From the NCBI RefSeq assembly GCF_014203735.1, contig NZ_JACHJQ010000006.1, positions 815,698-879,697 on the forward strand: a DNA stretch of 64,000 nt. The letters run 5' to 3'. Shown piece by piece: positions 1 to 64,000 of this stretch. This DNA comes from Actinophytocola algeriensis. GTDB taxonomy: Bacteria; Actinomycetota; Actinomycetes; Mycobacteriales; Pseudonocardiaceae. Made by a program: the position numbers and the translations under genes. The stretch's first letter is position 1, and each line of letters starts with the position of its first letter. The notes under the pieces are model-generated. The model was not told where the DNA came from. It did no database searches and was given only the letters and a program-made list of their open reading frames with translations.

Positions 1-725
1 ACCTTCAGCGCGGGCTGGCACAGCTCGGCGTCGCCCTCGACGAGCGTCGCACCCTCGGCCCCCTGCTTGACCACGAGCGTCGCCGGTTCCGGCAGCAGCG
101 CGCGGATCTGTCCCGGCTCCTCGACACCCCACACGAGCTTGGCCTCGTCGGCGCCGACGAACACGACGTCCGCGGCGGCGGCGAGGTCCCGCAGCACCGA
201 GGGGTCGCGGTCGGCCCAGAGCCGGGGCCGCCAGTTGAGGTCGAACGACAGCGTGAAGTCCCGTGGCCGGTGCACCAGGCGGTCCATCAGCGCGAGGCAG
301 CTGTCCGACAGCGCGGGCGTGATCCCGCTGGTGTGCACGACCCGCACCTCGTCGAGCGGCAGCTCGTCGAGCAGCGCGGGCCCCATGCCGGAGGCGGCGG
401 AGCCGCGGCGGTAGTAGCGGACCGGGCTGCCGGAGGCGTCGCGTTCCTTGACGTACAGGCCGGTCGGCCGGTCCTGGTCGACCGCGACGCGGGACACGTC
501 GACGCCGAACGACGCGACCGCGGCGGTGACGGCCGTGCCGAACGCGTCGTCGCCGACCGCGCTCACCCACGCCGACCGCAGCCCGAGCGCGGCGACGTGG
601 CAGGCCACATTGGACTCCGCGCCGCCGACCGTCCGGTGCCACGTGGTCACCTCGGCGGGCGGGCCCGGTTCGGCGGGCACGAACATGGCCATGGTCTCGC
701 CGAGGCACAACACATCGGTACGCAC
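1..725 (-). CDS. PfkB-family sugar kinase, probable 2-keto-3-deoxygluconate kinase (3' end cut by window edge)
   Basis: About 241 N-terminal residues are present; the C-terminus with the usual PfkB catalytic GAGD region lies outside the window. The opening (RTDVLCLGETMAMFVP) and the sugar-binding stretch TVGGAESNVACHVAALG are typical of PfkB kinases annotated as KDG kinases. The GTG start at 725 has GGAGG about 10 bases upstream. It is divergent from the deaminase at 835 and separated from it by a tandem operator. With the KDPG aldolase at 3791 it would phosphorylate KDG to KDPG. Substrate is inferred from context; fructokinase or ribokinase are alternatives. Confidence 0.85.
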   Translation of the reverse strand, partial: MRTDVLCLGETMAMFVPAEPGPPAEVTTWHRTVGGAESNVACHVAALGLRSAWVSAVGDDAFGTAVTAAVASFGVDVSRVAVDQDRPTGLYVKERDASGSPVRYYRRGSAASGMGPALLDELPLDEVRVVHTSGITPALSDSCLALMDRLVHRPRDFTLSFDLNWRPRLWADRDPSVLRDLAAAADVVFVGADEAKLVWGVEEPGQIRALLPEPATLVVKQGAEGATLVEGDAELCQPALK

Positions 726-782
726 GAGTGCCGCGCCTCCTCCGCCGTTGACTGGCCGGCCGAGGAGATGCTACACAACTTC

Positions 783-820
783 GTGGCACATAGCGCAATA
801 GCCGTTGCAAGATACGCAAT
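783..820. promoter_or_regulatory. Tandem 17-bp operator between the kinase and the deaminase
   Basis: Read on the minus strand this is ATTGCGTATCTTGCAAC, 4 bases, then ATTGCGCTATGTGCCAC. Each 17-mer is an imperfect TTGC...GCAA palindrome and the centres are 21 bp apart, two helical turns. The same architecture recurs at 7371-7408. TTGC/GCAA half-sites are typical of IclR-family regulators, so an IclR-type repressor is the likely binder. That assignment is inference; no such gene is in the window. Confidence 0.7.
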
Positions 821-834
821 ATGAGGTGAGCGGA

Positions 835-2148
835 TTGCCGCAGATCACTCCGGGCCGGCTGAACCCCGGCGCACTCGACGCGCTCCTCGACGAGCGCATC
901 GACTGGCGCTTCAAGGGAATTCCGGCCGCACTGTCCGGATTGTCCATACGGGACGCCAGGGCGCGCGGCGTGAACCTCTTCTCCGACGGGTTCCTCCCTC
1001 CGGTCACCGTCCTCGACGAGCCGGCACTCACCCACAACCTCACCACGATGGCCGCCCTGTGCGCACGCCACGGCTTCGCCCACGCGCCGCACGGCAAGAC
1101 CACGATGGCGCCGCAGCTGTTCGCGCGGCAGTTCGAGCACGGCGTGTGGGGGCAGACCACGGCCAACGCGAGCCAGCTGCGGATCTACCGCGCGTTCGGC
1201 GTGAACCGGGTGATCCTCGCGAACGAGCTGGTCGACGCCGCCGCGCTGCGGTGGCTCGCGGGTGAGCTGGACCGCGACCCGGACTTCGAGTTCTGGTGCT
1301 GGGTCGACACCGAACGCGGCGTCGAGCTGATGACCGCCGCACTGCGCGAGGCGGCACCGTCCCGGCCGGTGGACGTGCTGATCGAGCTGGGGGTGGCGGG
1401 TGGCCGCACCGGGTGCCGGGACCGGACCGCGGCGCTGAAGGTCGCGGAGGCCGTCGCGGCGAGCCCGGTGCTGCGGCTGACCGGGGTCGCGAGCTACGAG
1501 GGCGCGGTGTCCCGCAACGCGTCCGCCGACGGGCTCGCCGCCGTGCACGACCACCTGACCGAGCTGCGGTCGCTGGCACTGGACCTCGCGGAACGCGGGC
1601 ACTTCGACGGGGTGGCCCAGGTGGTCGTGACCGCGGGCGGCAGCTCGTTCTTCGACCAGGTCGTCGAGGTGCTCGGCGCGCCGTGGCCGGACGGGCTGCC
1701 CGTGCTGCCGGTGCTGCGCAGCGGTGCGTACCTGACGCACGACGAGGGCTACTACGAGCGCAACTCGCCGCTCGGCGCGACTCCCCGGCTCGACGGCGCG
1801 CGGCTGCGGCCCGCGGTGCGGGCGTGGGCGCAGGTCACCTCGCGCCCGGAGCCGCGGCTCGCGTTCATCACCGCAGGCAAACGGGACGTGCCCTACGACA
1901 TCGATCTGCCGGTGCCGGAGCTGCGGCGGGTGGACGGGGTGACCTCGGAGCTGACCGGCTGCGTGGTCACGTCGGTCAACGACCAGCACGGGTTCGTCAC
2001 GCTCGGCACGGACGCGGCGCTGGAGGTCGGCGACTGGGTCGGTCTCGGGCTTTCCCACCCGTGCACGACGTTCGACAAGGTCCCGCTGATGCCGATGGTC
2101 GGCGCCGACGGCGAGACCGTGGTCGACCTGATCCGCACGTTCTTCTGA
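835..2148 (+). CDS. PLP-dependent D-amino-acid/D-glucosaminate deaminase (alanine racemase N-domain, D-serine dehydratase-like)
   Basis: This 437-residue protein has an alanine-racemase-type barrel with the PLP lysine in PHGKTTMAPQL (about K88), and a C-terminal D-serine-dehydratase-like domain ending with the metal-site motif SHPCTTFDK (H408, C410). The family eliminates ammonia from D-serine or D-glucosaminate. The TTG at 835 is preferred because GAGGTG sits 6 bases upstream; GTG 826 is possible, and an earlier TTG at 805 would lie inside the operator. Its stop overlaps the next start (TGATG). Beside a deacylase, a KDG kinase and a KDPG aldolase, D-glucosaminate to KDG is the most economical role. 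Confidence 0.82.
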   Translation: MPQITPGRLNPGALDALLDERIDWRFKGIPAALSGLSIRDARARGVNLFSDGFLPPVTVLDEPALTHNLTTMAALCARHGFAHAPHGKTTMAPQLFARQFEHGVWGQTTANASQLRIYRAFGVNRVILANELVDAAALRWLAGELDRDPDFEFWCWVDTERGVELMTAALREAAPSRPVDVLIELGVAGGRTGCRDRTAALKVAEAVAASPVLRLTGVASYEGAVSRNASADGLAAVHDHLTELRSLALDLAERGHFDGVAQVVVTAGGSSFFDQVVEVLGAPWPDGLPVLPVLRSGAYLTHDEGYYERNSPLGATPRLDGARLRPAVRAWAQVTSRPEPRLAFITAGKRDVPYDIDLPVPELRRVDGVTSELTGCVVTSVNDQHGFVTLGTDAALEVGDWVGLGLSHPCTTFDKVPLMPMVGADGETVVDLIRTFF

Positions 2149-3752
2149 TGCTGACCTTCCGCGGCGCGACGGTGGTCGACGGCACCGGTGCCCCCGCCCG
2201 CCGGGCCGACGTGACCGTCGACGGTGGCCGGATCACCGCGATCGGCGACGGTGGCGGCGGCCGTGTCGTGGACGCCGGCGGGCTCGTGCTGACGCCCGGG
2301 TTCATCGACATGCACGCGCACTCCGACCTGCAGGTACTGGCGAAGCCCGACCACCTGGCGAAGGTCTCGCAGGGGGTCACGCTCGAGGTGCTCGGCCAGG
2401 ACGGGCTGTCGTACGCACCGGTCGACGACGACACGCTCGCCGCCCTGCGCGCACAGCTCGCCGGGTGGAACGACGACCCGCCCGGGTTCGACTGGGACTG
2501 GCGCGGCGTCGGCGAGTACCTCGACCGGCTCGACAAGGGCATCGCGGTGAACGCGGCATACCTCGTGCCGCAGGGGACCGTGCGGATGCTCGTGGTGGGC
2601 TGGGAGTCGCGGCCAGCCACGGAGTCCGAAGTGGACCGGATGCGGGCGCTGGTGGCGACCGGACTCGCCGAGGGGGCCATGGGCATGTCGTCCGGGCTCA
2701 CCTACACACCCGGCATGTACGCCGACACCGCCGAACTCGTCGCACTGTGCGAGGTCGTCGGCACGGGCGGCGGGTACTACAGCCCGCACCACCGCAGCTA
2801 CGGCGCCGGTGCGCTGGCGGCGTACGCGGAGATGGTCGACGTGTCGCGGCGGTCCGGCTGCCCGCTGCACCTCGCGCACGCCACGATGAACTTCCCCGTC
2901 AACGAAGGCCGCGCGGGTGAGCTGCTGTCGTTGCTGGACGACGCGATCGCGGACGGCTGCGACATCTCGCTCGACACCTACCCGTACCTGCCCGGCGCGA
3001 CCTACCTGTCCGCGCTGCTGCCGAGCTGGGCCACCGAGGGCGGCCTGGACCCGACACTCGCCCGTCTGTCCGATGTGGACATCCGGGAGCGGATCCGCGC
3101 CGACCTCGAGGACCACGGCTCGGACGGCTGCCACGGCGTGCCCGTCGACTGGGACGCGATCGAGGTCAACGGCGTCCGCCGCGACGAGAACGCCCACCTG
3201 GTGGGGAAATCGGTCGCGGCATCGGCGCAGGAGGCCGGCAGGCCGCCTGCCGAGCTGTACTTCGACACCCTGATCAGCGAGAAGCTCGGCACGTCGTGCC
3301 TCATGCACGTCGGGCACGAGGACAACGTCCGCGCGATCATGCGGCACGCCGCCCACACCGGCGGCAGCGACGGGCTGCTGGTCGGCGAGCGCCCGCACCC
3401 GAGGGCGTGGGGCACGTTCCCGCGCTACCTCGCGCGGTACGTGCGTGAGCTGGGGGTGCTGAGCCTCGAAGAATGCGTCGCGCACCTGACGGGCCGGGCC
3501 GCGCGGCGGCTCCGGCTGACCGACCGCGGGCTCGTGCGGGAGGGTTACGCCGCCGACCTCGTGCTGTTCGACCCGGACACCGTGGCCGACACGGCGACGT
3601 TCGACGAGCCGCGCCAGGCGGCGGCCGGCATCCCGTACGTGCTGGTGAACGGCGTTCCCGTCATCGAGGACGGCAGGCACACCGGCGCGCTCGCCGGGCA
3701 CTCGATCCGCAACACGACGGATCGTTCACTCCGCGAGCCACACCGGACCTGA
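2148..3752 (+). CDS. N-acyl-D-amino-acid deacylase (amidohydrolase superfamily), possible N-acetylglucosaminate deacetylase
   Basis: This 534-residue metal-dependent amidohydrolase has the family metal site GFIDMHAHSD (H56, H58), a middle YSPHHRSY stretch, and the late D-aminoacylase signature GSDGLLVGERPHPRAWGTFP. It overlaps the upstream stop by one base, so it is translationally coupled to the deaminase. D-aminoacylases remove acyl groups from N-acyl-D-amino acids. In this neighbourhood N-acetyl-D-glucosaminate, giving D-glucosaminate and acetate, fits better than a peptide-derived substrate. An alternative is general N-acetyl-D-amino-acid salvage. Confidence 0.88.
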   Translation: MLTFRGATVVDGTGAPARRADVTVDGGRITAIGDGGGGRVVDAGGLVLTPGFIDMHAHSDLQVLAKPDHLAKVSQGVTLEVLGQDGLSYAPVDDDTLAALRAQLAGWNDDPPGFDWDWRGVGEYLDRLDKGIAVNAAYLVPQGTVRMLVVGWESRPATESEVDRMRALVATGLAEGAMGMSSGLTYTPGMYADTAELVALCEVVGTGGGYYSPHHRSYGAGALAAYAEMVDVSRRSGCPLHLAHATMNFPVNEGRAGELLSLLDDAIADGCDISLDTYPYLPGATYLSALLPSWATEGGLDPTLARLSDVDIRERIRADLEDHGSDGCHGVPVDWDAIEVNGVRRDENAHLVGKSVAASAQEAGRPPAELYFDTLISEKLGTSCLMHVGHEDNVRAIMRHAAHTGGSDGLLVGERPHPRAWGTFPRYLARYVRELGVLSLEECVAHLTGRAARRLRLTDRGLVREGYAADLVLFDPDTVADTATFDEPRQAAAGIPYVLVNGVPVIEDGRHTGALAGHSIRNTTDRSLREPHRT

Positions 3753-3772
3753 CTGTTCACTCCGCAAGCTAC
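3724..3772 (+). repeat. Pair of 18-bp direct repeats at the deacylase/aldolase junction
   Basis: GTTCACTCCGCGAGCCAC at 3724-3741 lies inside the deacylase 3' end and GTTCACTCCGCAAGCTAC at 3755-3772 just after its stop; 16 of 18 bases match at a 31-base period. A related sequence in the opposite orientation is at 63436-63452. This may be a fragment of a gene-end repeat rather than a regulatory site. Confidence 0.5.
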
Positions 3773-3790
3773 GTTCAGAAGGAGTCTGAC

Positions 3791-4408
3791 ATGGACCTGC
3801 TCGCCGAACTCGGTGCCCGGCGCGCGCTGTGCATCATCCGCGCGCCGATCATCCCCGATCCGGTGGGGCTCGCGCGGACCCTCGTCGAGGCGGGCCTGCC
3901 GATCGTCGAGTTCGCGCTGACCACCCCGGACGCGCCACGGCTCATCGAGGAGGCGGCGCGGGTGGAGGGGCTGATCCTCGGCGCGGGCACCGTGATGTCC
4001 GAACAGGACGCCCGCGACGCGATCAACGCTGGCGCGACGTTCCTGCTCACCCCCGGGCTGCGGCCCGCGGTCGCGGAGGAGGCGGTGCGGCAGCAGGTGC
4101 CGATCGTGCTCGGCGCGATGACCCCGACCGAGGTGGCGACCGCGGTCGACCTTGGCGCGACGGCGGTGAAGGTGTTCCCCGCGGCGCGGCTCGGCCCGGC
4201 GTACTTCTCGGACCTGCACGGCCCGTACCCGGACGTGAACCTGGTCGCCACCGGCGGCCTGAACGCGGAGAACGCCGCGGCATACCTGGCGGGCGGCGCG
4301 ATCGCCGTGACCGCGGGCAGCGGTGTGGTGGGGCCCAAGCTCGCGGCCGAGTCAAGGCTCGCGGAGATCGCACAGCGCGCGAAGGAATTCCTCGCGGCCA
4401 TCGGATAG
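3791..4408 (+). CDS. eda: 2-dehydro-3-deoxy-6-phosphogluconate (KDPG) aldolase
   Basis: This is a 205-residue class I aldolase, the normal length for Eda. The glutamate in IVEFAL (E40), the GAGTV phosphate/substrate loop, LTPG, and the Schiff-base lysine in KVFPA (K127) are all present. ATG 3791 is preceded by AGAAGGAG. It would split KDPG to pyruvate and glyceraldehyde 3-phosphate, the last step of the route built from the neighbouring genes. The family also includes 4-hydroxy-2-oxoglutarate aldolases. Confidence 0.92.
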   Translation: MDLLAELGARRALCIIRAPIIPDPVGLARTLVEAGLPIVEFALTTPDAPRLIEEAARVEGLILGAGTVMSEQDARDAINAGATFLLTPGLRPAVAEEAVRQQVPIVLGAMTPTEVATAVDLGATAVKVFPAARLGPAYFSDLHGPYPDVNLVATGGLNAENAAAYLAGGAIAVTAGSGVVGPKLAAESRLAEIAQRAKEFLAAIG

Positions 4409-4426
4409 AACCGCACAAGGAGACGA

Positions 4427-5821
4427 ATGTCGGGGTTCGTTGACTGGCTGCAGCACTCCACACCGGGGTTGCTGCTGCTCGCCGCGGTGGGCATCGCGGT
4501 GCTGCTGTCGCTCATCATCAGGTGGAAGGTCGAGCCGTTCATCGCGCTGCTCGTGATCGGCCTGCTGACCGCGCTCGCCGCCGGGCTGCCAGTGCAGTCG
4601 CTGGTCGGTTCGGCGCAGAAACCCGGCGAGTCGTTGCTGGAGACGGGTTTCGGCGGCATCCTCGGCCACATCGCCGCGATCATCGGCCTTGGCACGATGC
4701 TCGGTGCGATCCTCGAGGCGTCCGGCGGCGCGCAGGTGCTGACCAGATCGCTGCTGCGTGCGCTCGGTGAGAACCGGGCGCCGCTGGCGATGGGGCTGGC
4801 GGGCCTGATCTTCGGCGTCCCGGTGTTCTTCGACGTGGGCATCTTCGTGCTGGCGCCGCTCGTGTACGTGGCGGCCAAGCAGGGCGGCAGGTCGATCCTG
4901 CTGTACTGCCTGCCGCTGCTCGCGGGCCTGTCGGTGACGCACGCCTTCCTGCCACCACATCCCGGACCCGTTGCCGCGGCGGGACTTCTGGGTGTGGACC
5001 TCGGCTGGGTGATCCTGATGGGCGCCGTGTGCGCGATCCCCGCGTGGTACGTGGGCGGCGTGCTGTTCTCGTCGTGGATCGGCAAGCGGATCGACATCCC
5101 GGTCCCCGAGGAGATGCTGGCGGCGGCGGAGACCGAGCGGGAGGGCGACGAACCGGGGCTCGGCATGGTCGTCGGCATCATCGCGATCCCGCTGGTGCTG
5201 ATCCTGGCCGGGACGTTCGGCAGCATCTGGCTCCCCGCCGGCTCCACCGCGGCCGGCGTCGCGAACTTCATCGGCACCCCGGCGATCGCGCTGACCATCG
5301 CCGTGCTGCTGGCGTTCTGGCTGCTGGGTTACCGCCGCGGCATGACCAAGTCGCAGGTCGCGGACCTGAGCGCGGCGTCGCTGCGGCCGGTCGGCATGAT
5401 CCTGCTGGTCGTGGGTGCCGGCGCGTTCTACGGCGCGGTCCTGAAGGCGACCGGCATCGGTGGCGTGATCGCCGGCAGCCTGCACGACGCTGGCCTGCCG
5501 GTGATCTTCGCGGCGTACGTGATCAGCTGCGGGCTGCGGATCGCGCAGGGTTCCGCGACGGCCGCGATCGCCGCGTCGGCCGCCATCATCGGCCCGACCA
5601 TCAAGGACGTCGGCTACTCGCAACCACAGCTGGCGCTGATCGCGGCGGCCATCTGCGCCGGTTCGATCATCGCCTCGCACGTCAACGACGGCGGGTTCTG
5701 GATCGTGTCGCGGTACTTCGGCATCTCGGTCAAGGACACGCTGAAGACGTGGACCGTGCTGGAGACGATACTGTCGGTGGTCGGCTTCGCGGTGGCGGCG
5801 ATACTGATGGCGGTGATCTGA
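4427..5821 (+). CDS. GntP-family gluconate/aldonate permease
   Basis: This 464-residue protein is hydrophobic throughout, with about 12 predicted membrane segments. GntP hallmarks include the glycine-rich ETGFGGILGHIAAIIGLG region, the VFFDVGIF segment and HAFLPPHPGP. The family imports gluconate-type sugar acids with protons. In this operon N-acetylglucosaminate or glucosaminate is the likely cargo. It starts 18 bases after the aldolase stop behind an AAGGAG site and its stop overlaps the lactonase start as TGATG. Confidence 0.9.
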   Translation: MSGFVDWLQHSTPGLLLLAAVGIAVLLSLIIRWKVEPFIALLVIGLLTALAAGLPVQSLVGSAQKPGESLLETGFGGILGHIAAIIGLGTMLGAILEASGGAQVLTRSLLRALGENRAPLAMGLAGLIFGVPVFFDVGIFVLAPLVYVAAKQGGRSILLYCLPLLAGLSVTHAFLPPHPGPVAAAGLLGVDLGWVILMGAVCAIPAWYVGGVLFSSWIGKRIDIPVPEEMLAAAETEREGDEPGLGMVVGIIAIPLVLILAGTFGSIWLPAGSTAAGVANFIGTPAIALTIAVLLAFWLLGYRRGMTKSQVADLSAASLRPVGMILLVVGAGAFYGAVLKATGIGGVIAGSLHDAGLPVIFAAYVISCGLRIAQGSATAAIAASAAIIGPTIKDVGYSQPQLALIAAAICAGSIIASHVNDGGFWIVSRYFGISVKDTLKTWTVLETILSVVGFAVAAILMAVI

Positions 5822-6852
5822 TGCTGGACCGACGGGAGTTCCTCGGGTACGCGGGCTTCGTCACGGCCGCGTTCGCGCTGGCCCGGGGTGCGGGCGAGCT
5901 TTCCGCTCCGTCCACTGTGTACCTCGGTAGTTTCGGCGCGGACCTGCGGACCGGTGCGGTGGCCGACGACGGCACGCTGACGGTCACCGGCTCGGTCGCC
6001 GGGGTGCCGGACGCGTCGTTCCTGGCGTTCCACGACCGGTTCCTGTACACCACGAACGAGGGTCAGGGCCGCGTCACCGCGATCGACCGCACCACGAACG
6101 CGGTGCTGAACACGCGGTCCAGCGGCGGCGCGGGCCCGACACACGTCTCGGTGCACCCGTCCGGCCACCTGCTCACCGCGAACTACACGTCGGGTTCCGT
6201 TGCCGTGCACGCGTTGGACGACGACGGCTCGATCGGCGAGCAGACCGACCTCGTGCGGCACGAAGGCGACCGCGACCCCCACGCCCACCAGGTTCTCCCG
6301 TCCGGCGAGTGGGTGCTGGCGGTCGACCTCGGCACCGACTCGGTGTACGTGTACGGGCTGGCGGACGGGAAGCTCACGCAACACCAGCAACTCCGGCTCC
6401 CGGCCGGTGCCGGCCCACGCCACCTGGCGTTCCACCCGACCGAGCCGCTGGTCTACATCCTGGGCGAGCTGCGCCCGGAGATCACGGTGGCGCGGTGGGA
6501 GGACGGGACACTCACCCCGGGCCAGGTCATCCCGACCGCGGGAGACGGCAACTTCCCTGCGGAGATCACGGTCAGCGCCGACGGCCGGTTCGTGTACGCG
6601 TCCAACCGCGGCGACAACACGATCGCGGCGTTCGTCGTGTCCGGCGACCAGCTCACCGCACTGGGCGCCACCCCGACCGGCGGCGACTGGCCACGGCACT
6701 GCACGCTCAGCCCGGACGAGCGGTGGATGTACGTGTCGAACCAGAACTCCGGCACCGTCACGTGGCTCCCCCGCGACCCGGCCACGGGCACCCTCGGCGC
6801 GTCGGCGGGCTCGGCACCGGTGCCGTCGGTGGGCATCGTCGCCTGGCCCTGA
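5821..6852 (+). CDS. Tat-exported seven-bladed beta-propeller lactonase
   Basis: A 343-residue protein opens with a twin-arginine signal (DRREFLGYAGF followed by a hydrophobic stretch), so it should be exported folded. The rest is the lactonase/6-phosphogluconolactonase-like beta-propeller, with repeated HVSVHPSGHLL, LYTTNEGQG and VYASNRGDN blades and HLAFHPTEP. It is fused by a one-base stop/start overlap to the aldonate permease. An exported lactonase beside an aldonate importer suggests opening of a sugar 1,5-lactone outside the membrane before uptake. Substrate is inferred. Confidence 0.8.
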   Translation: MLDRREFLGYAGFVTAAFALARGAGELSAPSTVYLGSFGADLRTGAVADDGTLTVTGSVAGVPDASFLAFHDRFLYTTNEGQGRVTAIDRTTNAVLNTRSSGGAGPTHVSVHPSGHLLTANYTSGSVAVHALDDDGSIGEQTDLVRHEGDRDPHAHQVLPSGEWVLAVDLGTDSVYVYGLADGKLTQHQQLRLPAGAGPRHLAFHPTEPLVYILGELRPEITVARWEDGTLTPGQVIPTAGDGNFPAEITVSADGRFVYASNRGDNTIAAFVVSGDQLTALGATPTGGDWPRHCTLSPDERWMYVSNQNSGTVTWLPRDPATGTLGASAGSAPVPSVGIVAWP

Positions 6853-6927
6853 CGCCGGCCCAGCACCGCGACGACGGTCGTGCCGGACGCGCGGACCGCC
6901 ATCCGGCAAGGGTATCGTCGCCGGGCG

Positions 6928-7326
6928 ATGAGCGACGACGACGAACTCTGGGTCGACAGCGCCGACCGCAAGGTGGCGCTGCGAGCGCTGGCCGAGCACC
7001 GGGACTCCGCACACCTGACGACGGCGGAACACGACCGCCGCCGGGACCTGGTGCGTGACGCGCAGACCCGTGCCGACCTCCGCGCGTTGTTCGCCGACCT
7101 GCCCTCGCCGCACCCGCTCATGGGCGAGGAGCGCGACGGCTGGGAGGCGACGCCGGGCAGCCGTCCCGCGGCCGAGACACCGGACGGCGCCAGCAATGGC
7201 ACCGGCGTCGTGCTCGGCAGTGGCGGTCTCATCGTGCTCGGTGCACTTGTCGCCGGGTGGTGGCTACCCGCGATCCTCCTCGCCTGCGTCGTCGTGGTCG
7301 TGACCGTGCTGGTCGCCGCCCGCTGA
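6928..7326 (+). CDS. DUF1707-domain membrane protein
   Basis: This 132-residue protein has an N-terminal SHOCT-like DUF1707 region (WVDSADRKVALRALAEHRDS...DLRALFADLP, residues about 8-67). A linker and two closely spaced hydrophobic segments follow at the C-terminus (about 89-131). Such proteins are widespread in actinobacteria and of unknown function. It lies between the two sugar-acid units without an obvious link to them. A weak hairpin GTGCC/GGCAC follows at 7342-7357. Confidence 0.75.
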   Translation: MSDDDELWVDSADRKVALRALAEHRDSAHLTTAEHDRRRDLVRDAQTRADLRALFADLPSPHPLMGEERDGWEATPGSRPAAETPDGASNGTGVVLGSGGLIVLGALVAGWWLPAILLACVVVVVTVLVAAR

Positions 7327-7370
7327 TTGGTCCAGACCCTTGTGCCGGTGGTGGCACCTCTCTAGCATCC

Positions 7371-7408
7371 GTTGCGGAATGCAGAACGTCCATTGCGCAT
7401 AGTGCAAC
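7371..7408. promoter_or_regulatory. Tandem 17-bp operator upstream of the ABC importer operon
   Basis: GTTGCGGAATGCAGAAC, a 4-base spacer, then ATTGCGCATAGTGCAAC. The second site is a near-perfect TTGCGC/GTGCAA palindrome. Size (38 bp), spacer and 21-bp period equal the site at 783-820, so one regulator probably controls both units. The operator ends 12 bases before the solute-binding-protein start, covering the likely ribosome-binding/leader region. Confidence 0.7.
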
Positions 7409-7420
7409 GGGGGTCCCACC

Positions 7421-8710
7421 ATGAAGTTCCGACGGACACTGGCTGTTGCCGCTCTCGGCGCGCTCGCAATCGGTTGCGCGCCACCGCAGGCGTCGAACGA
7501 CACCTCGGGGCAGAGCGAGGAGACCACTGGCGAACTGCGTGTCTGGCTGTTCCAGGAGGCGTCCAACGCCGCCAAGGAGGCCGTTGTCGACGAGGCGAAG
7601 GCCGAGTTCGAGAAAGCACATGACGGCGTCACCGTGAACGTCGAGTACCTGCCCGTCGACGGCCGCGCGTCCCGCTTCAACGGTGCCTTCAACGACAAGG
7701 CGAGCGCCCCCGACGTGGCCGAGTTCGGCAACACCGACCTCGCGGGCTACACCGCGTCGAACGGGTTCGCCGACCTGACCGCCGACCTCGGGTCGTGGCC
7801 GGACAGCAAGGACCTGGTGCCCGAGGTGCTCGACACGGCCACAGTGGACGGCAAGACCTACGGCATCCCCTGGTACACCGGCACCCGCGCGCTCTACTAC
7901 CGGACGGACGTCTTCACCGAACTCGGCCTGAAGCCGCCCGCGACGCTCGACGAGCTGACCGCGACGGCGCGCCAGATCCGAGCCGCGAAGCCGGACCTGT
8001 ACGGGATCGCGGTCGGTGGCAAGTACCAGTTCGCGCTCCTGCCCTACATCTGGGCCAACGGCGGCGACGTGGCCGAACAGGACGGTGAGACCTGGAAGGC
8101 CACGATCGACTCGGCGGCGGCCCGTGCCGGGCTCAGCCAGTACGCCGAGCTGATCAGCGAGGACATCTGCCCGCCCGCCGCGTGCGCGCAGCTCACCGGC
8201 AGCCAGTCCGTCGCCGCATTCGCCGGCGGCAAGGCCGCGATGACGATCGGCGGCGACTTCAACCGGGCCGCGGTCGACGCCGGTGCCGTCAAGGGCAAGT
8301 ACGCCGTGATCCCCTTGCCCGGCAAGACCGAGGGCTCAATCGCACCGGCGTTCGCGGGCGGCAACCTGCTCGGCGTGTTCGCCTCCAGCAAGAAGCGCAC
8401 GCTCGCGCTGGACTTCGTGCAGCTCCTGGGCGGCAAGACCTACCAGGAGAAGATGTTCGGCGCGATGGGCAACATGCCCACGTTCACCGACGTGCAGGAC
8501 CGCGTCGCGGCCGACGACCCGTTCCTCCAGCCGTTCATCGAGACCGTCCAGAGCGGGACCCGTTTCGTTCCGTCGACTCCGGCCTGGACGAAGATCGACG
8601 CGGCAGGCGTGCTGCCGACCACGGTCCAGCAGGTCGCGACCGGGCAGCTGGACGTGGCCGCGGCCACCAGCGCGGCGGCGGCCGAGATGAACGAAGCCTT
8701 CGGCAGCTGA
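7421..8710 (+). CDS. Extracellular sugar-binding lipoprotein of an ABC transporter (family 1)
   Basis: This 429-residue protein has a lipoprotein signal ending LAIGC (modified cysteine about C19). The rest is a family-1 solute-binding fold, with a WLFQEASNAAKEAVVDEAKA N-terminal lobe, YGIPWYTGTRALYYR and KAAMTIGGDFN. It is the first gene of a four-gene operon with two permeases and a GH20 hexosaminidase. Chitobiose-, GlcNAc- or chitobionate-type ligands are therefore likely. Its stop overlaps the permease start (TGATG). Confidence 0.9.
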   Translation: MKFRRTLAVAALGALAIGCAPPQASNDTSGQSEETTGELRVWLFQEASNAAKEAVVDEAKAEFEKAHDGVTVNVEYLPVDGRASRFNGAFNDKASAPDVAEFGNTDLAGYTASNGFADLTADLGSWPDSKDLVPEVLDTATVDGKTYGIPWYTGTRALYYRTDVFTELGLKPPATLDELTATARQIRAAKPDLYGIAVGGKYQFALLPYIWANGGDVAEQDGETWKATIDSAAARAGLSQYAELISEDICPPAACAQLTGSQSVAAFAGGKAAMTIGGDFNRAAVDAGAVKGKYAVIPLPGKTEGSIAPAFAGGNLLGVFASSKKRTLALDFVQLLGGKTYQEKMFGAMGNMPTFTDVQDRVAADDPFLQPFIETVQSGTRFVPSTPAWTKIDAAGVLPTTVQQVATGQLDVAAATSAAAAEMNEAFGS

Positions 8711-9609
8711 TGGCGTTCGCGCACCGGCGGGACGGGCGCGCCGCCCTGCTGTACCTGCTGCCCGCGGCGGTCGTGCTGCTGGCGCTGCTGGCCTACCCGA
8801 TCTACCAGCTGGTCGTCATCTCGCTGTACGACTACGGACAGCCACAGGCCAGCGGCGCGGCGCCGCTCGTGTTCCTCGGGGTGGACAACTACGTCACGCT
8901 CCTGTCGGACCCGCGGTTCTGGGACGTCCTGCTCACGACGGTCGTGTTCGCGGCGGTCTGCGTCGTCGGGACGCTGCTCGTCGGCACGGCGCTGGCGGTG
9001 CTGGCGAACCGCGCGCGGACCGTGCCGAGGACGCTGCTGTTCCTCGCCGCGCTGGGTGCGTGGGCGACGCCGACGATGGCGGGTTCGTACGTGTGGCTGT
9101 TCCTGTTCGACCAGGACTTCGGGCTCGTCAACGAGGCGCTGGGGAGTCTCGGTTTCGACGGGATGCGCGGCCATTCCTGGACGTTCGAACGGTTCTCCGC
9201 GTTCGGGCTGGTCGCCGCGGAGATCATCTGGTGCTCGTTCCCGTTCGTGCTGGTCACCATGTACGCGGGCATCAAGGCGATCCCCGGTGAGGTGATCGAG
9301 GCGGCGGCGCTGGACGGCGCGTCGGCCCGCCGCACGGCGACGGCGGTGATCCTGCCGATCCTGCGGCCGCTGCTGATGATCGCGACGATCCAGTCGATCA
9401 TCTGGGACTTCAAGGTGTTCACGCAGATCTACGTGATGACGAACGGCGGTGGCGTGGCCGGGCAGAACCTGGTGCTCAACGTGTTCGCGTACCAGAAGGC
9501 GTTCGCCGGTGAGCAGTACGGCCTCGGCGCGGCGATCGGGGTGGTCATGACCGTGCTGTTGCTGCTGATCACCGGGCTCTACGTGCGGGCGCAGCGGGGT
9601 GTGCGGTGA
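8710..9609 (+). CDS. ABC sugar transporter permease (MalF-type)
   Basis: This 299-residue inner-membrane protein has six predicted helices and the ABC-permease EAA loop EAAALDGASARRTATAVILP that docks the ATPase. It is translationally coupled on both sides. No ATP-binding subunit is encoded in this operon; such actinobacterial importers commonly share a general MsiK-type ATPase encoded elsewhere, which is an inference here. Confidence 0.92.
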   Translation: MAFAHRRDGRAALLYLLPAAVVLLALLAYPIYQLVVISLYDYGQPQASGAAPLVFLGVDNYVTLLSDPRFWDVLLTTVVFAAVCVVGTLLVGTALAVLANRARTVPRTLLFLAALGAWATPTMAGSYVWLFLFDQDFGLVNEALGSLGFDGMRGHSWTFERFSAFGLVAAEIIWCSFPFVLVTMYAGIKAIPGEVIEAAALDGASARRTATAVILPILRPLLMIATIQSIIWDFKVFTQIYVMTNGGGVAGQNLVLNVFAYQKAFAGEQYGLGAAIGVVMTVLLLLITGLYVRAQRGVR

Positions 9610-10445
9610 GGCGCGGGCAGCTCGTCGTCGACGTCGCGTGCGTGGTGATCGCCGCGGTCGTGGCGTTCCCGCTGTACTGGATGGTGCTGTCGGCGCTCAA
9701 GCCGGCGGGTGAGGTGCAGTCGGCGAACCCCCGCCCGTGGACCGGAGCGCCCACTCTGGACAGTTTTCGCCGGGTGCTCGACGTGGAGAACTTCGGGCTG
9801 TACTTCGTGAACAGCCTCGTGGTCGCGTTGCTGGTGGTCGCGCTGTCGCTGGTGGTGTCGTTCCTGTCGGCCGTGGCGCTGACCAGGTTCCGGTTCCGCG
9901 GCAGGACCGTGCTGGTAGTGATGCTGCTGGTGGCGCAGATGGTGCCGGTGGAGGCGCTGACCATCCCGCTGTTCTTCCTGATGCGGTCGTTCGGCGACGT
10001 GGTACCCGCGATCGGGCTGAACCAGCTGGGCGCGCTCGTGGTGGTGCACCTGGCGTTCAGCCTGCCGTTCGCGATCTGGATGCTGCGCGGCTTCGTGGCG
10101 ACCGTGCCCGACGAGCTGGCGGAGGCGGCGGCACTCGACGGCGCGTCCCGGTTCCGCTTCACGTGGCAGGTGTTGTTCCCGCTGGTGGCTCCCGGTCTGG
10201 TCGCGGCGAGCGTGGTGTCGTTCATCCACGCGTGGAACGACTTCCTGTTCGCGAAGACGTTCCTCATCTCGGGCACCGACAACCGCACGCTCCCGTTGGG
10301 GCTGCTGGTGTTCTTCAAGCCCGAGGAGCAGGACTGGGGCGCGATCATGGCCGGTTCGACGTTGATGACGCTCCCGGTGCTGGCCTTCTTCCTGATCGTG
10401 CAACGACATCTGGTGTCCGGCATGGCCGGGGCGGTGAAGGGGTGA
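9606..10445 (+). CDS. ABC sugar transporter permease (MalG-type)
   Basis: This 279-residue partner permease has the EAA loop EAAALDGASRFRFTWQVLFP and the C-terminal pattern usual for MalG homologues (DWGAIMAGSTLMTLPVLAFF, then a GAVKG end). The GTG start shares four bases with the preceding stop, and the gene in turn overlaps the hexosaminidase by four bases. Confidence 0.92.
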   Translation: MRRGQLVVDVACVVIAAVVAFPLYWMVLSALKPAGEVQSANPRPWTGAPTLDSFRRVLDVENFGLYFVNSLVVALLVVALSLVVSFLSAVALTRFRFRGRTVLVVMLLVAQMVPVEALTIPLFFLMRSFGDVVPAIGLNQLGALVVVHLAFSLPFAIWMLRGFVATVPDELAEAAALDGASRFRFTWQVLFPLVAPGLVAASVVSFIHAWNDFLFAKTFLISGTDNRTLPLGLLVFFKPEEQDWGAIMAGSTLMTLPVLAFFLIVQRHLVSGMAGAVKG

Positions 10446-11866
10446 CCGTGTTCGAAGGACTGCTGCCACGCCCGGTACGGGTGACGCCGACGGGCGGGAC
10501 GTTGCATGATCCGCCCGCGCCGACGTTCGCCAAGGACCTGTCGCTGCCGCCGTCGGGTTTCCGGCTGACCGTGTCGTCGGACGGTGTGCACGTCGAGTCG
10601 GCCGACCCGGCGGGCGAGTTCTACGGTTTCCAGGCACTGCGGCAGCTGCGGGGCCCGGCGGCGTTCCGCGCGGTCGACCTCCCCGGTGACCCGTTGCCGT
10701 GCGGTGTGGTCGAGGACTGGCCCAGGTTCTCCTGGCGCGGCTGTCTGCTGGACGTGGCGAGGCACTTCATGCCGAAGTACGCCGTGCTGCGCTTCCTGGA
10801 CCTGATGGCCGCGCACCGGCTGAACGTGCTGCACCTCCACCTGACCGACGACCAGGGCTGGCGCCTGGAGGTCCCGGAGTACCCGAAGCTCACGACGGTG
10901 GGCGCGTGGCGAGCGGGTTCGTGGACCGGCCGCCCACCGGACGGCACCCCGGGCCACGACGGCCGCCCGCACGGCGGGTACTACACGGTGGACGACCTGC
11001 GGGAGATCGTGGCGTACGCGGCGGAGCGGCACATCACGGTGGTCCCGGAGATCGACGTGCCGGGCCACAGCCAGGCAGCGATCGCGGCGTACCCGTGGCT
11101 GGGCGTGACCGGCGAGCGCCTCGAGGTCCTGACCCGGTGGGGCGTCAACGAGAACGTGCTGGCCATGACCGACGAGGTGGTCGACTTCTACCGCAGGGTC
11201 CTGACCCACGTGACGGAGATCTTCCCGTCCGAGGTGATCTGCCTCGGCGGCGACGAGGTCCCGGCGACGCAGTGGGCCGCGGACCCTGGTTCGGTGGACC
11301 GCGCGGCCGACCTCGGTCTGTCGAATGTGGACTCGCTGCACGGCTGGTTCGTGGCCCAGCTGGCCACCCACCTGGAGTCGCTGGGCCGCAGGGCATCCGT
11401 GTGGGACGAGGCCCTGTCCCCCAGGCTGCCACCCCGCACGATCGTCGCTGCCTGGCACCCGGACGTCGACGCCGGGGGGCACGACGTGGTGCTGTGCCCG
11501 GAGGACCACCTGTACCTGGACCACCGCCAGTCCGACCACCCCTCCGAGCCGATCCCGGTGGGGTACCTGCGGACGCTGGCAGACGTGTACGCGTACGAGC
11601 CGTCGGCGTCGGCGCTGGGTGCGCAGGCGCAGGTGTGGTCCGAGCACCTGGACTCGCCTCGGCGCGTGGACTACGCGGCGTTCCCGAGGCTGGCGGCGTT
11701 CGCGGAGGTGGTGTGGAGCGGTCCGGACCGCTCGTACGAGGAGTTCGAGCAACGGCTGATCGCACACCACCTGCCACGGCTGGACGCGCTGGGCGTGGAG
11801 TACCGCCCGCTGGCGGGCCCGCATCCGTGGCAGACCCGGCCCGGGGTGCCGGGTCGCCCCCGCTGA
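10442..11866 (+). CDS. Beta-N-acetylhexosaminidase, GH20, cytoplasmic
   Basis: This is a 474-residue glycoside hydrolase family 20 enzyme. It has the barrel motifs HLHLTDDQGWRLEVPEYPKL, VVPEIDVPGHSQAA and the catalytic Asp-Glu pair in LGGDEVP (D271, E272). There is no signal peptide, so it should act on imported oligosaccharide. GTG 10442 overlaps the permease stop by four bases. It would release GlcNAc from chitobiose, or GlcNAc plus N-acetylglucosaminate from chitobionate, linking the ABC importer with the aldonate genes upstream. Confidence 0.92.
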   Translation: MTVFEGLLPRPVRVTPTGGTLHDPPAPTFAKDLSLPPSGFRLTVSSDGVHVESADPAGEFYGFQALRQLRGPAAFRAVDLPGDPLPCGVVEDWPRFSWRGCLLDVARHFMPKYAVLRFLDLMAAHRLNVLHLHLTDDQGWRLEVPEYPKLTTVGAWRAGSWTGRPPDGTPGHDGRPHGGYYTVDDLREIVAYAAERHITVVPEIDVPGHSQAAIAAYPWLGVTGERLEVLTRWGVNENVLAMTDEVVDFYRRVLTHVTEIFPSEVICLGGDEVPATQWAADPGSVDRAADLGLSNVDSLHGWFVAQLATHLESLGRRASVWDEALSPRLPPRTIVAAWHPDVDAGGHDVVLCPEDHLYLDHRQSDHPSEPIPVGYLRTLADVYAYEPSASALGAQAQVWSEHLDSPRRVDYAAFPRLAAFAEVVWSGPDRSYEEFEQRLIAHHLPRLDALGVEYRPLAGPHPWQTRPGVPGRPR

Positions 11867-11884
11867 CCAGCGCACGGCTGGTCA
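11864..11884 (+). terminator. Hairpin at the end of the hexosaminidase operon
   Basis: TGACCAGC, a 5-base loop, GCTGGTCA: a perfect 8-bp stem that begins at the hexosaminidase stop codon. There is no T-run, as is common in actinobacteria, so its terminator role is plausible rather than certain. Confidence 0.5.
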
Positions 11885-12025
11885 CGCCGGCGGTGGTTTG
11901 CTCCGCGCGGCAATGCCACCGAGGTCGTCGTCGGCCTGGAAGGACTGGCGCTGTCCGGCGTGGCCTTGTACGGAGCGGTGGCGCTCGGCGTGCTGCGCTC
12001 ACGCCCGGTCAGCGCGCGCAGCTGA
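11867..12025 (+). other. Start-less reading frame after the hexosaminidase (possible gene remnant)
   Basis: In the same frame as the hexosaminidase, about 52 codons run from just after its stop to TGA at 12023-12025. They contain a plausible membrane segment (EVVVGLEGLALSGVALYGAV). No start codon with a ribosome-binding site is visible. It could be the tail of a decayed membrane gene or chance. The rest of the gap to 12112 shows nothing I recognise. Confidence 0.25.
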
Positions 12026-12112
12026 CCATCGACCACGCGGCGCGCACCACCCGAGGTTCGCTCTGAGCATGACGCGTTGCCGCGGCGAACAGCGAAGCGG
12101 ATCGTCGGGACC

Positions 12113-12838
12113 ATGGCCGTCATCGCGCACCTCAGCGACCCGCACCTCACCACCGGCCCACTGGGCGCGGCACCAGCGACCGCTCTGTACCGGGCACTGG
12201 GCCGCGTCCGCACGCTCGACCCGCCACCCGACCGCGTCGTGATCACCGGCGACCTGGTCGAACACGGCACCCCCGAGGAATACCGGGCCCTGCACGAGGT
12301 GATCGGCCGCTTCCCGCTCCCACTGCACCTCGTGGCGGGCAACCACGACAACCCGGAGAAGCTCCTCGCCGAGTTCGGGAACACCCGGTTCCTCGGCGGG
12401 ACAACGCACTACACCGCCGACACCCTCGTCGTCCTCGACTCCGCCGCCGGGTACCTCGGTGCGGAGCAGCTGGCGTGGCTCGACCGCACGCTGGCCACCA
12501 CCGGCCCGGCGTTCGTCTGCCTGCACCACCCGCCGATCCCGGTCGGCATACCGTTCCTCGACCGGCAGCGCCTGACCGACGGCGAGCAACTGGCCGCGGT
12601 GGTCGAAAGGCACGACGTCACCGCCGTTCTCGCCGGGCACGTCCACCGCCACGTCACCGCCGCCTTCGCCGGCACGATCCTCGTCACCGCACCCAGCACC
12701 CACCTCCAGAGCGGGCTCGCCATGACCGGCACGGTCCCGGACTACCTTCCCGAACCGACGTCGTTCCTGCTCCACCTCGACGGGACAACGCACACGGTCC
12801 CGGTCAGCCATGCTGCCGGGACCGTTGCCTGCTACTGA
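12113..12838 (+). CDS. Calcineurin-like metallophosphoesterase (cyclic-nucleotide phosphodiesterase-type)
   Basis: This 241-residue protein has the full set of metal-ligand motifs: LSDPHL (residues 7-12), GDLVEHG, GNHD and GHVHRH. The layout matches class III cyclic-nucleotide phosphodiesterases (CpdA/Rv0805-like). The ATG at 12113 starts directly before the first motif, as in relatives; a TTG 12 codons earlier is unlikely. It ends one base from the convergent protease gene. Substrate cannot be told from sequence. Confidence 0.85.
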   Translation: MAVIAHLSDPHLTTGPLGAAPATALYRALGRVRTLDPPPDRVVITGDLVEHGTPEEYRALHEVIGRFPLPLHLVAGNHDNPEKLLAEFGNTRFLGGTTHYTADTLVVLDSAAGYLGAEQLAWLDRTLATTGPAFVCLHHPPIPVGIPFLDRQRLTDGEQLAAVVERHDVTAVLAGHVHRHVTAAFAGTILVTAPSTHLQSGLAMTGTVPDYLPEPTSFLLHLDGTTHTVPVSHAAGTVACY

Positions 12839-12839
12839 C

Positions 12840-14066
12840 TCACCACATCGTCACGCCGTACGCGGGACCGTAGTACGCGAGGCTGTCCGCGATCGGGAAG
12901 TACCACGACACGTTCTGCCCGGCACCGACCGCGGCGGCGCAGCGGTAGCGGCTGCCGTCCCAGTACAGTTGCGCGCCGCTGGTGACACCCTCCGGCGACC
13001 AGTGCGACAGGGCCGCCACGTTCGCACCGCCCGAGTCGCCCGGTTCGACGCACGCCGAGTGGCGGGTCATGCCGTACACCGCGCCCTGGCTGTAGTTCAC
13101 GGTCTCGTCCTTGCCCGTGATGTAGCCGCAGGTCCACTTCGTCGTGATGCCCGACTTGCACAGGTACGTGCCGACCGGCGCGTCGCTGTGGCCGCTGACC
13201 GTGATGATCCCGCCGTTGGACGGGTTCGTGTCGACCCACCAGCCCTGGTACCAGTACGACGGGTTGTCGTTGCGGACCAGCGCGTCGTCGTAGCTCGGGA
13301 AGAAGCTGGCCACGGTGGTGCCGAGCACCACGCCGTCCTGGCCGTACACAGTGGACCCCGCACCGACGCAGTGACCCGCGGTCAGCAGGAAGCCCTGGCC
13401 GGTGTTCTGGTTGCGCAGGTTGAAGCCCGCCGAGCAGCTGCCGTAGTTGATCGCGTCGCCGCCGTCGAGGTAGTTGGCGGTCCGCACCGGCGCGCGGTCG
13501 GTCTGCTCGACGCGCACCGCGTCACCGAACTTCGCGAGCGCCGACAGGGACGCCTGCTGTCCCTTCACCGCGGTCACGACGACGCTGTTGGTCTTCTGGT
13601 CGACCCGCCAGCTCGCCAGGCCCCGCAGCTTCGAGACACCCTGCTTCGCGCGCCCGTCACCGGAAGCCTTGCCCGACAACGTGTCCAGCTCGGCACGGAC
13701 GGCGTCCAGCTCGGCGGCACTGTGCCGCACGACCTTCGCGGCGGCGCCCGCCTTCGTCACCTCGGCGACCCGCGCCTGGTCGGTGACGGCGACGGTCAGG
13801 CGACCGGCGGCCGCGTCGAACCAGGACCCACCGAAGTCGGCACCCAGCGACGAACGCAGGCGCACGTCGAGGTCGACGGCCCGGTCCTGCTGCCCCCGCA
13901 GCGTGGCCGCCTGCGCGGCCGTGAGACCCAGATCCCGTTGCATGGCAGCAAGAACCTCGTCGGACGCGGCGGGCCGGACCGGCGCGGCCGCGGCCGTCGA
14001 CTGCACCGCCACGGCGAGCGTGCCGACCGCCGCCGCGGTGACGAGGACGCGAACGAACTTTCTCAT
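12840..14066 (-). CDS. Secreted S1-family serine protease with alpha-lytic-type prodomain (streptogrisin-like)
   Basis: This 408-residue preproprotein has a Sec signal (residues 1-28, ending STAAAA) and a prodomain to about 195. The mature chymotrypsin-like domain begins near YLDGGDAINYGSCSAGFN. The catalytic triad is visible: TAGHC (H232), SYDDALV (D260/D261) and EPGDSGG (S345). ATG 14066 has GGGAG upstream. The prodomain acts as an intramolecular chaperone in this family. It probably degrades extracellular protein. Confidence 0.92.
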   Translation of the reverse strand: MRKFVRVLVTAAAVGTLAVAVQSTAAAAPVRPAASDEVLAAMQRDLGLTAAQAATLRGQQDRAVDLDVRLRSSLGADFGGSWFDAAAGRLTVAVTDQARVAEVTKAGAAAKVVRHSAAELDAVRAELDTLSGKASGDGRAKQGVSKLRGLASWRVDQKTNSVVVTAVKGQQASLSALAKFGDAVRVEQTDRAPVRTANYLDGGDAINYGSCSAGFNLRNQNTGQGFLLTAGHCVGAGSTVYGQDGVVLGTTVASFFPSYDDALVRNDNPSYWYQGWWVDTNPSNGGIITVSGHSDAPVGTYLCKSGITTKWTCGYITGKDETVNYSQGAVYGMTRHSACVEPGDSGGANVAALSHWSPEGVTSGAQLYWDGSRYRCAAAVGAGQNVSWYFPIADSLAYYGPAYGVTMW

Positions 14067-14194
14067 CCCTTGAATCTCCCCTGCTGTGGGTTTGCACGAA
14101 CGACAGGTGGGTCGTCGCACACCACCGGGGTCGTTAGACCACTCGAGGAGATACGCCCCAACGGGCACAACCAGGTTGAGCCAGGTCACAGACA

Positions 14195-14233
14195 CCGATG
14201 CCGCCGCACCCCACGAGGGCGCGGCGGCATCGG
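14195..14233 (-). terminator. Strong hairpin downstream of the fadB-like gene
   Basis: CCGATGCCGCCGC and its exact complement form a perfect 13-bp stem (14195-14207 with 14221-14233) around a 13-base loop. It sits 13 bases past the stop of the leftward fadB-like gene and before the protease promoter. Confidence 0.75.
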
Positions 14234-14245
14234 AGATACCACGAC

Positions 14246-16405
14246 CTACTCGAACTTCTCGCCCTTCTCGGCCTTCTCGACCAGCGAGGCGGGCGGGGTG
14301 AAGTGGTCGCCGTAGCGCTCGGCCAGCTCACGTGCCCGCGCGACGAACCCGGCGACGCCACCGGAGTACCCGTTGATGTACTGGATGACACCACCGGTCC
14401 ACGGCGGGAAGCCGATGCCCATGATCGAGCCGATGTTCGCGTCCGGCACCGACCGCAGCACGCCCTCGTCGAAGCACTTGACCGTCTCGAGGGCCTCCGC
14501 GAAGAGCATGCGCTCCTTCATGTCCTCGAACGGGATCTCGTGCCCCTCCTTGGTGAAGTTCTCGTAGAGACCCCTCCACAGGCCGACCCGCTTGCCGTCC
14601 GCGTACTCGTAGAAGCCCGCGCCCGACGACTTGCCCTTGCGGTCGAACTCCTCGACCATCCGGTCCATGATCGGCTCGGAGGCGTGGGACGTCCACTCGC
14701 CACCCGCGGCGAGAACCGCGGCCTGGGTCTCCTTGCGGATCTTCAACGGCAGCGTCAAGGTCAGCTCGTCCAGCAGCTGCAGCGGCGGCGCCGGGTAGCC
14801 GGCCTGCGAACCGGCCTGCTCCACCGACGCCGGGTTCACGCCCTCGGCCACCATCGCGACGGCCTCGTTGATGAACGTGCCGATCACGCGCGAGGTGAAG
14901 AAGCCGCGCGAGTCGTTGACGACGATCGGCGTCTTCTTGATCTGCTGCGCCACGTCGAACGCCTTGGCCAGCGTGGCGTCACTGGTGTTGTCGCCGACGA
15001 TGATCTCCAGCAGCGGCATCTTGTCGACCGGGGAGAAGAAGTGCAGGCCGATGAAGTCCTCCTGCCGCTTCACGCCCTCGGCGAGGCCCGTGATCGGCAG
15101 CGTGGAGGTGTTGGAGCCCAGCACGGCGTCCGGCGCCACGATGTTCTCGATCTCCGCGAACACCTTGTGCTTCAGCTCGGTGCTCTCGAAGACCGCCTCG
15201 ATCACGAGGTCGCAGCCCGCGAGGTCCTCGGGGTTGGCCGTGGGCGTGATGCGGGCCAGCGTCTCGTCGGCCTTCTCCCGCGTGGACTTCCCCCGCGAGA
15301 CGGCCTTCTCGAACAGCTTGACCGAGTAGTCCTTGCCCTTGTCGGCGGCTTCCTGCGAGACGTCCTTGAGTACGACCTCCATGCCGCCACGCGCGCAGAC
15401 GTACGCGATGCCCGCGCCCATCATGCCCGCGCCGAGCACGCCCACCTTGCGGGCGGTGAACTTCTCGTACCCGTCCGGCCGGGAGCCGCCGGAGTTGATG
15501 TGCTGCAGGTCGAAGAAGAACGCCTTGATCATGTTCTTCGCGACCTGGCCGGACAGCAGCGACAGCAGGTACCGGGACTCGATCGTCAGCGCGGTGTCGA
15601 TGTCGACCTGCGCACCCTCGATCGCGGCGGACAGGATCGCCTTCGGCGCGGGCATGTTCGTGCCCTTGAGCTGCTTGCGCAGGTTGGCCGGGAACGCGGG
15701 CAGGTTCGCCGCGAACGCCGGGTGCGACGGGGAGCCGCCGGGGATCTTGTAGCCCTTGACGTCCCACGGCTGCGCGGCCTCGGGGTTGGCCTTGATCCAC
15801 TCCTTGGCCTTGGGCAGCAGCTCGTCGACGGAGCCGACGACCTCGTTCACCAGGCCGACTTCCTTCGCCTTGGCCGGGTTGTACTGCGTGCCCTGCAACA
15901 GCACCTGCAGCAGCGCGTTCTGGATGCCCAGCAGCCGCACGGTCCTGGTGACGCCGCCGCCACCGGGCAGGAGGCCGAGCGTGACCTCGGGCAGGCCGAT
16001 CTTCGAACCCCTGACGTCCGCGGCGATCCGGTGGTGGGTCGCGAGCGCGATCTCCAGGCCACCGCCGAGCGCGGCGCCGTTGACGGCCGCCACGACCGGC
16101 TTGCCGAGCGTCTCCAGGCGGCGCAGGTCCGCCTTGATGCCCTGGATGAACTCGAAGCCCTCCTTGGCCTGGTCGGCCTTGGCCTCGATCATGTCCTTGA
16201 GGTCGCCGCCCGCGAAGAACGTCTTCTTGGCCGAGGTGATCACCACGCCGGTGATGTCGTCCTTCTCGGCGTGCAGGCGCTCGACCGTGGCGTGCATCGA
16301 CGCCGCGTAGTCGCGGTTCATCGTGTTGGCCGACTGGTTCGGGTCGTCCATGGTGAGGACGACGATCCCGTCGGCGTCCTTCTCCCAGCGAATGGTCTCA
16401 GTCAT
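14246..16405 (-). CDS. fadB: Fatty-acid oxidation complex alpha subunit (enoyl-CoA hydratase / 3-hydroxyacyl-CoA dehydrogenase)
   Basis: This 719-residue bifunctional enzyme has a crotonase domain in about residues 1-190 (AAVNGAALGGGLEIAL, then LPEVTLGLLPGGGG). An NAD-binding 3-hydroxyacyl-CoA dehydrogenase domain (VGVLGAGMMGAGIAYV, near 330) and C-terminal dehydrogenase repeats follow. Together these carry out hydration and oxidation in the beta-oxidation spiral. It lies 14 bases downstream of the thiolase gene in one operon. Confidence 0.93.
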   Translation of the reverse strand: MTETIRWEKDADGIVVLTMDDPNQSANTMNRDYAASMHATVERLHAEKDDITGVVITSAKKTFFAGGDLKDMIEAKADQAKEGFEFIQGIKADLRRLETLGKPVVAAVNGAALGGGLEIALATHHRIAADVRGSKIGLPEVTLGLLPGGGGVTRTVRLLGIQNALLQVLLQGTQYNPAKAKEVGLVNEVVGSVDELLPKAKEWIKANPEAAQPWDVKGYKIPGGSPSHPAFAANLPAFPANLRKQLKGTNMPAPKAILSAAIEGAQVDIDTALTIESRYLLSLLSGQVAKNMIKAFFFDLQHINSGGSRPDGYEKFTARKVGVLGAGMMGAGIAYVCARGGMEVVLKDVSQEAADKGKDYSVKLFEKAVSRGKSTREKADETLARITPTANPEDLAGCDLVIEAVFESTELKHKVFAEIENIVAPDAVLGSNTSTLPITGLAEGVKRQEDFIGLHFFSPVDKMPLLEIIVGDNTSDATLAKAFDVAQQIKKTPIVVNDSRGFFTSRVIGTFINEAVAMVAEGVNPASVEQAGSQAGYPAPPLQLLDELTLTLPLKIRKETQAAVLAAGGEWTSHASEPIMDRMVEEFDRKGKSSGAGFYEYADGKRVGLWRGLYENFTKEGHEIPFEDMKERMLFAEALETVKCFDEGVLRSVPDANIGSIMGIGFPPWTGGVIQYINGYSGGVAGFVARARELAERYGDHFTPPASLVEKAEKGEKFE

Positions 16406-16419
16406 TGAGGTCTTCGTCC

Positions 16420-17634
16420 TTACACGCGCTCGATGAGGGTCGCGACGCCCATGCCGCCGCCGATGCAGAGGGTGATCACGGCCCGGCGCGCCTGGCGGCG
16501 CTCCAGCTCGTCGACCATGGTGCCGAGGATCATCGCGCCGGTCGCGCCCAGCGGGTGGCCCATGGCGATGGCACCGCCGTTGACGTTGAGCTTCTCGTCC
16601 GGGATGTGCAGCTTCTTCTGGTAGTTCAGCACCACCGACGCGAACGCCTCGTTCAGCTCGAACAGGTCGATGTCGTCGACGGACAGGCCGGTCCTGGCGA
16701 GCAGCTTCTCGGTCGCGGGGACCGGGCCGGTCAGCATGATCGTCGAGTCGGCGCCGGAGGTGGCGGTGGCGACGATGCGGGCGCGCGGGGTCAGGCCCAT
16801 GTCCTTGCCCGCCTGCTCGGAGCCGACGAGCACCAGCGCGGCGCCGTCGACGATGCCCGAGGAGTTGCCGGCGTGGTGCACGTGGTTGATCTTCTCGACG
16901 TAGTGGTACTTCTGCAGCGCCACCGCGTCGAAGCCGCCCATGTCACCGATCGTGGCGAACGACGGCTTCAGGTTGCCGAGGCCGTCGACCGTGGTGTCGG
17001 GGCGCATGTGCTCGTCGTGGTCGAGGACGGTGATGCCGTTCTGGTCGACCACCGGGACGATCGAGTTCGCGAAGTAGCCGTTGCTCGTCGCCTTGGCCGC
17101 GAGCTGCTGGCTGCGCACGGCGTAGGCGTCGACGTCCTCGCGCGAGAAGCCCTCGATCGTCGCGATCAGGTCGGCGCCGATGCCCTGCGGCACGAAGTAG
17201 GTGTCGTAGGCGGTGGCCGGGTCCATGGCCCACGCGCCGCCGTCGGAGCCCATCGCGACCCGCGACATCGACTCGACGCCGCCGCCGATGACGACCTCGT
17301 CCCAGCCGGAGGCGACCTTCTGGGCGGCGATGTTGACGGCCTCGAGGCCCGACGCGCAGAAGCGGTTGAGCTGCACGCCCCCGACGGTGTCGGGGAGCCC
17401 GGCCGCGATGGCGGCGGTCTTCGCGATGTCACTGCCCTGGTCACCGATGGGGGTGACCACGCCGAGCAGCAGGTCGGAGACCCGGTCGACGTCGAGCGTG
17501 GGGTTGCGCTTGCGGAGCTCGTCGATCAGGCCGACGACGAGGGAGATCGGCTTGGTTCCGTGCAGCGACCCGTTCTTCTTGCCCCGGCCGCGCGGGGTGC
17601 GGATCGCGTCGTAGACGAATGCTTCGGTAGCCAC
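16420..17634 (-). CDS. fadA: Acetyl-CoA C-acyltransferase (thiolase), beta subunit partner of FadB
   Basis: This 404-residue thiolase has the nucleophilic cysteine in NRFCASGLE (C93), the histidine in [13 protein letters not shown] and the second cysteine in [14 protein letters not shown] is the start at 17634. First gene of the fadAB operon, it is divergent from the double-TetR gene with about 225 bp between them holding several palindromes. It performs the final thiolytic step of beta-oxidation. Confidence 0.93.
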
Positions 17635-17859
17635 GCTAGGGGTCCTCTCGAGGGCTAATACTGATTAACATGTTGGCACCGGATCTGTGGTTGTCAACGA
17701 TCGCCACCTGATTTGGGGTGTGGGCCACACTCAGGCCGCGCCAGGACCCGAGGTCCACGTCATCGCGCTAATCTGAGTTCACTTCGGATCGCGTTGGCGG
17801 TTTGCCAACAACCCGCGCTTCGGTTAGCGTTGGCGGGTACGCCGCACCGTGGAGGAACC
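17635..17859. promoter_or_regulatory. Divergent control region between fadA and the double-TetR gene
   Basis: There is no gene here. Notable are a TAAT-ACTG-ATTA/AACATGTT cluster at 17657-17678 near the fadA start, a related GCTAATCTGA at 17767-17776, and the perfect inverted repeat GTTGGC-GGTTT-GCCAAC at 17793-17809, about 50 bases before the TetR start. The last is a good TetR-type operator candidate, probably autoregulatory. Confidence 0.5.
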
Positions 17860-19056
17860 GTGGCGGAGATTTCTCGGCCGCCGGTCAGGCGACCGCGCAA
17901 CCGCAAGGCCCAACTCGCCGACGCGGCTGCCGAGCTGTTCCGCAAGCACGGGTACCACCAGGTCAGCGTCAACGACATCGCCAAGGCCGCGGGCGTCACC
18001 GGGCCTGCCGTCTACCGTCATTTCCGGGGCAAACAGGACATCCTGGCCCACGTCCTCCTGTCCGGCATGGACACGTTCGGCCTGGTGACCGAGGGGGCGC
18101 TCGCCACCCCGGGCACCCCCGCCGGCCAGCTGTCGGCCCTGCTGCGGGCGGTCGCCGAGCTGGCCGTCGACCGGCGCGAGATCACCGCGCTGTGGCGCTG
18201 GGAGGGCCGCCACCTCGCCGAGGCCGACCGCACCAAGATCCGCCACCGGGGTGCCGAGCTGATGGCGCAGTGGGGCATCGCGCTGCGCGACGCCCGCCCC
18301 GAGCTGGCGATGAGCGACGCCGAGCTGCTGTGCTGGGCGACCCTGTCGGTGTACGGGAGCCTGTCCGACCACCACACGAGCCCGCCGCGGCGCCGCTTCG
18401 AGGACCTGCTTGTCACGCTCGCGACCGCGGTCACCTCGTGCCGGGTCCCCGACGGTGACCCGGTGCCGCTGCCGGAACCACTGCCGGAACGGGCCCCCGG
18501 CACGCCCGGTTCACGCCGCGAGGAGCTGTTGACCGCCGCGATCTCCCTGTTCCGCGAACGCGGGTACGCGGCGGTGAGCATGGAGGACATCGGCGCCCGC
18601 GCGGGCATGGCCGGGCCGAGCATCTACCGGTACTTCCCCGGCAAGGCGGCCATCCTCGTCGCGGGCGGCTACCGCATGTCCGACCAGCTGGCCCGCACGG
18701 CCACGCACGCGATGACGCTGCCGCCGCAGGAGGCGCTGACCTACCTGGCCACGTCCTACGTGGATACGGTGCTGCGGTCGGACAACATCATGGCGACCTT
18801 CGCGAACGAGCTGCGCAACCTGCCGGAACGGGACCGCAAGGACCTGGTGCGGCTGCAGCGGCACTACGTCGGGCACTGGTACGCGCTGCTGCGCACGGTC
18901 GCCCCCGACCTGCCGGAACCCGACACGCGGGTGATCGTGCACGTGGCACTCACGATCGTGAACGACCTGGCCCGCACCCCGAGGCTGCTGCGGCGGCCGA
19001 GGATCGCGGCCGAACTGACCGAGCTGGCGGTGACCGTTCTCGACGCTGGGAGGTAG
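17860..19056 (+). CDS. Tandem TetR regulator with two complete TetR modules
   Basis: This 398-residue protein is about twice the usual TetR length. The first helix-turn-helix is in residues about 18-58 (SVNDIAKAAGVTGPAVYRHF) and a second in about 225-265 (SMEDIGARAGMAGPSIYRYF), each followed by a TetR-like ligand-domain region. The GTG start at 17860 has GGAGG 4 bases before it. It overlaps the P450 gene region and is divergent from fadAB, so it probably represses both. Two DNA-binding heads in one chain might act as a pseudo-dimer. Confidence 0.88.
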   Translation: MAEISRPPVRRPRNRKAQLADAAAELFRKHGYHQVSVNDIAKAAGVTGPAVYRHFRGKQDILAHVLLSGMDTFGLVTEGALATPGTPAGQLSALLRAVAELAVDRREITALWRWEGRHLAEADRTKIRHRGAELMAQWGIALRDARPELAMSDAELLCWATLSVYGSLSDHHTSPPRRRFEDLLVTLATAVTSCRVPDGDPVPLPEPLPERAPGTPGSRREELLTAAISLFRERGYAAVSMEDIGARAGMAGPSIYRYFPGKAAILVAGGYRMSDQLARTATHAMTLPPQEALTYLATSYVDTVLRSDNIMATFANELRNLPERDRKDLVRLQRHYVGHWYALLRTVAPDLPEPDTRVIVHVALTIVNDLARTPRLLRRPRIAAELTELAVTVLDAGR

Positions 19057-19058
19057 TG

Positions 19059-20468
19059 ATGTCCACTGCGCTGCGTGCACCTTACGAGGTGGACAAGAAC
19101 GCGTTCGACCGCTGGCTGATGGACCGCGCCTGGCCCACGAAGGACCTGGCCGCACCACCCGCCGGACTCAAGCCGGTGCCCGGTGACCCCGGCCTGCCGG
19201 TGCTGGGGCACAGCCTGGAGATGCTGCGGCTGGGCCTCGACTACGCGATGAAGCGCTACGAGCAGTACGGCCCGGTGTCGTGGGTCCGCGCCTTCGGGGT
19301 GAACGTGGTGTCCGCGTCCGGCCCGGACGCGACGCAGGTCGTGCTGGCGAACAGGGACAAGGCGTACTCGCAGCAGGGCTGGGAGTACTTCATCGGCCCG
19401 TTCTTCAACCGCGGCCTGATGCTCCTGGACTTCGACGAGCACATCTACCACCGGCGGCTCATGCAGCTGGCGTTCACCGCGGACCGCCTGTCGGCGTACA
19501 TGACGCAGGTGGGCGACGTGGTGGCCGACAGCGTGTCGGCGTGGTCGCCGCGCGACGGGTTCCAGGTGTACCCGGCGCTCAAACAGCTCACGCTGGACGT
19601 GGCGACGAAGATCTTCATGGCGTCGTCGCTCGGCGGTGACTCCTCCCGCCTGACCAAGGCGTTCGTGGACACGGTCCGCGCTGGCACGGCGCTCATCCGG
19701 CTGCCGGTGCCGGGCGGCCGGTGGCAGGCAGGCCTCACCGGGCGCAAGGTGCTGGAGGACTACTTCCGCCGCGGCCTGCCCGCGAAACGCGCCTCGGACT
19801 CCGACGACCTGTTCGCCGCGCTGTGCCACGCCCGCACCGACGAGGGCGAGACGTTCTCCGACGACGACGTCGTCAACCACATGATCTTCCTGATGATGGC
19901 GGCCCACGACACGTCGACCATCGCCACGTCGTCGCTGGTGTACTACCTCGGCAAGAACCCCGAGTGGCAGTCCCTCGTGCGCGAGGAGTCCCTCGCGCTG
20001 GGCGACGAGCCCCTCACCGTGTCTACTTTGGACCGGCTGCCGGCGCTGGACCTGGTGCTGAAGGAGTCGATGCGCCTGGTGGCGCCGGTCCCGTGGATGG
20101 TCCGCAAGACCGTCAAGGACACCGACCTGCTCGGCCACCACCTGCCCGCGGGCACGTTCGTGACGACGCTGGCGTGGATCAACCACATGCTGCCGGAGTA
20201 CTGGACCGAGCCGAACCGCTTCGATCCGCTGCGCTTCTCGGAAGACCGCCGCGAGGACAAGTCCCACCGCTTCGCGTACATGCCCTTCGGCGGCGGCGTG
20301 CACAAGTGCATCGGCATGCACTTCGGCACCCAGGAAGTGAAGACGATCGCCCACGAGCTGGTCCGCCGTTTCGAGTGGACGGTCCCCGCCGACTACGACG
20401 TCCGCTGGGACCCGACCGCGTTGCCGCTGCCGAAGGACGGCCTGCCGATCTCCATCAAACGCCGCTGA
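19059..20468 (+). CDS. Cytochrome P450
   Basis: This 469-residue P450 has the I-helix AAHDTST, the K-helix ExxR (ESMR) and the haem-cysteine loop FGGGVHKCIG (C417). ATG 19059 follows GGGAGG and lies just after the TetR stop, so both are probably co-transcribed. The AHDTS I-helix resembles CYP51/CYP26-like rather than CYP107-type enzymes. With fadAB and the TetR it suggests hydroxylation of a lipid or isoprenoid substrate; the redox partner is not in the window. Its end overlaps the convergent esterase by 14 bases. Confidence 0.93.
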   Translation: MSTALRAPYEVDKNAFDRWLMDRAWPTKDLAAPPAGLKPVPGDPGLPVLGHSLEMLRLGLDYAMKRYEQYGPVSWVRAFGVNVVSASGPDATQVVLANRDKAYSQQGWEYFIGPFFNRGLMLLDFDEHIYHRRLMQLAFTADRLSAYMTQVGDVVADSVSAWSPRDGFQVYPALKQLTLDVATKIFMASSLGGDSSRLTKAFVDTVRAGTALIRLPVPGGRWQAGLTGRKVLEDYFRRGLPAKRASDSDDLFAALCHARTDEGETFSDDDVVNHMIFLMMAAHDTSTIATSSLVYYLGKNPEWQSLVREESLALGDEPLTVSTLDRLPALDLVLKESMRLVAPVPWMVRKTVKDTDLLGHHLPAGTFVTTLAWINHMLPEYWTEPNRFDPLRFSEDRREDKSHRFAYMPFGGGVHKCIGMHFGTQEVKTIAHELVRRFEWTVPADYDVRWDPTALPLPKDGLPISIKRR

Positions 20469-21294
20469 GCCTCGTACCCACGAACCGCAACGCGTCGGGC
20501 AGCACCCGGAGGAAGTAGCCGCCGTCATGGGCCCCTGGCCCGATGGCGGCCACGTCCGGCCGGGCCTTCCGGACGAACTCCCGCGCGGCGCCGACGAACG
20601 GGTCTTCGGTACCACACCAGACTCCGAGGGCTGTGTTCCCGAGGTCACCGGTGTGCCGCAAGGGTTCGTTGGCGAGCCAGTGCCCTTCGTCGCGGAAAAC
20701 GTCCCGGGCCTTCGCGTCAGCCCAGTCCTGGAAGAGCGCGGGCCCGATGACCGCCACGGCCCGCAGATCGGCCTCACGCGCGTACCGCAACGACCCGAAG
20801 GCCCCCATGGAGATCCCGACCGCGGCGGTGGGCGCGGGCAGGGCCCGCTCGGCGAGCCACACAGGCAACTCGTCCCGCAACATCCGCAGGGTGTCGTCGA
20901 TCCAGTAGGTGCTCCCCCCGTCCACCGCGACAATCCCGAAGGGCGGTGCCCCATCCCGGCGAAGGGCGGTGAGAAACCGCGGCACCCCCATGTCGAGGAA
21001 CGACCGCGCGTCACCACCCCGCCCGTGCAGCGCGAGACACACCGGCCGCCCCGGCGCGGCCCCCACGACCACGAGATCCATGTCCACCCCACGAGCAGCG
21101 GACCGCACCCGGTCGGTGACCACCTTTTCGGGCGGCACCTCGGGAATCTCCCCATCGGGCCCGGTCAGCCCCAGCACCCGGCGCAACCCAGGCCCACCGG
21201 GCAACACGTCGGTGACCATCCCGGCCCCGGTGAGCGCGGCGGCGCCGGCCACCCCTGCTCCCCCGAGCAACAACGCCCTCCGCGATACCCGCAT
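20455..21294 (-). CDS. Tat-exported alpha/beta-hydrolase (putative esterase)
   Basis: This 279-residue protein has a twin-arginine signal (SRRALLLGGAGVAGAAAL). Alpha/beta-hydrolase landmarks follow: LALHGRGGDA (oxyanion region), the nucleophile elbow GISMGAFGS, and a C-terminal GAHDGGYF histidine. The ATG at 21294 is next to GGAGGG; an ATG five codons earlier (21309) lacks a site. It resembles antigen-85/esterase-type proteins. Substrate is unknown. Confidence 0.8.
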   Translation of the reverse strand: MRVSRRALLLGGAGVAGAAALTGAGMVTDVLPGGPGLRRVLGLTGPDGEIPEVPPEKVVTDRVRSAARGVDMDLVVVGAAPGRPVCLALHGRGGDARSFLDMGVPRFLTALRRDGAPPFGIVAVDGGSTYWIDDTLRMLRDELPVWLAERALPAPTAAVGISMGAFGSLRYAREADLRAVAVIGPALFQDWADAKARDVFRDEGHWLANEPLRHTGDLGNTALGVWCGTEDPFVGAAREFVRKARPDVAAIGPGAHDGGYFLRVLPDALRFVGTRLSGV

Positions 21295-21326
21295 ACCCTC
21301 CGGACGCATGACGTGCGGTCCGGTTC

Positions 21327-22145
21327 CTAGCGCGGCGCCTCGGTGTCGCTGCCGGTGCGGCCGCAGTGGACGTCGTCGCGCGTGTAGTGGATGCCCACGC
21401 CCGCCTCGCCGGGGGCGTGGTCGTCGCGGAGTACCAGGTGGTTGTCGTAGTCGCCGCCGTTCTGGTGGCGGAACGGGATCGGTTCGGCGTCGGGCAGTGT
21501 GATCAGTCGTTCCGCCAGCCGTTTGGCGGCGTCCGCGTACTCGTCGTCGGACACGGACACCGCGCCGTTGACCACAAACGGCGCCACCGGCGTCATCCCC
21601 GAGTACCACAGCGTGCCGTGCGTGAGGGAGAACAGCACCTCGTCCAGCTCGCCATGGATCCCCCTCGGCCCCGTGGTGGCCGCGTTGGCGCCGACGGTCG
21701 TGATCACCAGCGCCCGCCTGCCGACCAGCCCACCATCCCCGTACCGCCGGGCGCGCCCGGTGACCGGGTCGAGCACGCCCTGCGCGAACCCCTGCACGAA
21801 CAACCGGTCGAACCAGCCCTTGAGGATCGCCGGCATGCCGAACCACCACAACGGGAACTGCACGACCACCGTGTCCGCCCACAGCAGTTTCTCCTGCTCG
21901 GCACGGATGTCCGCGCGCAGCGACCCGTCGTTCAGCGCTCGCTCGGACTCCTCGAGCACGTCCAGCCGCGAGGCCGGATCGTGCGCGAAGTCCTCGGCCC
22001 GCACCACCGGGTCCCAGTCCATGGCATAGAGGTCCGACTCCCGCACCTCATGCCCGTGCCCACGCAGCACCGCGATCCCGTGGTCCCGCAAGGAACCGTT
22101 CAACGACCGCGGCTCGGGATGGGCGTACAACCACAGCACACGCAT
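21327..22145 (-). CDS. Flavodoxin-fold NAD(P)H dehydrogenase (quinone)
   Basis: This 272-residue protein has the flavodoxin-like opening VLWLYAHPEPRSLNGSL and the core VVVQFPLWWFGMPAILKGWFDR typical of KefF/MdaB/NQO-type quinone reductases. These two-electron reductases detoxify quinones. The C-terminal 50 residues are polar and longer than in MdaB. It is probably a stand-alone gene upstream of the esterase. Confidence 0.88.
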   Translation of the reverse strand: MRVLWLYAHPEPRSLNGSLRDHGIAVLRGHGHEVRESDLYAMDWDPVVRAEDFAHDPASRLDVLEESERALNDGSLRADIRAEQEKLLWADTVVVQFPLWWFGMPAILKGWFDRLFVQGFAQGVLDPVTGRARRYGDGGLVGRRALVITTVGANAATTGPRGIHGELDEVLFSLTHGTLWYSGMTPVAPFVVNGAVSVSDDEYADAAKRLAERLITLPDAEPIPFRHQNGGDYDNHLVLRDDHAPGEAGVGIHYTRDDVHCGRTGSDTEAPR

Positions 22146-22244
22146 ACGTCACCCTCCACTCACGACCATGCCCTGCGCGAACGTGACGGCAGCCAGTGAG
22201 CGGCCGGCACCTGCTCGGCCAGGTCGAGTGTCAGCTCCACCCGG

Positions 22245-22808
22245 TCAGGCTACCCAGATCGGGCAGCGGTCGGGCACCTCGTGCAGTCTGCGCAGCTGGT
22301 TGATGCCGCTCAGCCAGCCACACCAGCTCCTGGGCGGCGGCGGGCCGTCCCCCAGCCGCATGGTGACCGACAGCCGCGTCCCGGAGTCGACTTCGGACAG
22401 TTCCCAGGTGCTGACACCGGTGTCCTCGGACAACACGAGGCGGTGGTCCGCGACCAGCTCGACGACCGTGCCGACCGGACCGCCGCCCTCGATCTCCCAG
22501 CGGCCGCCGGGGAACAGCTCGATCGCGAGCGGCAGGCCGAACCAGCGCTCGAACAGCGCCCGGTCGGTGAGCGACTCGAACACCTCGTCGGTCGGCGCGG
22601 CGATGTCCACGGTGGTGCTGCTCTCGTCGAACTCCAGGACGGCGCGGCCCTCCAGCGCGTCGACCGCGTTCGCGAGCTCCAGGCAGCGCTGCGTGAACTC
22701 GCGGTCCCGCACCTCCGCCTCGATGAGACCGTCGTCGGTGACCGTCGCCCACGGCAGCCGGTCACGGGTGTCGGCGGCGGGGGCGATCGTGCGTGCGCGA
22801 ATCCTCAC
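22245..22808 (-). CDS. SRPBCC/AHSA1-type protein coupled to HelD
   Basis: This 187-residue protein has a START/SRPBCC-like region from about residue 60 (AVLEFDESSTTVDIAAPTDEVFESLTD...RWFGLPLAIELFPGGRWEIEG). An unusual 55-residue leader precedes it. The GTG start shares four bases with the helD stop, so translation is coupled. Such proteins bind hydrophobic ligands or act as polyketide-like cyclases or AHSA1 relatives; no function can be assigned here. Confidence 0.7.
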   Translation of the reverse strand: MRIRARTIAPAADTRDRLPWATVTDDGLIEAEVRDREFTQRCLELANAVDALEGRAVLEFDESSTTVDIAAPTDEVFESLTDRALFERWFGLPLAIELFPGGRWEIEGGGPVGTVVELVADHRLVLSEDTGVSTWELSEVDSGTRLSVTMRLGDGPPPPRSWCGWLSGINQLRRLHEVPDRCPIWVA

Positions 22809-24988
22809 GGGGTCACATCATCGAGCAACATCAGGCAGTCCGGCAACGGGGCCGAGTGCACGACACCGAGCCGCTGCGTCGCCCTGGTCAGCGCCACGTA
22901 CAGCTCGGCGGCACCGGCGGACCCGGCCATGATCGTCGCCGGCTCGACCACGATCACCCCGTCGAACTCGAGGCCCTTGGTCGCCCTCGGCGGCAGGACC
23001 AGCGCGTCCACGTTGAGCGTCGACCCGTCCGGCGCGATCACCGCGATCGTGCCCTCGCCGATCTCCTCCTCCATGCGCGCGACCATCTCCGTCACCGCGG
23101 CCGCCAGCTTGCCCGCGGGCGCCCAGCGCGACCACGGCGGCACCCCGGTCGACCGCACGGACTTCGGCGGCTGCGCCGAGGTGTCCATCGTGGACAGCAG
23201 CGACGCGGCGACGTCCATGATCTCCGCCGGCATGCGGTAGTTGATGGTCAGCTGCCGGTAGGTCCACCGGTTCGGCACGTACTCGTCGAGCATGTTCGCC
23301 CAGGTCCGCGCACCCGCTGGCGACTCGCGCTGCGCGAGGTCGCCGACGATGGTCATGGACCGGCTCGGGCACCGCCGCATCAGCACCCGCCAGTCCATCT
23401 CGGACAGCTCCTGCGCCTCGTCGACCACCACGTGCCCGTAGGTCCACTCGCGGTCCGCGGCCGCCCGCTCGGCGAGCGACCGGTGGTCGCGCTCCTCCTG
23501 CCGTTCGGCCAGCTGCGTCGGGTCGATCAGGTCGACGGCACGCAGCATCTCCTCGTCGGGGTCCTCGTCGGTGTCGAGGATGTCGAGCACGCCCCGCGCG
23601 TACGCCTCCTGCTCGCGCCGCGTCTGCTCCGCCTCCTCGTCCGACTCGTACGCCCCGAGCAGCTCAGCGGCCTCGTCGAGCAGGGGCACGTCCGACACGG
23701 TCCACGCGTCGCCGCGGTCGCGCAGGAACGACCTGGGCGCGCGGATCGCGGCCAGCCGCTCCGGCGAGGTGTACAGGTCGGAGAACAGCTTCCTCGGCGA
23801 GAGCCGCGGCCACAGCAGCTCGACGGCGGCGGCGAGCGCGGTGCTCGAGATCAGCTCGCGGCGCACGTCCGCCGCCAGGTCAGCGGCCAGGTCCGGGGTG
23901 TCCCGCGCGTCCAGCCAGCCCTCCCCGATCCGGTCGACGGCCTGCTCGGCCAGCTCCAGGACCAGCGCGTCGCGGAAGATGTCCTGCGCCCGGTTGTGCA
24001 GGCGCCCGGACCCGCGGGCCCGCTCCCGCGCCCGCCCGGCGACCGCAACGTCGATCTCGACGGTCACGTCGTCCAGCTCGACCTCGATCGGCGTCTCCGG
24101 CACCTCCTGCCGGTTCGCGACGGCGGCGTGCACCAGGTCGACCATCGTGAGACTGCCCTTGACCTCGCGGTCCGGGTCCGCGGCACGCGTCTTCACGTCC
24201 GGCAGCAGCTCGCCGGGGGTCGAGAACACCACGTCGGTCTCGCCGAGTGAGGGCAGCACGCCGCCGATGTAGCGGAGGAAGCCGGTGTTGGGGCCGATGA
24301 TCAGCACACCGCGCCGGGACATCCGTTCGCGGTGCGTGTACAGCAGGTAGGCGACCCGGTGCAGCGCGACGACGGTCTTGCCGGTGCCGGGTCCGCCGTC
24401 GATGACGACCACGCCGGTGCGGCCGAGGCGGATGATCTCGTCCTGCTCGGCCTGGATCGTCGCGACGATGTCACCCATCGTCTCCGACCGGGGGGCGTTG
24501 AGCGCGGCGACCAGCACCTCGTCACTGTCGGCGACACCGTGTTCGAGAACGTCGTCGTGAAATGACAGGACCCGGCGGCCGCGGACCCGGAAATGGCGCC
24601 TGCGGGTCACCCCTTCCGGATTCGCGGCGGTCGCCACGTAAAAGGGCCGCGCGACCGGTGCGCGCCAGTCGGTGAGGAGCGGTTCGTAGTCGTTCTCCTC
24701 GTCGAACAACCCGATCCGGCCGATGTAGGTGGTCTCACCCGCGGTGTGGTCGAGCCTGCCGAAGCACAGCCCGTTGTCGGCCACCTTCAGCCGCCCGATC
24801 TGGCTGGTCAGCGTGGTCGCGGCCACGTCCCGCTCCCAGAGGGCCTCAGTGGTCTCCGCGGTGCTGTCGATCAGCACGCCGTCGAGCTTGCCGGCCGCGG
24901 TCGACCGCTCGGCGTCCAGGCGCGCGTACAACGACGCGATGTGTTCCCGTTCCGCCTGCAATTCCACGTCGTAATCGCTCTTTGACAA
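22805..24988 (-). CDS. helD: HelD-family RNA-polymerase recycling ATPase
   Basis: This 727-residue UvrD-like superfamily-1 protein has an N-terminal coiled-coil arm (AEREHIASLYARLDAERS), Walker A GGPGTGKT (near residue 200), a divergent insertion, and Walker B VVVDEAQELSEMDW. HelD proteins pry stalled RNA polymerase off DNA, and actinobacterial members can reduce rifamycin sensitivity. The TTG start at 24988 has GAGGGG upstream. I looked for the palindromic rifamycin-associated element upstream and did not find it. Confidence 0.88.
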   Translation of the reverse strand: MSKSDYDVELQAEREHIASLYARLDAERSTAAGKLDGVLIDSTAETTEALWERDVAATTLTSQIGRLKVADNGLCFGRLDHTAGETTYIGRIGLFDEENDYEPLLTDWRAPVARPFYVATAANPEGVTRRRHFRVRGRRVLSFHDDVLEHGVADSDEVLVAALNAPRSETMGDIVATIQAEQDEIIRLGRTGVVVIDGGPGTGKTVVALHRVAYLLYTHRERMSRRGVLIIGPNTGFLRYIGGVLPSLGETDVVFSTPGELLPDVKTRAADPDREVKGSLTMVDLVHAAVANRQEVPETPIEVELDDVTVEIDVAVAGRARERARGSGRLHNRAQDIFRDALVLELAEQAVDRIGEGWLDARDTPDLAADLAADVRRELISSTALAAAVELLWPRLSPRKLFSDLYTSPERLAAIRAPRSFLRDRGDAWTVSDVPLLDEAAELLGAYESDEEAEQTRREQEAYARGVLDILDTDEDPDEEMLRAVDLIDPTQLAERQEERDHRSLAERAAADREWTYGHVVVDEAQELSEMDWRVLMRRCPSRSMTIVGDLAQRESPAGARTWANMLDEYVPNRWTYRQLTINYRMPAEIMDVAASLLSTMDTSAQPPKSVRSTGVPPWSRWAPAGKLAAAVTEMVARMEEEIGEGTIAVIAPDGSTLNVDALVLPPRATKGLEFDGVIVVEPATIMAGSAGAAELYVALTRATQRLGVVHSAPLPDCLMLLDDVTP

Positions 24989-25099
24989 ATGAGCCCCTCA
25001 TAAGCTATAATCAACGCACTTTCCGGCATTCGCCGAATTCACAGCGCAAAGCCAGCCATTGATTATGGCTTGTGATAGACCATTTGCCAAACGAGCCGG
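24981..25099. promoter_or_regulatory. AT-richer helD promoter region with repeats
   Basis: TTTGACAAATGAGCCCC (24981-24997) recurs as TTTGCCAAACGAGCCGG (25083-25099), 13 of 17 bases. Between them TATAATCAACG (about 25003) is mirrored by CATTGATTATG (about 25058). This is the most AT-rich stretch nearby and must hold the helD promoter. The repeats may be regulator sites. Confidence 0.45.
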
Positions 25100-25708
25100 T
25101 CACGGCTCCTGGTGCAGCGCGTCCGCCAGCATCGCCGCCCACTGGTCCAGCACCCGCTGACGGCGCTTGCGGTCGTCGGTGAGCAGGTTCGCCAGGCCAA
25201 GGCCGCGGGCCATGTCGAGCGTCGCCTGCACCGCCTCCCGCACCCCGGTCCGCGACTCGTCGACGCCGAGCAGCTCCAGTGCCGTCCGGTGGGTCTCCCG
25301 CCCGACCTGCGCCTCCAGCCCGACCACGCGCTCCTTCAGCCGCTCGTCCGACGACGCCGCCACCCACAGGTGGATCGCCGCGCGGAACAGCGGTCCGGTG
25401 TACATCAGCTCGACCATCCCGACCACGGCCCTGGTGCGGTCCGGGCCGGCGGGGAGGTCCACCGCCCTGGACCGGAGCACGGCGAGGCGTTCCGAGGTCA
25501 CGTGCTCGACCGCCGAGGTGAACAGGTCCTCCCTGGTCGGGAAGTGGTGCTGGGCGGCGCCCCGCGAGACGCCCGCCCGTTCCGCGACGACCGACACCGT
25601 GCTGCCCGACCAGCCGACCTCGGCCAGGCACTCGATGGCCGCCTCCAGGAGCCGCTGCCGGGTGGCCCGGCTGCGGTCCTGGCGCGGCTCCCGCAAAACC
25701 TCAGTCAT
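25100..25708 (-). CDS. TetR-family regulator of the carboxylase operon
   Basis: This 202-residue regulator has a helix-turn-helix in residues about 30-55 (SVVAERAGVSRGAAQHHFP) and a TetR ligand-binding half. The ATG at 25708 follows AAAAGGAC. It is the last gene in line after the AtuA/acyl-CoA operon, 160 bp behind it, and probably controls that operon in response to an acyl-CoA. Confidence 0.85.
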   Translation of the reverse strand: MTEVLREPRQDRSRATRQRLLEAAIECLAEVGWSGSTVSVVAERAGVSRGAAQHHFPTREDLFTSAVEHVTSERLAVLRSRAVDLPAGPDRTRAVVGMVELMYTGPLFRAAIHLWVAASSDERLKERVVGLEAQVGRETHRTALELLGVDESRTGVREAVQATLDMARGLGLANLLTDDRKRRQRVLDQWAAMLADALHQEP

Positions 25709-25868
25709 CAGAGCGTGTCCTTTTGGATCTTTGTGCATAGTCCTGGCCTGATCAGCAGTTGCCTCAGGGGAACGTGACGGCACTCAGCCACTGACCGCCT
25801 GTGGTCCGCGGGTGTCGCCGGATCGGGACCAACACTTGTGAATCCGGGGAGGCGGGGCTGGGCACGCC

Positions 25869-27043
25869 CTAGTAGGACTTCGGGAGGCCCAGGGTGTTCT
25901 GGGCGACGAAGTTGAGGATCATCTCGCGGCTCACCGGCGCGATCCGGTTCACGCGCGCGGCCGCGACCAGCGCGCCGAGGCCGTACTCGGCGGTCAGGCC
26001 GTTGCCGCCGTGCACCTGGACCGCGGTGTCGACCGCCTTGATCGACGCCTCCGCCGCCGCGTACTTCGCCATGTTCGCGGCCTCGCCTGCACCCATGTCG
26101 TCGCCTGCGTCGTACAGGGCCGCCGCCTTCTGGGTCATCACCTTCGCCAGCTCCAGGCCGATCTTCGCCTCCGCGAGGGGGTGCGCCACGCCCTGGTGGG
26201 CGCCGATCGGAGTGCTCCACACCTGCCGCGACTTCGCGTAGTCGACGCCCTTGTCCAGGGCGTAGCGGCCCATGCCGATCGCGAACGACGCGGCCATGAT
26301 GCGCTCCGGGTTCAGGCCGGCGAACAGCTGCAGCAGCGCCGCGTCCTGGGAGCCGACCAGCGCGTCCGCCGGGAGGCGGACGTCGTCGAGGAACAGCGTG
26401 AACTGCTTGTCCGGCGAGATGATGTCCATCTCGATCGGGTGGTACTCGACGCCGGGTGCGTCGGTCGGGACGATGAACAGCGCGGGCTTGAGCTTGCCTT
26501 CGCGGCTGTGCTGGTCTTCGGCGCGGCCGACGACCATCACGGCGGCGGCCTCGTCGACACCGGAGATGAAGACCTTGCGACCGTTCAGCACCCAGTCGTC
26601 GCCGTCGCGGCGGGCGGTGGTGGTGATCTTGTGCGAGTTGGAGCCGGCGTCCGGCTCGGTGATCGCGAACGCCATGCGCAGCGAGCCGTCGGCGAACCGC
26701 GGCAGCCACTCCTGCTTCTGCGCGTCCGTGCCGAAGCGGGTGATGATCGTCGCGCAGATCGCCGGGGACACCACCATCAGCAGCAGGCCGCAGCCCTGCG
26801 CCGCCAGCTCCTCGGCCACCGCGGCCAGGTCGCCGATGTTGCCGCCACCGCCGCCGAACTCCTCCGGCACGTTCACGCCGAGGTAGCCGAGCTTGCCTGC
26901 CTCGTCCCACAGCTCGGTGGACTTCTCGCCGGCACGCGCCTTCTTCAGGAACCACTCGCCGCCGTAGCGCCTGCCGAGGTCGGACACTGCCGCCCGCAGC
27001 GCCTGGCGCTCCTCGGTCTCGGAAAACCCGGTCATGCTCGTAT

Positions 27044-27047
<4 letters not shown>
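25869..27047 (-). CDS. Acyl-CoA dehydrogenase
   Basis: This 392-residue flavoenzyme has AFAITEPDAGSNSHKI (FAD/substrate loop), DDVRLPADALVG, and the terminal QVHGGNGLTAEYG region that carries the catalytic base in many relatives. Its ATG overlaps the carboxylase alpha stop by four bases (ATGA). It oxidises an acyl-CoA at the alpha-beta position and, with the second dehydrogenase at 30648, brackets the carboxylase genes. Confidence 0.9.
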
Positions 27048-29047
<2,000 letters not shown>

Positions 29048-29052
29048 CCCGC

Positions 29053-30651
29053 TCACATCCGGAAGACGCCGAAGCCGCCAGCACCGCTGACCGGCCCGTT
29101 GTGGATCGCCGACAGGCTCATGCCGAGCACCGTGCGGGTGTCGCGCGGGTCGATGATGCCGTCGTCGTAGAGCATGCCGGACAGGAACATCGGCAGCGAC
29201 TCCGCCTCGATCTGGTTCTCCACCATGGTCCGCATCGCGGCGTCGTGCTCCTCGTTGTACTCCTGGCCGCGGCTCGCGGCCGCCTGCCTGGCGACGATGG
29301 ACAGCACGCCCGCGAGCTGCTGCGGCCCCATGACCGCGGACTTCGCACTGGGCCACGCGAACAGGAACCGCGGGTCGTAGGCGCGACCGCACATGCCGTA
29401 GTGCCCCGCGCCGTAGGACGCGCCCATGAGGATCGAGAGGTGCGGCACCTTCGAGTTCGACACCGCGTTGATCATCATGGCGCCGTGCTTGATGATGCCG
29501 CCCTGCTCGTACTCCTTGCCGACCATGTAGCCGGTGGTGTTGTGCAGGAAGATCAGCGGCGTGTCGATCTGGTTGGCGAGCTGGATGAACTGCGCGGCCT
29601 TCTGCGACTCCTCGCTGAACAGCACGCCGCGTGCGTTGGCGAGGATGCCGACCGGGTAGCCGTGCACCCGCGCCCAGCCGGTGACGAGGCTGCTGCCGTA
29701 CAACGGCTTGAACTCGTCGAAGTCCGAACCGTCGACCACGCGGGCGATCACGTCCCGCGGGTCGAACGGCACCTTCAGGTCGGTCGGCACGATGCCGAGC
29801 AGGTCCTCCGCGTCGTACAGCGGTTCACTGTAGACACTCGCGGGCGCCGGGCCGTGCTTGCGCCAGTTGAGCCGCGCGACGATCCGGCGCCCGATGCGGA
29901 TCGCGTCCTCCTCGTCGACGGCGAGGTAGTCGGCGAGCCCGGACGTGCGGGCGTGCATCTCGGCGCCACCGAGCGACTCGTCGTCGGACTCCTCGCCGGT
30001 CGCCATCTTGACCAGCGGCGGCCCGCCGAGGAACACCTTCGCGCGTTCGGCGACCATCACGACGTAGTCGGACATGCCCGGCAGGTACGCACCACCGGCG
30101 GTCGAGTTGCCGAAGACGAGCGCGACGGTCGGGCACCCAGCGGCGCTCGCCCGGGTGATGTCGCGGAAGATCCGCCCGCCCGGGATGAAGATCTCCTTCT
30201 GCGTGGGGAGATCCGCGCCGCCGGACTCGACGAGGTTGATCGTGGGCAGCCGGTTCTGCGCGGCGATGTCCGCGGCGCGGAACGACTTCTTGGTGGTCCA
30301 CGGGTTGCTCGCGCCACCTTTGACCGTGGGGTCGCTCCCGCTGATCAGGCACTCGACGCCCTCGACGACTCCGATGCCGGTGACGACGCTGGCGCCGACC
30401 TTGTAGTCGGTGCCCCACGCGGCGAGCGGCGACAGCTCCAGGAACGGCGAGTCGGGGTCGAGCAGCAGCTCGATGCGCTCGCGGACGAGCAGCTTGCCGC
30501 GCTTGCGGTGCCGCTCGACGTACTTGTCGCCACCGCCCGCGACGGCCTTGGCGTGCTCGGCCTCGATCTCGGCGAGCTTGTCGAGCATGGCCTCGCGGTT
30601 GGCCTTGTGCTCGGTGGACGTCGTGTCCACAGCGGAGTTGATCGTCGTCAC
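29053..30651 (-). CDS. Acyl-CoA carboxylase beta (carboxyltransferase) subunit
   Basis: This 532-residue carboxyltransferase has NLVESGGADLPTQ, FGNSTAGGAYLPGMSDY (N-terminal oxyanion region) and ASYGAGHYGMCGRAYDPRF (C-terminal acyl-CoA region). The overall sequence is closest in style to methylcrotonyl/geranyl-CoA carboxylase beta chains. The GTG start shares four bases with the upstream dehydrogenase stop. It partners with the biotinylated alpha chain immediately downstream. Confidence 0.92.
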   Translation of the reverse strand: MTTINSAVDTTSTEHKANREAMLDKLAEIEAEHAKAVAGGGDKYVERHRKRGKLLVRERIELLLDPDSPFLELSPLAAWGTDYKVGASVVTGIGVVEGVECLISGSDPTVKGGASNPWTTKKSFRAADIAAQNRLPTINLVESGGADLPTQKEIFIPGGRIFRDITRASAAGCPTVALVFGNSTAGGAYLPGMSDYVVMVAERAKVFLGGPPLVKMATGEESDDESLGGAEMHARTSGLADYLAVDEEDAIRIGRRIVARLNWRKHGPAPASVYSEPLYDAEDLLGIVPTDLKVPFDPRDVIARVVDGSDFDEFKPLYGSSLVTGWARVHGYPVGILANARGVLFSEESQKAAQFIQLANQIDTPLIFLHNTTGYMVGKEYEQGGIIKHGAMMINAVSNSKVPHLSILMGASYGAGHYGMCGRAYDPRFLFAWPSAKSAVMGPQQLAGVLSIVARQAAASRGQEYNEEHDAAMRTMVENQIEAESLPMFLSGMLYDDGIIDPRDTRTVLGMSLSAIHNGPVSGAGGFGVFRM

Positions 30652-31793
30652 GAGTGGTACCCCAGCACTTTCGCGGCCAGTCCGGTCAGGATCTCGTTCG
30701 TGCCGCCACCGATGCCGAGGATGCGGACGTCGCGGTAGTGGCGCTCCACTTCGGACTCACGCATGTAGCCGAGTCCGCCGTGCAGCTGCACGGCCTCGTT
30801 GACGACCCACTCTCCGGTCTCGACGGCGGTGTTCTTCGCGAAGCACGCCTCGGCGATCACCTGCTCACCCTCGGCGTGCCGCAGGGCCACGTTCCGGGTG
30901 TAGGTGCGGGCGACGTCGACGCGCCGCGTCATCTCGGTCAGCTTGTGCTGCACAACCTGACGGGAGATGAGTGGCCGCGCGAACGTCTCCCGGAGGCGGC
31001 ACCACTCGACGGTGAGGTCGAGCGCACGCTGCGCGGTGGCGTACCCCTGGACGGCGAGCGCGAGCCGTTCGGTGACGAAGTGGGTGGCCACCTGCGCGAA
31101 CCCCTGACCTTCTTCCCCGACCAGGTTCTTCGCGGGCACGCGGACGTCCACGTAGGACAGCTCGGCGGTGTCGGAGCAGTGCCAGCCCATCTTGTCGAGC
31201 TTGCGGGTGACGGTGAAGCCGGGAGTGCCGCGTTCCACCACGAGCAACGACAGCCCACGCGCACCGGAGTCGCCGGTGCGCACGACGGTGGTGACGAAGT
31301 CGGCCCGGACACCGGAGGTGATGAACGTCTTGGCACCGTTGACGATGTAGTGGTCGCCATCTCGCCTGGCCGTGGTGCGCACGTTCGCGACGTCCGAACC
31401 ACCGTCAGGTTCGGTGACGGCGAGTGAGCCGATCAGGTTCCCGGCGAGCGTCGGCCGGACCCAGCGGTCGACGTGGCCGGGGTCGCCCGCGGTGACGATG
31501 TGCGGCAGGGCGATGCCGGAGGTGAACAGGGAGGCGACGAGCCCGCCGGACCCGCCCGCGTAGTGGACCTCCTCGGTGACGACGGTGGCGTCGATGACGT
31601 CACCACCCCCGCCACCGACCTTCTCGGGGAACGCAAGGCCGAGCAGCCCCAGCTCCCCGGCCTTGCGGTGGAGGTCACGGGGTAGCTCGCCGTCACGCTC
31701 CCACTGGTCGAGATGTGGCCGTACCTCTTTCTCGACAAAGCGCCGTGTCGTCTCCCGGAGCGCCCGCCGCTCCGGCGTGTCGAAGGGGTTCAC
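30648..31793 (-). CDS. Acyl-CoA dehydrogenase
   Basis: This 381-residue dehydrogenase has LAVTEPDGGSDVANV, RKLDKMGWHCSDTAEL, VQLHGGLGYMRE and a terminal RILGIGGGTNEILTGL block, the complete pattern for medium/branched-chain enzymes. It starts at GTG 31793, overlapping the AtuA stop by four bases. It would make the unsaturated acyl-CoA that the carboxylase uses, as citronellyl-CoA dehydrogenase or isovaleryl-CoA dehydrogenase does in known pathways. Confidence 0.92.
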   Translation of the reverse strand: MNPFDTPERRALRETTRRFVEKEVRPHLDQWERDGELPRDLHRKAGELGLLGLAFPEKVGGGGGDVIDATVVTEEVHYAGGSGGLVASLFTSGIALPHIVTAGDPGHVDRWVRPTLAGNLIGSLAVTEPDGGSDVANVRTTARRDGDHYIVNGAKTFITSGVRADFVTTVVRTGDSGARGLSLLVVERGTPGFTVTRKLDKMGWHCSDTAELSYVDVRVPAKNLVGEEGQGFAQVATHFVTERLALAVQGYATAQRALDLTVEWCRLRETFARPLISRQVVQHKLTEMTRRVDVARTYTRNVALRHAEGEQVIAEACFAKNTAVETGEWVVNEAVQLHGGLGYMRESEVERHYRDVRILGIGGGTNEILTGLAAKVLGYHS

Positions 31794-33439
31794 AGCAGCT
31801 CCTCGGGGATGTCGGCGTACCGGGACCGCAACCACTCGCCGAGCGACTTGGCCTGCGGATCGAACCGGGAGGAGGCGGCCACCCCCTTGCCGAGCAGCCC
31901 GTGCAGCACGAAGTTGACAGCTGTCAGGTTGGGCAGCGGGTGCCGTTCGATGTCGAGGTCCCTGGCCTCGGGCAACAACTCCCGGACCCGGTCGACGGTC
32001 AACTCGGCGGCCAGCCACGGATAGGCGGCCGGGTCACGCACCCAGACACCGAGGTTGGCGTCGCCTCCCTTGTCCCCGGACCGAGCACCGACAATCGTGC
32101 CGAGGGGTACCCGCCTGGTGGGGCCGCCGGGAACCGGACTGTCGTCCTCCACCGCGGGCGCGGAGTCAACGGCACGCACGTTCGGCGGCGCGATGGTGGT
32201 GCGGGTCCCGTCGGGCAGCACGGCGACGTGCTCGACGGAGTCCTGCGACACGTACTCGGGCCGGTAGACCCCGACCGGCGAGCCGTCCCCTGGCGGGGAG
32301 GTGAGGGTGAAGCCGGGGTAGGAAGCGAGCGCCAGCTCCACAGCCGCTCGCGAGAACGCCTTGGCGCGCTTGGGGCCCGGGGTGCGGATGGTGACGTGGA
32401 GGAGAGCGGAGGCGGCTTCCTCGGTGTCGGCGTCGGGGTGGTCGGTGCGCGCGAGCGTCCACTCCAGACCGTCAGCACCGACGGCGTCAGCCAGCTGCTG
32501 CCGGGCCAATGCCGCCTTGGCGTCGACGTCAAGTCCGCAGAGGACGAACGTCATGCTGTTCCGGAACCCGTCGAGGGTGTTGACACAAACCTTGAGCGTG
32601 TCGGGCGGCGCCTCCCCGGCCACCCCGGCGATGGCGACCCGATCCGGCCCGTCCTGGGTGAGCCTGATGGTGTCGAACCGGCTGGTGACGTCCGGCCCGA
32701 GATAACGGGGGCCGCCGATCTCGTAGAGGAGCTGGGCCTTGACGGTGTCGACGGTGACGGCGCCCCCGGTCGAGGCGTGCTTGGTGATGACGGCCGACCC
32801 GTCGCTGCCGATCTCGGCGATGGGAAAACCGGGATGCGCGAGGTCCGGGATCTCGGTGAAGAAGGCGAAGTTCCCGCCGGTGGCCTGGGTCCCGCACTCG
32901 ATGACATGCCCGGCGACGGTGGCCCCGGCGAGCTGGTCGAAGTCCTCCCGCCCCCACCCGAAATGGTGAGCAGCAGGCGCGACGACGAGCGAGGCGTCGG
33001 TGACCCGCCCGGTGACGACGATGTCGGCGCCCGCGTTGAGACACTCGACGATGCCCCAGCAACCGAGGTAGGCGTTGGCGGTGAGCGCGCCGTCGAACCC
33101 GCGGTGGCGGAGGTCGTCCCCTTCGACGTGGGCGACCTTGGCCCGCGGATTCAACTCCCGGACAGCGGCGGCCAAACCCGCGGGATTGAGCCCACCGGCA
33201 TTGGTGACAATCCGGACGCCCTTCTCGAGCGCGAGGTCGAGTGAGTCCTCGAGCTGCCGGAGGAAGGTCCGCGCATACCCGCGCGAAGCGTCCTTCATCC
33301 GGTCCCGCCCAAGAATGAGCATGGTCAGCTCGGCGAGATAGTCACCGGTGAGGTAGTCGAGCGGCCCGCCGGTGAGCATCTCCCGCACAGCGGAGAACCG
33401 ATCCCCGTAAAACCCGGAAGCGTTCCCGATACGAATCAT
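31790..33439 (-). CDS. AtuA-like (DUF1446) protein, first gene of the acyl-CoA operon
   Basis: This 549-residue protein matches the acyclic-terpene-utilisation AtuA family: RIGNASGFYGDRFSAVREM at the start, VTNAGGLNPAGLA, VTGRVTDASLVVAP, and a C-terminal RSGDKGGDANLGVWVRD domain. AtuA is needed for citronellol/geraniol catabolism in Pseudomonas but its reaction is not settled. ATG 33439 has GGAGG 9 bases upstream, supplied by a repeat element. Confidence 0.88.
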   Translation of the reverse strand: MIRIGNASGFYGDRFSAVREMLTGGPLDYLTGDYLAELTMLILGRDRMKDASRGYARTFLRQLEDSLDLALEKGVRIVTNAGGLNPAGLAAAVRELNPRAKVAHVEGDDLRHRGFDGALTANAYLGCWGIVECLNAGADIVVTGRVTDASLVVAPAAHHFGWGREDFDQLAGATVAGHVIECGTQATGGNFAFFTEIPDLAHPGFPIAEIGSDGSAVITKHASTGGAVTVDTVKAQLLYEIGGPRYLGPDVTSRFDTIRLTQDGPDRVAIAGVAGEAPPDTLKVCVNTLDGFRNSMTFVLCGLDVDAKAALARQQLADAVGADGLEWTLARTDHPDADTEEAASALLHVTIRTPGPKRAKAFSRAAVELALASYPGFTLTSPPGDGSPVGVYRPEYVSQDSVEHVAVLPDGTRTTIAPPNVRAVDSAPAVEDDSPVPGGPTRRVPLGTIVGARSGDKGGDANLGVWVRDPAAYPWLAAELTVDRVRELLPEARDLDIERHPLPNLTAVNFVLHGLLGKGVAASSRFDPQAKSLGEWLRSRYADIPEELL

Positions 33440-33466
33440 GAGGGTTGGCCTCCGGCCCCCGGTTCA

Positions 33467-33488
33467 ACGCTACGGCAAGGCACCGACG
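33467..33488 (-). promoter_or_regulatory. RecA-independent damage-type promoter motif in front of the atuA operon
   Basis: On the minus strand CGTCGGTG, 8 bases, TAGCGT. This fits the TTGTCRGTG-N8-TAnnnT consensus of RecA-NDp/PafBC promoters apart from its first positions. A GGAGG site (33449-33453) and the atuA ATG follow at normal distances, so it may be the operon promoter. Confidence 0.55.
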
Positions 33489-33513
33489 ATGTGGCCCGCT
33501 CGCGAGCCGAGCC

Positions 33514-33540
33514 TGTGGACAACTCCGCAGCTGTGGACAA
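33514..33540. other. Pair of DnaA-box-like 9-mers
   Basis: TGTGGACAA at 33514-33522 and 33532-33540 (complement TTGTCCACA, the high-GC actinobacterial DnaA box). The pair sits between two inverted promoter-like repeats, as at 40448-40475. Confidence 0.5.
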
Positions 33541-33562
33541 CCGGCCCCCGTATGAGAAGAAC

Positions 33563-33584
33563 TGTCGGTGGCTGCCGGTAGCGT
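33563..33584 (+). promoter_or_regulatory. RecA-NDp-like promoter motif, rightward
   Basis: TGTCGGTG, 8 bases, TAGCGT: an excellent match to TTGTCRGTG-N8-TAnnnT. It points into the 3' end of the convergent gene at 33615, so any transcript would be antisense or orphan. Confidence 0.5.
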
Positions 33585-33614
33585 GGATTCGGGGGCCGGC
33601 GGCCAAGCCCGCCG

Positions 33615-34412
33615 TCATCCCCGGCTCCCGGGCTCGCGGCCAGTGCCGGGCGGCCCCGCGAACGCCTGCGCGATGTCCAACCACGCGTCCGCGTCCTCAC
33701 CGACGGCCACCAAAGCCGTGTCCGCGCGGTGCACACGCTGCGTGACCAGCAGGCAGAACTCCAGCGCAGGCCCGGTCACCCGCTGCGCCGCGTCCGATGG
33801 TCCCCACGTCCACAGCTCCTCGCCCGGCCCCATCAGTTCCACCCGGAACTGCTCGGCCGGCGCCTGCCTGCCCCGCACCAGATACGCGAAATCCCTGGTC
33901 CGCACCCCGATGTGCGCCACATGCCGCAGCCGCCCGGTCTGGGTCCGCCGCGTGCCGAGGGCATCCGCCACGTCCTGGCCGTGGGCCCACGTCTCCATCA
34001 GCCGCGCCGTGGCCATCGACGCCGCGGACATCGGCGGGCCGTACCACGGCAGCTTCGTCCCCGCGGGCAGGTCCAGCAGCGTGGCCGCGAGCTTGTCCCG
34101 CCCCGCGCGCCACCAGTCCAGCAGGTCCGGTCGCGCCGCCGCCTTCACCGCTTCCGCGTCGACGACCGCGTCCAGGCCCTCCGTCGCCCGCGCCGCGTAC
34201 CCGGCGAACTCCGCCTTGAAGCCCTCCGGGTCGGTCGCTGCCAGCATCGCCCGCTCGTCGGTCCAGGCCAGGTGCGCGATCTGGTGCGCGACCGTCCACC
34301 CCTTGGCCGGCGTCGCGCGTGCCCACCCGTCCGCGGGCAGGTCCCGCACCAGCGCGTCGATCTCGTCGCCCTCGGCACGCAGGTCGGCCACGAGGGCGTT
34401 CAGCTCCACCAC
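33615..34412 (-). CDS. TIGR03084-type metal-binding (maleylpyruvate-isomerase N-domain/DinB-like) protein
   Basis: This 265-residue protein begins with the four-helix DinB/MDMPI-type fold ([19 protein letters not shown]...[18 protein letters not shown]). The histidines of HQIAHL and [10 protein letters not shown] can bind metal. A C-terminal domain of about 90 residues follows. Members may be mycothiol-dependent enzymes; substrate is unknown. GTG 34412 or 34409 could start it. A CAAGCATGCTTG palindrome lies 32 bases upstream. Confidence 0.75.
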
Positions 34413-34444
34413 GCGTCCACGATGGCACGGGCGACGCAATCAAG

Positions 34445-34456
34445 CAAGCATGCTTG
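34445..34456. promoter_or_regulatory. Perfect 12-bp palindrome CAAGCATGCTTG
   Basis: It lies just upstream of the TIGR03084-type gene, in a T-rich pocket (TTTTT follows). CAAGC...GCTTG palindromes are common TetR-family operators in actinobacteria. Read rightwards it could instead form a small hairpin with a T-run, but no rightward gene ends here. Confidence 0.45.
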
Positions 34457-34605
34457 TTTTTCGAGTGAGCCGGTCAGCGGGTCGGTGGACCTCGGGCGCG
34501 CGACCTGGGATCGGCTCTCCCAACCGGCTCGACACGTCACCTGCACGGTCCAGTTCTCCCTACCGACGCCGGGGTCGGTGGAACTGCTGGCCAACGTGGC
34601 GCGGC

Positions 34606-35883
34606 TCAGGCGCGCAGGTCGCCCCGGCGACGTTGCAAGTCGGTGACCGTGTCGCAGGACGCGGTGATCTCCTCGTCGAGGTGGGCCAGCTGGGCATCGA
34701 CCACCTGTTCCCCGAGCAGCTTCCTCGCCAGGTCCGACGACGCCAGCGCCGCCCGCGCCGCCCACGGTGTCACCGGCAGCTCACCCGGCTCCGGCGGCGC
34801 CAGCTCTTCGCCGATCCCCCACAGCCCGGCCGCCAGGATCGCGGCCACGACCAGGTGCGGCTGCGCGTCGGCGCCCGCGAACCGGACCTCCGCGCGCGTC
34901 GACGCCCCCGTCCCGGCCACGCGGACCGACGCCGTCCGGTCGTCCACGCCCCACCGCACCACGCGCGGCGAGAAGGCGGACGTACGCAGCCGGACGTACG
35001 AGTTCCACGTCGGCGCCCAGAACGGGGTCAGGTCCGGCGCCGCACGCAGCACCCCGGCGACGAAGTGCGTCAGAGGGAATCCGTCCGATGAGGACAGTGA
35101 GATGTGGACGTGGCACGAGCTGCCCGCGCCCGGCCGTTCCGCCGCCAGGTAACCCGCCCGTACACCGTGCTCGGCCGCCACCCGGCGCACCAGGAGTTGC
35201 TGCAGCATCGCGTCGTCGCAGGCGGCCAGCGCATCGCGGTGCCCCAGGACGACCTCGTACTGGCCAGGATGGCACTCACCCCGGAGGGACTCCACTCCCA
35301 GTGGGTCGACAGCGGATCTGACAGCTGTCAGCAAGGGGCGCAACGGGTTCAGTCCGCCCGCGGCGTAGTCCAGGCCGTCGGACACGAGCGGCTCACCCTC
35401 GGGCGTCGTGAACGTTACTTCGTGCTCGATGCCCGCCGACGGCACGAAACCCATGGACTCCGCCAGCGACACCTGCCGGCGCAGCACCGTGCGGGGCGCG
35501 AACTCGATGTCCTCCGCGTCGCACACGACCAGCACGCCGTCGGCACCGTCCGGCAGGACCGAGCACAGGTCCGGCCGTATCCGCAGGTCACCGTAGGTCG
35601 ACGTGTACGGCTCGAACACCGGTGCCACCACGGCGACCCGCTCCGGGTTCCACGCGAACGCATAGGTGCAGAGGCCGTAGCCCTCGGCCAGTACCGTGTC
35701 GGCGAAGAACCGGGCACCCAGCTCGACCGCGGCGAACCGGGCGTGCGGGTCGGGCACCAGCAGCGTCACGTGCCGCACCGCGCCGTCGTCGATCCGCGCT
35801 CTCAGCTCCGCGGCGACGGTCTCCGCGACCGACGCGCGGGCCGCGAGCGTGCGGGGCCCGCGCGGGCGCGGGTTGACGATCAC
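34606..35883 (-). CDS. Glutamine-synthetase-like ligase of the siderophore operon
   Basis: This 425-residue GS-superfamily protein has SAGIEHEVTF (metal glutamates), ECHPGQYEV, the His-x-His of SSCHVHISLS, NSYVRL and RAEVRFAGADAQPHLVVAAI, equivalent to the GS C-terminal signature. It diverges from true GlnA and resembles GlnA3/PuuA-type gamma-glutamyl ligases. GTG 35883 shares four bases with the NIS-synthetase stop. It probably activates a carboxylate with ATP for amide or hydroxamate formation. Confidence 0.85.
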   Translation of the reverse strand: MIVNPRPRGPRTLAARASVAETVAAELRARIDDGAVRHVTLLVPDPHARFAAVELGARFFADTVLAEGYGLCTYAFAWNPERVAVVAPVFEPYTSTYGDLRIRPDLCSVLPDGADGVLVVCDAEDIEFAPRTVLRRQVSLAESMGFVPSAGIEHEVTFTTPEGEPLVSDGLDYAAGGLNPLRPLLTAVRSAVDPLGVESLRGECHPGQYEVVLGHRDALAACDDAMLQQLLVRRVAAEHGVRAGYLAAERPGAGSSCHVHISLSSSDGFPLTHFVAGVLRAAPDLTPFWAPTWNSYVRLRTSAFSPRVVRWGVDDRTASVRVAGTGASTRAEVRFAGADAQPHLVVAAILAAGLWGIGEELAPPEPGELPVTPWAARAALASSDLARKLLGEQVVDAQLAHLDEEITASCDTVTDLQRRRGDLRA

Positions 35884-37628
35884 CACGCGCCGTCCGGATC
35901 CGGGGCGGCGAGCGGGTTCCTGGCACGGCCGAAGCGGACGTCGAACTCGTCGTCCCGGTCGATCTTGTCGAAGCCCTGTCCCGCGAAGTGTTCGCGGTTC
36001 AGGGTGACGCGCTCGACGTCCGGCGCGAACAGGAGGCAGGCGTCGAAGCGGGCCGTGCTCTCCGGGTGCTCGTCGCGGTAGCGGCGCACGATCTCGCGGA
36101 CCTTGGTCCACAGCGCGGCCCGCGGGTAGTCGAGGTCGTCGAGCAGGACCTCGGCCAGGAACCGCAACTGACCTGCGAAGACGGAGCTGAACAGCGACTG
36201 CGCTAGCAGGTGCGGCGCCCACCGCAGCATGTCGGCGTTCGCCTCCGGCGCGAGCGACGCGTACTCCGGCAGCTCCTCGTCCATCAGGTCGACGCCCTGC
36301 GCGAAGTCCTTGATCGCGACCCGCACCGGCAGCCCGCGCTCGTCGGTGATCAGGATCAGGTTCTGGCCGTGCGGGCAGAACCCGACGCCGTACCGCAGCA
36401 GCCAGTGCAGCAACGGTGTGAGGAACAGGTCGAGCCACGTGCCGAGCCACTCCTCGGCGTTCACACCGGACTCACGGATCAGCCTGGTGATCACGGCCTC
36501 GCCGTCCGGGCCGCGGTAGGGCAGCGCGGCGAACGACAACGCCCGCTCGCCCGCCCCCACCCGCGTGCGCAGCGGTTCCCGCCACAACGCGCCGAGCGTC
36601 TCGTGGAACCGGTACGGCAGCTCGTCGATGTGGCCGAGCAGCGGGTGTTTCACCGACACGCTCGCGATCTCGCCGAGCAGCTCGAACCGGTACTCCTTGT
36701 CCAGCAACGGGTCCGCGGCGCTGATCGACCGCAGCCACGTCGTGACGGCAGGCGCGGCGAGCGTCGCCGCCTGGGCCAGGCCACGGTAGACGAGCGTGTT
36801 CCGCACGGACACGGCGGTCTTCACGTCGCGGCGCGTGGGGTGGGTGACGTTGGCGAGCGTGCGGACGGTCTGGTGCGGCAGGTACGAGTCGTCGCTGACC
36901 CCCACCGGCACGACCGTGCCCGCCGCCACCTCCGCCGCGTAGAGCGTGCCGATGATCTCGTCGGCCTGCCACGGGTGCACCGGGACCAGCACATAGTCGT
37001 CCGGATCGGACAGTCCGGCCCGGAAACCTGACAGCTGTTCGCCAAGCTCCTCGCTCAGCAGCTGCTCCTCGGAAAGCTCTGCCACACACCGGAACGACGC
37101 GAAGTCGCGGTGCACGGCGAACCACCGCAGCGCGAACGCCTTACCCGCCTCGGGCGCGTACTCCTCGCGGTCCCGCGCCGAGAAGCCGACGCGGCCCTTG
37201 TTGAGCACCAGCCGGGGGTGGCCGGTGAGGTGACCGTCGGCGTGGTCGTAGTCCATGGCGACCAGCTCGGCCGCGGTCGGCGCGTGCGCGAGCCGGGCGG
37301 CCTCGTTGGCGACGGTGGCGGTCATCTCGCTCAGCACGTCCGCGAGCCGGAGACCGGTCAGCCCCAGCTGTTCGCGCGCGTCGACCACGAGCTGCCGGGG
37401 ATCGCAGGCTGGTTCGCCGTCGCGGGTGGCGCTGCCCGGCTCGACGTGCCACGTCTCGAACGCACCCCGCCGCGCACGGAACCGGTAGGTCGCGCCGGGC
37501 AGCGCGAGCACGTGCTCGGCACCGTCCACAGTGGGCACAAACAGGCCCTCGTAGCTCAGCTCGCCGAGCATCTTGCCGGTGATCAGGGCACCGGCCAGCA
37601 GCCAGGTCGTCTGCACGGGAGTCCTCAC
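35880..37628 (-). CDS. NIS siderophore synthetase (IucA/IucC family)
   Basis: This 582-residue protein has the IucA/IucC core starting near residue 120 (GHLTGHPRLVLNKGRVGFS), PVHPWQADEI, a TSSxRT-like nucleotide loop region, and the FhuF-like C-terminal half with CPHGQNLILI and IKDFAQG. The family condenses citrate, succinate or other carboxylates with hydroxylated amines. The GTG start at 37628 overlaps the hydroxylase stop by four bases. It resembles desferrioxamine DesD-type synthetases in size. Confidence 0.92.
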   Translation of the reverse strand: MRTPVQTTWLLAGALITGKMLGELSYEGLFVPTVDGAEHVLALPGATYRFRARRGAFETWHVEPGSATRDGEPACDPRQLVVDAREQLGLTGLRLADVLSEMTATVANEAARLAHAPTAAELVAMDYDHADGHLTGHPRLVLNKGRVGFSARDREEYAPEAGKAFALRWFAVHRDFASFRCVAELSEEQLLSEELGEQLSGFRAGLSDPDDYVLVPVHPWQADEIIGTLYAAEVAAGTVVPVGVSDDSYLPHQTVRTLANVTHPTRRDVKTAVSVRNTLVYRGLAQAATLAAPAVTTWLRSISAADPLLDKEYRFELLGEIASVSVKHPLLGHIDELPYRFHETLGALWREPLRTRVGAGERALSFAALPYRGPDGEAVITRLIRESGVNAEEWLGTWLDLFLTPLLHWLLRYGVGFCPHGQNLILITDERGLPVRVAIKDFAQGVDLMDEELPEYASLAPEANADMLRWAPHLLAQSLFSSVFAGQLRFLAEVLLDDLDYPRAALWTKVREIVRRYRDEHPESTARFDACLLFAPDVERVTLNREHFAGQGFDKIDRDDEFDVRFGRARNPLAAPDPDGAW

Positions 37629-38893
37629 AATCCGAAGGTGGTGAACGCGGTCCGCTCCGGCAGCGGGTAGACCTTCTTGCCGCACACCGAGTTCAGGATC
37701 GTCGCGGCCCGCCACGCGATGAGCCCGAGGTCCGGGGCGCCGACGCCGTGGGTGTGCCGCTCGGCGTTCTGCACGTAGAGCGAGCCCCGGGTCGCCGTGC
37801 CGACGCGGTAGTCGGCGTCGACCACCAGCCTGCCGGCCGCGTCGCGGTCCAGGCCTGTCCAGAGTGGACCGAGCAGGTCGCCGAGATCCCGTTCCTGGTA
37901 ACCGGTCGCGCACACGATCGCGTCGGTCGTGACGGTCGCGTGCCCGCCCTGGTGGACGTGCCGCAGCGACAGCTCGACGCCGCCGCCGTTCTCGGTGGCG
38001 GCGGTGACCTCGACACCGGGCGCCAGCACGACGTCCGGCCAGCCGCCGCCGACGGTCCGCTGGTACAGCTCGTCGAAGATCTCGCCGATGGTGTCGGCGC
38101 TGATCGCCTTGTACAGCTGCCACTGCGCGGGCACGAGCCGGTCGCGGGTCGGCTCGTCGAGGCCGTGGAAGAAGCGCGTGTAGTCCGGGGTGAACTGCTC
38201 GAGCCCCAGCTTGGAGTACTCCATGGGCGCGAACGCGGGGGTCCGGGTGAGCCAGCGCAGCGTGCCACGCCCGGCCGGGCGTGCGCGCAGCAGGTCGAGG
38301 AACACCTCGGCGCCGGACTGCCCGGACCCGACCACCGTGACGTCCTCGGTGGCGACGAGCCGTTCGCGGGCGGGCAGGTAGTCTGCGGAGTGCACGGCGA
38401 ACGGCCGCAGCGGCGCGGGTGTCTTCGGCTCCGTACCGACACCGAGCACGACGTTGCGGGCCAGCACCCGCCCGGTCGGCGCGATGTCCAGCTCGAACAT
38501 GTCATCCGCTGTGGACCAGCGGATGGCGAGGACCGACTGGTCGAACCGCAGGTTGGGCAACCGGCGGCTCACCCACGCGCAGTAGTCGGCGTACTCGGCT
38601 CGCGGGATGTGGAACTTCTCCGCGAAGTAGAACGGGTACAACCGTTCGCGGGCGCGCAGGTACGACAGGAACGACAGCTGGCTCGTCGGGTCCACGAGGG
38701 ACACGAGGTCGGCGAGGAACGGCACCTGCAGGAAGGCGCCGTCGATCATCAGGCCGGGGTGCCAGCGGAACGCGCTCTCCCGTTCGAAGAACGCGGTGTG
38801 CAGGCCGTCGAGCGGGTCGGAGAGCGCGGCGAGCGACAGGTTGGCGGGGCCGATGCCGACGCCGACGAGGTCGTAGGGGCCGTCTGGGATCAC
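37625..38893 (-). CDS. Flavin-dependent lysine/ornithine/diamine N-monooxygenase
   Basis: This 422-residue N-hydroxylase has an FAD site GVGIGPANL (residues 11-19), QVPFLADLVSLVDPTSQLSFL, an NADPH site VTVVGSGQSGAE, and the conserved C-terminal CATGY. It is typical of IucD/DesB/SidA enzymes that hydroxylate a terminal amine. It overlaps genes on both sides by four bases, second in the operon after the decarboxylase, as in the des pathway. Confidence 0.93.
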   Translation of the reverse strand: MIPDGPYDLVGVGIGPANLSLAALSDPLDGLHTAFFERESAFRWHPGLMIDGAFLQVPFLADLVSLVDPTSQLSFLSYLRARERLYPFYFAEKFHIPRAEYADYCAWVSRRLPNLRFDQSVLAIRWSTADDMFELDIAPTGRVLARNVVLGVGTEPKTPAPLRPFAVHSADYLPARERLVATEDVTVVGSGQSGAEVFLDLLRARPAGRGTLRWLTRTPAFAPMEYSKLGLEQFTPDYTRFFHGLDEPTRDRLVPAQWQLYKAISADTIGEIFDELYQRTVGGGWPDVVLAPGVEVTAATENGGGVELSLRHVHQGGHATVTTDAIVCATGYQERDLGDLLGPLWTGLDRDAAGRLVVDADYRVGTATRGSLYVQNAERHTHGVGAPDLGLIAWRAATILNSVCGKKVYPLPERTAFTTFGL

Positions 38894-40188
38894 GGCGCGA
38901 CCAGGTCGAGGAGACCGGCGTACTCGTCGACGGTAGCGGTGGGGCGCAACAAGGTCAGCTTGAGCCACACCTCCCCGTCGATGGTGGCGCGGCCGAGCAC
39001 GGCGGTGCCGTCCTCGAGCAGCCGCCGCCGCACGGCCGCGACGTCGTCCGCCGCGGCCCCGACGGGCCGGAAGACCACAGTGGACAACGTGGGCCGGTCC
39101 CAGAGTTCCAGTCCCGGGTGCCGTTCGACGAGGTCGGCGACCTCCCCGGCGACCGTGCAGCAGTGCTCGACGAGCGCGCCCATCCCCCGCCGCCCCAGGG
39201 CACGCAGGGACACGGCGATCTTGAACGCGTCGGGCCGCCGGGAGGTGCGCAGCGACCGGCCCAGCAGGTCGGGCAGCCCGGCGTCGGTGTCGTCCTCGGC
39301 GTTGAGGTAGTCGGCCTGGACGTCCAGCGCGGTCAGCGGCCGCCGGGTGGCGAGCACCCCGGCCGCGATGGGCTGCCACCCGAACTTGTGCAGGTCGATG
39401 GCGGCCGAGTCGGCGGTGACGAGCCCGTCGAGCAGTGGCGCGAGCCGGTCGCTGAAGAGCGCGGCGCCACCGTAGGCGGCGTCGACGTGCAGCCACGAGT
39501 CCGGTGCGGCGGCACGGATGTCGGCGACGGGGTCGATGGCGCCGGTGTCTGTGGTTCCCGCGGTGGCGAACACGGCGGCGGGCCGGTCAAGCCCGGCGAG
39601 CACCTCGCGGAGGTGGCCGACCCGCATACGGCCGTGCTCGCAGTCCACGACGAGCGGCGCAGGCAGGCCGAGCACCCAGGCGGCGCGGGCGATGCTGTGG
39701 TGTGCGTTGCGACCGCAGACGGCCTGGACGGGCCCGTGCGCCTCGCGGGCGAGGAGGAGCCCGAGGAGGTTGGATTCGGTGCCACCACTGGTGATCACGG
39801 CGGAGGTGTGACCGATGAGCCGGGCGAGCGCGGCGGTCAGCGCACCCTCGATCTCGCTGGCGATGGGCGCCTGGTCCCAGGAGTCCATGGAGGGGTTGAG
39901 CACACTGGCGACGAGATCCGCGGCGGCGGACACGGCGAGCGGTGGCCCGTGCAGGTGCGCGGCGCACCAGGGGTGGGTCGTGTCGACCGACCCCTGGACG
40001 AGGAGCCGGCTGAGCTGGTCGAGCGCGGCCTTCTCGCCGATCCCGGTGTCCGGCAGGAGGTCGACGTCCAGGGTCGCGGCCACCGCGGCAGGCCCGCCGG
40101 GCGGCACGGGCCGGGCCGGAGCGGCACCCGCCATGGCGTCGAGTGCCACCGTGACGAGGTCACGCACCGACTCGGGACTGGCCAGCAT
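38890..40188 (-). CDS. Group II PLP decarboxylase (lysine/ornithine/diaminobutyrate type)
   Basis: This 432-residue fold-type-I decarboxylase has SGGTESN (residues 134-140), HVDAAYGG (234-241) and the PLP lysine in DLHKFGWQP (K268). ATG 40188 follows a perfect AGAAGGAG and, just before that, an iron box. First gene of the siderophore operon, it would make the diamine that the next enzyme hydroxylates. Which amino acid it takes cannot be told from sequence. Confidence 0.9.
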   Translation of the reverse strand: MLASPESVRDLVTVALDAMAGAAPARPVPPGGPAAVAATLDVDLLPDTGIGEKAALDQLSRLLVQGSVDTTHPWCAAHLHGPPLAVSAAADLVASVLNPSMDSWDQAPIASEIEGALTAALARLIGHTSAVITSGGTESNLLGLLLAREAHGPVQAVCGRNAHHSIARAAWVLGLPAPLVVDCEHGRMRVGHLREVLAGLDRPAAVFATAGTTDTGAIDPVADIRAAAPDSWLHVDAAYGGAALFSDRLAPLLDGLVTADSAAIDLHKFGWQPIAAGVLATRRPLTALDVQADYLNAEDDTDAGLPDLLGRSLRTSRRPDAFKIAVSLRALGRRGMGALVEHCCTVAGEVADLVERHPGLELWDRPTLSTVVFRPVGAAADDVAAVRRRLLEDGTAVLGRATIDGEVWLKLTLLRPTATVDEYAGLLDLVAP

Positions 40189-40199
40189 GGGACTCCTTC

Positions 40200-40218
40200 T
40201 TAGGCGAACCTAACTTCT
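40200..40218 (-). promoter_or_regulatory. IdeR/DmdR-type iron box of the siderophore operon
   Basis: TTAGGCGAACCTAACTTCT on the plus strand carries the TTAGG/CCTAA arms of the actinobacterial iron-repressor operator and matches the 19-bp consensus at about 13 positions. It lies 12 bases upstream of the decarboxylase ATG, where Fe-loaded repressor would block transcription. Confidence 0.75.
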
Positions 40219-40403
40219 GGAGGAGAATACTGGACCTCCAGGTGGGGGACGGTGTCACGGGTCGCGGCGGCCCCGGAACCCGGTCATGCGGACACATGCC
40301 GGGCACCCGACTGAGCCATCCGGCCGCCTCCCTTGTGAGCCAACCGCTGCCGCCGAGACAAGGCCACGGACCGGCCGGGGGCGGCCTCCGGCCCCCGGTT
40401 TCC

Positions 40404-40425
40404 AGCGTACGGGTTGGCACCGACG
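40404..40425 (-). promoter_or_regulatory. RecA-NDp-like promoter motif facing the siderophore operon
   Basis: On the minus strand CGTCGGTG, 8 bases, TACGCT, then CCGGGGGCCGGAGG exactly as at the atuA promoter. It is about 215 bp upstream of the decarboxylase and reads towards it. Whether it is active is unknown. Confidence 0.45.
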
Positions 40426-40447
40426 CCGGGCCCCTGCTCACGGCGGG

Positions 40448-40475
40448 TTGTCCACAACCGAGTCGGTTGTCCACA
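40448..40475. other. Second pair of DnaA-box-like 9-mers
   Basis: TTGTCCACA at 40448-40456 and 40467-40475, lying between an inverted (40404) and a direct (40500) promoter-like motif, the same layout as at 33.5 kb. Confidence 0.5.
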
Positions 40476-40499
40476 GCCCCGCTCGCAGCGGACTCCCAC

Positions 40500-40521
40500 T
40501 GTCAGCCCCCACCACTAGGCT
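40500..40521 (+). promoter_or_regulatory. RecA-NDp-like promoter motif, rightward
   Basis: TGTCAGCC, 8 bases, TAGGCT. It fits the -10 and spacing and six of eight bases of the upstream element. No rightward gene follows, so it is probably part of the repeat. Confidence 0.35.
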
Positions 40522-40896
40522 GAAATTCGGGGGTCCCCTGGCCGAGCCAATGGGACTCTCGCTCGGCCACACGACGACGAACGCTTGACAAACCGCTGCC
40601 GCGACTGCCCTGGAGATCCGAGGGCTCGGACCGTGAGTAAGGGGTTCGCCGTGGCTCGTGGTGGCAGACACTTCGGCGAGCCGCAGCCGCCGCTACCCCG
40701 GATCGGCGGTTTCCCGGCCGCGCGAACGGGACTCACGCCTGACGGTGCGATCGGGGCGCATCGACAAGCCGCTATCCCTCGCTACGCTCGAAACCGGGGA
40801 TCTCTGGCCGAGCGAATGGGACCCTCGGTCGGGCTCACAGTGGCAGGCGCTTCGGTTGGTCGCTGCCTGTCACTGCGCTGGAACCAGGGGGCCACG

Positions 40897-40925
40897 GCCC
40901 GAGCGAGTGGGACTCTCGCTCGGGC
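40897..40925 (-). terminator. 11-bp hairpin downstream of the LLM gene
   Basis: GCCCGAGCGAG-TGGGACT-CTCGCTCGGGC: an 11-bp perfect stem, 50 bases past the leftward LLM stop. It is also a member of the local hairpin repeat family, sharing TGGGACTCTCGCTCGG with the copy at 40539-40569, so its terminator role may be secondary. Confidence 0.5.
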
Positions 40926-40975
40926 ACGTCGACGTGTCCCCTTTGAGGGCCGCCCTTCGGGTGGTCGGTTGGTTG

Positions 40976-41926
40976 TCAGGCGCGGCCCAGTGCTCGCACC
41001 ATGTCCGATGGGTCGTCGCCGGTGGGCAGGATGGAGATCACCGGGGTGGTCAGGCCCTGCTCGACGTACTCCGCTACCCGTTCCCGGCACTTCTCCGGTG
41101 GGCCGTGCACGATCAGTTCGTCCACGACCTCGTCCGGGATCGCCGTGTTCGCGGCCTGGCGGTCGCCCGCGGCCCACGCCTCGTGCATGGCGCGCAGTGC
41201 GTCGCCGCGGCCCAGCCACTCGTGGAAGGCCGCGTAGACCGGGACCGTCAGGTAGCTCGAGATCAGCATGCGGCCCAGGCCGCGCGCGGCGTCGGCGTCC
41301 GTTGTCGGGCACACGAAGATCCTTGCCACCAGCTCCGGGTCGGTGCCCAGTTCCGAGCGCACCTTCGGGACGTCCGACGGGGCCAGCCAGTTGGTGATCG
41401 CACCGTCTGCCTCGCGGGACGCCAGTCGCAGCATTCCCGGGCGCAGCGCCGCCAGCACCACCTGCGGGGGCGGGGTCGGCGGCCGCTCCAGGCGGAACTT
41501 CGACACCTCGAACGTCTCGTACTTCTCCGTCACCTTGTCGCCGCGCAGCGCCGCGCGCAGGAAACGCAGCGTGTCCCGCGACCGGGCGTACGGCGCCTCG
41601 AACGGCAGCGCGTTCCACTTCGTCACGATCGTCGGTGTGGACGTGCCGATGCCGAGCACGAACCGGCCCGGTGCCAGCTCCGCGACCGTCGCCGCGCTCA
41701 TCGCCAGCAGGCCCGCGCCACGCGTGTAGATCGGCGCGATCGCCGTGCCCAGCCGCAGGCCCGGCGACCACTCCGCCACCAGCGCGAGCGGTGTGAACGC
41801 GTCCGTTCCCGCGGTCTCCGCGGACCACACGTCCGTGTACCCCAGGTCCGGCAGCGATCGCACCAGGTCACGGTGTGCGGGCAGCGGCACACCCGTCAGC
41901 GGCAGCGTCAGTCCCCACCTGTCCAT
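40976..41926 (-). CDS. LLM-class F420-dependent oxidoreductase
   Basis: This 316-residue luciferase-like barrel protein has GYTDVWSAETAGTDAFTPLAL, RLGTAIAPIYTRGAG and GRFVLGIGTSTPTIV, then READGAITNWLAP near the end of the barrel. These are hallmarks of F420-binding LLM enzymes. It overlaps the S9 peptidase stop (TGATG; GTG one codon earlier is possible), so the two are co-transcribed. Substrate is unknown. Confidence 0.88.
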   Translation of the reverse strand: MDRWGLTLPLTGVPLPAHRDLVRSLPDLGYTDVWSAETAGTDAFTPLALVAEWSPGLRLGTAIAPIYTRGAGLLAMSAATVAELAPGRFVLGIGTSTPTIVTKWNALPFEAPYARSRDTLRFLRAALRGDKVTEKYETFEVSKFRLERPPTPPPQVVLAALRPGMLRLASREADGAITNWLAPSDVPKVRSELGTDPELVARIFVCPTTDADAARGLGRMLISSYLTVPVYAAFHEWLGRGDALRAMHEAWAAGDRQAANTAIPDEVVDELIVHGPPEKCRERVAEYVEQGLTTPVISILPTGDDPSDMVRALGRA

Positions 41927-44007
41927 CACGCCACCCCCAGCGCCGTGCGCAGCCAGCTGATCTGCATCAGCATGAAGTTCTCCGCGACCTCGTCGTCCTG
42001 CGGTGTCATGTGCGTGACCCCCGGCAGGGGCAGCAGCGCGTGCGGGCGGCCGGCCGCGACCAGCGCCGCCGACAGCCGCACCGAGTGCGCCACCACCACG
42101 TTGTCGTCGGCAAGGCCGTGGATGATCAACAGCGGCCGGTCGAGCCCCGGTGCGTCGTCGATCAGCGAGTTCCGGTCGTAGACCTCGGGTTTCTCGTCGG
42201 GATGCCCCAGATACCGCTCGGTGTAGTGGGTGTCGTACAGCCGCCACTCGGTCACCGGTGCACCCGCGATCGCCGCGTGGAACACGTCCGGCCGCCGCAG
42301 CACCGCGAGCGCGGAAAGGTAGCCGCCGTACGACCAGCCGCGGATTGCCACTGTGGACAGGTCGAGGTCCGGCTCCGACGCCGCGACCGCCTGCAGCGCG
42401 TCGACCTGGTCCTGCAGCGTCGCGCCCGCGAAGTCGAACGCGATCTCCCGCTCCCACTCCGCACCTCGGCCCGGCGTGCCGCGCCCGTCGGCGATGAGCA
42501 CCGCGAAACCCTGGTCGGCCAGCCACTGCGCGCCCAGGTAGGAGTTCCGGGTGGACAGCACGCGCTGCGCGTGCGGCCCGCCGTACGGGTCGAGCAGCAC
42601 CGGCACCTTCGTGCCCGGCTGGTGCCCGGCCGGGTACAGCAGCGCGACCCGCAGGTCCCGCTCGCCGACCGTCATCAGCCGCACGTTGGGCGTCAGCGGC
42701 GGCTCGACGGCCAGCGACGCGACCTCGCCCACCACGTCACCGCCCCGCAGCACCGACACCCTGGGCCCCGCGTGCTCGAGCGACCACGCCACCAGCACCG
42801 TGACGTCCCCGCCCCGCGCCGCGCCGTGCACACCATCCGAAGTGGACACCCGGGTGACGCCGTCAGCGTCCCAGCCCGCCCACCGGTACACGTGCACCTG
42901 CGTCGGGTCGTCGGCGGACGCGGTGAACAGCACGTCGGTACCGACGTCGAGCACCGACCGCACCTGCAGCCCCGGCGGCGTGACCTCCTTGCCGTCGACC
43001 ACGAGCCGGTTCCAGCCGTCGGACACCGCGACCCGGACCAGGCGCTCGTCGGCCGTCCACGCCGGCACGCCGGGCACGATCTCCACCCAGCGGTCGTCGG
43101 AGTCCTCGGCGAGCACGGTCGTCGCGCCGGTGTCCGCGTCGACCGCGCGCACCTCCATCCGCCGCTGGTCACGGGGCTGCTGTGCGATCAGCAGCGGCCC
43201 ACCTCGACTCCAGTGCGCGGTGACGAAGTACTCGTACTCGCCGCGGTCGACGTTCACCCGCGACCCGTCGAGGCCGATGACCGCGAGCCGCACGGTGACG
43301 TTGTCCGTGCCCGCCGCCGGGTAGGAGACGACGTTGGGCTCGGCGTCGGGGTTGGCCGGGTCGGCGATGTGCCACCGGCGGACCGCGCTCTTGTCGGTGA
43401 ACGCGACCAGCAGCCGCGTGCCGTCCGGCGACCACCAGAAGCCGCGTGCCCGCCCCATCTCCTCGGCCGCGATGAACTCGGCGACACCGCACGCCTGGTC
43501 CGGTCCGTCCGGCTCGGCCAGCGTCCGGTCACCGCTCCCGTCGACCGCGACCACCCGCAGCGCGTTGCCCGCAACGTATGCGACGTGCGTGCCCGTCGGG
43601 TCCGGCCGGGGGTCGATCGCGGGGCCCTCCGTCGCCAGCTCGCGGACCTCGCCGCTCACCGCGTCGGCGACGAACACCTTGCCGGACAAGGCGAACGCCG
43701 CGATCCGCACGTCCGCGTCGGTCGCGTTGCCGACCACGCCACCCGCCTGCTCACGGCTGCGCTCGCGCCGCGCCCGCTCCTCCGGCGACAGCTCCTCGTG
43801 CCCGCCGAGCAGCACGTCCGGGTCGGCGAGCCGCGTCTCCTCGCCCGACGTGACGTCCAGCTTCCACAGGATGTGCTGCCGGTCCTCCCCGGACGCCGAG
43901 CGCAGGAAGAGCACGCGCGAGCCGTCCGGGGAGACCTGGAAGCCGCGGGGGGTGCCGAGGGTGAACCGCTGGGTCCTGGCCTGCAGTCTGAGGAAAGAGT
44001 TGGTCAC
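41926..44007 (-). CDS. Prolyl-oligopeptidase-family peptidase (S9, dipeptidyl-peptidase IV-like)
   Basis: This 693-residue protein has an N-terminal beta-propeller and a C-terminal alpha/beta-hydrolase with GWSYGGYLS (nucleophile), GLADDNV (acid) and GVTHMTP (histidine). The double glutamate FIAAEEMGR in the propeller is the DPP-IV motif that binds the substrate amino terminus. No signal peptide is visible, so it is cytoplasmic. GTG is the start at 44007. Confidence 0.92.
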   Translation of the reverse strand: MTNSFLRLQARTQRFTLGTPRGFQVSPDGSRVLFLRSASGEDRQHILWKLDVTSGEETRLADPDVLLGGHEELSPEERARRERSREQAGGVVGNATDADVRIAAFALSGKVFVADAVSGEVRELATEGPAIDPRPDPTGTHVAYVAGNALRVVAVDGSGDRTLAEPDGPDQACGVAEFIAAEEMGRARGFWWSPDGTRLLVAFTDKSAVRRWHIADPANPDAEPNVVSYPAAGTDNVTVRLAVIGLDGSRVNVDRGEYEYFVTAHWSRGGPLLIAQQPRDQRRMEVRAVDADTGATTVLAEDSDDRWVEIVPGVPAWTADERLVRVAVSDGWNRLVVDGKEVTPPGLQVRSVLDVGTDVLFTASADDPTQVHVYRWAGWDADGVTRVSTSDGVHGAARGGDVTVLVAWSLEHAGPRVSVLRGGDVVGEVASLAVEPPLTPNVRLMTVGERDLRVALLYPAGHQPGTKVPVLLDPYGGPHAQRVLSTRNSYLGAQWLADQGFAVLIADGRGTPGRGAEWEREIAFDFAGATLQDQVDALQAVAASEPDLDLSTVAIRGWSYGGYLSALAVLRRPDVFHAAIAGAPVTEWRLYDTHYTERYLGHPDEKPEVYDRNSLIDDAPGLDRPLLIIHGLADDNVVVAHSVRLSAALVAAGRPHALLPLPGVTHMTPQDDEVAENFMLMQISWLRTALGVA

Positions 44008-44047
44008 CCCCGCACCTTAAGGGAGGGCACCGACACCTTCAGCACTG

Positions 44048-44521
44048 TCAGGCGACCGCCTCCGCGTAGCTCGCGAGGATGCCCGCCCAGCCGTTCGGGG
44101 AGCCGACGCCGCGGGCGACGTCCTCCGGCACGTCGTGGCGCTCGATGTGCCGGTGCGACAGTTCGACCCGCGTGGTGCCGGGCTCGTCCTCGACGAACCG
44201 CACCTCGACCTCACTGGCCTTGGCCGGGTCGGGATCGTAGGTCCAGTCGCCCTGGAGGTGCCACGAGAGGACCAGCCGGTCGGGTGGGTCGAAGGCCAGG
44301 ACACGGCCCCAGTCGCACTCGGACCCGTCCACGCCGCGCTCGTACCAGCGACCGCCGGCCTCGGGCTCGATGACCGCGTCCGCCAGTTCGGCCGCGCCGA
44401 TGTGGTGACTGGCAGGCCACCACGTGAAGAACTTCTCCGTGAACACGGCGAAAGCACGGGTGCGCGGCGCACGGACGGTGACGGACTTGGTGACTGACAG
44501 GTTCTGCATGCCGGTGGTCAT
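44048..44521 (-). CDS. SRPBCC/AHSA1-domain protein
   Basis: This 157-residue single-domain protein has SVTVRAPRTRAFAVFTEKF, AGGRWYERGVDGSECDWGRV and a C-terminal GWAGILASYAEAV helix, typical of AHSA1-like SRPBCC proteins paired with ArsR regulators. The ATG shares four bases with the ArsR stop (ATGA). Ligand is unknown. Confidence 0.88.
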   Translation of the reverse strand: MTTGMQNLSVTKSVTVRAPRTRAFAVFTEKFFTWWPASHHIGAAELADAVIEPEAGGRWYERGVDGSECDWGRVLAFDPPDRLVLSWHLQGDWTYDPDPAKASEVEVRFVEDEPGTTRVELSHRHIERHDVPEDVARGVGSPNGWAGILASYAEAVA

Positions 44522-44829
44522 TCCTCTTCCCTCTCGACAGCCGCCGCGTACGCGGTCAGCGCGTTGTCCCACAGCTGGTCCAGGTAGTCGCGCAGGGCGT
44601 GCACCCCGCGCGGGTCGACGCGGTAGAGCCTGCGGGTGCCCGCCGCGCTGTCGGTCACGAGCGACACCTGCTTGAGCACCTTGAGGTGCTGTGACACCGC
44701 GGGCCTGCTCACCGGGAGCTCGTTCGCCAGCTCGCCGACGGCACGGGGCCGCGCGGCGAGGAGTTCGAAGATGGCGCGCCTGGTCGGGTCGCCCAGGGCA
44801 CCGAGCGCGTCCATTTGGTAAGTCGACAC
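44518..44829 (-). CDS. ArsR-family regulator
   Basis: This 103-residue winged-helix protein has GDPTRRAIFELLAARPRAVGELANELPVSRPAVSQHLKVL as the DNA-binding core. It lacks the cysteine motifs of metal sensors and so belongs to the SRPBCC-linked subgroup. GTG 44829 is preferred because a longer start at 44853 would lie across a palindrome. It controls itself and the coupled SRPBCC gene. Confidence 0.85.
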   Translation of the reverse strand: MSTYQMDALGALGDPTRRAIFELLAARPRAVGELANELPVSRPAVSQHLKVLKQVSLVTDSAAGTRRLYRVDPRGVHALRDYLDQLWDNALTAYAAAVEREEE

Positions 44830-44833
44830 GAAC

Positions 44834-44851
44834 GGTAAGCTACGACTTACC
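44834..44851. promoter_or_regulatory. Palindromic ArsR operator
   Basis: GGTAAG-CTACGA-CTTACC, a perfect 6+6 inverted repeat, 5 bases before the ArsR start; the likely autoregulatory site. Confidence 0.6.
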
Positions 44852-44918
44852 ACAACTCTCAGTCAAGCCTGTGCGCTCTCACAGCCTTCTCTCATGGCAC
44901 GAGCGCACCTTTGGTGGC

Positions 44919-45818
44919 ATGAGCGAGAACATGACTCCCCAGTGGAGCTACCCAGGACCCGCCTACCCGCCACCGCCCGTGCAGCGGCCGCCGCGCCGTG
45001 TCCGCCGGGGCACCGTCGCCGCGGTCGTCGCCGCGACGCTGGTCGCCGGTGGGCTGGGCGGCACCCTCGGCGCGCTGATCGGCGACGACGGCGCCGCCCA
45101 GGCCAGTGCGCTGCCCGCGACCACCATGTCCAGCACGACGTCGTCCGGAACCGAGGGCACCGACGTGTCGGCGGTCGTCCAGAAGGTGCTGCCGAGCGTC
45201 GTGCAGGTCAACGTGACGCTGCAGAACGGCGAAGGCATCGGTTCGGGCGTGATCCTGTCGTCCGACGGCAAGATCCTGACGAACAACCACGTGGTCGCGG
45301 ACGCGCGAACCGTGACGGTCACCCTGTCCGACGGCCGCACGGTCGACGCGCGCGTGCTGGGCACCGACCCGTCGAGCGACCTGGCGCTGATCCAGGCCGA
45401 GGGCGTCAATGGCCTGACCGCCGCGAAGTTCGGCAACTCGGACAACGTGAAGGTCGGCGACGAGGTGATCGCCATCGGTTCGCCTGGCGGCCTGCAGGGC
45501 ACCGTGACGACCGGCATCGTGTCGGCGCTGGACCGCAAGGTGACCGTGTCGGAGGACGAGCAGCAGCAGAGCCCGTTCCCGTTCACCCAGCAGCAACAGG
45601 GGAACGGTGGCACGACCTCCTACCAGGCCATCCAGACCGACGCCGCGATCAACCAGGGCAACTCCGGCGGGCCGCTGTTCAACAGCGCTGGTGAGGTCAT
45701 CGGCATCAACTCCGCGATGTACTCGCCGGTGTCGAGTCCGAACGGGTCAGCGGGCAGCGTCGGGATCGGGTTCGCCATTCCCGGTAACCGTGCCCAGCAG
45801 GTGATCGATCAGCTGTAG
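44919..45818 (+). CDS. HtrA/DegP-like S1C serine protease without a PDZ domain
   Basis: This 299-residue membrane-anchored protease has a proline-rich cytoplasmic N-terminus, one membrane segment (about residues 30-55), a Ser/Thr linker, then the trypsin-like domain with LTNNHVV (His), SSDLAL (Asp) and GNSGGPLF (Ser). It stops right after IPGNRAQQVIDQL, where HtrA proteins normally enter PDZ. A clean TAG ends it and no PDZ remnant follows on this strand. Its end overlaps a convergent small gene. Confidence 0.88.
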   Translation: MSENMTPQWSYPGPAYPPPPVQRPPRRVRRGTVAAVVAATLVAGGLGGTLGALIGDDGAAQASALPATTMSSTTSSGTEGTDVSAVVQKVLPSVVQVNVTLQNGEGIGSGVILSSDGKILTNNHVVADARTVTVTLSDGRTVDARVLGTDPSSDLALIQAEGVNGLTAAKFGNSDNVKVGDEVIAIGSPGGLQGTVTTGIVSALDRKVTVSEDEQQQSPFPFTQQQQGNGGTTSYQAIQTDAAINQGNSGGPLFNSAGEVIGINSAMYSPVSSPNGSAGSVGIGFAIPGNRAQQVIDQL

Positions 45819-45989
45819 GCCACCGACCGCGATGCTCGCCCGCCCCGCTTCGCTGATGGCGACGTCCGCGCGGGTGAGCAGCCAGTCGGCGCGGCGGACC
45901 CGTCTGCGCAGGTCCTGAACCTCCCGGAGGAGGACGAGGGAGCCGAGCAGCAGCAGGGTGCCGCCGACGACGACCAGCTCAGCGAGCAC
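45747..45989 (-). CDS. Small single-span membrane protein
   Basis: This 80-residue protein has one hydrophobic segment (VVVGGTLLLLGSLVLL) followed by a basic amphipathic helix (REVQDLRRRVRRADWLL). The GTG start at 45989 lies within the 3' end of the upstream membrane gene. The last 72 bases overlap the convergent htrA gene. It is third in line after the EspG-like gene, but I know no function. Confidence 0.5.
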   Translation of the reverse strand: MLAELVVVGGTLLLLGSLVLLREVQDLRRRVRRADWLLTRADVAISEAGRASIAVGGLQLIDHLLGTVTGNGEPDPDAAR

Positions 45990-46350
45990 GACGCACCTGC
46001 ACATCGGCCTGCACGCCGGCCGCCGACAGCGACTCCCGCACCTTGCCGATCAGCCGCCGGTGCACGACATCGCGGAGCAGCCGCGGCGTCAGCATGGTGA
46101 AGGGCCTGGTCAGGACGCTTTCGCGGTGGGCGAGCTCGAAGAGGTTCAGCAGCTCGACGACGATCACGTGCCGGTCGCCGGTGCCGAACCCGCCGGTCAA
46201 CTGGGGAGGGAGGGCGTTCATCCGCTCGGCGACCTGGTGGGCGCGGTCCTCGGTCGCGACGACCTCACGCCGCAACCGCACCAACGCGACGACCGCCCCA
46301 CCGAGGACGCTCAACCCGACGAGCACGAGCACCAGCGCGATGGTCTCCAT
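45979..46350 (-). CDS. Membrane-anchored hypothetical protein
   Basis: This 123-residue protein has an N-terminal membrane segment (IALVLVLVGLSVLGGAVVAL) and a charged cytoplasmic part containing RHVIVVELLNLFELAHRESVLTRPF. I do not recognise the family. The ATG at 46350 starts just before the membrane segment; no strong ribosome-binding site is visible. It is downstream of the EspG-like gene on the same strand. Confidence 0.6.
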   Translation of the reverse strand: METIALVLVLVGLSVLGGAVVALVRLRREVVATEDRAHQVAERMNALPPQLTGGFGTGDRHVIVVELLNLFELAHRESVLTRPFTMLTPRLLRDVVHRRLIGKVRESLSAAGVQADVQVRRAR

Positions 46351-46494
46351 GGCATGCCACGGTATGCCTTGGGTTGCCGGCGGAGGTGCCCCCGGCAAGA
46401 TCGACAACGCTGGGGCCGTCGGCGAGCCAGGGGTTTGAGTACCGGCCGGGTCGCCCACGGCTACCAGATCGCAGCCCTGGTTCTGACCCGGCCC

Positions 46495-47268
46495 CTAGCG
46501 CGTCGTCGTGAGGTTTCGGTGCATTTCCTGTAGGCGGCCTACCAGGTCGTTGCGGGTGGCCGGAGCGATCAGGACCCGCTCGTCGCCTTCCGGAGCCGGG
46601 GTCATGTAGTTCAGCCAGCGGCCGGTCGCGGTGTCGGCGTAGCGGAGGGGGGTTCGCACCGGGTTGCGGCGGCCCATGCGGTCGCGGACGGCTACGTACA
46701 GTTCGCCGCTGCCGGTGGTCGGCTGGGCGATGACCTGCTGCACTATCCGCACCTCCGGCGGGGCCGGGCGCATGCCGACCCCCGCCGCGGTGCGCTGGCG
46801 GCCGCCCACCGTGGCCAGCATGTCCGAGCGCAGGACGCTGACCGCCTCGCCCCGCGACGGGGCGACCTCCGGGGTTTGGGCCACCAGTGCGTTCGGCAGT
46901 GTCTCCGGGCGGATCTGGCTCACCGTGATGGTCACCCCGTCGCGGACCGCCAGGATCGCTTCCCTGCCGATGGCGCCCGCCAGCACGCCCTTGGTGTTGT
47001 CGCCCTCGTTGATCCAGCCGTAGAACTCGGCGCCCGCGCGGCACAGGACCGCGAGGGACGCCGCCACCTCGACCTCCACGCGGCCGCGGCGGTCCAGGAG
47101 GCCGAGGCGCTGGAACTCGTTCCTCGCGTCGGTCTCCAGGCGGTGCTGGTCGACCTTGCGACGCCACACCGCCTGCGGTTTCAGCGTGATGTGCAGCTCG
47201 CCCAGGTTCTCCATGCGCACCAGCCGGGCCAGTGCCTCCATGTGCAGCTTCAGCGGCTTCTCGAGCAC
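46495..47268 (-). CDS. EspG-like ESX secretion chaperone
   Basis: This 257-residue protein has the EspG-family pattern LHMEALARLVRMENLGELH, DRRGRVEVEVAASLAVLCRAGAEFYGWI and GREAILAVRDGVTITV. EspG proteins hold PE/PPE substrates soluble and guide them to the type VII secretion machine. It starts 8 bases after the PPE-like gene, consistent with a chaperone-substrate pair. Confidence 0.8.
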   Translation of the reverse strand: MLEKPLKLHMEALARLVRMENLGELHITLKPQAVWRRKVDQHRLETDARNEFQRLGLLDRRGRVEVEVAASLAVLCRAGAEFYGWINEGDNTKGVLAGAIGREAILAVRDGVTITVSQIRPETLPNALVAQTPEVAPSRGEAVSVLRSDMLATVGGRQRTAAGVGMRPAPPEVRIVQQVIAQPTTGSGELYVAVRDRMGRRNPVRTPLRYADTATGRWLNYMTPAPEGDERVLIAPATRNDLVGRLQEMHRNLTTTR

Positions 47269-47276
47269 CGGTGTCC

Positions 47277-48557
47277 CTACTCGCCGATCACCGGCGGGGC
47301 GGTGACCTCGCTGGTGCCGAACGTCTCGTGCGGGTCGGGCTCGACCAGGAACGACGGCCTCTCGTGCTCGGCGTCGTCCTCACCCTCGCCCCGGCGGCCG
47401 CCGCCGCCCATGCCGCCGCCGCCCATGCCGCGGCCGCCACCCGCACCGCCGCCGGGACCGCCCATGCCGCCGCCGCGTCCAGCTCCGCCTTCCGCAGCGG
47501 CTGCCGCGCCACCCGGGCCGAAGCCCGACCCCAGACCGCGCGCACCCGAGCCGGGACCACCCGAGCCAGCGCCGCCCGGACCTGAACCAGGGCCGCCCAT
47601 GCCGCTGCCGCCCGGGCCGAAGCCCCGGCCGCCACCGGGTCCGAAGCTGCGGCCACCGCCGCGACCGTCACCACCGCCACCGTTCGGGCCGAACGAAGGC
47701 GGCGGCATCATGCCCGGCATGTGGGGGTTGTTCGGGTTCTGACCGGGGTTCTGCCCCGGCGGGAACCGGGGTGGTTCCACCGTCGACGGCGGCGGCCGGA
47801 AGTCGTTCGGGTTCGTCGTGTTGTTGTTGCTCGGGTTGGTCGTGTTGTTGTTGTTCGAGTTGTTGTTGCCGGTGAAGCCCGACTGGTCGTTCGTGCCCGG
47901 CAGGCTGTGACTGCCGGTGCCGTTCGAGTTGCCGGTGCCGGGGTCGGTGCCCGTGCGGGGCGGCGGCTCGTACGGGACCGGTGGCGGCGGCGGTGGTGGC
48001 TGCTCGACGCCGACCTGCGCGTAGTCGTCGGTGATCCGGCCGTAGGTCGTGGGCATCCGCGAGGCGTTGGACTCCGACGCCGACTCGTACCTCTCCATGA
48101 TCTGGACGTTGTGGTCGTTGGCCTCGTTGACCGCCGTCATCTGGCGCTCGTAGTCGCGGCCCGCGCCGCCGAGGGACGTGATGTTGTCCCACGCACCTGG
48201 TTTGTCCGGCGTCGGCGGCACCTCGGTGACCATGGTCTGCGCGGACTGGAACGCGTCGAACTGGCTGTGCAGCGTGTTCTGCGCGGTCATCATGCTGTCC
48301 TTGGCGAGACCGTGCTCGACCGCGAGCGGACCCGCGCCGCGCCGGGCGGCGCCACCCGCGTCGCCCTCCCACGCGCCTTCCATCTGCGTGGTCAGCTTGG
48401 TGATCGAGTCGGTTCGCTCGTGGTAGCGCTTGATGAGCAGCTCCACCTTGAACGCGGACTCGTACAACCCGGCGCCGTTGTCACCCGTGCCGCCGCGGAA
48501 GTTGTGGTAGATCTCCGAACCGTTCATCCCGAAGAACGGGATGTTGCTCCACGTCAT
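47277..48557 (-). CDS. PPE-like type VII secretion substrate with Asn/Pro/Gly-rich C-terminus
   Basis: This 426-residue protein has an N-terminal helical PPE/WXG-like domain of about 180 residues with the turn QMEGAWEGDAGG (W63-E64-G65). A proline-rich linker, an Asn/Thr-rich stretch, a long low-complexity Gly/Pro-rich tail and an acidic end follow. ATG 48557 has GGGGAGGGGA upstream. With the helical partner upstream and EspG downstream it looks like an exported PE/PPE-type pair. Confidence 0.8.
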   Translation of the reverse strand: MTWSNIPFFGMNGSEIYHNFRGGTGDNGAGLYESAFKVELLIKRYHERTDSITKLTTQMEGAWEGDAGGAARRGAGPLAVEHGLAKDSMMTAQNTLHSQFDAFQSAQTMVTEVPPTPDKPGAWDNITSLGGAGRDYERQMTAVNEANDHNVQIMERYESASESNASRMPTTYGRITDDYAQVGVEQPPPPPPPVPYEPPPRTGTDPGTGNSNGTGSHSLPGTNDQSGFTGNNNSNNNNTTNPSNNNTTNPNDFRPPPSTVEPPRFPPGQNPGQNPNNPHMPGMMPPPSFGPNGGGGDGRGGGRSFGPGGGRGFGPGGSGMGGPGSGPGGAGSGGPGSGARGLGSGFGPGGAAAAAEGGAGRGGGMGGPGGGAGGGRGMGGGGMGGGGRRGEGEDDAEHERPSFLVEPDPHETFGTSEVTAPPVIGE

Positions 48558-48577
48558 GCCTGGATCCCCTCCCCTCG

Positions 48578-49069
48578 TCAGGCTTCGCGGACGCTGCGCA
48601 GGTTGTCGCGGGCGCCCTCGTCCATGATCGCCATCTGCTCACGGCTGGCACGCAGCTTCGCGATGTAGTTCTCCGCGTACTTGAGCATGGCGTCGCTGTG
48701 CTGGTACATGTTCGCGAGCGACACCTGTGACGCGGTGAACTGGACCTTGCTCATCATGTCGCCGGCAGGCGCGGCGTTCGCGTGGAACGTGTCGCGGATG
48801 GCAGCGCGATCGGCCAGGATTCCCTCGCGCTCGTCTTCCCACCTGGCGATGACGGCATCGAGTTCCTCCAGGTTCGCGAACATGAACTGGCCGCCGGTAC
48901 CACCGCCGCCCGACTCGTGCGGCTGGTCGCCGCCGAGACCGAACAGCGAGCGCCACCAGTTCATGACCTCGGTGGACGCGATCTCCTGCTCCACCTGCTC
49001 CTGCGGAGTACCCGGTTCCTGTTCCGCGTTCTCGGTGTTGTCCGTGTTCGCACCGTCAGGCACGCCCAC
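48578..49069 (-). CDS. PE/WXG100-like partner of the PPE-like protein
   Basis: This 163-residue protein has a disordered acidic N-terminus. A helical region of about 100 residues follows (NLEELDAVIARWEDEREGIL...LKYAENYIAKLRASREQMA), of the type found in small ESX substrates. Starts at 49072, 49069 or 49063 are possible; 49069 has GAGGGG 4 bases upstream. It is the first gene of the secretion locus. Confidence 0.65.
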   Translation of the reverse strand: MGVPDGANTDNTENAEQEPGTPQEQVEQEIASTEVMNWWRSLFGLGGDQPHESGGGGTGGQFMFANLEELDAVIARWEDEREGILADRAAIRDTFHANAAPAGDMMSKVQFTASQVSLANMYQHSDAMLKYAENYIAKLRASREQMAIMDEGARDNLRSVREA

Positions 49070-49072
49070 CAC

Positions 49073-49255
49073 GCCCCTCGCTCATGCTCGCCCCTTGATT
49101 GCCACGAGTTTACCGCCGGTGACCAGGCAGTACACCCGGGCATTATGACGGCAGCGCGGGCGCCGCGGTTCCGCTTCGATCAAGTTCGCCGCAAGAAGCC
49201 TGTGACATCGGCATGACCTGCGTCTCAGCACGGACAGCGGCGCGCGACGCCCGTG
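49073..49255. other. Intergenic promoter region of the secretion locus
   Basis: No gene. A CATTAT at 49141-49146 reads as ATAATG on the minus strand and may be the -10 of the ESX-like operon. The right part is the downstream end of the dehydrogenase gene and shows nothing else. Confidence 0.35.
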
Positions 49256-50752
49256 TCAGTCGTTGCGGGGGAAGCCCAGGTTCACACCTCCGTGGGAGGG
49301 GTCGAGCCAACGGGACGTGACGACCTTCGTCCTCGTGAAGAAGTGCAGGCCGTCCGGGCCGTAGGCATGGGTGTCGCCGAACAGGGAGTCCTTCCAGCCG
49401 CCGAACGAGTAGTAGCCGACCGGGACCGGGATGGGGACGTTGACGCCCACCATGCCGACCTCGATCTCGTTCTGGAAGCGGCGGGCCGCGCCGCCGTCGT
49501 TGGTGAAGATCGCGGTGCCGTTGCCGTACGGGTTGGCGTTGATCAGCTGGACGGCCTCCTCGTAGCTGTCCGCGCGGACCACCGACAGCACCGGGCCGAA
49601 GATCTCGTCCCGGTACAGCGACATGTCCTGGCGGACGTGGTCGAACAGGGTCGGGCCCAGCCAGAAGCCCGCCGTGCCGCCGTCGATCTCGTGGCCGCGG
49701 CCGTCGACCACCAGCTTCGCGCCCTCCGACAGGCCCGCGTCCAGGTAGGACGTGACCTTGTCGCGGTGGGCGGCCGTCACCAGCGGGCCCATCTCCGAGC
49801 CCGGCCTCGAGCCATCACCCACCCGCAGTGCCGCCATGCGGGACGTGATGCGCTCGACCAGCTCGTCACCCACCGGGCCGACCGCGACCACGACGGACAC
49901 GGCCATGCACCGCTCGCCCGCCGACCCGAAGCCGGCGGACACCGCCGCGTCTGCGGCCAGGTCCAGGTCCGCGTCGGGCAGCACGACCATGTGGTTCTTC
50001 GCGCCGCCGAGTGCCTGCACGCGCTTGCCGTTGCTCGTGCCCGTCTCGTACACGTACCGCGCGATCGGCGTGGACCCCACGAACGAGATGCCCCGCACGT
50101 CCGGGTGCGTCAGCAGCCCGTCGACCGCCACCTTGTCGCCGTGCAGCACGTTCAGCACACCGTCGGGCAGCCCGGCCCGCTTCCACAGGCCCGCGATGAA
50201 GTTCGCCGCCGACGGGTCCTTCTCGGACGGTTTGAGCACCACCGTGTTGCCGCACGCGATCGCGTTCGGCACGAACCACAGCGGCACCATCGCCGGGAAG
50301 TTGAACGGCGAGATCACGGCGACCACACCGAGGGGCTGGCGCATCGAGTACACGTCGACCCGCGTGGACGCGTTCTCGCTGAACCCGCCCTTCAGCAGCG
50401 CGGGCACACCGCACGCGAACTCCACGTTCTCCAGCGCGCGGCCGACCTCACCCGCCGCGTCGTCGAGCACCTTGCCGTGCTCGGCGGTGACGAGGGCCGC
50501 CAGCTCGTCCTTGTGCTGGTTCAGCAGCTCCCGGAACGCGAACAGCACCTTCGACCGCGCGGCCAGCGACGTGTTCCGCCACTTCGGCAAGGCCCGTGCC
50601 GCCGCCGCGACCGCCTCGTCGACCTCCGCCCGCGACGCGAAGTCGACGTGCCCGCTGACCTCGCCGGTCGCGGGGTTCCACACGTCACCCCTGCGCGCGG
50701 GCTCGCCCGCCCACGGGTTGCCGTCGATCCAGTGGCTGATCCGAGCGACCAT
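49256..50752 (-). CDS. mmsA: CoA-acylating methylmalonate/malonate-semialdehyde dehydrogenase
   Basis: This 498-residue aldehyde dehydrogenase has SPFNFPAMVPLWFVPNAIAC, GSTPIARYVYETG and the catalytic cysteine in GSAGERCMAVS, all specific for MmsA. It would convert malonate semialdehyde (from beta-alanine) or methylmalonate semialdehyde (from beta-aminoisobutyrate) to acetyl- or propionyl-CoA. The ATG overlaps the aminotransferase stop by one base. Confidence 0.93.
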   Translation of the reverse strand: MVARISHWIDGNPWAGEPARRGDVWNPATGEVSGHVDFASRAEVDEAVAAAARALPKWRNTSLAARSKVLFAFRELLNQHKDELAALVTAEHGKVLDDAAGEVGRALENVEFACGVPALLKGGFSENASTRVDVYSMRQPLGVVAVISPFNFPAMVPLWFVPNAIACGNTVVLKPSEKDPSAANFIAGLWKRAGLPDGVLNVLHGDKVAVDGLLTHPDVRGISFVGSTPIARYVYETGTSNGKRVQALGGAKNHMVVLPDADLDLAADAAVSAGFGSAGERCMAVSVVVAVGPVGDELVERITSRMAALRVGDGSRPGSEMGPLVTAAHRDKVTSYLDAGLSEGAKLVVDGRGHEIDGGTAGFWLGPTLFDHVRQDMSLYRDEIFGPVLSVVRADSYEEAVQLINANPYGNGTAIFTNDGGAARRFQNEIEVGMVGVNVPIPVPVGYYSFGGWKDSLFGDTHAYGPDGLHFFTRTKVVTSRWLDPSHGGVNLGFPRND

Positions 50753-52185
50753 CAGTGGTCCTTTCCGGCAGCAGTGTCCAATTGTTCGCTTCGCTCCTCC
50801 GCTGAGACGCCGTCTTCCCTCCTGCGCGCGGAGATTCCTGGGCTCGTTCCTCGCGCAGGAATCCCCGTGCTCGTCAGTCCAGACGGCGCCCGCTCCGTCG
50901 CTCCGCTCCCCGCGGCGATCGCGTCGCCGAGGATTCCCAGCGCCTCGTCCAGTTCCTCACCCGTCAACGTCATCGGCGGCGCCAGCCGGATGACGTTGTT
51001 GTGCAGGCCGCCCTTGCCCACCAGCAGCCCGAGCGCCCGCGTCTCCTCGAGCACGCGCGTGGCCACGGCCGGCGCCGGCGTCATGCCGCCCGGCTCCACG
51101 AACTCCACGCCCACCATCAGCCCCTTGCCTCGCACGTCCCCGACGACCGGGTTCGCGACAGATATATCCCGCAACCCCGACAACAGCCGGTCGCCGAGCG
51201 CGGCGGCGTTGGCCTGGAGGTCATGGTCCCGCACGTAATCGAGCACAGCGCGTGCACCAACGGTCGCGACCGGGTTACCCCCGAACGTGGAAATGGAGTT
51301 GGCGCCGAGGCAGTCCATGATCTCGCCGCGCGCGACGACGCCGCCGATGGCGAGCCCGTTCCCGAGTCCCTTCGCGAAGGTCATCATGTCGGGCGTCACG
51401 CCGTGCGCCTCGATGCCCCAGAAGTGCGACCCGGTCCGTCCCCAGCCGGTCTGGACCTCGTCGGAGATGAAGAGGATCCCGTGCTCCGCAAGGACTTCGG
51501 CGAACGCGCCGAACAACCCGTCCGGCGGCGTGGCGAACCCGCCGACGCCCTGGATCGGCTCGGCGATCAGGCACGCGACGTCGCCGGAGGTCGCCGTCTG
51601 GAGCACGTCACGCAGGTCCTCGACGCACGCCTTGACGTAGTCGGCCTCCGACAGGCCGCGGAACGGGCTGCGGTACGGATACCCGCCGTGCACATAGGAC
51701 ACCCGAACCGGTGAAAGTGAAGAAGCCGACCATCCGCGGTTGCCGGTGATGCCCACGGTGGCGAAAGCACGGCCGTGGTAGGAGTTCCGCATCGCCAGCA
51801 CCTGGTTGCTGCGCCGGTACTGCGTGGCGAGCATCAGCGCGGTCTCGTTGGCCTCGGTACCCGAATTGGTGAAGAACACCTTGGCGTCCGGGATGCCGGA
51901 CAGGCGCGCGATCTCCTCGGCCAGTTCGACCTGGCTGCGGATGAGGTACAGCGTCGACGTGTGCAGGATGCCGGTGTCGAGCTGCTTGCGGACGGCGTCG
52001 CTCACCTCGGCCACGTCGTAGCCGAGCGCGTTGGTGAGGATGCCCGCGAAGAAGTCGAGGTAGGTCTTGCCGTTCGAGTCGGTCACCCGCCGCCCGTGGG
52101 CGTGCACGATCTCCAGCGGGTCGGAGTAGTACAGCGCGAGCCAGTTCGGGAGAACGGCGCGGTGGCGATCGATCAGACGGTCCAT
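50752..52185 (-). CDS. Class III aminotransferase, probable beta-alanine (beta-aminoisobutyrate) transaminase
   Basis: This 477-residue PLP enzyme has NSGTEANETAL, FISDEVQTGWGRTG (D242) and the PLP lysine in FAKGLGNGL (K272). ATG 52185 follows GAAGGC. Residues from about 428 on are a low-complexity tail, part of it encoded by a 38-bp repeat shared with the carboxylase alpha gene. With mmsA and the divergent PucR it would finish reductive pyrimidine degradation. Confidence 0.9.
   Translation of the reverse strand: MDRLIDRHRAVLPNWLALYYSDPLEIVHAHGRRVTDSNGKTYLDFFAGILTNALGYDVAEVSDAVRKQLDTGILHTSTLYLIRSQVELAEEIARLSGIPDAKVFFTNSGTEANETALMLATQYRRSNQVLAMRNSYHGRAFATVGITGNRGWSASSLSPVRVSYVHGGYPYRSPFRGLSEADYVKACVEDLRDVLQTATSGDVACLIAEPIQGVGGFATPPDGLFGAFAEVLAEHGILFISDEVQTGWGRTGSHFWGIEAHGVTPDMMTFAKGLGNGLAIGGVVARGEIMDCLGANSISTFGGNPVATVGARAVLDYVRDHDLQANAAALGDRLLSGLRDISVANPVVGDVRGKGLMVGVEFVEPGGMTPAPAVATRVLEETRALGLLVGKGGLHNNVIRLAPPMTLTGEELDEALGILGDAIAAGSGATERAPSGLTSTGIPARGTSPGISARRREDGVSAEERSEQLDTAAGKDH
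50784..50821. repeat. 38-bp gene-end repeat, copy B
   Basis: It matches 27049-27086 in 35 of 38 bases. Here it encodes REDGVSAEERSEQ near the C-terminus of the aminotransferase, 32 bases before the next gene. Confidence 0.7.
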
Positions 52186-52270
52186 GCCTTCGAGTGTGCC
52201 GATGCGAACCCCCGGCACGCCATGGACAGTGTGTATCGCAGACCGCTACCCGCCCGTACAGTGTGCGTGC

Positions 52271-53887
52271 GTGTACCCGACCGTCGCGGACGTGCTGACC
52301 CTGCCGGTGATCCGGCAGGGCATGGCGACGGTGGTCGCGGGCGCGAACGGGCTGGACCGCAAGGTCCGCTGGGTGCACATCGCGGAGATCGCGGACATCG
52401 CACCGCTGCTCGGCGGCGGCGAACTGGTGCTCACCACCGGCATCGCGCTCCCCGACGACCCGGCCGCGCTGTCGAAGTACGTCGGCGAGCTGGCGGCGGC
52501 GGGCGTGGTCGGGGTGGTGGTGGAGCTGGTCCGCCACTGGCACCGCGAGCTGCCCGCCGCGCTGGTCGAGGCGGCCGACGCGCACGAGCTGCCGCTGATC
52601 ACGCTGTCCAGGGAGACGCGCTTCGTCGCGGTGACCGAGGCGGTCGTGGGGCTGATCGTCACCGCGCAGGTCGCGGAGCTGCGGGCGGCGGAACGCGTGC
52701 ACGAGACGTTCACCGCGCTGACCGTGGCAGGCGCCGAGCCCGCCGAGGTGCTGCGGGAGGTGGCGCGGGCGTCGGGGCTGCCGGTGGTGCTGGAGACGCT
52801 CGGCCACGACGTGCTGGCCTACGACGCGGCGGGCACCGACCCGCGTGAGCTGGTCGCGGACTGGGCGGCCCGGTCGAGAGCGGTGACGGTCGACGCCCGC
52901 ACCAGCTACCACGCGGAGGCTGGCTGGCTGGTGACCGTGGTCGGCGCGCGGGGCAACGACTGGGGCAGGCTCGTCCTGGTCTGCCCGGTGGAGCCGCAGC
53001 ACCGGCAGGTGGTGATCGCCGAGCGGGCCGCGTCGGCGCTGGCCGTGCACCGGCTGGTGGCCCGCGACCGCGAGAGCCTCGAACGGCACGCGCACCGGAC
53101 GTTGCTGACGGAGCTGCTGGGTTCGACGACGACCGCGGCGGACATCGCGGCGCGGGCGAGCGCGCTGGGCGTGCCGCTGCAGCGCCGCCAGCTGCTGGGC
53201 ATCTCGGTCCGGCCATCGACCGCGACCGCCGTCCGCCCCTCGATGGCGACGCAGGAGGTGCTGCGCGACCTGGCAGAAGCGACGGCGCTCGCGGCACGGC
53301 GGGCCAGGGTGGCGGCGCTGGTCGGCGTGGTGGACGACATCAGCGTCCGTGCGCTGTTGTCGCTGACCCCGCAGGCCGACGCGGACGCCGTGCTGCGCAG
53401 GCTGTCCAAGGAGATCCACCAGGCGGCGGCCAGCGCGCCGAAGGCGTTGCCGGTGATCGTGGCGGTCGGCACCACGGTCGAGGAGATCTCCGACGCCCGC
53501 CGCACGCTGATCGAGGCGGCCCACGTCGCGAAGGCGTCGCTGCGGACCCCCGACGACCGGCAGTACCACCGGCTGGACGACGTGCGCCTGCGCGGCCTGC
53601 TGCACCTGCTCGCCGACGACGACCGGGTCACCGCGTTCGCCGCGCGTGAGCTCGGCCCGCTGCTGAGCCGCGACGCCACCCACGGCAGCCGGCTACTGGA
53701 CGCGTTGCGGCACTTCTGTGCCCACGGCGGCAACAAGTCGGCGGCCGCGTCCGCCGCGCACATGTCCCGCACCGCCTACTACCAGCAGCTCGCGCGCGTG
53801 GAGCAGGTGCTCGGCGTCTCCCTCGACGACCCGGACTCGGTGCTGTCGCTGCACGTCGCGCTGCTGGTGCACGAGATCAACGGCTAG
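52271..53887 (+). CDS. PucR-family transcriptional regulator
   Basis: This 538-residue protein has an N-terminal PucR domain (PTVADVLTLPVIRQGMATVVAG...VRWVHIAEI), a middle GGDEF-like/GAF region, and the C-terminal PucR helix-turn-helix (GNKSAAASAAHMSRTAYYQQL). Such regulators activate purine, pyrimidine or hydantoin catabolism. It is divergent from the aminotransferase-mmsA unit with an 85-bp shared promoter. Its stop is interlocked (CTAG) with that of the convergent dehydratase gene. Confidence 0.9.
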   Translation: MYPTVADVLTLPVIRQGMATVVAGANGLDRKVRWVHIAEIADIAPLLGGGELVLTTGIALPDDPAALSKYVGELAAAGVVGVVVELVRHWHRELPAALVEAADAHELPLITLSRETRFVAVTEAVVGLIVTAQVAELRAAERVHETFTALTVAGAEPAEVLREVARASGLPVVLETLGHDVLAYDAAGTDPRELVADWAARSRAVTVDARTSYHAEAGWLVTVVGARGNDWGRLVLVCPVEPQHRQVVIAERAASALAVHRLVARDRESLERHAHRTLLTELLGSTTTAADIAARASALGVPLQRRQLLGISVRPSTATAVRPSMATQEVLRDLAEATALAARRARVAALVGVVDDISVRALLSLTPQADADAVLRRLSKEIHQAAASAPKALPVIVAVGTTVEEISDARRTLIEAAHVAKASLRTPDDRQYHRLDDVRLRGLLHLLADDDRVTAFAARELGPLLSRDATHGSRLLDALRHFCAHGGNKSAAASAAHMSRTAYYQQLARVEQVLGVSLDDPDSVLSLHVALLVHEING

Positions 53888-54753
53888 CGCGACCAGCCGG
53901 CGACCAGGTTGTCCGCCCACGCGCACAGCAGGGTGCGGACGTCCGGCATCTTCAGGTCGTGGCGGGCGGCGAGCTCGCGCGCCGACGCGGTCGGGTAGCG
54001 GTCGGCCGACAGGAACGACCGCGTCTCCTGGTCGGCTTTTGTGAGCCACGCCGGCAGCCGCCGCACGAGCGGCAGGGGGACGCGCAGCCGGGGCACCCGC
54101 ACGCCAAGGTGGGTCCCGACCAGCGTGAGCAGGTCCGGGAGCAGCGGGGTGTCGTCGTCGAGCAGCCAGTACGCGGCGCCTGCTGTCGCCGGGTCGGCCG
54201 GCACCAGGGTCATGAACTCGGCCAGGTATGTCGCCGCCACCACGGGCACGAAAGCGTTGCTCGGCAAGGCCTTCAGCGAGCCCTCCCACAGCTGCCGCAC
54301 GTTCGCCGCCAGGCCGAGCTGCTGGTCGGCGTCCGTGCTGAGCACGCTCGCCGGGTTCACGATCGTCCACGGGACGCCCAGCTCGCCGGCCCGCGCGCGG
54401 AACACCTGGTCCGCCTCGACCTTCGACGCCTCGTACGCACCCAGCGCGCGGTAGCCGGCCTCGGACCGGCCGCTCACGCGGTAGCCGGACACGTACACGA
54501 GCCGCTCCAGCCGGGGCAGTCCCGCCGCGAGCTCCACCACGGCACGGGTGGTGTCCACGTTGCCGCGCCTGGCCTCCGCCGCCGTCATGCCGAACCGGTA
54601 CGCACCCGCGCAGTGGTGGACCTCGGTGACGTCGCCGCGTGGTGTCTCGTCCCGCCGCGCCGCCGTCACCCGCACACCAGCCGCGCCCAGCGCGCGCACC
54701 ACGTGCCCGCCGACGAAGCCGCTCGCGCCGTACACCAGCGCGTGCCTGGTCAC
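53884..54753 (-). CDS. NAD-dependent epimerase/dehydratase (extended SDR)
   Basis: This 289-residue Rossmann-fold protein has VYGASGFVGGHVVRAL at the N-terminus and VNPASVLSTD mid-way. The usual YxxxK appears as YEASK. GTG 54753 shares four bases with the TetR stop, so it is the target of that regulator. Substrate is unknown. Confidence 0.85.
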   Translation of the reverse strand: MTRHALVYGASGFVGGHVVRALGAAGVRVTAARRDETPRGDVTEVHHCAGAYRFGMTAAEARRGNVDTTRAVVELAAGLPRLERLVYVSGYRVSGRSEAGYRALGAYEASKVEADQVFRARAGELGVPWTIVNPASVLSTDADQQLGLAANVRQLWEGSLKALPSNAFVPVVAATYLAEFMTLVPADPATAGAAYWLLDDDTPLLPDLLTLVGTHLGVRVPRLRVPLPLVRRLPAWLTKADQETRSFLSADRYPTASARELAARHDLKMPDVRTLLCAWADNLVAGWSR

Positions 54754-55316
54754 GGGCCGTCCAGCAGCGGGACGAGGGCGTCGGCCGCGCAGCGCAGCGG
54801 TGTCACCGACCGCTGGGCGCGGGACATGATCACCGCGCCCTCGATCATGCTGACCGTGGCCGTCGCGAGCGAGCGAGCCTCCCCGTCGGCACGGCCGTGC
54901 GCGACGAGGTGCACGGCCAGCGGCGCGACCCACGACTCGAACGCGTCCGCGCAGGCCGCGCGCAGCCGGTCGCTCTCCGCGCCCATCTCGAGGGTCACCA
55001 CCGAAACCGGGCAGCCGAGCTGGAAGTCGCCCTCCTCGAGCAGCCGCGCCAGCGCGTCCAGCACGCGACGGATCACCTGACCGGGAGTACCCTCGGCCGC
55101 GACGATCGTGCGGAACCGCTCGGCGGCCAGCTCGACGGCCTTCTCCCCCAGCGCCTCCTTACCACCGGGGAAGTGGAAGTACAGCGATCCCTTCGGCGCG
55201 CTCGCGTGGGCGACGACGGTGTTCAGGCCGGTGCCGCTGTACCCGCGGGTCTGGATCAGCTCGAGCATCGACTCCACCAGCCGTGCGCTGGTCCGGGCAC
55301 CCTTGGTGTCTGCCAT
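54750..55316 (-). CDS. TetR regulator (LmrA/YxaF-like)
   Basis: This 188-residue protein has an N-terminal helix-turn-helix in residues about 20-55 (SGTGLNTVVAHASAPKGSLYFHFPGGKEAL). GSLYFHFPGGKE is the LmrA/YxaF-type recognition helix. The ATG is 10 bases from the palindromic operator. It regulates the coupled SDR gene and possibly the divergent NUDIX gene. Confidence 0.88.
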   Translation of the reverse strand: MADTKGARTSARLVESMLELIQTRGYSGTGLNTVVAHASAPKGSLYFHFPGGKEALGEKAVELAAERFRTIVAAEGTPGQVIRRVLDALARLLEEGDFQLGCPVSVVTLEMGAESDRLRAACADAFESWVAPLAVHLVAHGRADGEARSLATATVSMIEGAVIMSRAQRSVTPLRCAADALVPLLDGP

Positions 55317-55325
55317 ACGACCAGA

Positions 55326-55339
55326 ATAGACCAGTCTAT
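55326..55339. promoter_or_regulatory. LmrA/YxaF-type TetR operator
   Basis: ATAGAC-CA-GTCTAT, perfect 6-bp arms, matching the ATAGACC/GGTCTAT operators known for LmrA/YxaF regulators, between the TetR start and the NUDIX gene. Confidence 0.75.
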
Positions 55340-55369
55340 ATATTCTGACCAGAGGGCGAGCTACGTACC

Positions 55370-56203
55370 ATGGGCGACATGTTGCGGGAGGGCGACGAGT
55401 TCGTCCAATGTGGACAGGGACACCGGCACTGGGGCAAGTTCGGCGCCGCGGGCCTGCTCGTCCACCACGACGGCGCGGTGCTGCTCCAGCAGCGGTCCGC
55501 GATGTCGCTCGGCCCCGAGACCTGGGGGCTGTTCGGCGGTGCCCGCGACCGGGACGAGGCACCCGTCACCACCGCGCTCCGCGAGACCGCCGAGGAGTCC
55601 ACTCTGGACGTGACCGCGGTGCGGCCGCACGGGGTACTGCGGGAGGACCACGGCGGCTGGTACTACGACACCGTCGTCGGCGACCTGGCCGAGCGCCAGG
55701 ACGTCGGGCCCCGCGACTGGGAGTCCAAGGACGCCCGCTGGGTGCCCGCCGACGAGGTCGAGGACTACGACCTCTTCCCCCCGTTCGCCGCGTCCTGGCC
55801 ACGGGTGCGCGAGGCCATGCGCAGGGCCGTCCTCATCGTCGACACCGCGAACGTCATGGGCTCGCGCAACGACGGCTGGTGGCGGGACCGGTACGGCGCG
55901 GCGACCCGGCTGCGCGACCAGATCGACAAGCTAGAAGGCGTGCCGCTGCCCCCGTTCGACGTGGCGTTCCCCGAACTGGTCATGGTCGTGGAGGGCAAGG
56001 CGAAGGAGGTCGGTGACGCCGAGCACGTGCGGACCGTCCGCGCAGAGCACGACGGCGACGACACGATCGTCGAGACCGTCGCACTGCTCACCGCGCCGAG
56101 CGTCGACGTCCACGTCGTGACCGCCGACCGGGAGCTGAAACGGCGCTGTGCGGCGGAAGGCGCGCACACGCTCGGCCCGAGGTGGCTGCTGAACCAGCTC
56201 TAG
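55370..56203 (+). CDS. NUDIX hydrolase fused to a YacP/NYN-like nuclease domain
   Basis: This is a 277-residue two-domain protein. The NUDIX domain covers about residues 22-140, with a Nudix box in GGARDRDEAPVTTALRETAE. A PIN/NYN-like domain covers about 150-277, with acidic residues in VLIVDTANVMG, EHDGDDTIVE and VVTADRELKRR. NYN domains of this sort cleave RNA. The stop codon TAG lies in the first bases of an adjacent mobile-element end. ATG 55370 or 55379 may start it. Confidence 0.82.
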   Translation: MGDMLREGDEFVQCGQGHRHWGKFGAAGLLVHHDGAVLLQQRSAMSLGPETWGLFGGARDRDEAPVTTALRETAEESTLDVTAVRPHGVLREDHGGWYYDTVVGDLAERQDVGPRDWESKDARWVPADEVEDYDLFPPFAASWPRVREAMRRAVLIVDTANVMGSRNDGWWRDRYGAATRLRDQIDKLEGVPLPPFDVAFPELVMVVEGKAKEVGDAEHVRTVRAEHDGDDTIVETVALLTAPSVDVHVVTADRELKRRCAAEGAHTLGPRWLLNQL

Positions 56204-56652
56204 TGCTGTGTCCTCGTTCGTTGGCCGGGTTGGGGTCGGTCTTGGTGGGGGTTGTCCTCGCCGGAGGTTCTGCACGGGGTGCTTTTGTCCTCGCCGGACG
56301 GGCCTCCTCGCCGGAGAGGCAGGTCTCCGGGATGGCCTCGCGGTTTGGCATCTTCGGTTCTTTGGCAGGGACTCTGTGAGGTGGTCTGCCTCGGATGTGG
56401 TGCGGGGCTTGCGCCCCCCGGCGCCCTCCCACCCTCACGACGTCCGCCGTGCTGTGAAAGGCGCGTTCACGGCGTTGGCCACGCTGCGAAAGGCGCTTTC
56501 AGGACACTCAACGCCCTCAACGCGCCTTTCACAACACCGGCCATGTCCCGAACGCGCCTTTTCACGGCACACCAGCCCACCCGGCACGGCGATCACCGTG
56601 GCTTGGCCGGACCCGCCGCGGGACCCGGCAAACGCTGGTGGACACAGCACTA
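56201..56652. mobile_element. 452-bp MITE-like element with 30-bp terminal inverted repeats
   Basis: The left end (56201-56230) and the complement of the right end (56623-56652) agree at 25 of 30 positions, both beginning TAGTGCTGTGTCC. A TA or CTAG duplication flanks it. No transposase gene is inside. It holds several TCCTCGCCGGA copies and four inverted copies of a GAAAGGCGCGTTC-like block (about 56455-56570). Probably moved by a related element elsewhere. Confidence 0.65.
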
Positions 56653-56670
56653 GCCGCCTCCGCGACCCAC

Positions 56671-57009
56671 CTAGACGAGTAAGTCCTAAGTCTGGGTGGT
56701 GTCTGGAGACGGACGAAGGGTGTTCAAGATCAGTTTGCCGGATGGGCCAGGTATGGCTACTGCTCCAGCCACTCCCGGCACCAGCTCAAACCCGTCCGGC
56801 AACTCATCGAATCCGTCAACGACACACTGGAAGGCCAACTCGACCTCGAACTCCACGGCGGACGCACCATCGACGGCGTCACCGCCCGCATCGCCCAACG
56901 CATCCTCGCGCTCACCGCCGCCATCTGGCACAACCGCGCCACCGAACAACCCACCACCCGATCACTGATCGCCTACGACCACCGATTCAACGCGGACTTG
57001 CTCGTCTAG
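56671..57009 (+). mobile_element. Internally deleted IS982-type element
   Basis: The 16-bp ends CTAGACGAGTAAGTCC (56671-56686) and its complement with one mismatch (56994-57009) bound a 339-bp remnant carrying pieces of an IS982 transposase. It lies 18 bases from the MITE-like element, and its right end overlaps the stop of the ADP-ribosylglycohydrolase gene. Confidence 0.7.
56683..57009 (+). pseudogene. IS982-family transposase remnant
   Basis: About 108 codons remain. WARYGYCSSHSR, from the middle of the transposase, is joined directly to HQLKPVRQLIESVNDTLEGQ and LDLELHGGRTIDGVTARIAQ, the C-terminal region ending near RSLIAYDH. Roughly 100 residues that should lie between are missing and there is no proper start. 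It cannot be functional. Confidence 0.75.
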
Positions 57010-58135
57010 ACGCGCTCGTACCTGGCGTCGCCGAGGGTGAGGATCGTGGTGCGTTCGCCGGTGGCGGTCGTGCCGGGGCCGACGCGGACCGCGCGTACCT
57101 CGTCATCGACGCGGACCTCGCCGGGAGCGGTCAACACCCACCGGAACGGGGTCCTCATCTCGTCGCCGATCTGCTCCCACAGGTGGAGCCCGGTGCCGTC
57201 GGCCGCGAACGTCACCGACTGCTCCTCCATGGCGCCCAGGTGGAGGGCGCCATCCGACCACGTGCCAACCAGTTCGGCCCGGTCGCGCACCGGCGGCGAC
57301 ATGGCCGACAGCAGCCGCCGGTCCAGGTCGTACAGGTACGCGAAGCCGTACGGTCCGCGCTCCAGGTTCCGGATCAGCGCCATGGGCAGGTCGTCGGCCA
57401 CCTCCGGCGACCGCGCCGCCGCCGCCAGCGCGATGGTCGCGACCGTGTCCACGTCACCGGTGAACGCCACGCACTCCCGCAGCAGCTCCCGCATGGACGT
57501 CGCCGGGGCGAGTGCCGTCAGCGCGGCCCGCACGGCCATCTCCCCCCTCGGGCCGACCTTGCCCGACCACGGCCGGGTCCAGTCCACTCCGGTCCGGTCG
57601 GAGATCCACGCGGCCACTGAGGACAGTGGGCCCATTTCGTGGTGGCAGTAGTGCACGGCGAGCGCCGCCGCCTCGGCCGACGCGATCCCGCCCGGGTGTC
57701 GTGGGTGACCCGCGCCTGCGCGGCCGCGTACTCCCGGACGAGGTCCACCGTCGGCAGCAGGCCCACGGGCGACACCCGCATGGCGGCGCCGCTCTTGTCG
57801 CTGTCCGGCCGGATGCCGGCGAGGAAGTCCGGTCCGGTGCGCGTCACCTGCAGGAACCCCTGGAACCTCGACGCGTACCCGACGCGCGGGTCGCGCTGGA
57901 AGACCTCGACGAACTTCGACGCGACCGTCAGCGGTGTCCACTCGGCACCCTCGACGAGCAGCTCGGCCAGGGCGAGCGTCATCTGCGTGTCGTCGGTGTA
58001 GTCGCCGGGCGCGATGCCCGCGTGCGTCGGGTGGCGGCAGTAGTCGGTGACGTCGTTGTGTTCGGCCACCACCGGCGCGGGCGCGTACTCGAACGCCGCC
58101 CCGTACGCGTCCCCGACCGCGAGCTCCACCAGCAC
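57006..58135 (-). pseudogene. ADP-ribosylglycohydrolase, frameshifted
   Basis: The N-terminal part (start GTG 58135) has the family motifs LAVGDAYGAAFEY and DYTDDTQMTLALAE; the C-terminal part in another frame has GDVDTVATIALAA. They are joined at about 57690-57694, where one C/G is missing in a CCCGGGCGGG run after ARVTHDT. Restoring one base gives a continuous DraG-type protein of about 376 residues that would remove ADP-ribose from protein or nucleic acid. Either a real mutation or a homopolymer sequencing error. Confidence 0.75.
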
Positions 58136-58212
58136 GCCGACACGGTACCGATCCGCCCCGCCCGGTCCTCACCGGCAAGCCCGGCCGCGCCCGTTCCTGG
58201 TATGACATCTCC

Positions 58213-59007
58213 ATGACCACTCTCGGGTTCGTGTTGCGTCCGCAGTTCCCGCCGGAACGGTTCGAGTCGGTGATCAGGACCGCGGACGAGGCGGGCCTCG
58301 AGGAGCTGTGGCTCTGGGAGGACTGCTTCTTCGAAAGCGGCATCGCGCCGGCCGCGGCCGCGCTCGCGTGGACGACGAACGTGCGCATCGGCATCGGCCT
58401 GCTGCCGGTGCCGCTCCGCAACGTGGCCCTGTCCACGATGGAGGTCGCGACGATCGAGCGCATGTTCCCCGGCCGGGCCATGATCGCGTGGGGGCACGGT
58501 GCGCAGAAGTGGATGGGCCAGGCAGGCGCGCGGGTCGAGTCGCCGCTGACGCTGCTGCGCGAGTACCTGACGGCGTTGCGGCGGCTGCTCGACGGCGAGG
58601 AGGTCACCGTGGACGGCCGGTACGTCAAGCTCGACGCGGTCCAGCTGACCTGGCCGGCGTCGGCGAAGATCTACGCGGGCGCCATCGGCCCGAAGTCCGT
58701 CGCGCTGTGCGGTGAGCTGGCCGACGGCGTGATCATCGAGGCCCGTGCGGGTGTGGACGGCGTGCGCCGGGCGCGGGAGCTGGTCGGCGACACACCCATC
58801 ACCGTCTACATCCGCGCCGCGATCGGCGACGGCGCGCAGGAGCGGATCGACCGCGAGAAGACCGACGAGTTCGGCGTCGCGGGCGACGACATCCCGGTGA
58901 TGATCGAGCGGCTCGCCGAGGCCGGCGCGAACGCCGTGATCCTGCAGCCGACGGCGGACGAGCCCGACCTGGAAGGGCTCGTCCGGTACACCGCGTCGCT
59001 CAGGTGA
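58213..59007 (+). CDS. LLM-class F420-dependent oxidoreductase
   Basis: This 264-residue single-barrel LLM protein has LGFVLRPQFPPERFESVI, VRIGIGLLPVPLRN, RAMIAWGHGAQKWM and a late ELADGVIIEA. It is shorter than most family members but complete. It is divergent from the ADP-ribosylglycohydrolase and unrelated in sequence detail to the LLM proteins at 40976 and 63475. Substrate is unknown. Confidence 0.87.
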   Translation: MTTLGFVLRPQFPPERFESVIRTADEAGLEELWLWEDCFFESGIAPAAAALAWTTNVRIGIGLLPVPLRNVALSTMEVATIERMFPGRAMIAWGHGAQKWMGQAGARVESPLTLLREYLTALRRLLDGEEVTVDGRYVKLDAVQLTWPASAKIYAGAIGPKSVALCGELADGVIIEARAGVDGVRRARELVGDTPITVYIRAAIGDGAQERIDREKTDEFGVAGDDIPVMIERLAEAGANAVILQPTADEPDLEGLVRYTASLR

Positions 59008-59551
59008 TCGTCACGCGCGTCCGTGGCCCCGCCCGCGACGGGCGTGAGGTCGGCGGTCGCGTGGAACTCGCCGACGCCGATCGGCACGTTGCCCACGTTG
59101 AACGCCTTGAGCCCCAGGAAGTCCTGCGCCTCGAAGTACACGGCGGGCTCGTCCTCGGTCATCCAGCGCGCCTCCGGACCCTGCTCGACGTACGTGTGGG
59201 GCTGGGTGGCCCCACACGGTCGCAGCTGCTGCAGGTACTCGACCCAGCCGTCGACGCTCTCGTCGCCGTGCCGCAGCGTCGGCTCGTCGGTCTCGGGTGG
59301 CGGCTCCTCCCGCTTCTCCTGCGGCACGACCGGCCCGCCGCCCTCCCGACACGTCGCCGGTGTTGTCGCCGCCGCCGGGTTGTTCCAGTGCAGCAGTACG
59401 TGGGCGTGCTCGGGTGCGCCGATGGCGTAGCAGCCGTCCTTGCCCGGCTCGTCCCCAGTCGCCGGGGGCCTCGCGCAGCTCCTCCATGAAGACGAGCGCG
59501 TGCTGCGTGCGGTTGACGACCGTGACCGCTGTCGAGTGACGCGCGCTTCCG
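59004..59551 (-). pseudogene. Decayed gene of unknown function
   Basis: A coherent coding pattern on the minus strand begins in one frame (TVVNRTQHALVFMEELREAP) without a start codon. It moves by one base near 59453-59457 into a second frame (GCYAIGAPEHAHVLLHWNNP...FLGLKAFNVGNVPIGVGEFH). No stop comes before it runs into the convergent LLM gene. I do not recognise the family. Lost start, frameshift and lost stop point to decay. Confidence 0.45.
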
Positions 59552-59614
59552 GGCGTTCTTTTGGGGCAGAGTCACGGCGCGCAACTGACAAAGTGCGCAC
59601 CGACGGCGCCAACG

Positions 59615-59632
59615 GTGTACACAGTGACACTG
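59615..59632. promoter_or_regulatory. Overlapping palindromes upstream of the permease gene
   Basis: GTGTACAC overlaps CAGTG-A-CACTG by one base, 34 bases before the preferred ATG of the NCS1 gene. A regulator site is plausible; PucR from the sister cluster is a candidate. Confidence 0.4.
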
Positions 59633-59665
59633 CCTCGGGAGATCGTCGCGCCCCACGATCCCAAG

Positions 59666-61207
59666 ATGGCACCAACGACCACCAGCGCCGACGGACAGGT
59701 CGACTTGGCCGACCACTCGGCCATCGCGGACAGCCGCTTCTACAACCCCGAGCTCGCCCCAGTGCCGGTGGCGCAGCGCACCTGGACCACGTACAACTAC
59801 TTCGCGCTCTGGATGGGGATGGCGCACAACATCCCCAGCTACCTGCTCGCGTCCGGGCTCATCGCGCTCGGCATGGACTGGGTACAGGCGCTGCTCACGA
59901 TCACGCTCGGCAACATCATCGTGCTGATCCCGATGCTGCTGAACAGCCACGCTGGCACGCGCTACGGCATCCCGTTCCCCGTGTTCGCGCGGGCGTTCTA
60001 CGGGGTGCGCGGGGCCAACCTGGCGGCACTGCTCAGAGCGTTCATCGCGTGCGGGTGGTTCGGCATCCAGACGTGGGTGGGCGGCCATGCGATTTATGTG
60101 ATCGTCGGCAAGCTCGTCGGCGACAGCTGGCTCGAGGCGTCGGCGGTCGGAGGGCAGCCGATCACGCTGTGGCTGTCGTTCGCGGTGTTCTGGGTGATCC
60201 AGATGCTGATCATCTGGCGCGGCATGGAGGCCGTGCGCCGGTTCGAGAACTGGACGGCCCCGCTGGTGTCCGTCGGCTTCCTGATCCTGCTCGCGTACGT
60301 GCTGATCAAGGCGGGTGGCTTCGGCCCGATCCTGTCCCAGCCCTCGCAGCTCGGGTGGGGAGCGGACTTCTGGAAGGTGTTCGCGCCGTCGCTCATGGGC
60401 ATGATCGCCTTCTGGGCGACGCTGTCGCTGAACATGCCGGACTTCACCCGTTTCGGCGGGTCGCAGCGCAAGCAGATCCGCGGGCAGATCCTGGGTCTGC
60501 CGACCACGATGACGTTCATCGCGATCGTCGCGATCCTGACCACGTCGGGCGGCGCGGTGCTGTTCGGCGAGGTGATCTGGGACCCGGCGACGCTCGCGGC
60601 GCGGTTCTCGTCCCCGGTCGTCGTGGTGGTGGCGCTCTTCTGCCTCGTGCTGGCCACGATCTCGGCGAACCTCGCGGCCAACGTCGTGAGCCCGTCGTAC
60701 GACTTCTCGAACGCGTTCCCGAAGAAGATCAGCTTCGCGCTCGGCGGGCTGATCACCGGCGTCATCGGCGTCATCATCCAGCCGTGGCGGCTGCTCGCCA
60801 ACGCCGACGTGTACATCAACGGCTGGCTCGGGTTCTACGGCGGCGTGCTCGGCGCGGTCGCCGGTGTCCTCGCCGCCGGGTACTGGGTGCGGGCGCGCAC
60901 CCACCTGGCGCTGGAGGACCTCTACTCCGAGCGCGGGCGGTACTGGTTCTCTGGCGGGTGGAACATCCCCGCGCTGGTGGCGACCCTGGTGGGTGCCGTG
61001 CTGGCGGTGGGCGGCGCGCACAGCGCGTCGGGCAACCCGTTCCCTTCGGACGGGCTGATCCCGTTCCTGAAGGGTTTCTACAACTACAGCTGGGTCGTCG
61101 GTTTGGTGGCAGCATCGATCGTGTACCTGCTGCTGACCGCGCGGAGCACCACGCGGGAAAGTGCACCGGCGACCGAGCCGGTGACGGAAGGAGAGGCAGT
61201 TGTCTGA
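59666..61207 (+). CDS. NCS1-family nucleobase/hydantoin/allantoin permease
   Basis: This 513-residue transporter has about 12 membrane segments and the NCS1 signatures RTWTTYNYFALWMGMAHNI, WFGIQTWVGG and SLNMPDFTRFG. It imports pyrimidines, hydantoins or allantoin with a cation. The ATG at 59666 is preferred on family length. Its end overlaps the ureidopropionase start by 8 bases, and the three catabolic genes run on in one operon. Confidence 0.9.
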   Translation: MAPTTTSADGQVDLADHSAIADSRFYNPELAPVPVAQRTWTTYNYFALWMGMAHNIPSYLLASGLIALGMDWVQALLTITLGNIIVLIPMLLNSHAGTRYGIPFPVFARAFYGVRGANLAALLRAFIACGWFGIQTWVGGHAIYVIVGKLVGDSWLEASAVGGQPITLWLSFAVFWVIQMLIIWRGMEAVRRFENWTAPLVSVGFLILLAYVLIKAGGFGPILSQPSQLGWGADFWKVFAPSLMGMIAFWATLSLNMPDFTRFGGSQRKQIRGQILGLPTTMTFIAIVAILTTSGGAVLFGEVIWDPATLAARFSSPVVVVVALFCLVLATISANLAANVVSPSYDFSNAFPKKISFALGGLITGVIGVIIQPWRLLANADVYINGWLGFYGGVLGAVAGVLAAGYWVRARTHLALEDLYSERGRYWFSGGWNIPALVATLVGAVLAVGGAHSASGNPFPSDGLIPFLKGFYNYSWVVGLVAASIVYLLLTARSTTRESAPATEPVTEGEAVV

Positions 61208-62042
61208 GATCGTCAGGGCGGCACTGGTCCAGCAGAAGTGGACCGGTGACAAGGAGTCGATGATCGCGAACGCGGTCGCGCACATCGGTACCGCGGCCTC
61301 GCAGGGCGCGCAGGTCGTGTGCCTGCAGGAGCTGTTCTACGGGCCGTACTTCTGCCAGGTGCAGGACGCCGACTACTACTCCTACACCGAGCAGATCCCG
61401 GACGGGCCGACCACACAGCTCATGTGCGAGCTGGCCGACCAGCACAACGTGGTGCTGGTCGTGCCGATGTACGAGCAGGAGCAGCCGGGTGTCTACTACA
61501 ACACCGCGGCCGTGATCGACGCCGACGGGACCTACCTCGGCAAACACCGCAAGAACCACATCCCGCAGGTCAAGGGGTTCTGGGAGAAGTTCTACTTCCG
61601 GCCCGGCAACCTCGGCTACCCCGTGTTCGACACCGCCGTCGGCAAGATCGGCGTGTACATCTGCTACGAGCGGCACTTCCCGGAGGGCTGGCGCGCGCTC
61701 GGGCTGGGTGGGGCGCGGATCGTGTTCAACCCGTCGGCGACCTCGCGCGGGCTGTCGGAGTACCTGTGGCGCCTCGAGCAGCCCGCCGCGGCGGTGGCGA
61801 ACGAGTACTTCGTCGGGACCATCAACCGGGTGGGCGTGGAACCGTTGGGTGACAACGACTTCTACGGACAGTCGTACTTCGCGGACCCGCGTGGTCAGGT
61901 AGTGGGCGAGACCGCCACCGACACGGAGGAAGAGGTCATCGTGCGTGACCTCGACATGGGGCTGCTCACCGAGGTGCGCGACCTGTGGCAGTTCTACCGC
62001 GACCGCAGGCCGGACACGTACGACTCGCTGACCGGGGCGTGA
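61200..62042 (+). CDS. Beta-ureidopropionase / N-carbamoyl amidohydrolase (nitrilase superfamily)
   Basis: This 280-residue enzyme has the nitrilase triad in CLQELF (E44), RKNHIP (K118) and YICYERHF (C155). It converts N-carbamoyl-beta-alanine to beta-alanine, CO2 and ammonia. The TTG start at 61200 follows GGAGAGG. It lies between the permease and the dihydropyrimidinase, one base before the latter. Confidence 0.9.
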   Translation: MSEIVRAALVQQKWTGDKESMIANAVAHIGTAASQGAQVVCLQELFYGPYFCQVQDADYYSYTEQIPDGPTTQLMCELADQHNVVLVVPMYEQEQPGVYYNTAAVIDADGTYLGKHRKNHIPQVKGFWEKFYFRPGNLGYPVFDTAVGKIGVYICYERHFPEGWRALGLGGARIVFNPSATSRGLSEYLWRLEQPAAAVANEYFVGTINRVGVEPLGDNDFYGQSYFADPRGQVVGETATDTEEEVIVRDLDMGLLTEVRDLWQFYRDRRPDTYDSLTGA

Positions 62043-62043
62043 G

Positions 62044-63432
62044 ATGTCCCGGACACTGATCAGGAACGGCACGGTCGTCAACGCGGACGGCACGTTCACC
62101 GCGGACGTGCTGGTGGAGGGCGAGAAGATCGCCGCGGTCACCGCGCCGGGCGTGTTCACCGAGGCCGACACCGTCATCGACGCCGCCGGGAAGTACGTGC
62201 TGCCCGGCGGCATCGACGCGCACACGCACATGGAGATGCCGTTCGGTGGCACGTTCTCCGCGGACACGTTCTTCACCGGCACGCGGGCGGCCGCGTGGGG
62301 TGGCACGACGACGATCATCGACTTCGCCGTGCAGGCCAAGGGCACGTCGCTGCTGTCCACACTGGACAAGTGGCACGAGAAGGCCGACGGGCACTGCGCG
62401 ATCGACTACGGGTTCCACATGATCGTCTCCGACGTCAACGACCAGTCGTTGAAGGAGATGGAGTCCTGCATCGACGCGGGCGTGAACAGCTTCAAGATGT
62501 TCATGGCCTACCCGGGCGTCTTCTACGCGACCGACGGCGAGATCCTGCGCGCGATGCAGAAGGCGACCGAGACCGGGTCGATGGTCATGATGCACGCGGA
62601 GAACGGCATCGCGATCGACGAGCTGGTGGCGCAGGCCATCGCGTCCGGCCGCACGGATCCGGTCGAGCACGGGCTGACCAGGCCGCCGGAGCTGGAAGGC
62701 GAGGCGACGTCGCGGGCCATCCAGCTCGCGCGGGTAACCGGTGCGCCGCTGTACATCGTGCACCTGTCGGCGTCGCAGGCACTCGCGGCGGTGGCGGAGG
62801 CGCGCGACACCGGGCAGAACGTGTTCGCGGAGACGTGTCCGCAGTACCTGTACCTGTCGATCGAGGACCTGGCGAAGCCGGACTTCGAGGGGTCGAAGTA
62901 CGTGGCGTCACCGCCACTGCGGCCCAAGGAGCACCAGGCGGACCTGTGGCGCGGGCTGCGCACCAACGACCTGTCGGTGGTGTCGACCGACCACTGCCCG
63001 TTCTGCTTCAAGGACCAGAAGGAGCTGGGGCGCGGGGACTTCTCCAAGATCCCCAACGGGATTCCCGGCGTCGAGCACCGGATGGACCTGCTGCACCAGG
63101 GTGTCGTGGCCGGTGAGCTGTCGCTGCGGCGGTGGGTCGAGGTGTCCTCGGCGACGCCGGCGCGGATGTTCGGGCTGTACCCGCGCAAGGGCGTGATCGC
63201 GGCGGGCGCGGACGCGGACATCGTCGTGTACGACCCCGCCCGTCAGCAGACGCTCGGTGTGGAGACGCACCACATGGCGGTGGACTACTCGGCGTACGAG
63301 GGCATGTCGATCACCGGTGGCGTGTCGACGGTGCTGTCGCGGGGTTCGGTCGTCGTCGACGGCGGCGAGTTCCACGGGTCCGAGGGCCACGGGAAGTTTC
63401 TGTCGCGCGAGCTGTCGCAGTATCTGGTCTGA
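62044..63432 (+). CDS. Dihydropyrimidinase / D-hydantoinase
   Basis: This 462-residue cyclic amidohydrolase has IDAHTHMEMPFGG (H60, H62), the carboxylated lysine in NSFKMFMAY (K151), VHLSASQAL and STDHCPF. It opens dihydrouracil or dihydrothymine to the N-carbamoyl-beta-amino acid used by the preceding gene product. Confidence 0.93.
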   Translation: MSRTLIRNGTVVNADGTFTADVLVEGEKIAAVTAPGVFTEADTVIDAAGKYVLPGGIDAHTHMEMPFGGTFSADTFFTGTRAAAWGGTTTIIDFAVQAKGTSLLSTLDKWHEKADGHCAIDYGFHMIVSDVNDQSLKEMESCIDAGVNSFKMFMAYPGVFYATDGEILRAMQKATETGSMVMMHAENGIAIDELVAQAIASGRTDPVEHGLTRPPELEGEATSRAIQLARVTGAPLYIVHLSASQALAAVAEARDTGQNVFAETCPQYLYLSIEDLAKPDFEGSKYVASPPLRPKEHQADLWRGLRTNDLSVVSTDHCPFCFKDQKELGRGDFSKIPNGIPGVEHRMDLLHQGVVAGELSLRRWVEVSSATPARMFGLYPRKGVIAAGADADIVVYDPARQQTLGVETHHMAVDYSAYEGMSITGGVSTVLSRGSVVVDGGEFHGSEGHGKFLSRELSQYLV

Positions 63433-63474
63433 GTGGAGCTTGCGGAACGAACATTGTTACTGATTGGGGTCGGC

Positions 63475-64000
63475 ATGGACTTCGGTGTGGTGCTGCAGAC
63501 GGACCCGCCCGCCTCTGCGGTCGTGGACCTGATGGTTTCGGCCGAGCAGCAAGGTTTCACGTACGGGTGGACATTCGACTCGGTCGTGTTGTGGCAGGAA
63601 CCGTTCGTCATCTACTCGCAGATCCTCGCGGCCACGTCCTCGCTGGTCGTGGGGCCTATGGTGACCAACCCGTCCACACGGGACTGGTCGGTCACCGCGT
63701 CACTCTTCGCAACGCTGAACGACATGTACGGCAACCGAACGGTGTGCGGTATCGGCCGCGGTGACTCAGCGCGACGGGTCATCGGGCAGAAGCCTGCGTC
63801 GTTGTCGGTGCTGCGTGATTCCATCCACGCCATCCGCGATCTGGCGGAAGGACGGGAGGTTTCACTTCATGGCGCACCGGTGCGGATTCCGTGGGTACGG
63901 GACGGTCGGCTGGAAGTCTGGATGGCCGCGTACGGGCCGAAGGCGCTCCAGCTGGTCGGCGAGCACGCGGACGGTTTCATCCTGCAGACGGCCGACCCGG
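63475..64000 (+). CDS. TIGR03842-type F420-dependent LLM oxidoreductase (3' end cut by window edge)
   Basis: 175 N-terminal residues are present, opening DFGVVLQTDPPASAVVDLMV with YGWTFDSVVLWQEPFVIYSQ and NRTVCGIGRGDSARRV. This LLM subfamily is often found with hydantoinase genes in actinobacteria. It is the best candidate for the reductase step (uracil to dihydrouracil), since no flavin dihydropyrimidine dehydrogenase is seen. Codon use looks slightly less GC-biased than its neighbours. ATG 63475 follows a GGGG stretch. Confidence 0.82.
   Translation, partial: MDFGVVLQTDPPASAVVDLMVSAEQQGFTYGWTFDSVVLWQEPFVIYSQILAATSSLVVGPMVTNPSTRDWSVTASLFATLNDMYGNRTVCGIGRGDSARRVIGQKPASLSVLRDSIHAIRDLAEGREVSLHGAPVRIPWVRDGRLEVWMAAYGPKALQLVGEHADGFILQTADP

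Follow-up and report, generated by a model that had tools for sequence, protein, structure and literature searches.

A predicted actinobacterial regulon for the catabolism of C1-oxidised chitin ends in Actinophytocola algeriensis

Gene content of the locus

The window, by which we mean the whole 64,000-nucleotide stretch of the Actinophytocola algeriensis genome analysed here, carries a catabolic unit and an import-hydrolysis unit in its first 11,866 positions. The genes that the first-pass annotation had named in this region are genuine, with clear Pfam matches for all of them. The features are as follows:

3..725, minus strand: PfkB-family sugar kinase, predicted 2-keto-3-deoxygluconate (KDG) kinase, cut by the window edge (Pfam PfkB 1.9e-37)
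782..800: weaker tandem operator copy, upstream, 21 bp from the main one (weight-matrix score 12.6)
802..821: putative operator in the gap separating PfkB from the divergently transcribed PLP gene (exact match at 802-819, minus strand; matrix score 23.7, the window maximum)
826..2148, plus strand: fold-type III PLP deaminase, D-serine dehydratase-like (Pfam D-ser_dehydrat 2.6e-18)
2148..3752, plus strand: D-aminoacylase-superfamily amidohydrolase (Pfam Amidohydro_3 2.1e-44)
3791..4408, plus strand: Eda, KDPG aldolase (Pfam Aldolase 1.8e-37; TIGR01182 160.8 bits, cut-off 156.05)
4427..5821, plus strand: GntP-family permease (Pfam GntP_permease 5e-129; TIGR00791 387.7 bits, cut-off 292.75)
5821..6852, plus strand: 7-bladed beta-propeller lactonase (Pfam Lactonase 1.9e-82)
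7326..7341: DasR dre-like site ATTGGTCCAGACCCTT (differs from the 16-bp consensus at 4 positions)
7370..7388: weaker tandem operator copy, upstream, before the ABC-GH20 operon (weight-matrix score 14.2)
7391..7410: putative operator before the ABC-GH20 operon (exact match at 7393-7410, plus strand; matrix score 21.3, second in the window)
7421..8710, plus strand: lipoprotein substrate-binding protein (SBP) of an ABC importer (SBP_bac_8 8.9e-40; LAIGC lipobox)
8710..9609, plus strand: ABC permease 1 (Pfam BPD_transp_1)
9606..10445, plus strand: ABC permease 2 (Pfam BPD_transp_1)
10442..11866, plus strand: GH20 beta-N-acetylhexosaminidase (Pfam Glyco_hydro_20 1.1e-95)

The kinase operon extends beyond the window edge: locus L039 holds the whole PfkB kinase gene (18763-19722, minus strand) and, 3' of it, genes for an IclR regulator (18011-18766, minus strand; IclR_C/HTH_IclR) and RidA (17542-17925, minus strand; Ribonuc_L-PSP). 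The first-pass annotation was right about the lactonase, GntP permease and ABC/GH20 module; these two genes outside the window lay beyond its view. The top NCBIfam match of the truncated kinase is KDG/KDGal kinase, at 133 bits and below its 400-bit cut-off. The reading frame of the PLP enzyme is open from 805, but its start is more likely the GTG at 826 because the TTG at 805 falls within the operator. This enzyme is predicted to convert D-glucosaminate to KDG and ammonia; its HGKTT and SHPC motifs, which recur in L052, L053 and L054, presumably supply the Schiff-base lysine and the metal site, respectively. The amidohydrolase would be an N-acetylglucosaminate (GlcNAc1A) deacetylase, and the GntP permease is a candidate for uptake of the same compound. 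The lactonase has a twin-arginine-like N-terminus (RREFLG), and RR-type N-termini occur in 16 of the 19 actinobacterial orthologues compared (not seen in L134, L142 and L173). The GH20 enzyme, whose nearest solved structure is 3rcn (527 bits), has no visible signal peptide and was judged cytosolic by eye after comparison of orthologue N-termini; it is predicted to split GlcNAc-GlcNAc1A. A small ORF between both units (about 6925-7326), DUF1707-like by eye, is probably unrelated to the pathway.

A shared operator and its conservation

The motif TTGCGNATNNTGCAACGG, searched with up to two mismatches, matches only at 802-819 (minus strand) and 7393-7410 (plus strand) in the window, exactly in both cases. 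Two such matches were obtained in none of 100 shuffles, and the 15-base operator core has no exact copies in the 9.7-Mb genome other than these two. A weight matrix trained on seven sites, all from other genera, likewise ranks both operators at the top of the 64-kb window. The matrix gives 127 strong matches across 120 related loci totalling 1.88 Mb, and 123 of them adjoin the start of a cluster gene. Chance occurrence is thus ruled out by the shuffles, the genome-wide rarity of the core and the clustering in related loci. Three of the four stray matches, the extra ones in Amycolatopsis (L159/L160), sit in long hairpin repeats and were set aside; the fourth lies in L164. In G461 the pattern also matches at a second place (C1:268482), which was rejected: it scores 7.4 with the matrix and, by eye, adjoins a TetR-like gene.

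The operator is also present where the units lie apart: it is borne by the unlinked ABC-GH20 operon in 12 of 13 family loci and also in two Streptomyces-like genomes. The corresponding operon of Streptomyces coelicolor is, we presume, SCO2943-2946. The matrix scan found no operator belonging to one unlinked SBP gene (L127), to six of 13 linked SBP genes or to L156, and the strict pattern is present in only six of 14 genomes with a close deacylase. The proposal that a shared operator ties the two units together is supported by two exact copies, by conservation in relatives and by its presence on the unlinked operon. We infer that these palindromic GTTGC-N7-GCAAC sites are operators bound by the IclR-family protein encoded with the kinase.

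The gene content and the operator bear directly on an alternative in which the locus scavenges D-amino acids, the deacylase freeing D-serine- or D-threonine-like acids, the PLP enzyme deaminating them and the sugar genes being bystanders. The best solved relatives of the two enzymes are indeed a D-aminoacylase (280 bits) and 3gwq, a “D-serine deaminase”, and in enteric bacteria relatives of the PLP gene are found next to genes for an amino-acid ABC transporter, IclR and RidA. However, use of N-acyl-D-amino acids requires no PfkB, GntP, Eda or GH20-sugar importer, and the operator precedes the Eda-like gene in two genomes and the GH20-sugar importer operon in many. Of the 80 loci listed among at least 450 deacylase relatives, 64 have a linked PfkB gene and 47 a linked GntP gene. 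A kinase, a KDPG aldolase, GntP and a beta-hydroxy-amino-acid deaminase in one unit would make more sense for an aminoaldonate than for a D-amino acid, and we regard D-amino-acid scavenging as quite unlikely.

DasR-like sites in the import promoter

The DasR literature (PMC4398421) gives the dre consensus as A(G/C)TGGTCTAGACCA(G/C)T. Taken alone, the dre-like site in the window is not significant, since the 12-base core with up to two mismatches has one match against 1.15 expected per 64 kb. Such sites recur at a similar position in relatives, and with up to four mismatches they precede the SBP gene in 14 of 23 promoters as opposed to 11 of 1000 random window segments; the other nine of the 23 promoters have at least five mismatches. 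Moreover, in loci L169, L173 and L142, from three genomes, the cluster has dasR-like genes as neighbors, together with a gene for an ABC substrate-binding protein. The recurrent putative sites suggest that the import operon may in addition be controlled by DasR.

The deacylase and deaminase compared with the marine enzymes

The first-pass annotation had invoked the same deacetylase-deaminase-kinase-aldolase logic as in the marine pathway; for the deacetylase, this equation proves wrong at the family level. The window deacylase belongs to the same superfamily as PpOngB (PDB 9kb1/9kb3, PMC12017989) and keeps the equivalents of its His68, His70, Tyr194, His222, His252, Tyr285, Asp368, Leu370 and Arg379. 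Conversely, Cys97 is replaced by Asp, Glu226 by Tyr, Lys254 by Thr, Ala256 by Asn, Ser290 by Gly, Ser291 by Ala and Ser292 by Thr, with Arg in the Gln298 column; the loop columns of this map, including Gln298, depend on the alignment. Within the window clade, the position of the metal ligand Cys97 is Asp in all 17 rows, that of the carboxylate-binding Lys254 is Thr in 16 of 17, with His in L019, and that of Ser292 is Thr in 17 of 17. The invariance of the Asp among relatives is partly an effect of how sequences were selected. The alignment-dependent Gln298 column has Gln in L019 and L020. In a quick tree of 34 rows, a common clade of the window deacylase and PpOngB was rejected (p-AU 0.00014). 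Judged by sequence, the window deacylase is therefore not OngB in the strict sense, and its substrate is not readable from homology because the OngB residues are absent and it does not group with OngB.

The top-scoring solved relatives of the window deacylase include the Alcaligenes D-aminoacylase (1m7j) and N-acyl-D-glutamate deacylase (3gip). Both retain the metal-ligand Cys and the carboxylate-binding Lys (PMC12017989), as our residue map also shows for the Alcaligenes enzyme (AfDam), whereas the window enzyme has neither. The window PLP enzyme is 31-35% identical to gammaproteobacterial OngC, and in a 21-row tree with weak resolution the OngC sequences form their own branch with the actinobacterial ones elsewhere.

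Distribution and co-occurrence with LPMOs

The core of the cluster is not confined to a single odd locus: one scan returned at least 450 deacylase relatives, and the 80 listed loci used for gene neighborhoods, all actinobacterial judging by their titles, have genes for the PLP enzyme nearby in 77, RidA in 70 and IclR in 67. The first-pass annotation had also suggested a search of the genome for AA10 LPMO genes; four LPMO_10 genes were found, all away from the cluster, and for one of these the nearest solved chains include entries titled chitinase, chitin-binding protein and CBP21. A related study (PMC10067821) credits Streptomyces coelicolor with seven putative LPMOs. An apparent LPMO next to the cluster in Actinokineospora (L169, L173) was discarded, since what matched is a CBM2 domain located where the locus ends.

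In 200 family genomes, with kinship and genome size uncorrected, the SBP always occurs with an LPMO_10 gene (93/93) and nearly always with the deacylase (91/93), while LPMO_10 is absent from 7 of 125 deacylase genomes and the deacylase from 21 of 139 LPMO genomes. In a 396-genome sample of the phylum, LPMO_10 is absent from 3 of 15 genomes with a close deacylase, and a close deacylase from 4 of 16 LPMO genomes; the 12 genomes with both are the source genome and 11 of one genus, so the association is phylogenetically thin in this sample. The congeners G461 and G489 have the ABC-GH20 unit without a close deacylase, their only deacylase homologue being a Cys-type version elsewhere (42-44% identity). 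This homologue was rejected as a replacement deacylase, no strong operator being found in the stretches examined. A gene for a glucose/sorbosone-type dehydrogenase lies close to the cluster in G461 (L155).

These patterns bear on two further alternatives. One is that the IclR regulon serves general aminosugar or peptidoglycan salvage with GlcNAc1A as an incidental substrate, as the cluster-bearing genomes devoid of LPMO_10 might suggest. Such carriers could equally scavenge oxidised oligomers made by their neighbors, and to our knowledge salvage of GlcNAc or MurNAc needs no lactonase, GntP or KDG-type lower pathway; we give general salvage very little credence. The other is that the pathway acts on a different N-acetylated aminoaldonate (e.g., N-acetylgalactosaminate or N-acetylmannosaminate) or on its oligomers, generated by a sugar dehydrogenase instead of an LPMO. 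The Eda and PfkB families leave the C4 configuration unfixed, GH20 enzymes also accept beta-GalNAc, and the dehydrogenase gene of G461 would fit such a source. Against this, the DasR-like sites, dasR-like neighbors and LPMO co-occurrence point to chitin, making another aminoaldonate unlikely. A hyaluronan or uronate source of KDG was dismissed, as uronyl hydrolase, KduI and KduD are not among the gene units named here.

A proposed pathway for oxidised chitin ends

We consider it probable that the two units form an actinobacterial catabolic regulon for the C1-oxidised chitin ends chitobionate (GlcNAc-GlcNAc1A) and GlcNAc1A. Secreted LPMOs and chitinases would leave these two products, partly as the lactone, which the exported lactonase would open. 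The SBP/permease importer would bring in chitobionate for cleavage by the cytosolic GH20 to GlcNAc and GlcNAc1A, and free GlcNAc1A may enter via GntP. By analogy of the families with the ong pathway, the D-aminoacylase-like enzyme would then remove acetate from GlcNAc1A, the PLP enzyme, with RidA as helper, would form KDG from D-glucosaminate by loss of water and ammonia, PfkB would phosphorylate KDG, and Eda would yield pyruvate and glyceraldehyde 3-phosphate. The IclR-family protein would bind the operators observed before the catabolic and import-hydrolysis operons, and DasR, through its recurrent putative sites, could add a second control of the latter. The first-pass annotation had proposed an oxidised-chitin pathway; its logic and its link to chitin are supported by operator conservation, DasR-like sites and neighbors, LPMO genes and a lactonase gene in Vibrio (see below), while the substrate is one that we infer.

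With more reserve, we favor the idea that this is an independent actinobacterial assembly, shared by Streptomyces and relatives, in which a second D-aminoacylase-type enzyme (Asp for the Cys ligand) was recruited and an IclR repressor sensing the oxidised product acts with DasR, the master regulator of chitin use, the regulon being separate from hydrolytic chitin use. Among the open-licence papers listed in literature searches, none describes an actinobacterial GlcNAc1A pathway, and the main texts of two papers on GlcNAc1A catabolism contain none of the terms “Streptomyces”, “Gram-positive” and “actinobacteria”. Actinobacteria are leading soil chitin degraders and the source of model LPMOs, but what is established about breakdown of the oxidised sugars comes mostly from marine bacteria, whose key enzyme differs from the one here. 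If correct, our proposal would explain what becomes of LPMO products in soil, add a second deacetylase lineage, link DasR to oxidised chitin and turn many actinobacterial genes annotated as D-aminoacylase or alanine racemase into carbohydrate enzymes.

Comparison with known systems

The closest known system is the proven ong pathway, with its deacylase, PLP deaminase, KDG kinase, RidA and GH20; a 2022 survey found complete ong clusters in Gammaproteobacteria, plus one Achromobacter (PMC9537276). The cluster of Pseudoalteromonas prydzensis and other Gammaproteobacteria (PMC9537276) resembles the present one in its D-aminoacylase-fold deacylase, fold-type III PLP deaminase, KDG kinase, RidA, GH20 and a local regulator gene within the cluster. 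Those of Vibrio, Klebsiella and Serratia include an aldolase gene, as here, and in one Vibrio locus a lactonase gene, likewise present in the window, follows GH20. In contrast, the RpiR regulator OngR, the SSS symporter OngIT, and the TonB receptor with periplasmic GH20 have as counterparts here IclR, GntP, and an ABC importer with cytosolic GH20, in a different phylum, with DasR-like sites and a deacylase from another branch.

With the DasR/das chitobiose system of Streptomyces (PMC4398421), the window operon has a dre-like promoter site in common. It differs from the das system in its SBP, its own GH20, the extra IclR-type operator and the coupling to an aminoaldonate lower pathway. The layout of the das chitobiose system, an SBP and two permeases without an ATPase of their own, is the same as in the window operon. 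Finally, the chitobiase SmCHB is reported to digest oxidised oligomers only as far as chitobionate (PMC10067821), which would make sense of an importer and a GH20 dedicated to that product.

Gene content and organization

The window (G000:C6:815698-879697) belongs to a 9.73 Mb genome in 23 contigs, and every cluster gene named in the first-pass annotation has a Pfam match. The PfkB kinase gene opens a divergent PfkB-IclR-RidA operon that continues past the window edge into the adjoining stretch of the same genome, L039; domain searches verified the IclR and RidA domains there, outside the window. An ATPase gene is missing from the second unit (SBP-permease-permease-GH20); ABC operons without their own ATPase gene are usual where a shared MsiK-type ATPase serves. 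By eye, a lipobox is present in the SBP and no signal peptide is seen in the GH20. The lactonase had been proposed to be Tat-exported, and the start of the protein, MLDRREFLG, is twin-arginine-like. Such a start occurs in 16 of the 19 actinobacterial lactonase orthologues examined and was not found in the remaining ones (from L134, L142 and L173), nor in the Vibrio homologue (L053).

Two further genes lie near the cluster:
L039 1912-4297: second D-aminoacylase, some 15 kb beyond the window edge, having the usual Cys of the GNCG motif; another IclR-like gene comes next
Window 12840-14195, minus strand: secreted serine-protease-like ORF adjoining the cluster, apparently unrelated to it (by eye only)

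Homologues of this second D-aminoacylase (55-57% identity) occur in the congeners G461 and G489.

An operator shared by the two units

The earlier proposal that both units share an operator is borne out by exact sites before each of them and by a matrix from other genera that ranks both at the top. When the window was searched with TTGCGNATNNTGCAACGG, allowing up to two mismatches, the sole matches were 802-819 on the minus strand and 7393-7410 on the plus strand, both exact; none of 100 shuffled controls had two matches. The 15-base operator core has two exact copies genome-wide, which are the two cluster sites, and five one-mismatch sites, a background level (seven sites in total versus eight for the reversed control). 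A weight matrix was built from seven PLP/PfkB-side sites, none of them from the window's own genus; they come from Tsukamurella, Arthrobacter, G278 and four Streptomyces-like genomes. Scored with this matrix, the cluster sites come first and second in the window (23.7 and 21.3), followed by tandem copies 21 bp upstream of the main operators (12.6 and 14.2) and then by an unrelated site at 8.5.

The stricter pattern GTTGCNNNATNYGCAAC found nine sites in six of 14 genomes with a close deacylase, versus one for the reversed control. Five of these are cluster sites. Another two stand before an unlinked operon whose SBP (53% identity) and GH20 (50-53%) genes resemble the window's second unit; a simple gene caller picked out a permease in one of these operons. 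The last two stand before an Eda-like gene (36-38% identity). In Streptomyces-like genomes, operator-like sites lie 5' of an Eda-like gene unlinked to the cluster at about 6612 of L073 (G369) and about 6549 of L074 (G182).

Of the family loci examined, each of the 24 in which a PLP gene was recognised has a matrix match by the PLP start. Where the SBP operon is unlinked from the deacylase (13 genomes examined), a match (15.8-26.7) directly precedes the SBP in 12, the sole miss being L127; among 13 linked loci with an SBP, a second site precedes it in seven and is absent in six. No operator site was found in L156, a stretch with the SBP and without the PLP gene. Across 120 related loci (1.88 Mb), in which a few genomes are probably counted twice and some named Streptomyces loci may be closely related to those used for training, 127 matrix matches score at least 15, and 123 of these are next to the start of a cluster gene. 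Of the four strays, three fall within hairpin repeats; the matches at L160 3595 and 5371 and L159 3632 were set aside as operator mimics, being Amycolatopsis interspersed hairpins with TTGCGAAATTTGCAA-like cores.

Two other layouts carry operators:
L142 (G495) 1864-3396: GH20 gene beside a dasR-like gene, with its own operator (23.4)
L145 (G512) 4582-6221: lone deacylase gene, operator (22.3) still before its start; PLP, kinase and IclR genes not recognised in the 9 kb examined

Conservation in actinobacteria

A contig scan recovered at least 450 relatives of the deacylase, the nearest named ones among the matches listed being from Saccharothrix and Umezawaea (82% identity), which would place the window's genome in the Pseudonocardiaceae. 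The best 80 of these come from Saccharothrix, Umezawaea, Amycolatopsis, Lentzea, Saccharopolyspora, Actinokineospora, Actinomadura, Kribbella, Kitasatospora, Streptomyces, Nocardiopsis, Nocardia, Arthrobacter, Tsukamurella and others. Over roughly 9 kb from the deacylase, or less where a locus is cut short, genes recognised in these 80 are PLP (77), RidA (70), IclR (67), PfkB (64), GntP (47), Eda (18), lactonase (11), SBP (9) and GH20 (8); for L169 and L173, the SBP counted is that adjacent to dasR. An operator-like site scoring above 17 is present in 68 of the 80 loci. In the congeners G461 and G489, the ABC-GH20 unit is present and an Asp-type deacylase was not found. The layout in G461 is PLP-Eda-SBP-permeases-GH20 with a divergent PfkB-IclR-RidA operon:
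L155 6780-15546: G461 unit, with a GH9 gene and a glucose/sorbosone dehydrogenase-type gene next after the run

Links to chitin

A DasR dre-like sequence, its consensus agreeing with PMC4398421, has a best match of at most four mismatches in 14 of 23 SBP promoters (window included), versus 11 of 1000 random window segments, and all 14 sit 89-138 bp before the SBP start. The window copy (7326-7341) has four mismatches and is by itself below significance. In two Actinokineospora loci, L169 and L173, the cluster adjoins a dasR-like gene and genes for an ABC importer; in L142 it adjoins a dasR-like gene and a substrate-binding-protein gene. The L169 regulator matches solved DasR with 267 bits, that of L142 has the GntR-UTRA architecture, and that of L173 is called dasR-like from its near-identical start only.

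The check for AA10 LPMO genes in the same genome turned up four LPMO_10 genes. For one of them the nearest solved chains include 5aa7 ('chitinase'), 5ftz ('chitin binding protein') and CBP21, and the same gene has an extra stretch resembling the chitinase A1 domain 1ed7. Among 200 family genomes, the deacylase is found in 125, LPMO_10 in 139 and the SBP in 94; in raw counts, 118 have both deacylase and LPMO, seven the deacylase without LPMO and 21 the reverse. After one weak SBP match was dropped, LPMO is present in 93 of 93 SBP genomes and the deacylase in 91 of 93 (raw counts, uncorrected for genome size and kinship). By genus, the deacylase occurs in 24 of 24 SBP genera and LPMO in 31 of the 33 genera with the deacylase. 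Among 396 genomes sampled across the phylum, LPMO occurs in 12 of 15 close-deacylase genomes, and four of 16 LPMO genomes are without the deacylase; since the 12 co-occurrences are our genome and 11 of one genus, we place little weight on this association. The chitobiase SmCHB degrades C1-oxidised oligomers as far as chitobionate (PMC10067821), which we propose as the cargo the importer would carry.

The deacylase and the PLP enzyme

Twenty positions of Pseudoalteromonas prydzensis OngB (PpOngB; residues from PMC12017989) were mapped onto the window deacylase, and three gammaproteobacterial homologues match PpOngB at 19 of the 20 each. The window enzyme retains His68, His70, Tyr194, His222, His252, Tyr285, Asp368, Leu370 and Arg379, whereas Cys97 is replaced by Asp, Glu226 by Tyr, Lys254 by Thr, Ala256 by Asn, Ser290 by Gly, Ser291 by Ala and Ser292 by Thr. 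In 17 window-clade sequences found without use of the Asp motif, the Asp, Tyr226, Asn256 and Thr292 are present in all, and Thr254 in 16, with His in L019. The Gln298 column, with Arg in the window and Gln in L019 and L020, gives no clean group split. An alignment of 42 sequences likewise shows Asp throughout, but one pattern of the scan that supplied them, GQDGLSYA, contains this Asp. It recurs in some of the more distant homologues (such as L026, L028, L031, L038 and L055). Its retention throughout the window clade makes the Asp look like a constrained alternative to the Cys rather than decay.

In a 34-sequence tree, support is high (SH-aLRT 99) for the window clade and for the OngB group alike, with OngB pairing with the Alcaligenes D-aminoacylase AfDam. 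Forcing the window clade and OngB together costs 128 log-likelihood units (p-AU 0.00014; quick search on the same 34 sequences). A Klebsiella D-aminoacylase (L054 5983-7422) has the OngB residue signature at 19 of 20 positions, and PDB 9g5m ('Amidohydrolase family protein') looks, by its printed start, to be this protein or a near relative. The window PLP enzyme retains the HGK lysine and the HPC motif, is only 31-35% identical to OngC homologues and is weakly resolved in its tree position. Possibly, the substrate carries another acyl group or is another aminoaldonate.

Comparison with the ong pathway

In the ong pathway of P. prydzensis, the deacetylase OngB, the PLP deaminase OngC and KdgK act in turn, the RidA protein OngD is essential, and the GH20 OngA, an SSS transporter and an RpiR repressor are also present; clusters of Vibrio, Klebsiella and Serratia add kdgA (PMC9537276). 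In an Aeromonas study, close OngB and OngC homologues were not found there and other deacetylases were left possible (PMC11653859). We recovered ong-type loci from P. piscicida (L052), Vibrio sp. THAF191c (L053) and K. pneumoniae (L054), that of Vibrio being:
L053 6592-17868: RpiR-like (by eye), PLP, deacylase, RidA, SSS-like (by eye), PfkB, Eda, GH20, lactonase

The Vibrio lactonase, directly after GH20, is 30% identical to the window lactonase over 317 aa; the word 'lactonase' is absent from the main text of both ong papers. This placement suggests that lactonase and GH20 join the pathway in two phyla. The first-pass annotation had seen the same deacetylase-deaminase-kinase-aldolase logic as in marine bacteria; this stands for a variant that would work alike and, given the residues and the tree, falls for the deacylase by descent. 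Because it departs from ong in its deacylase, its regulator, its symporter, its importer and the location of its GH20, the window system is, as judged from sequence, a variant of the ong kind, predicted to be alike in working and not a member by descent of the key enzyme.
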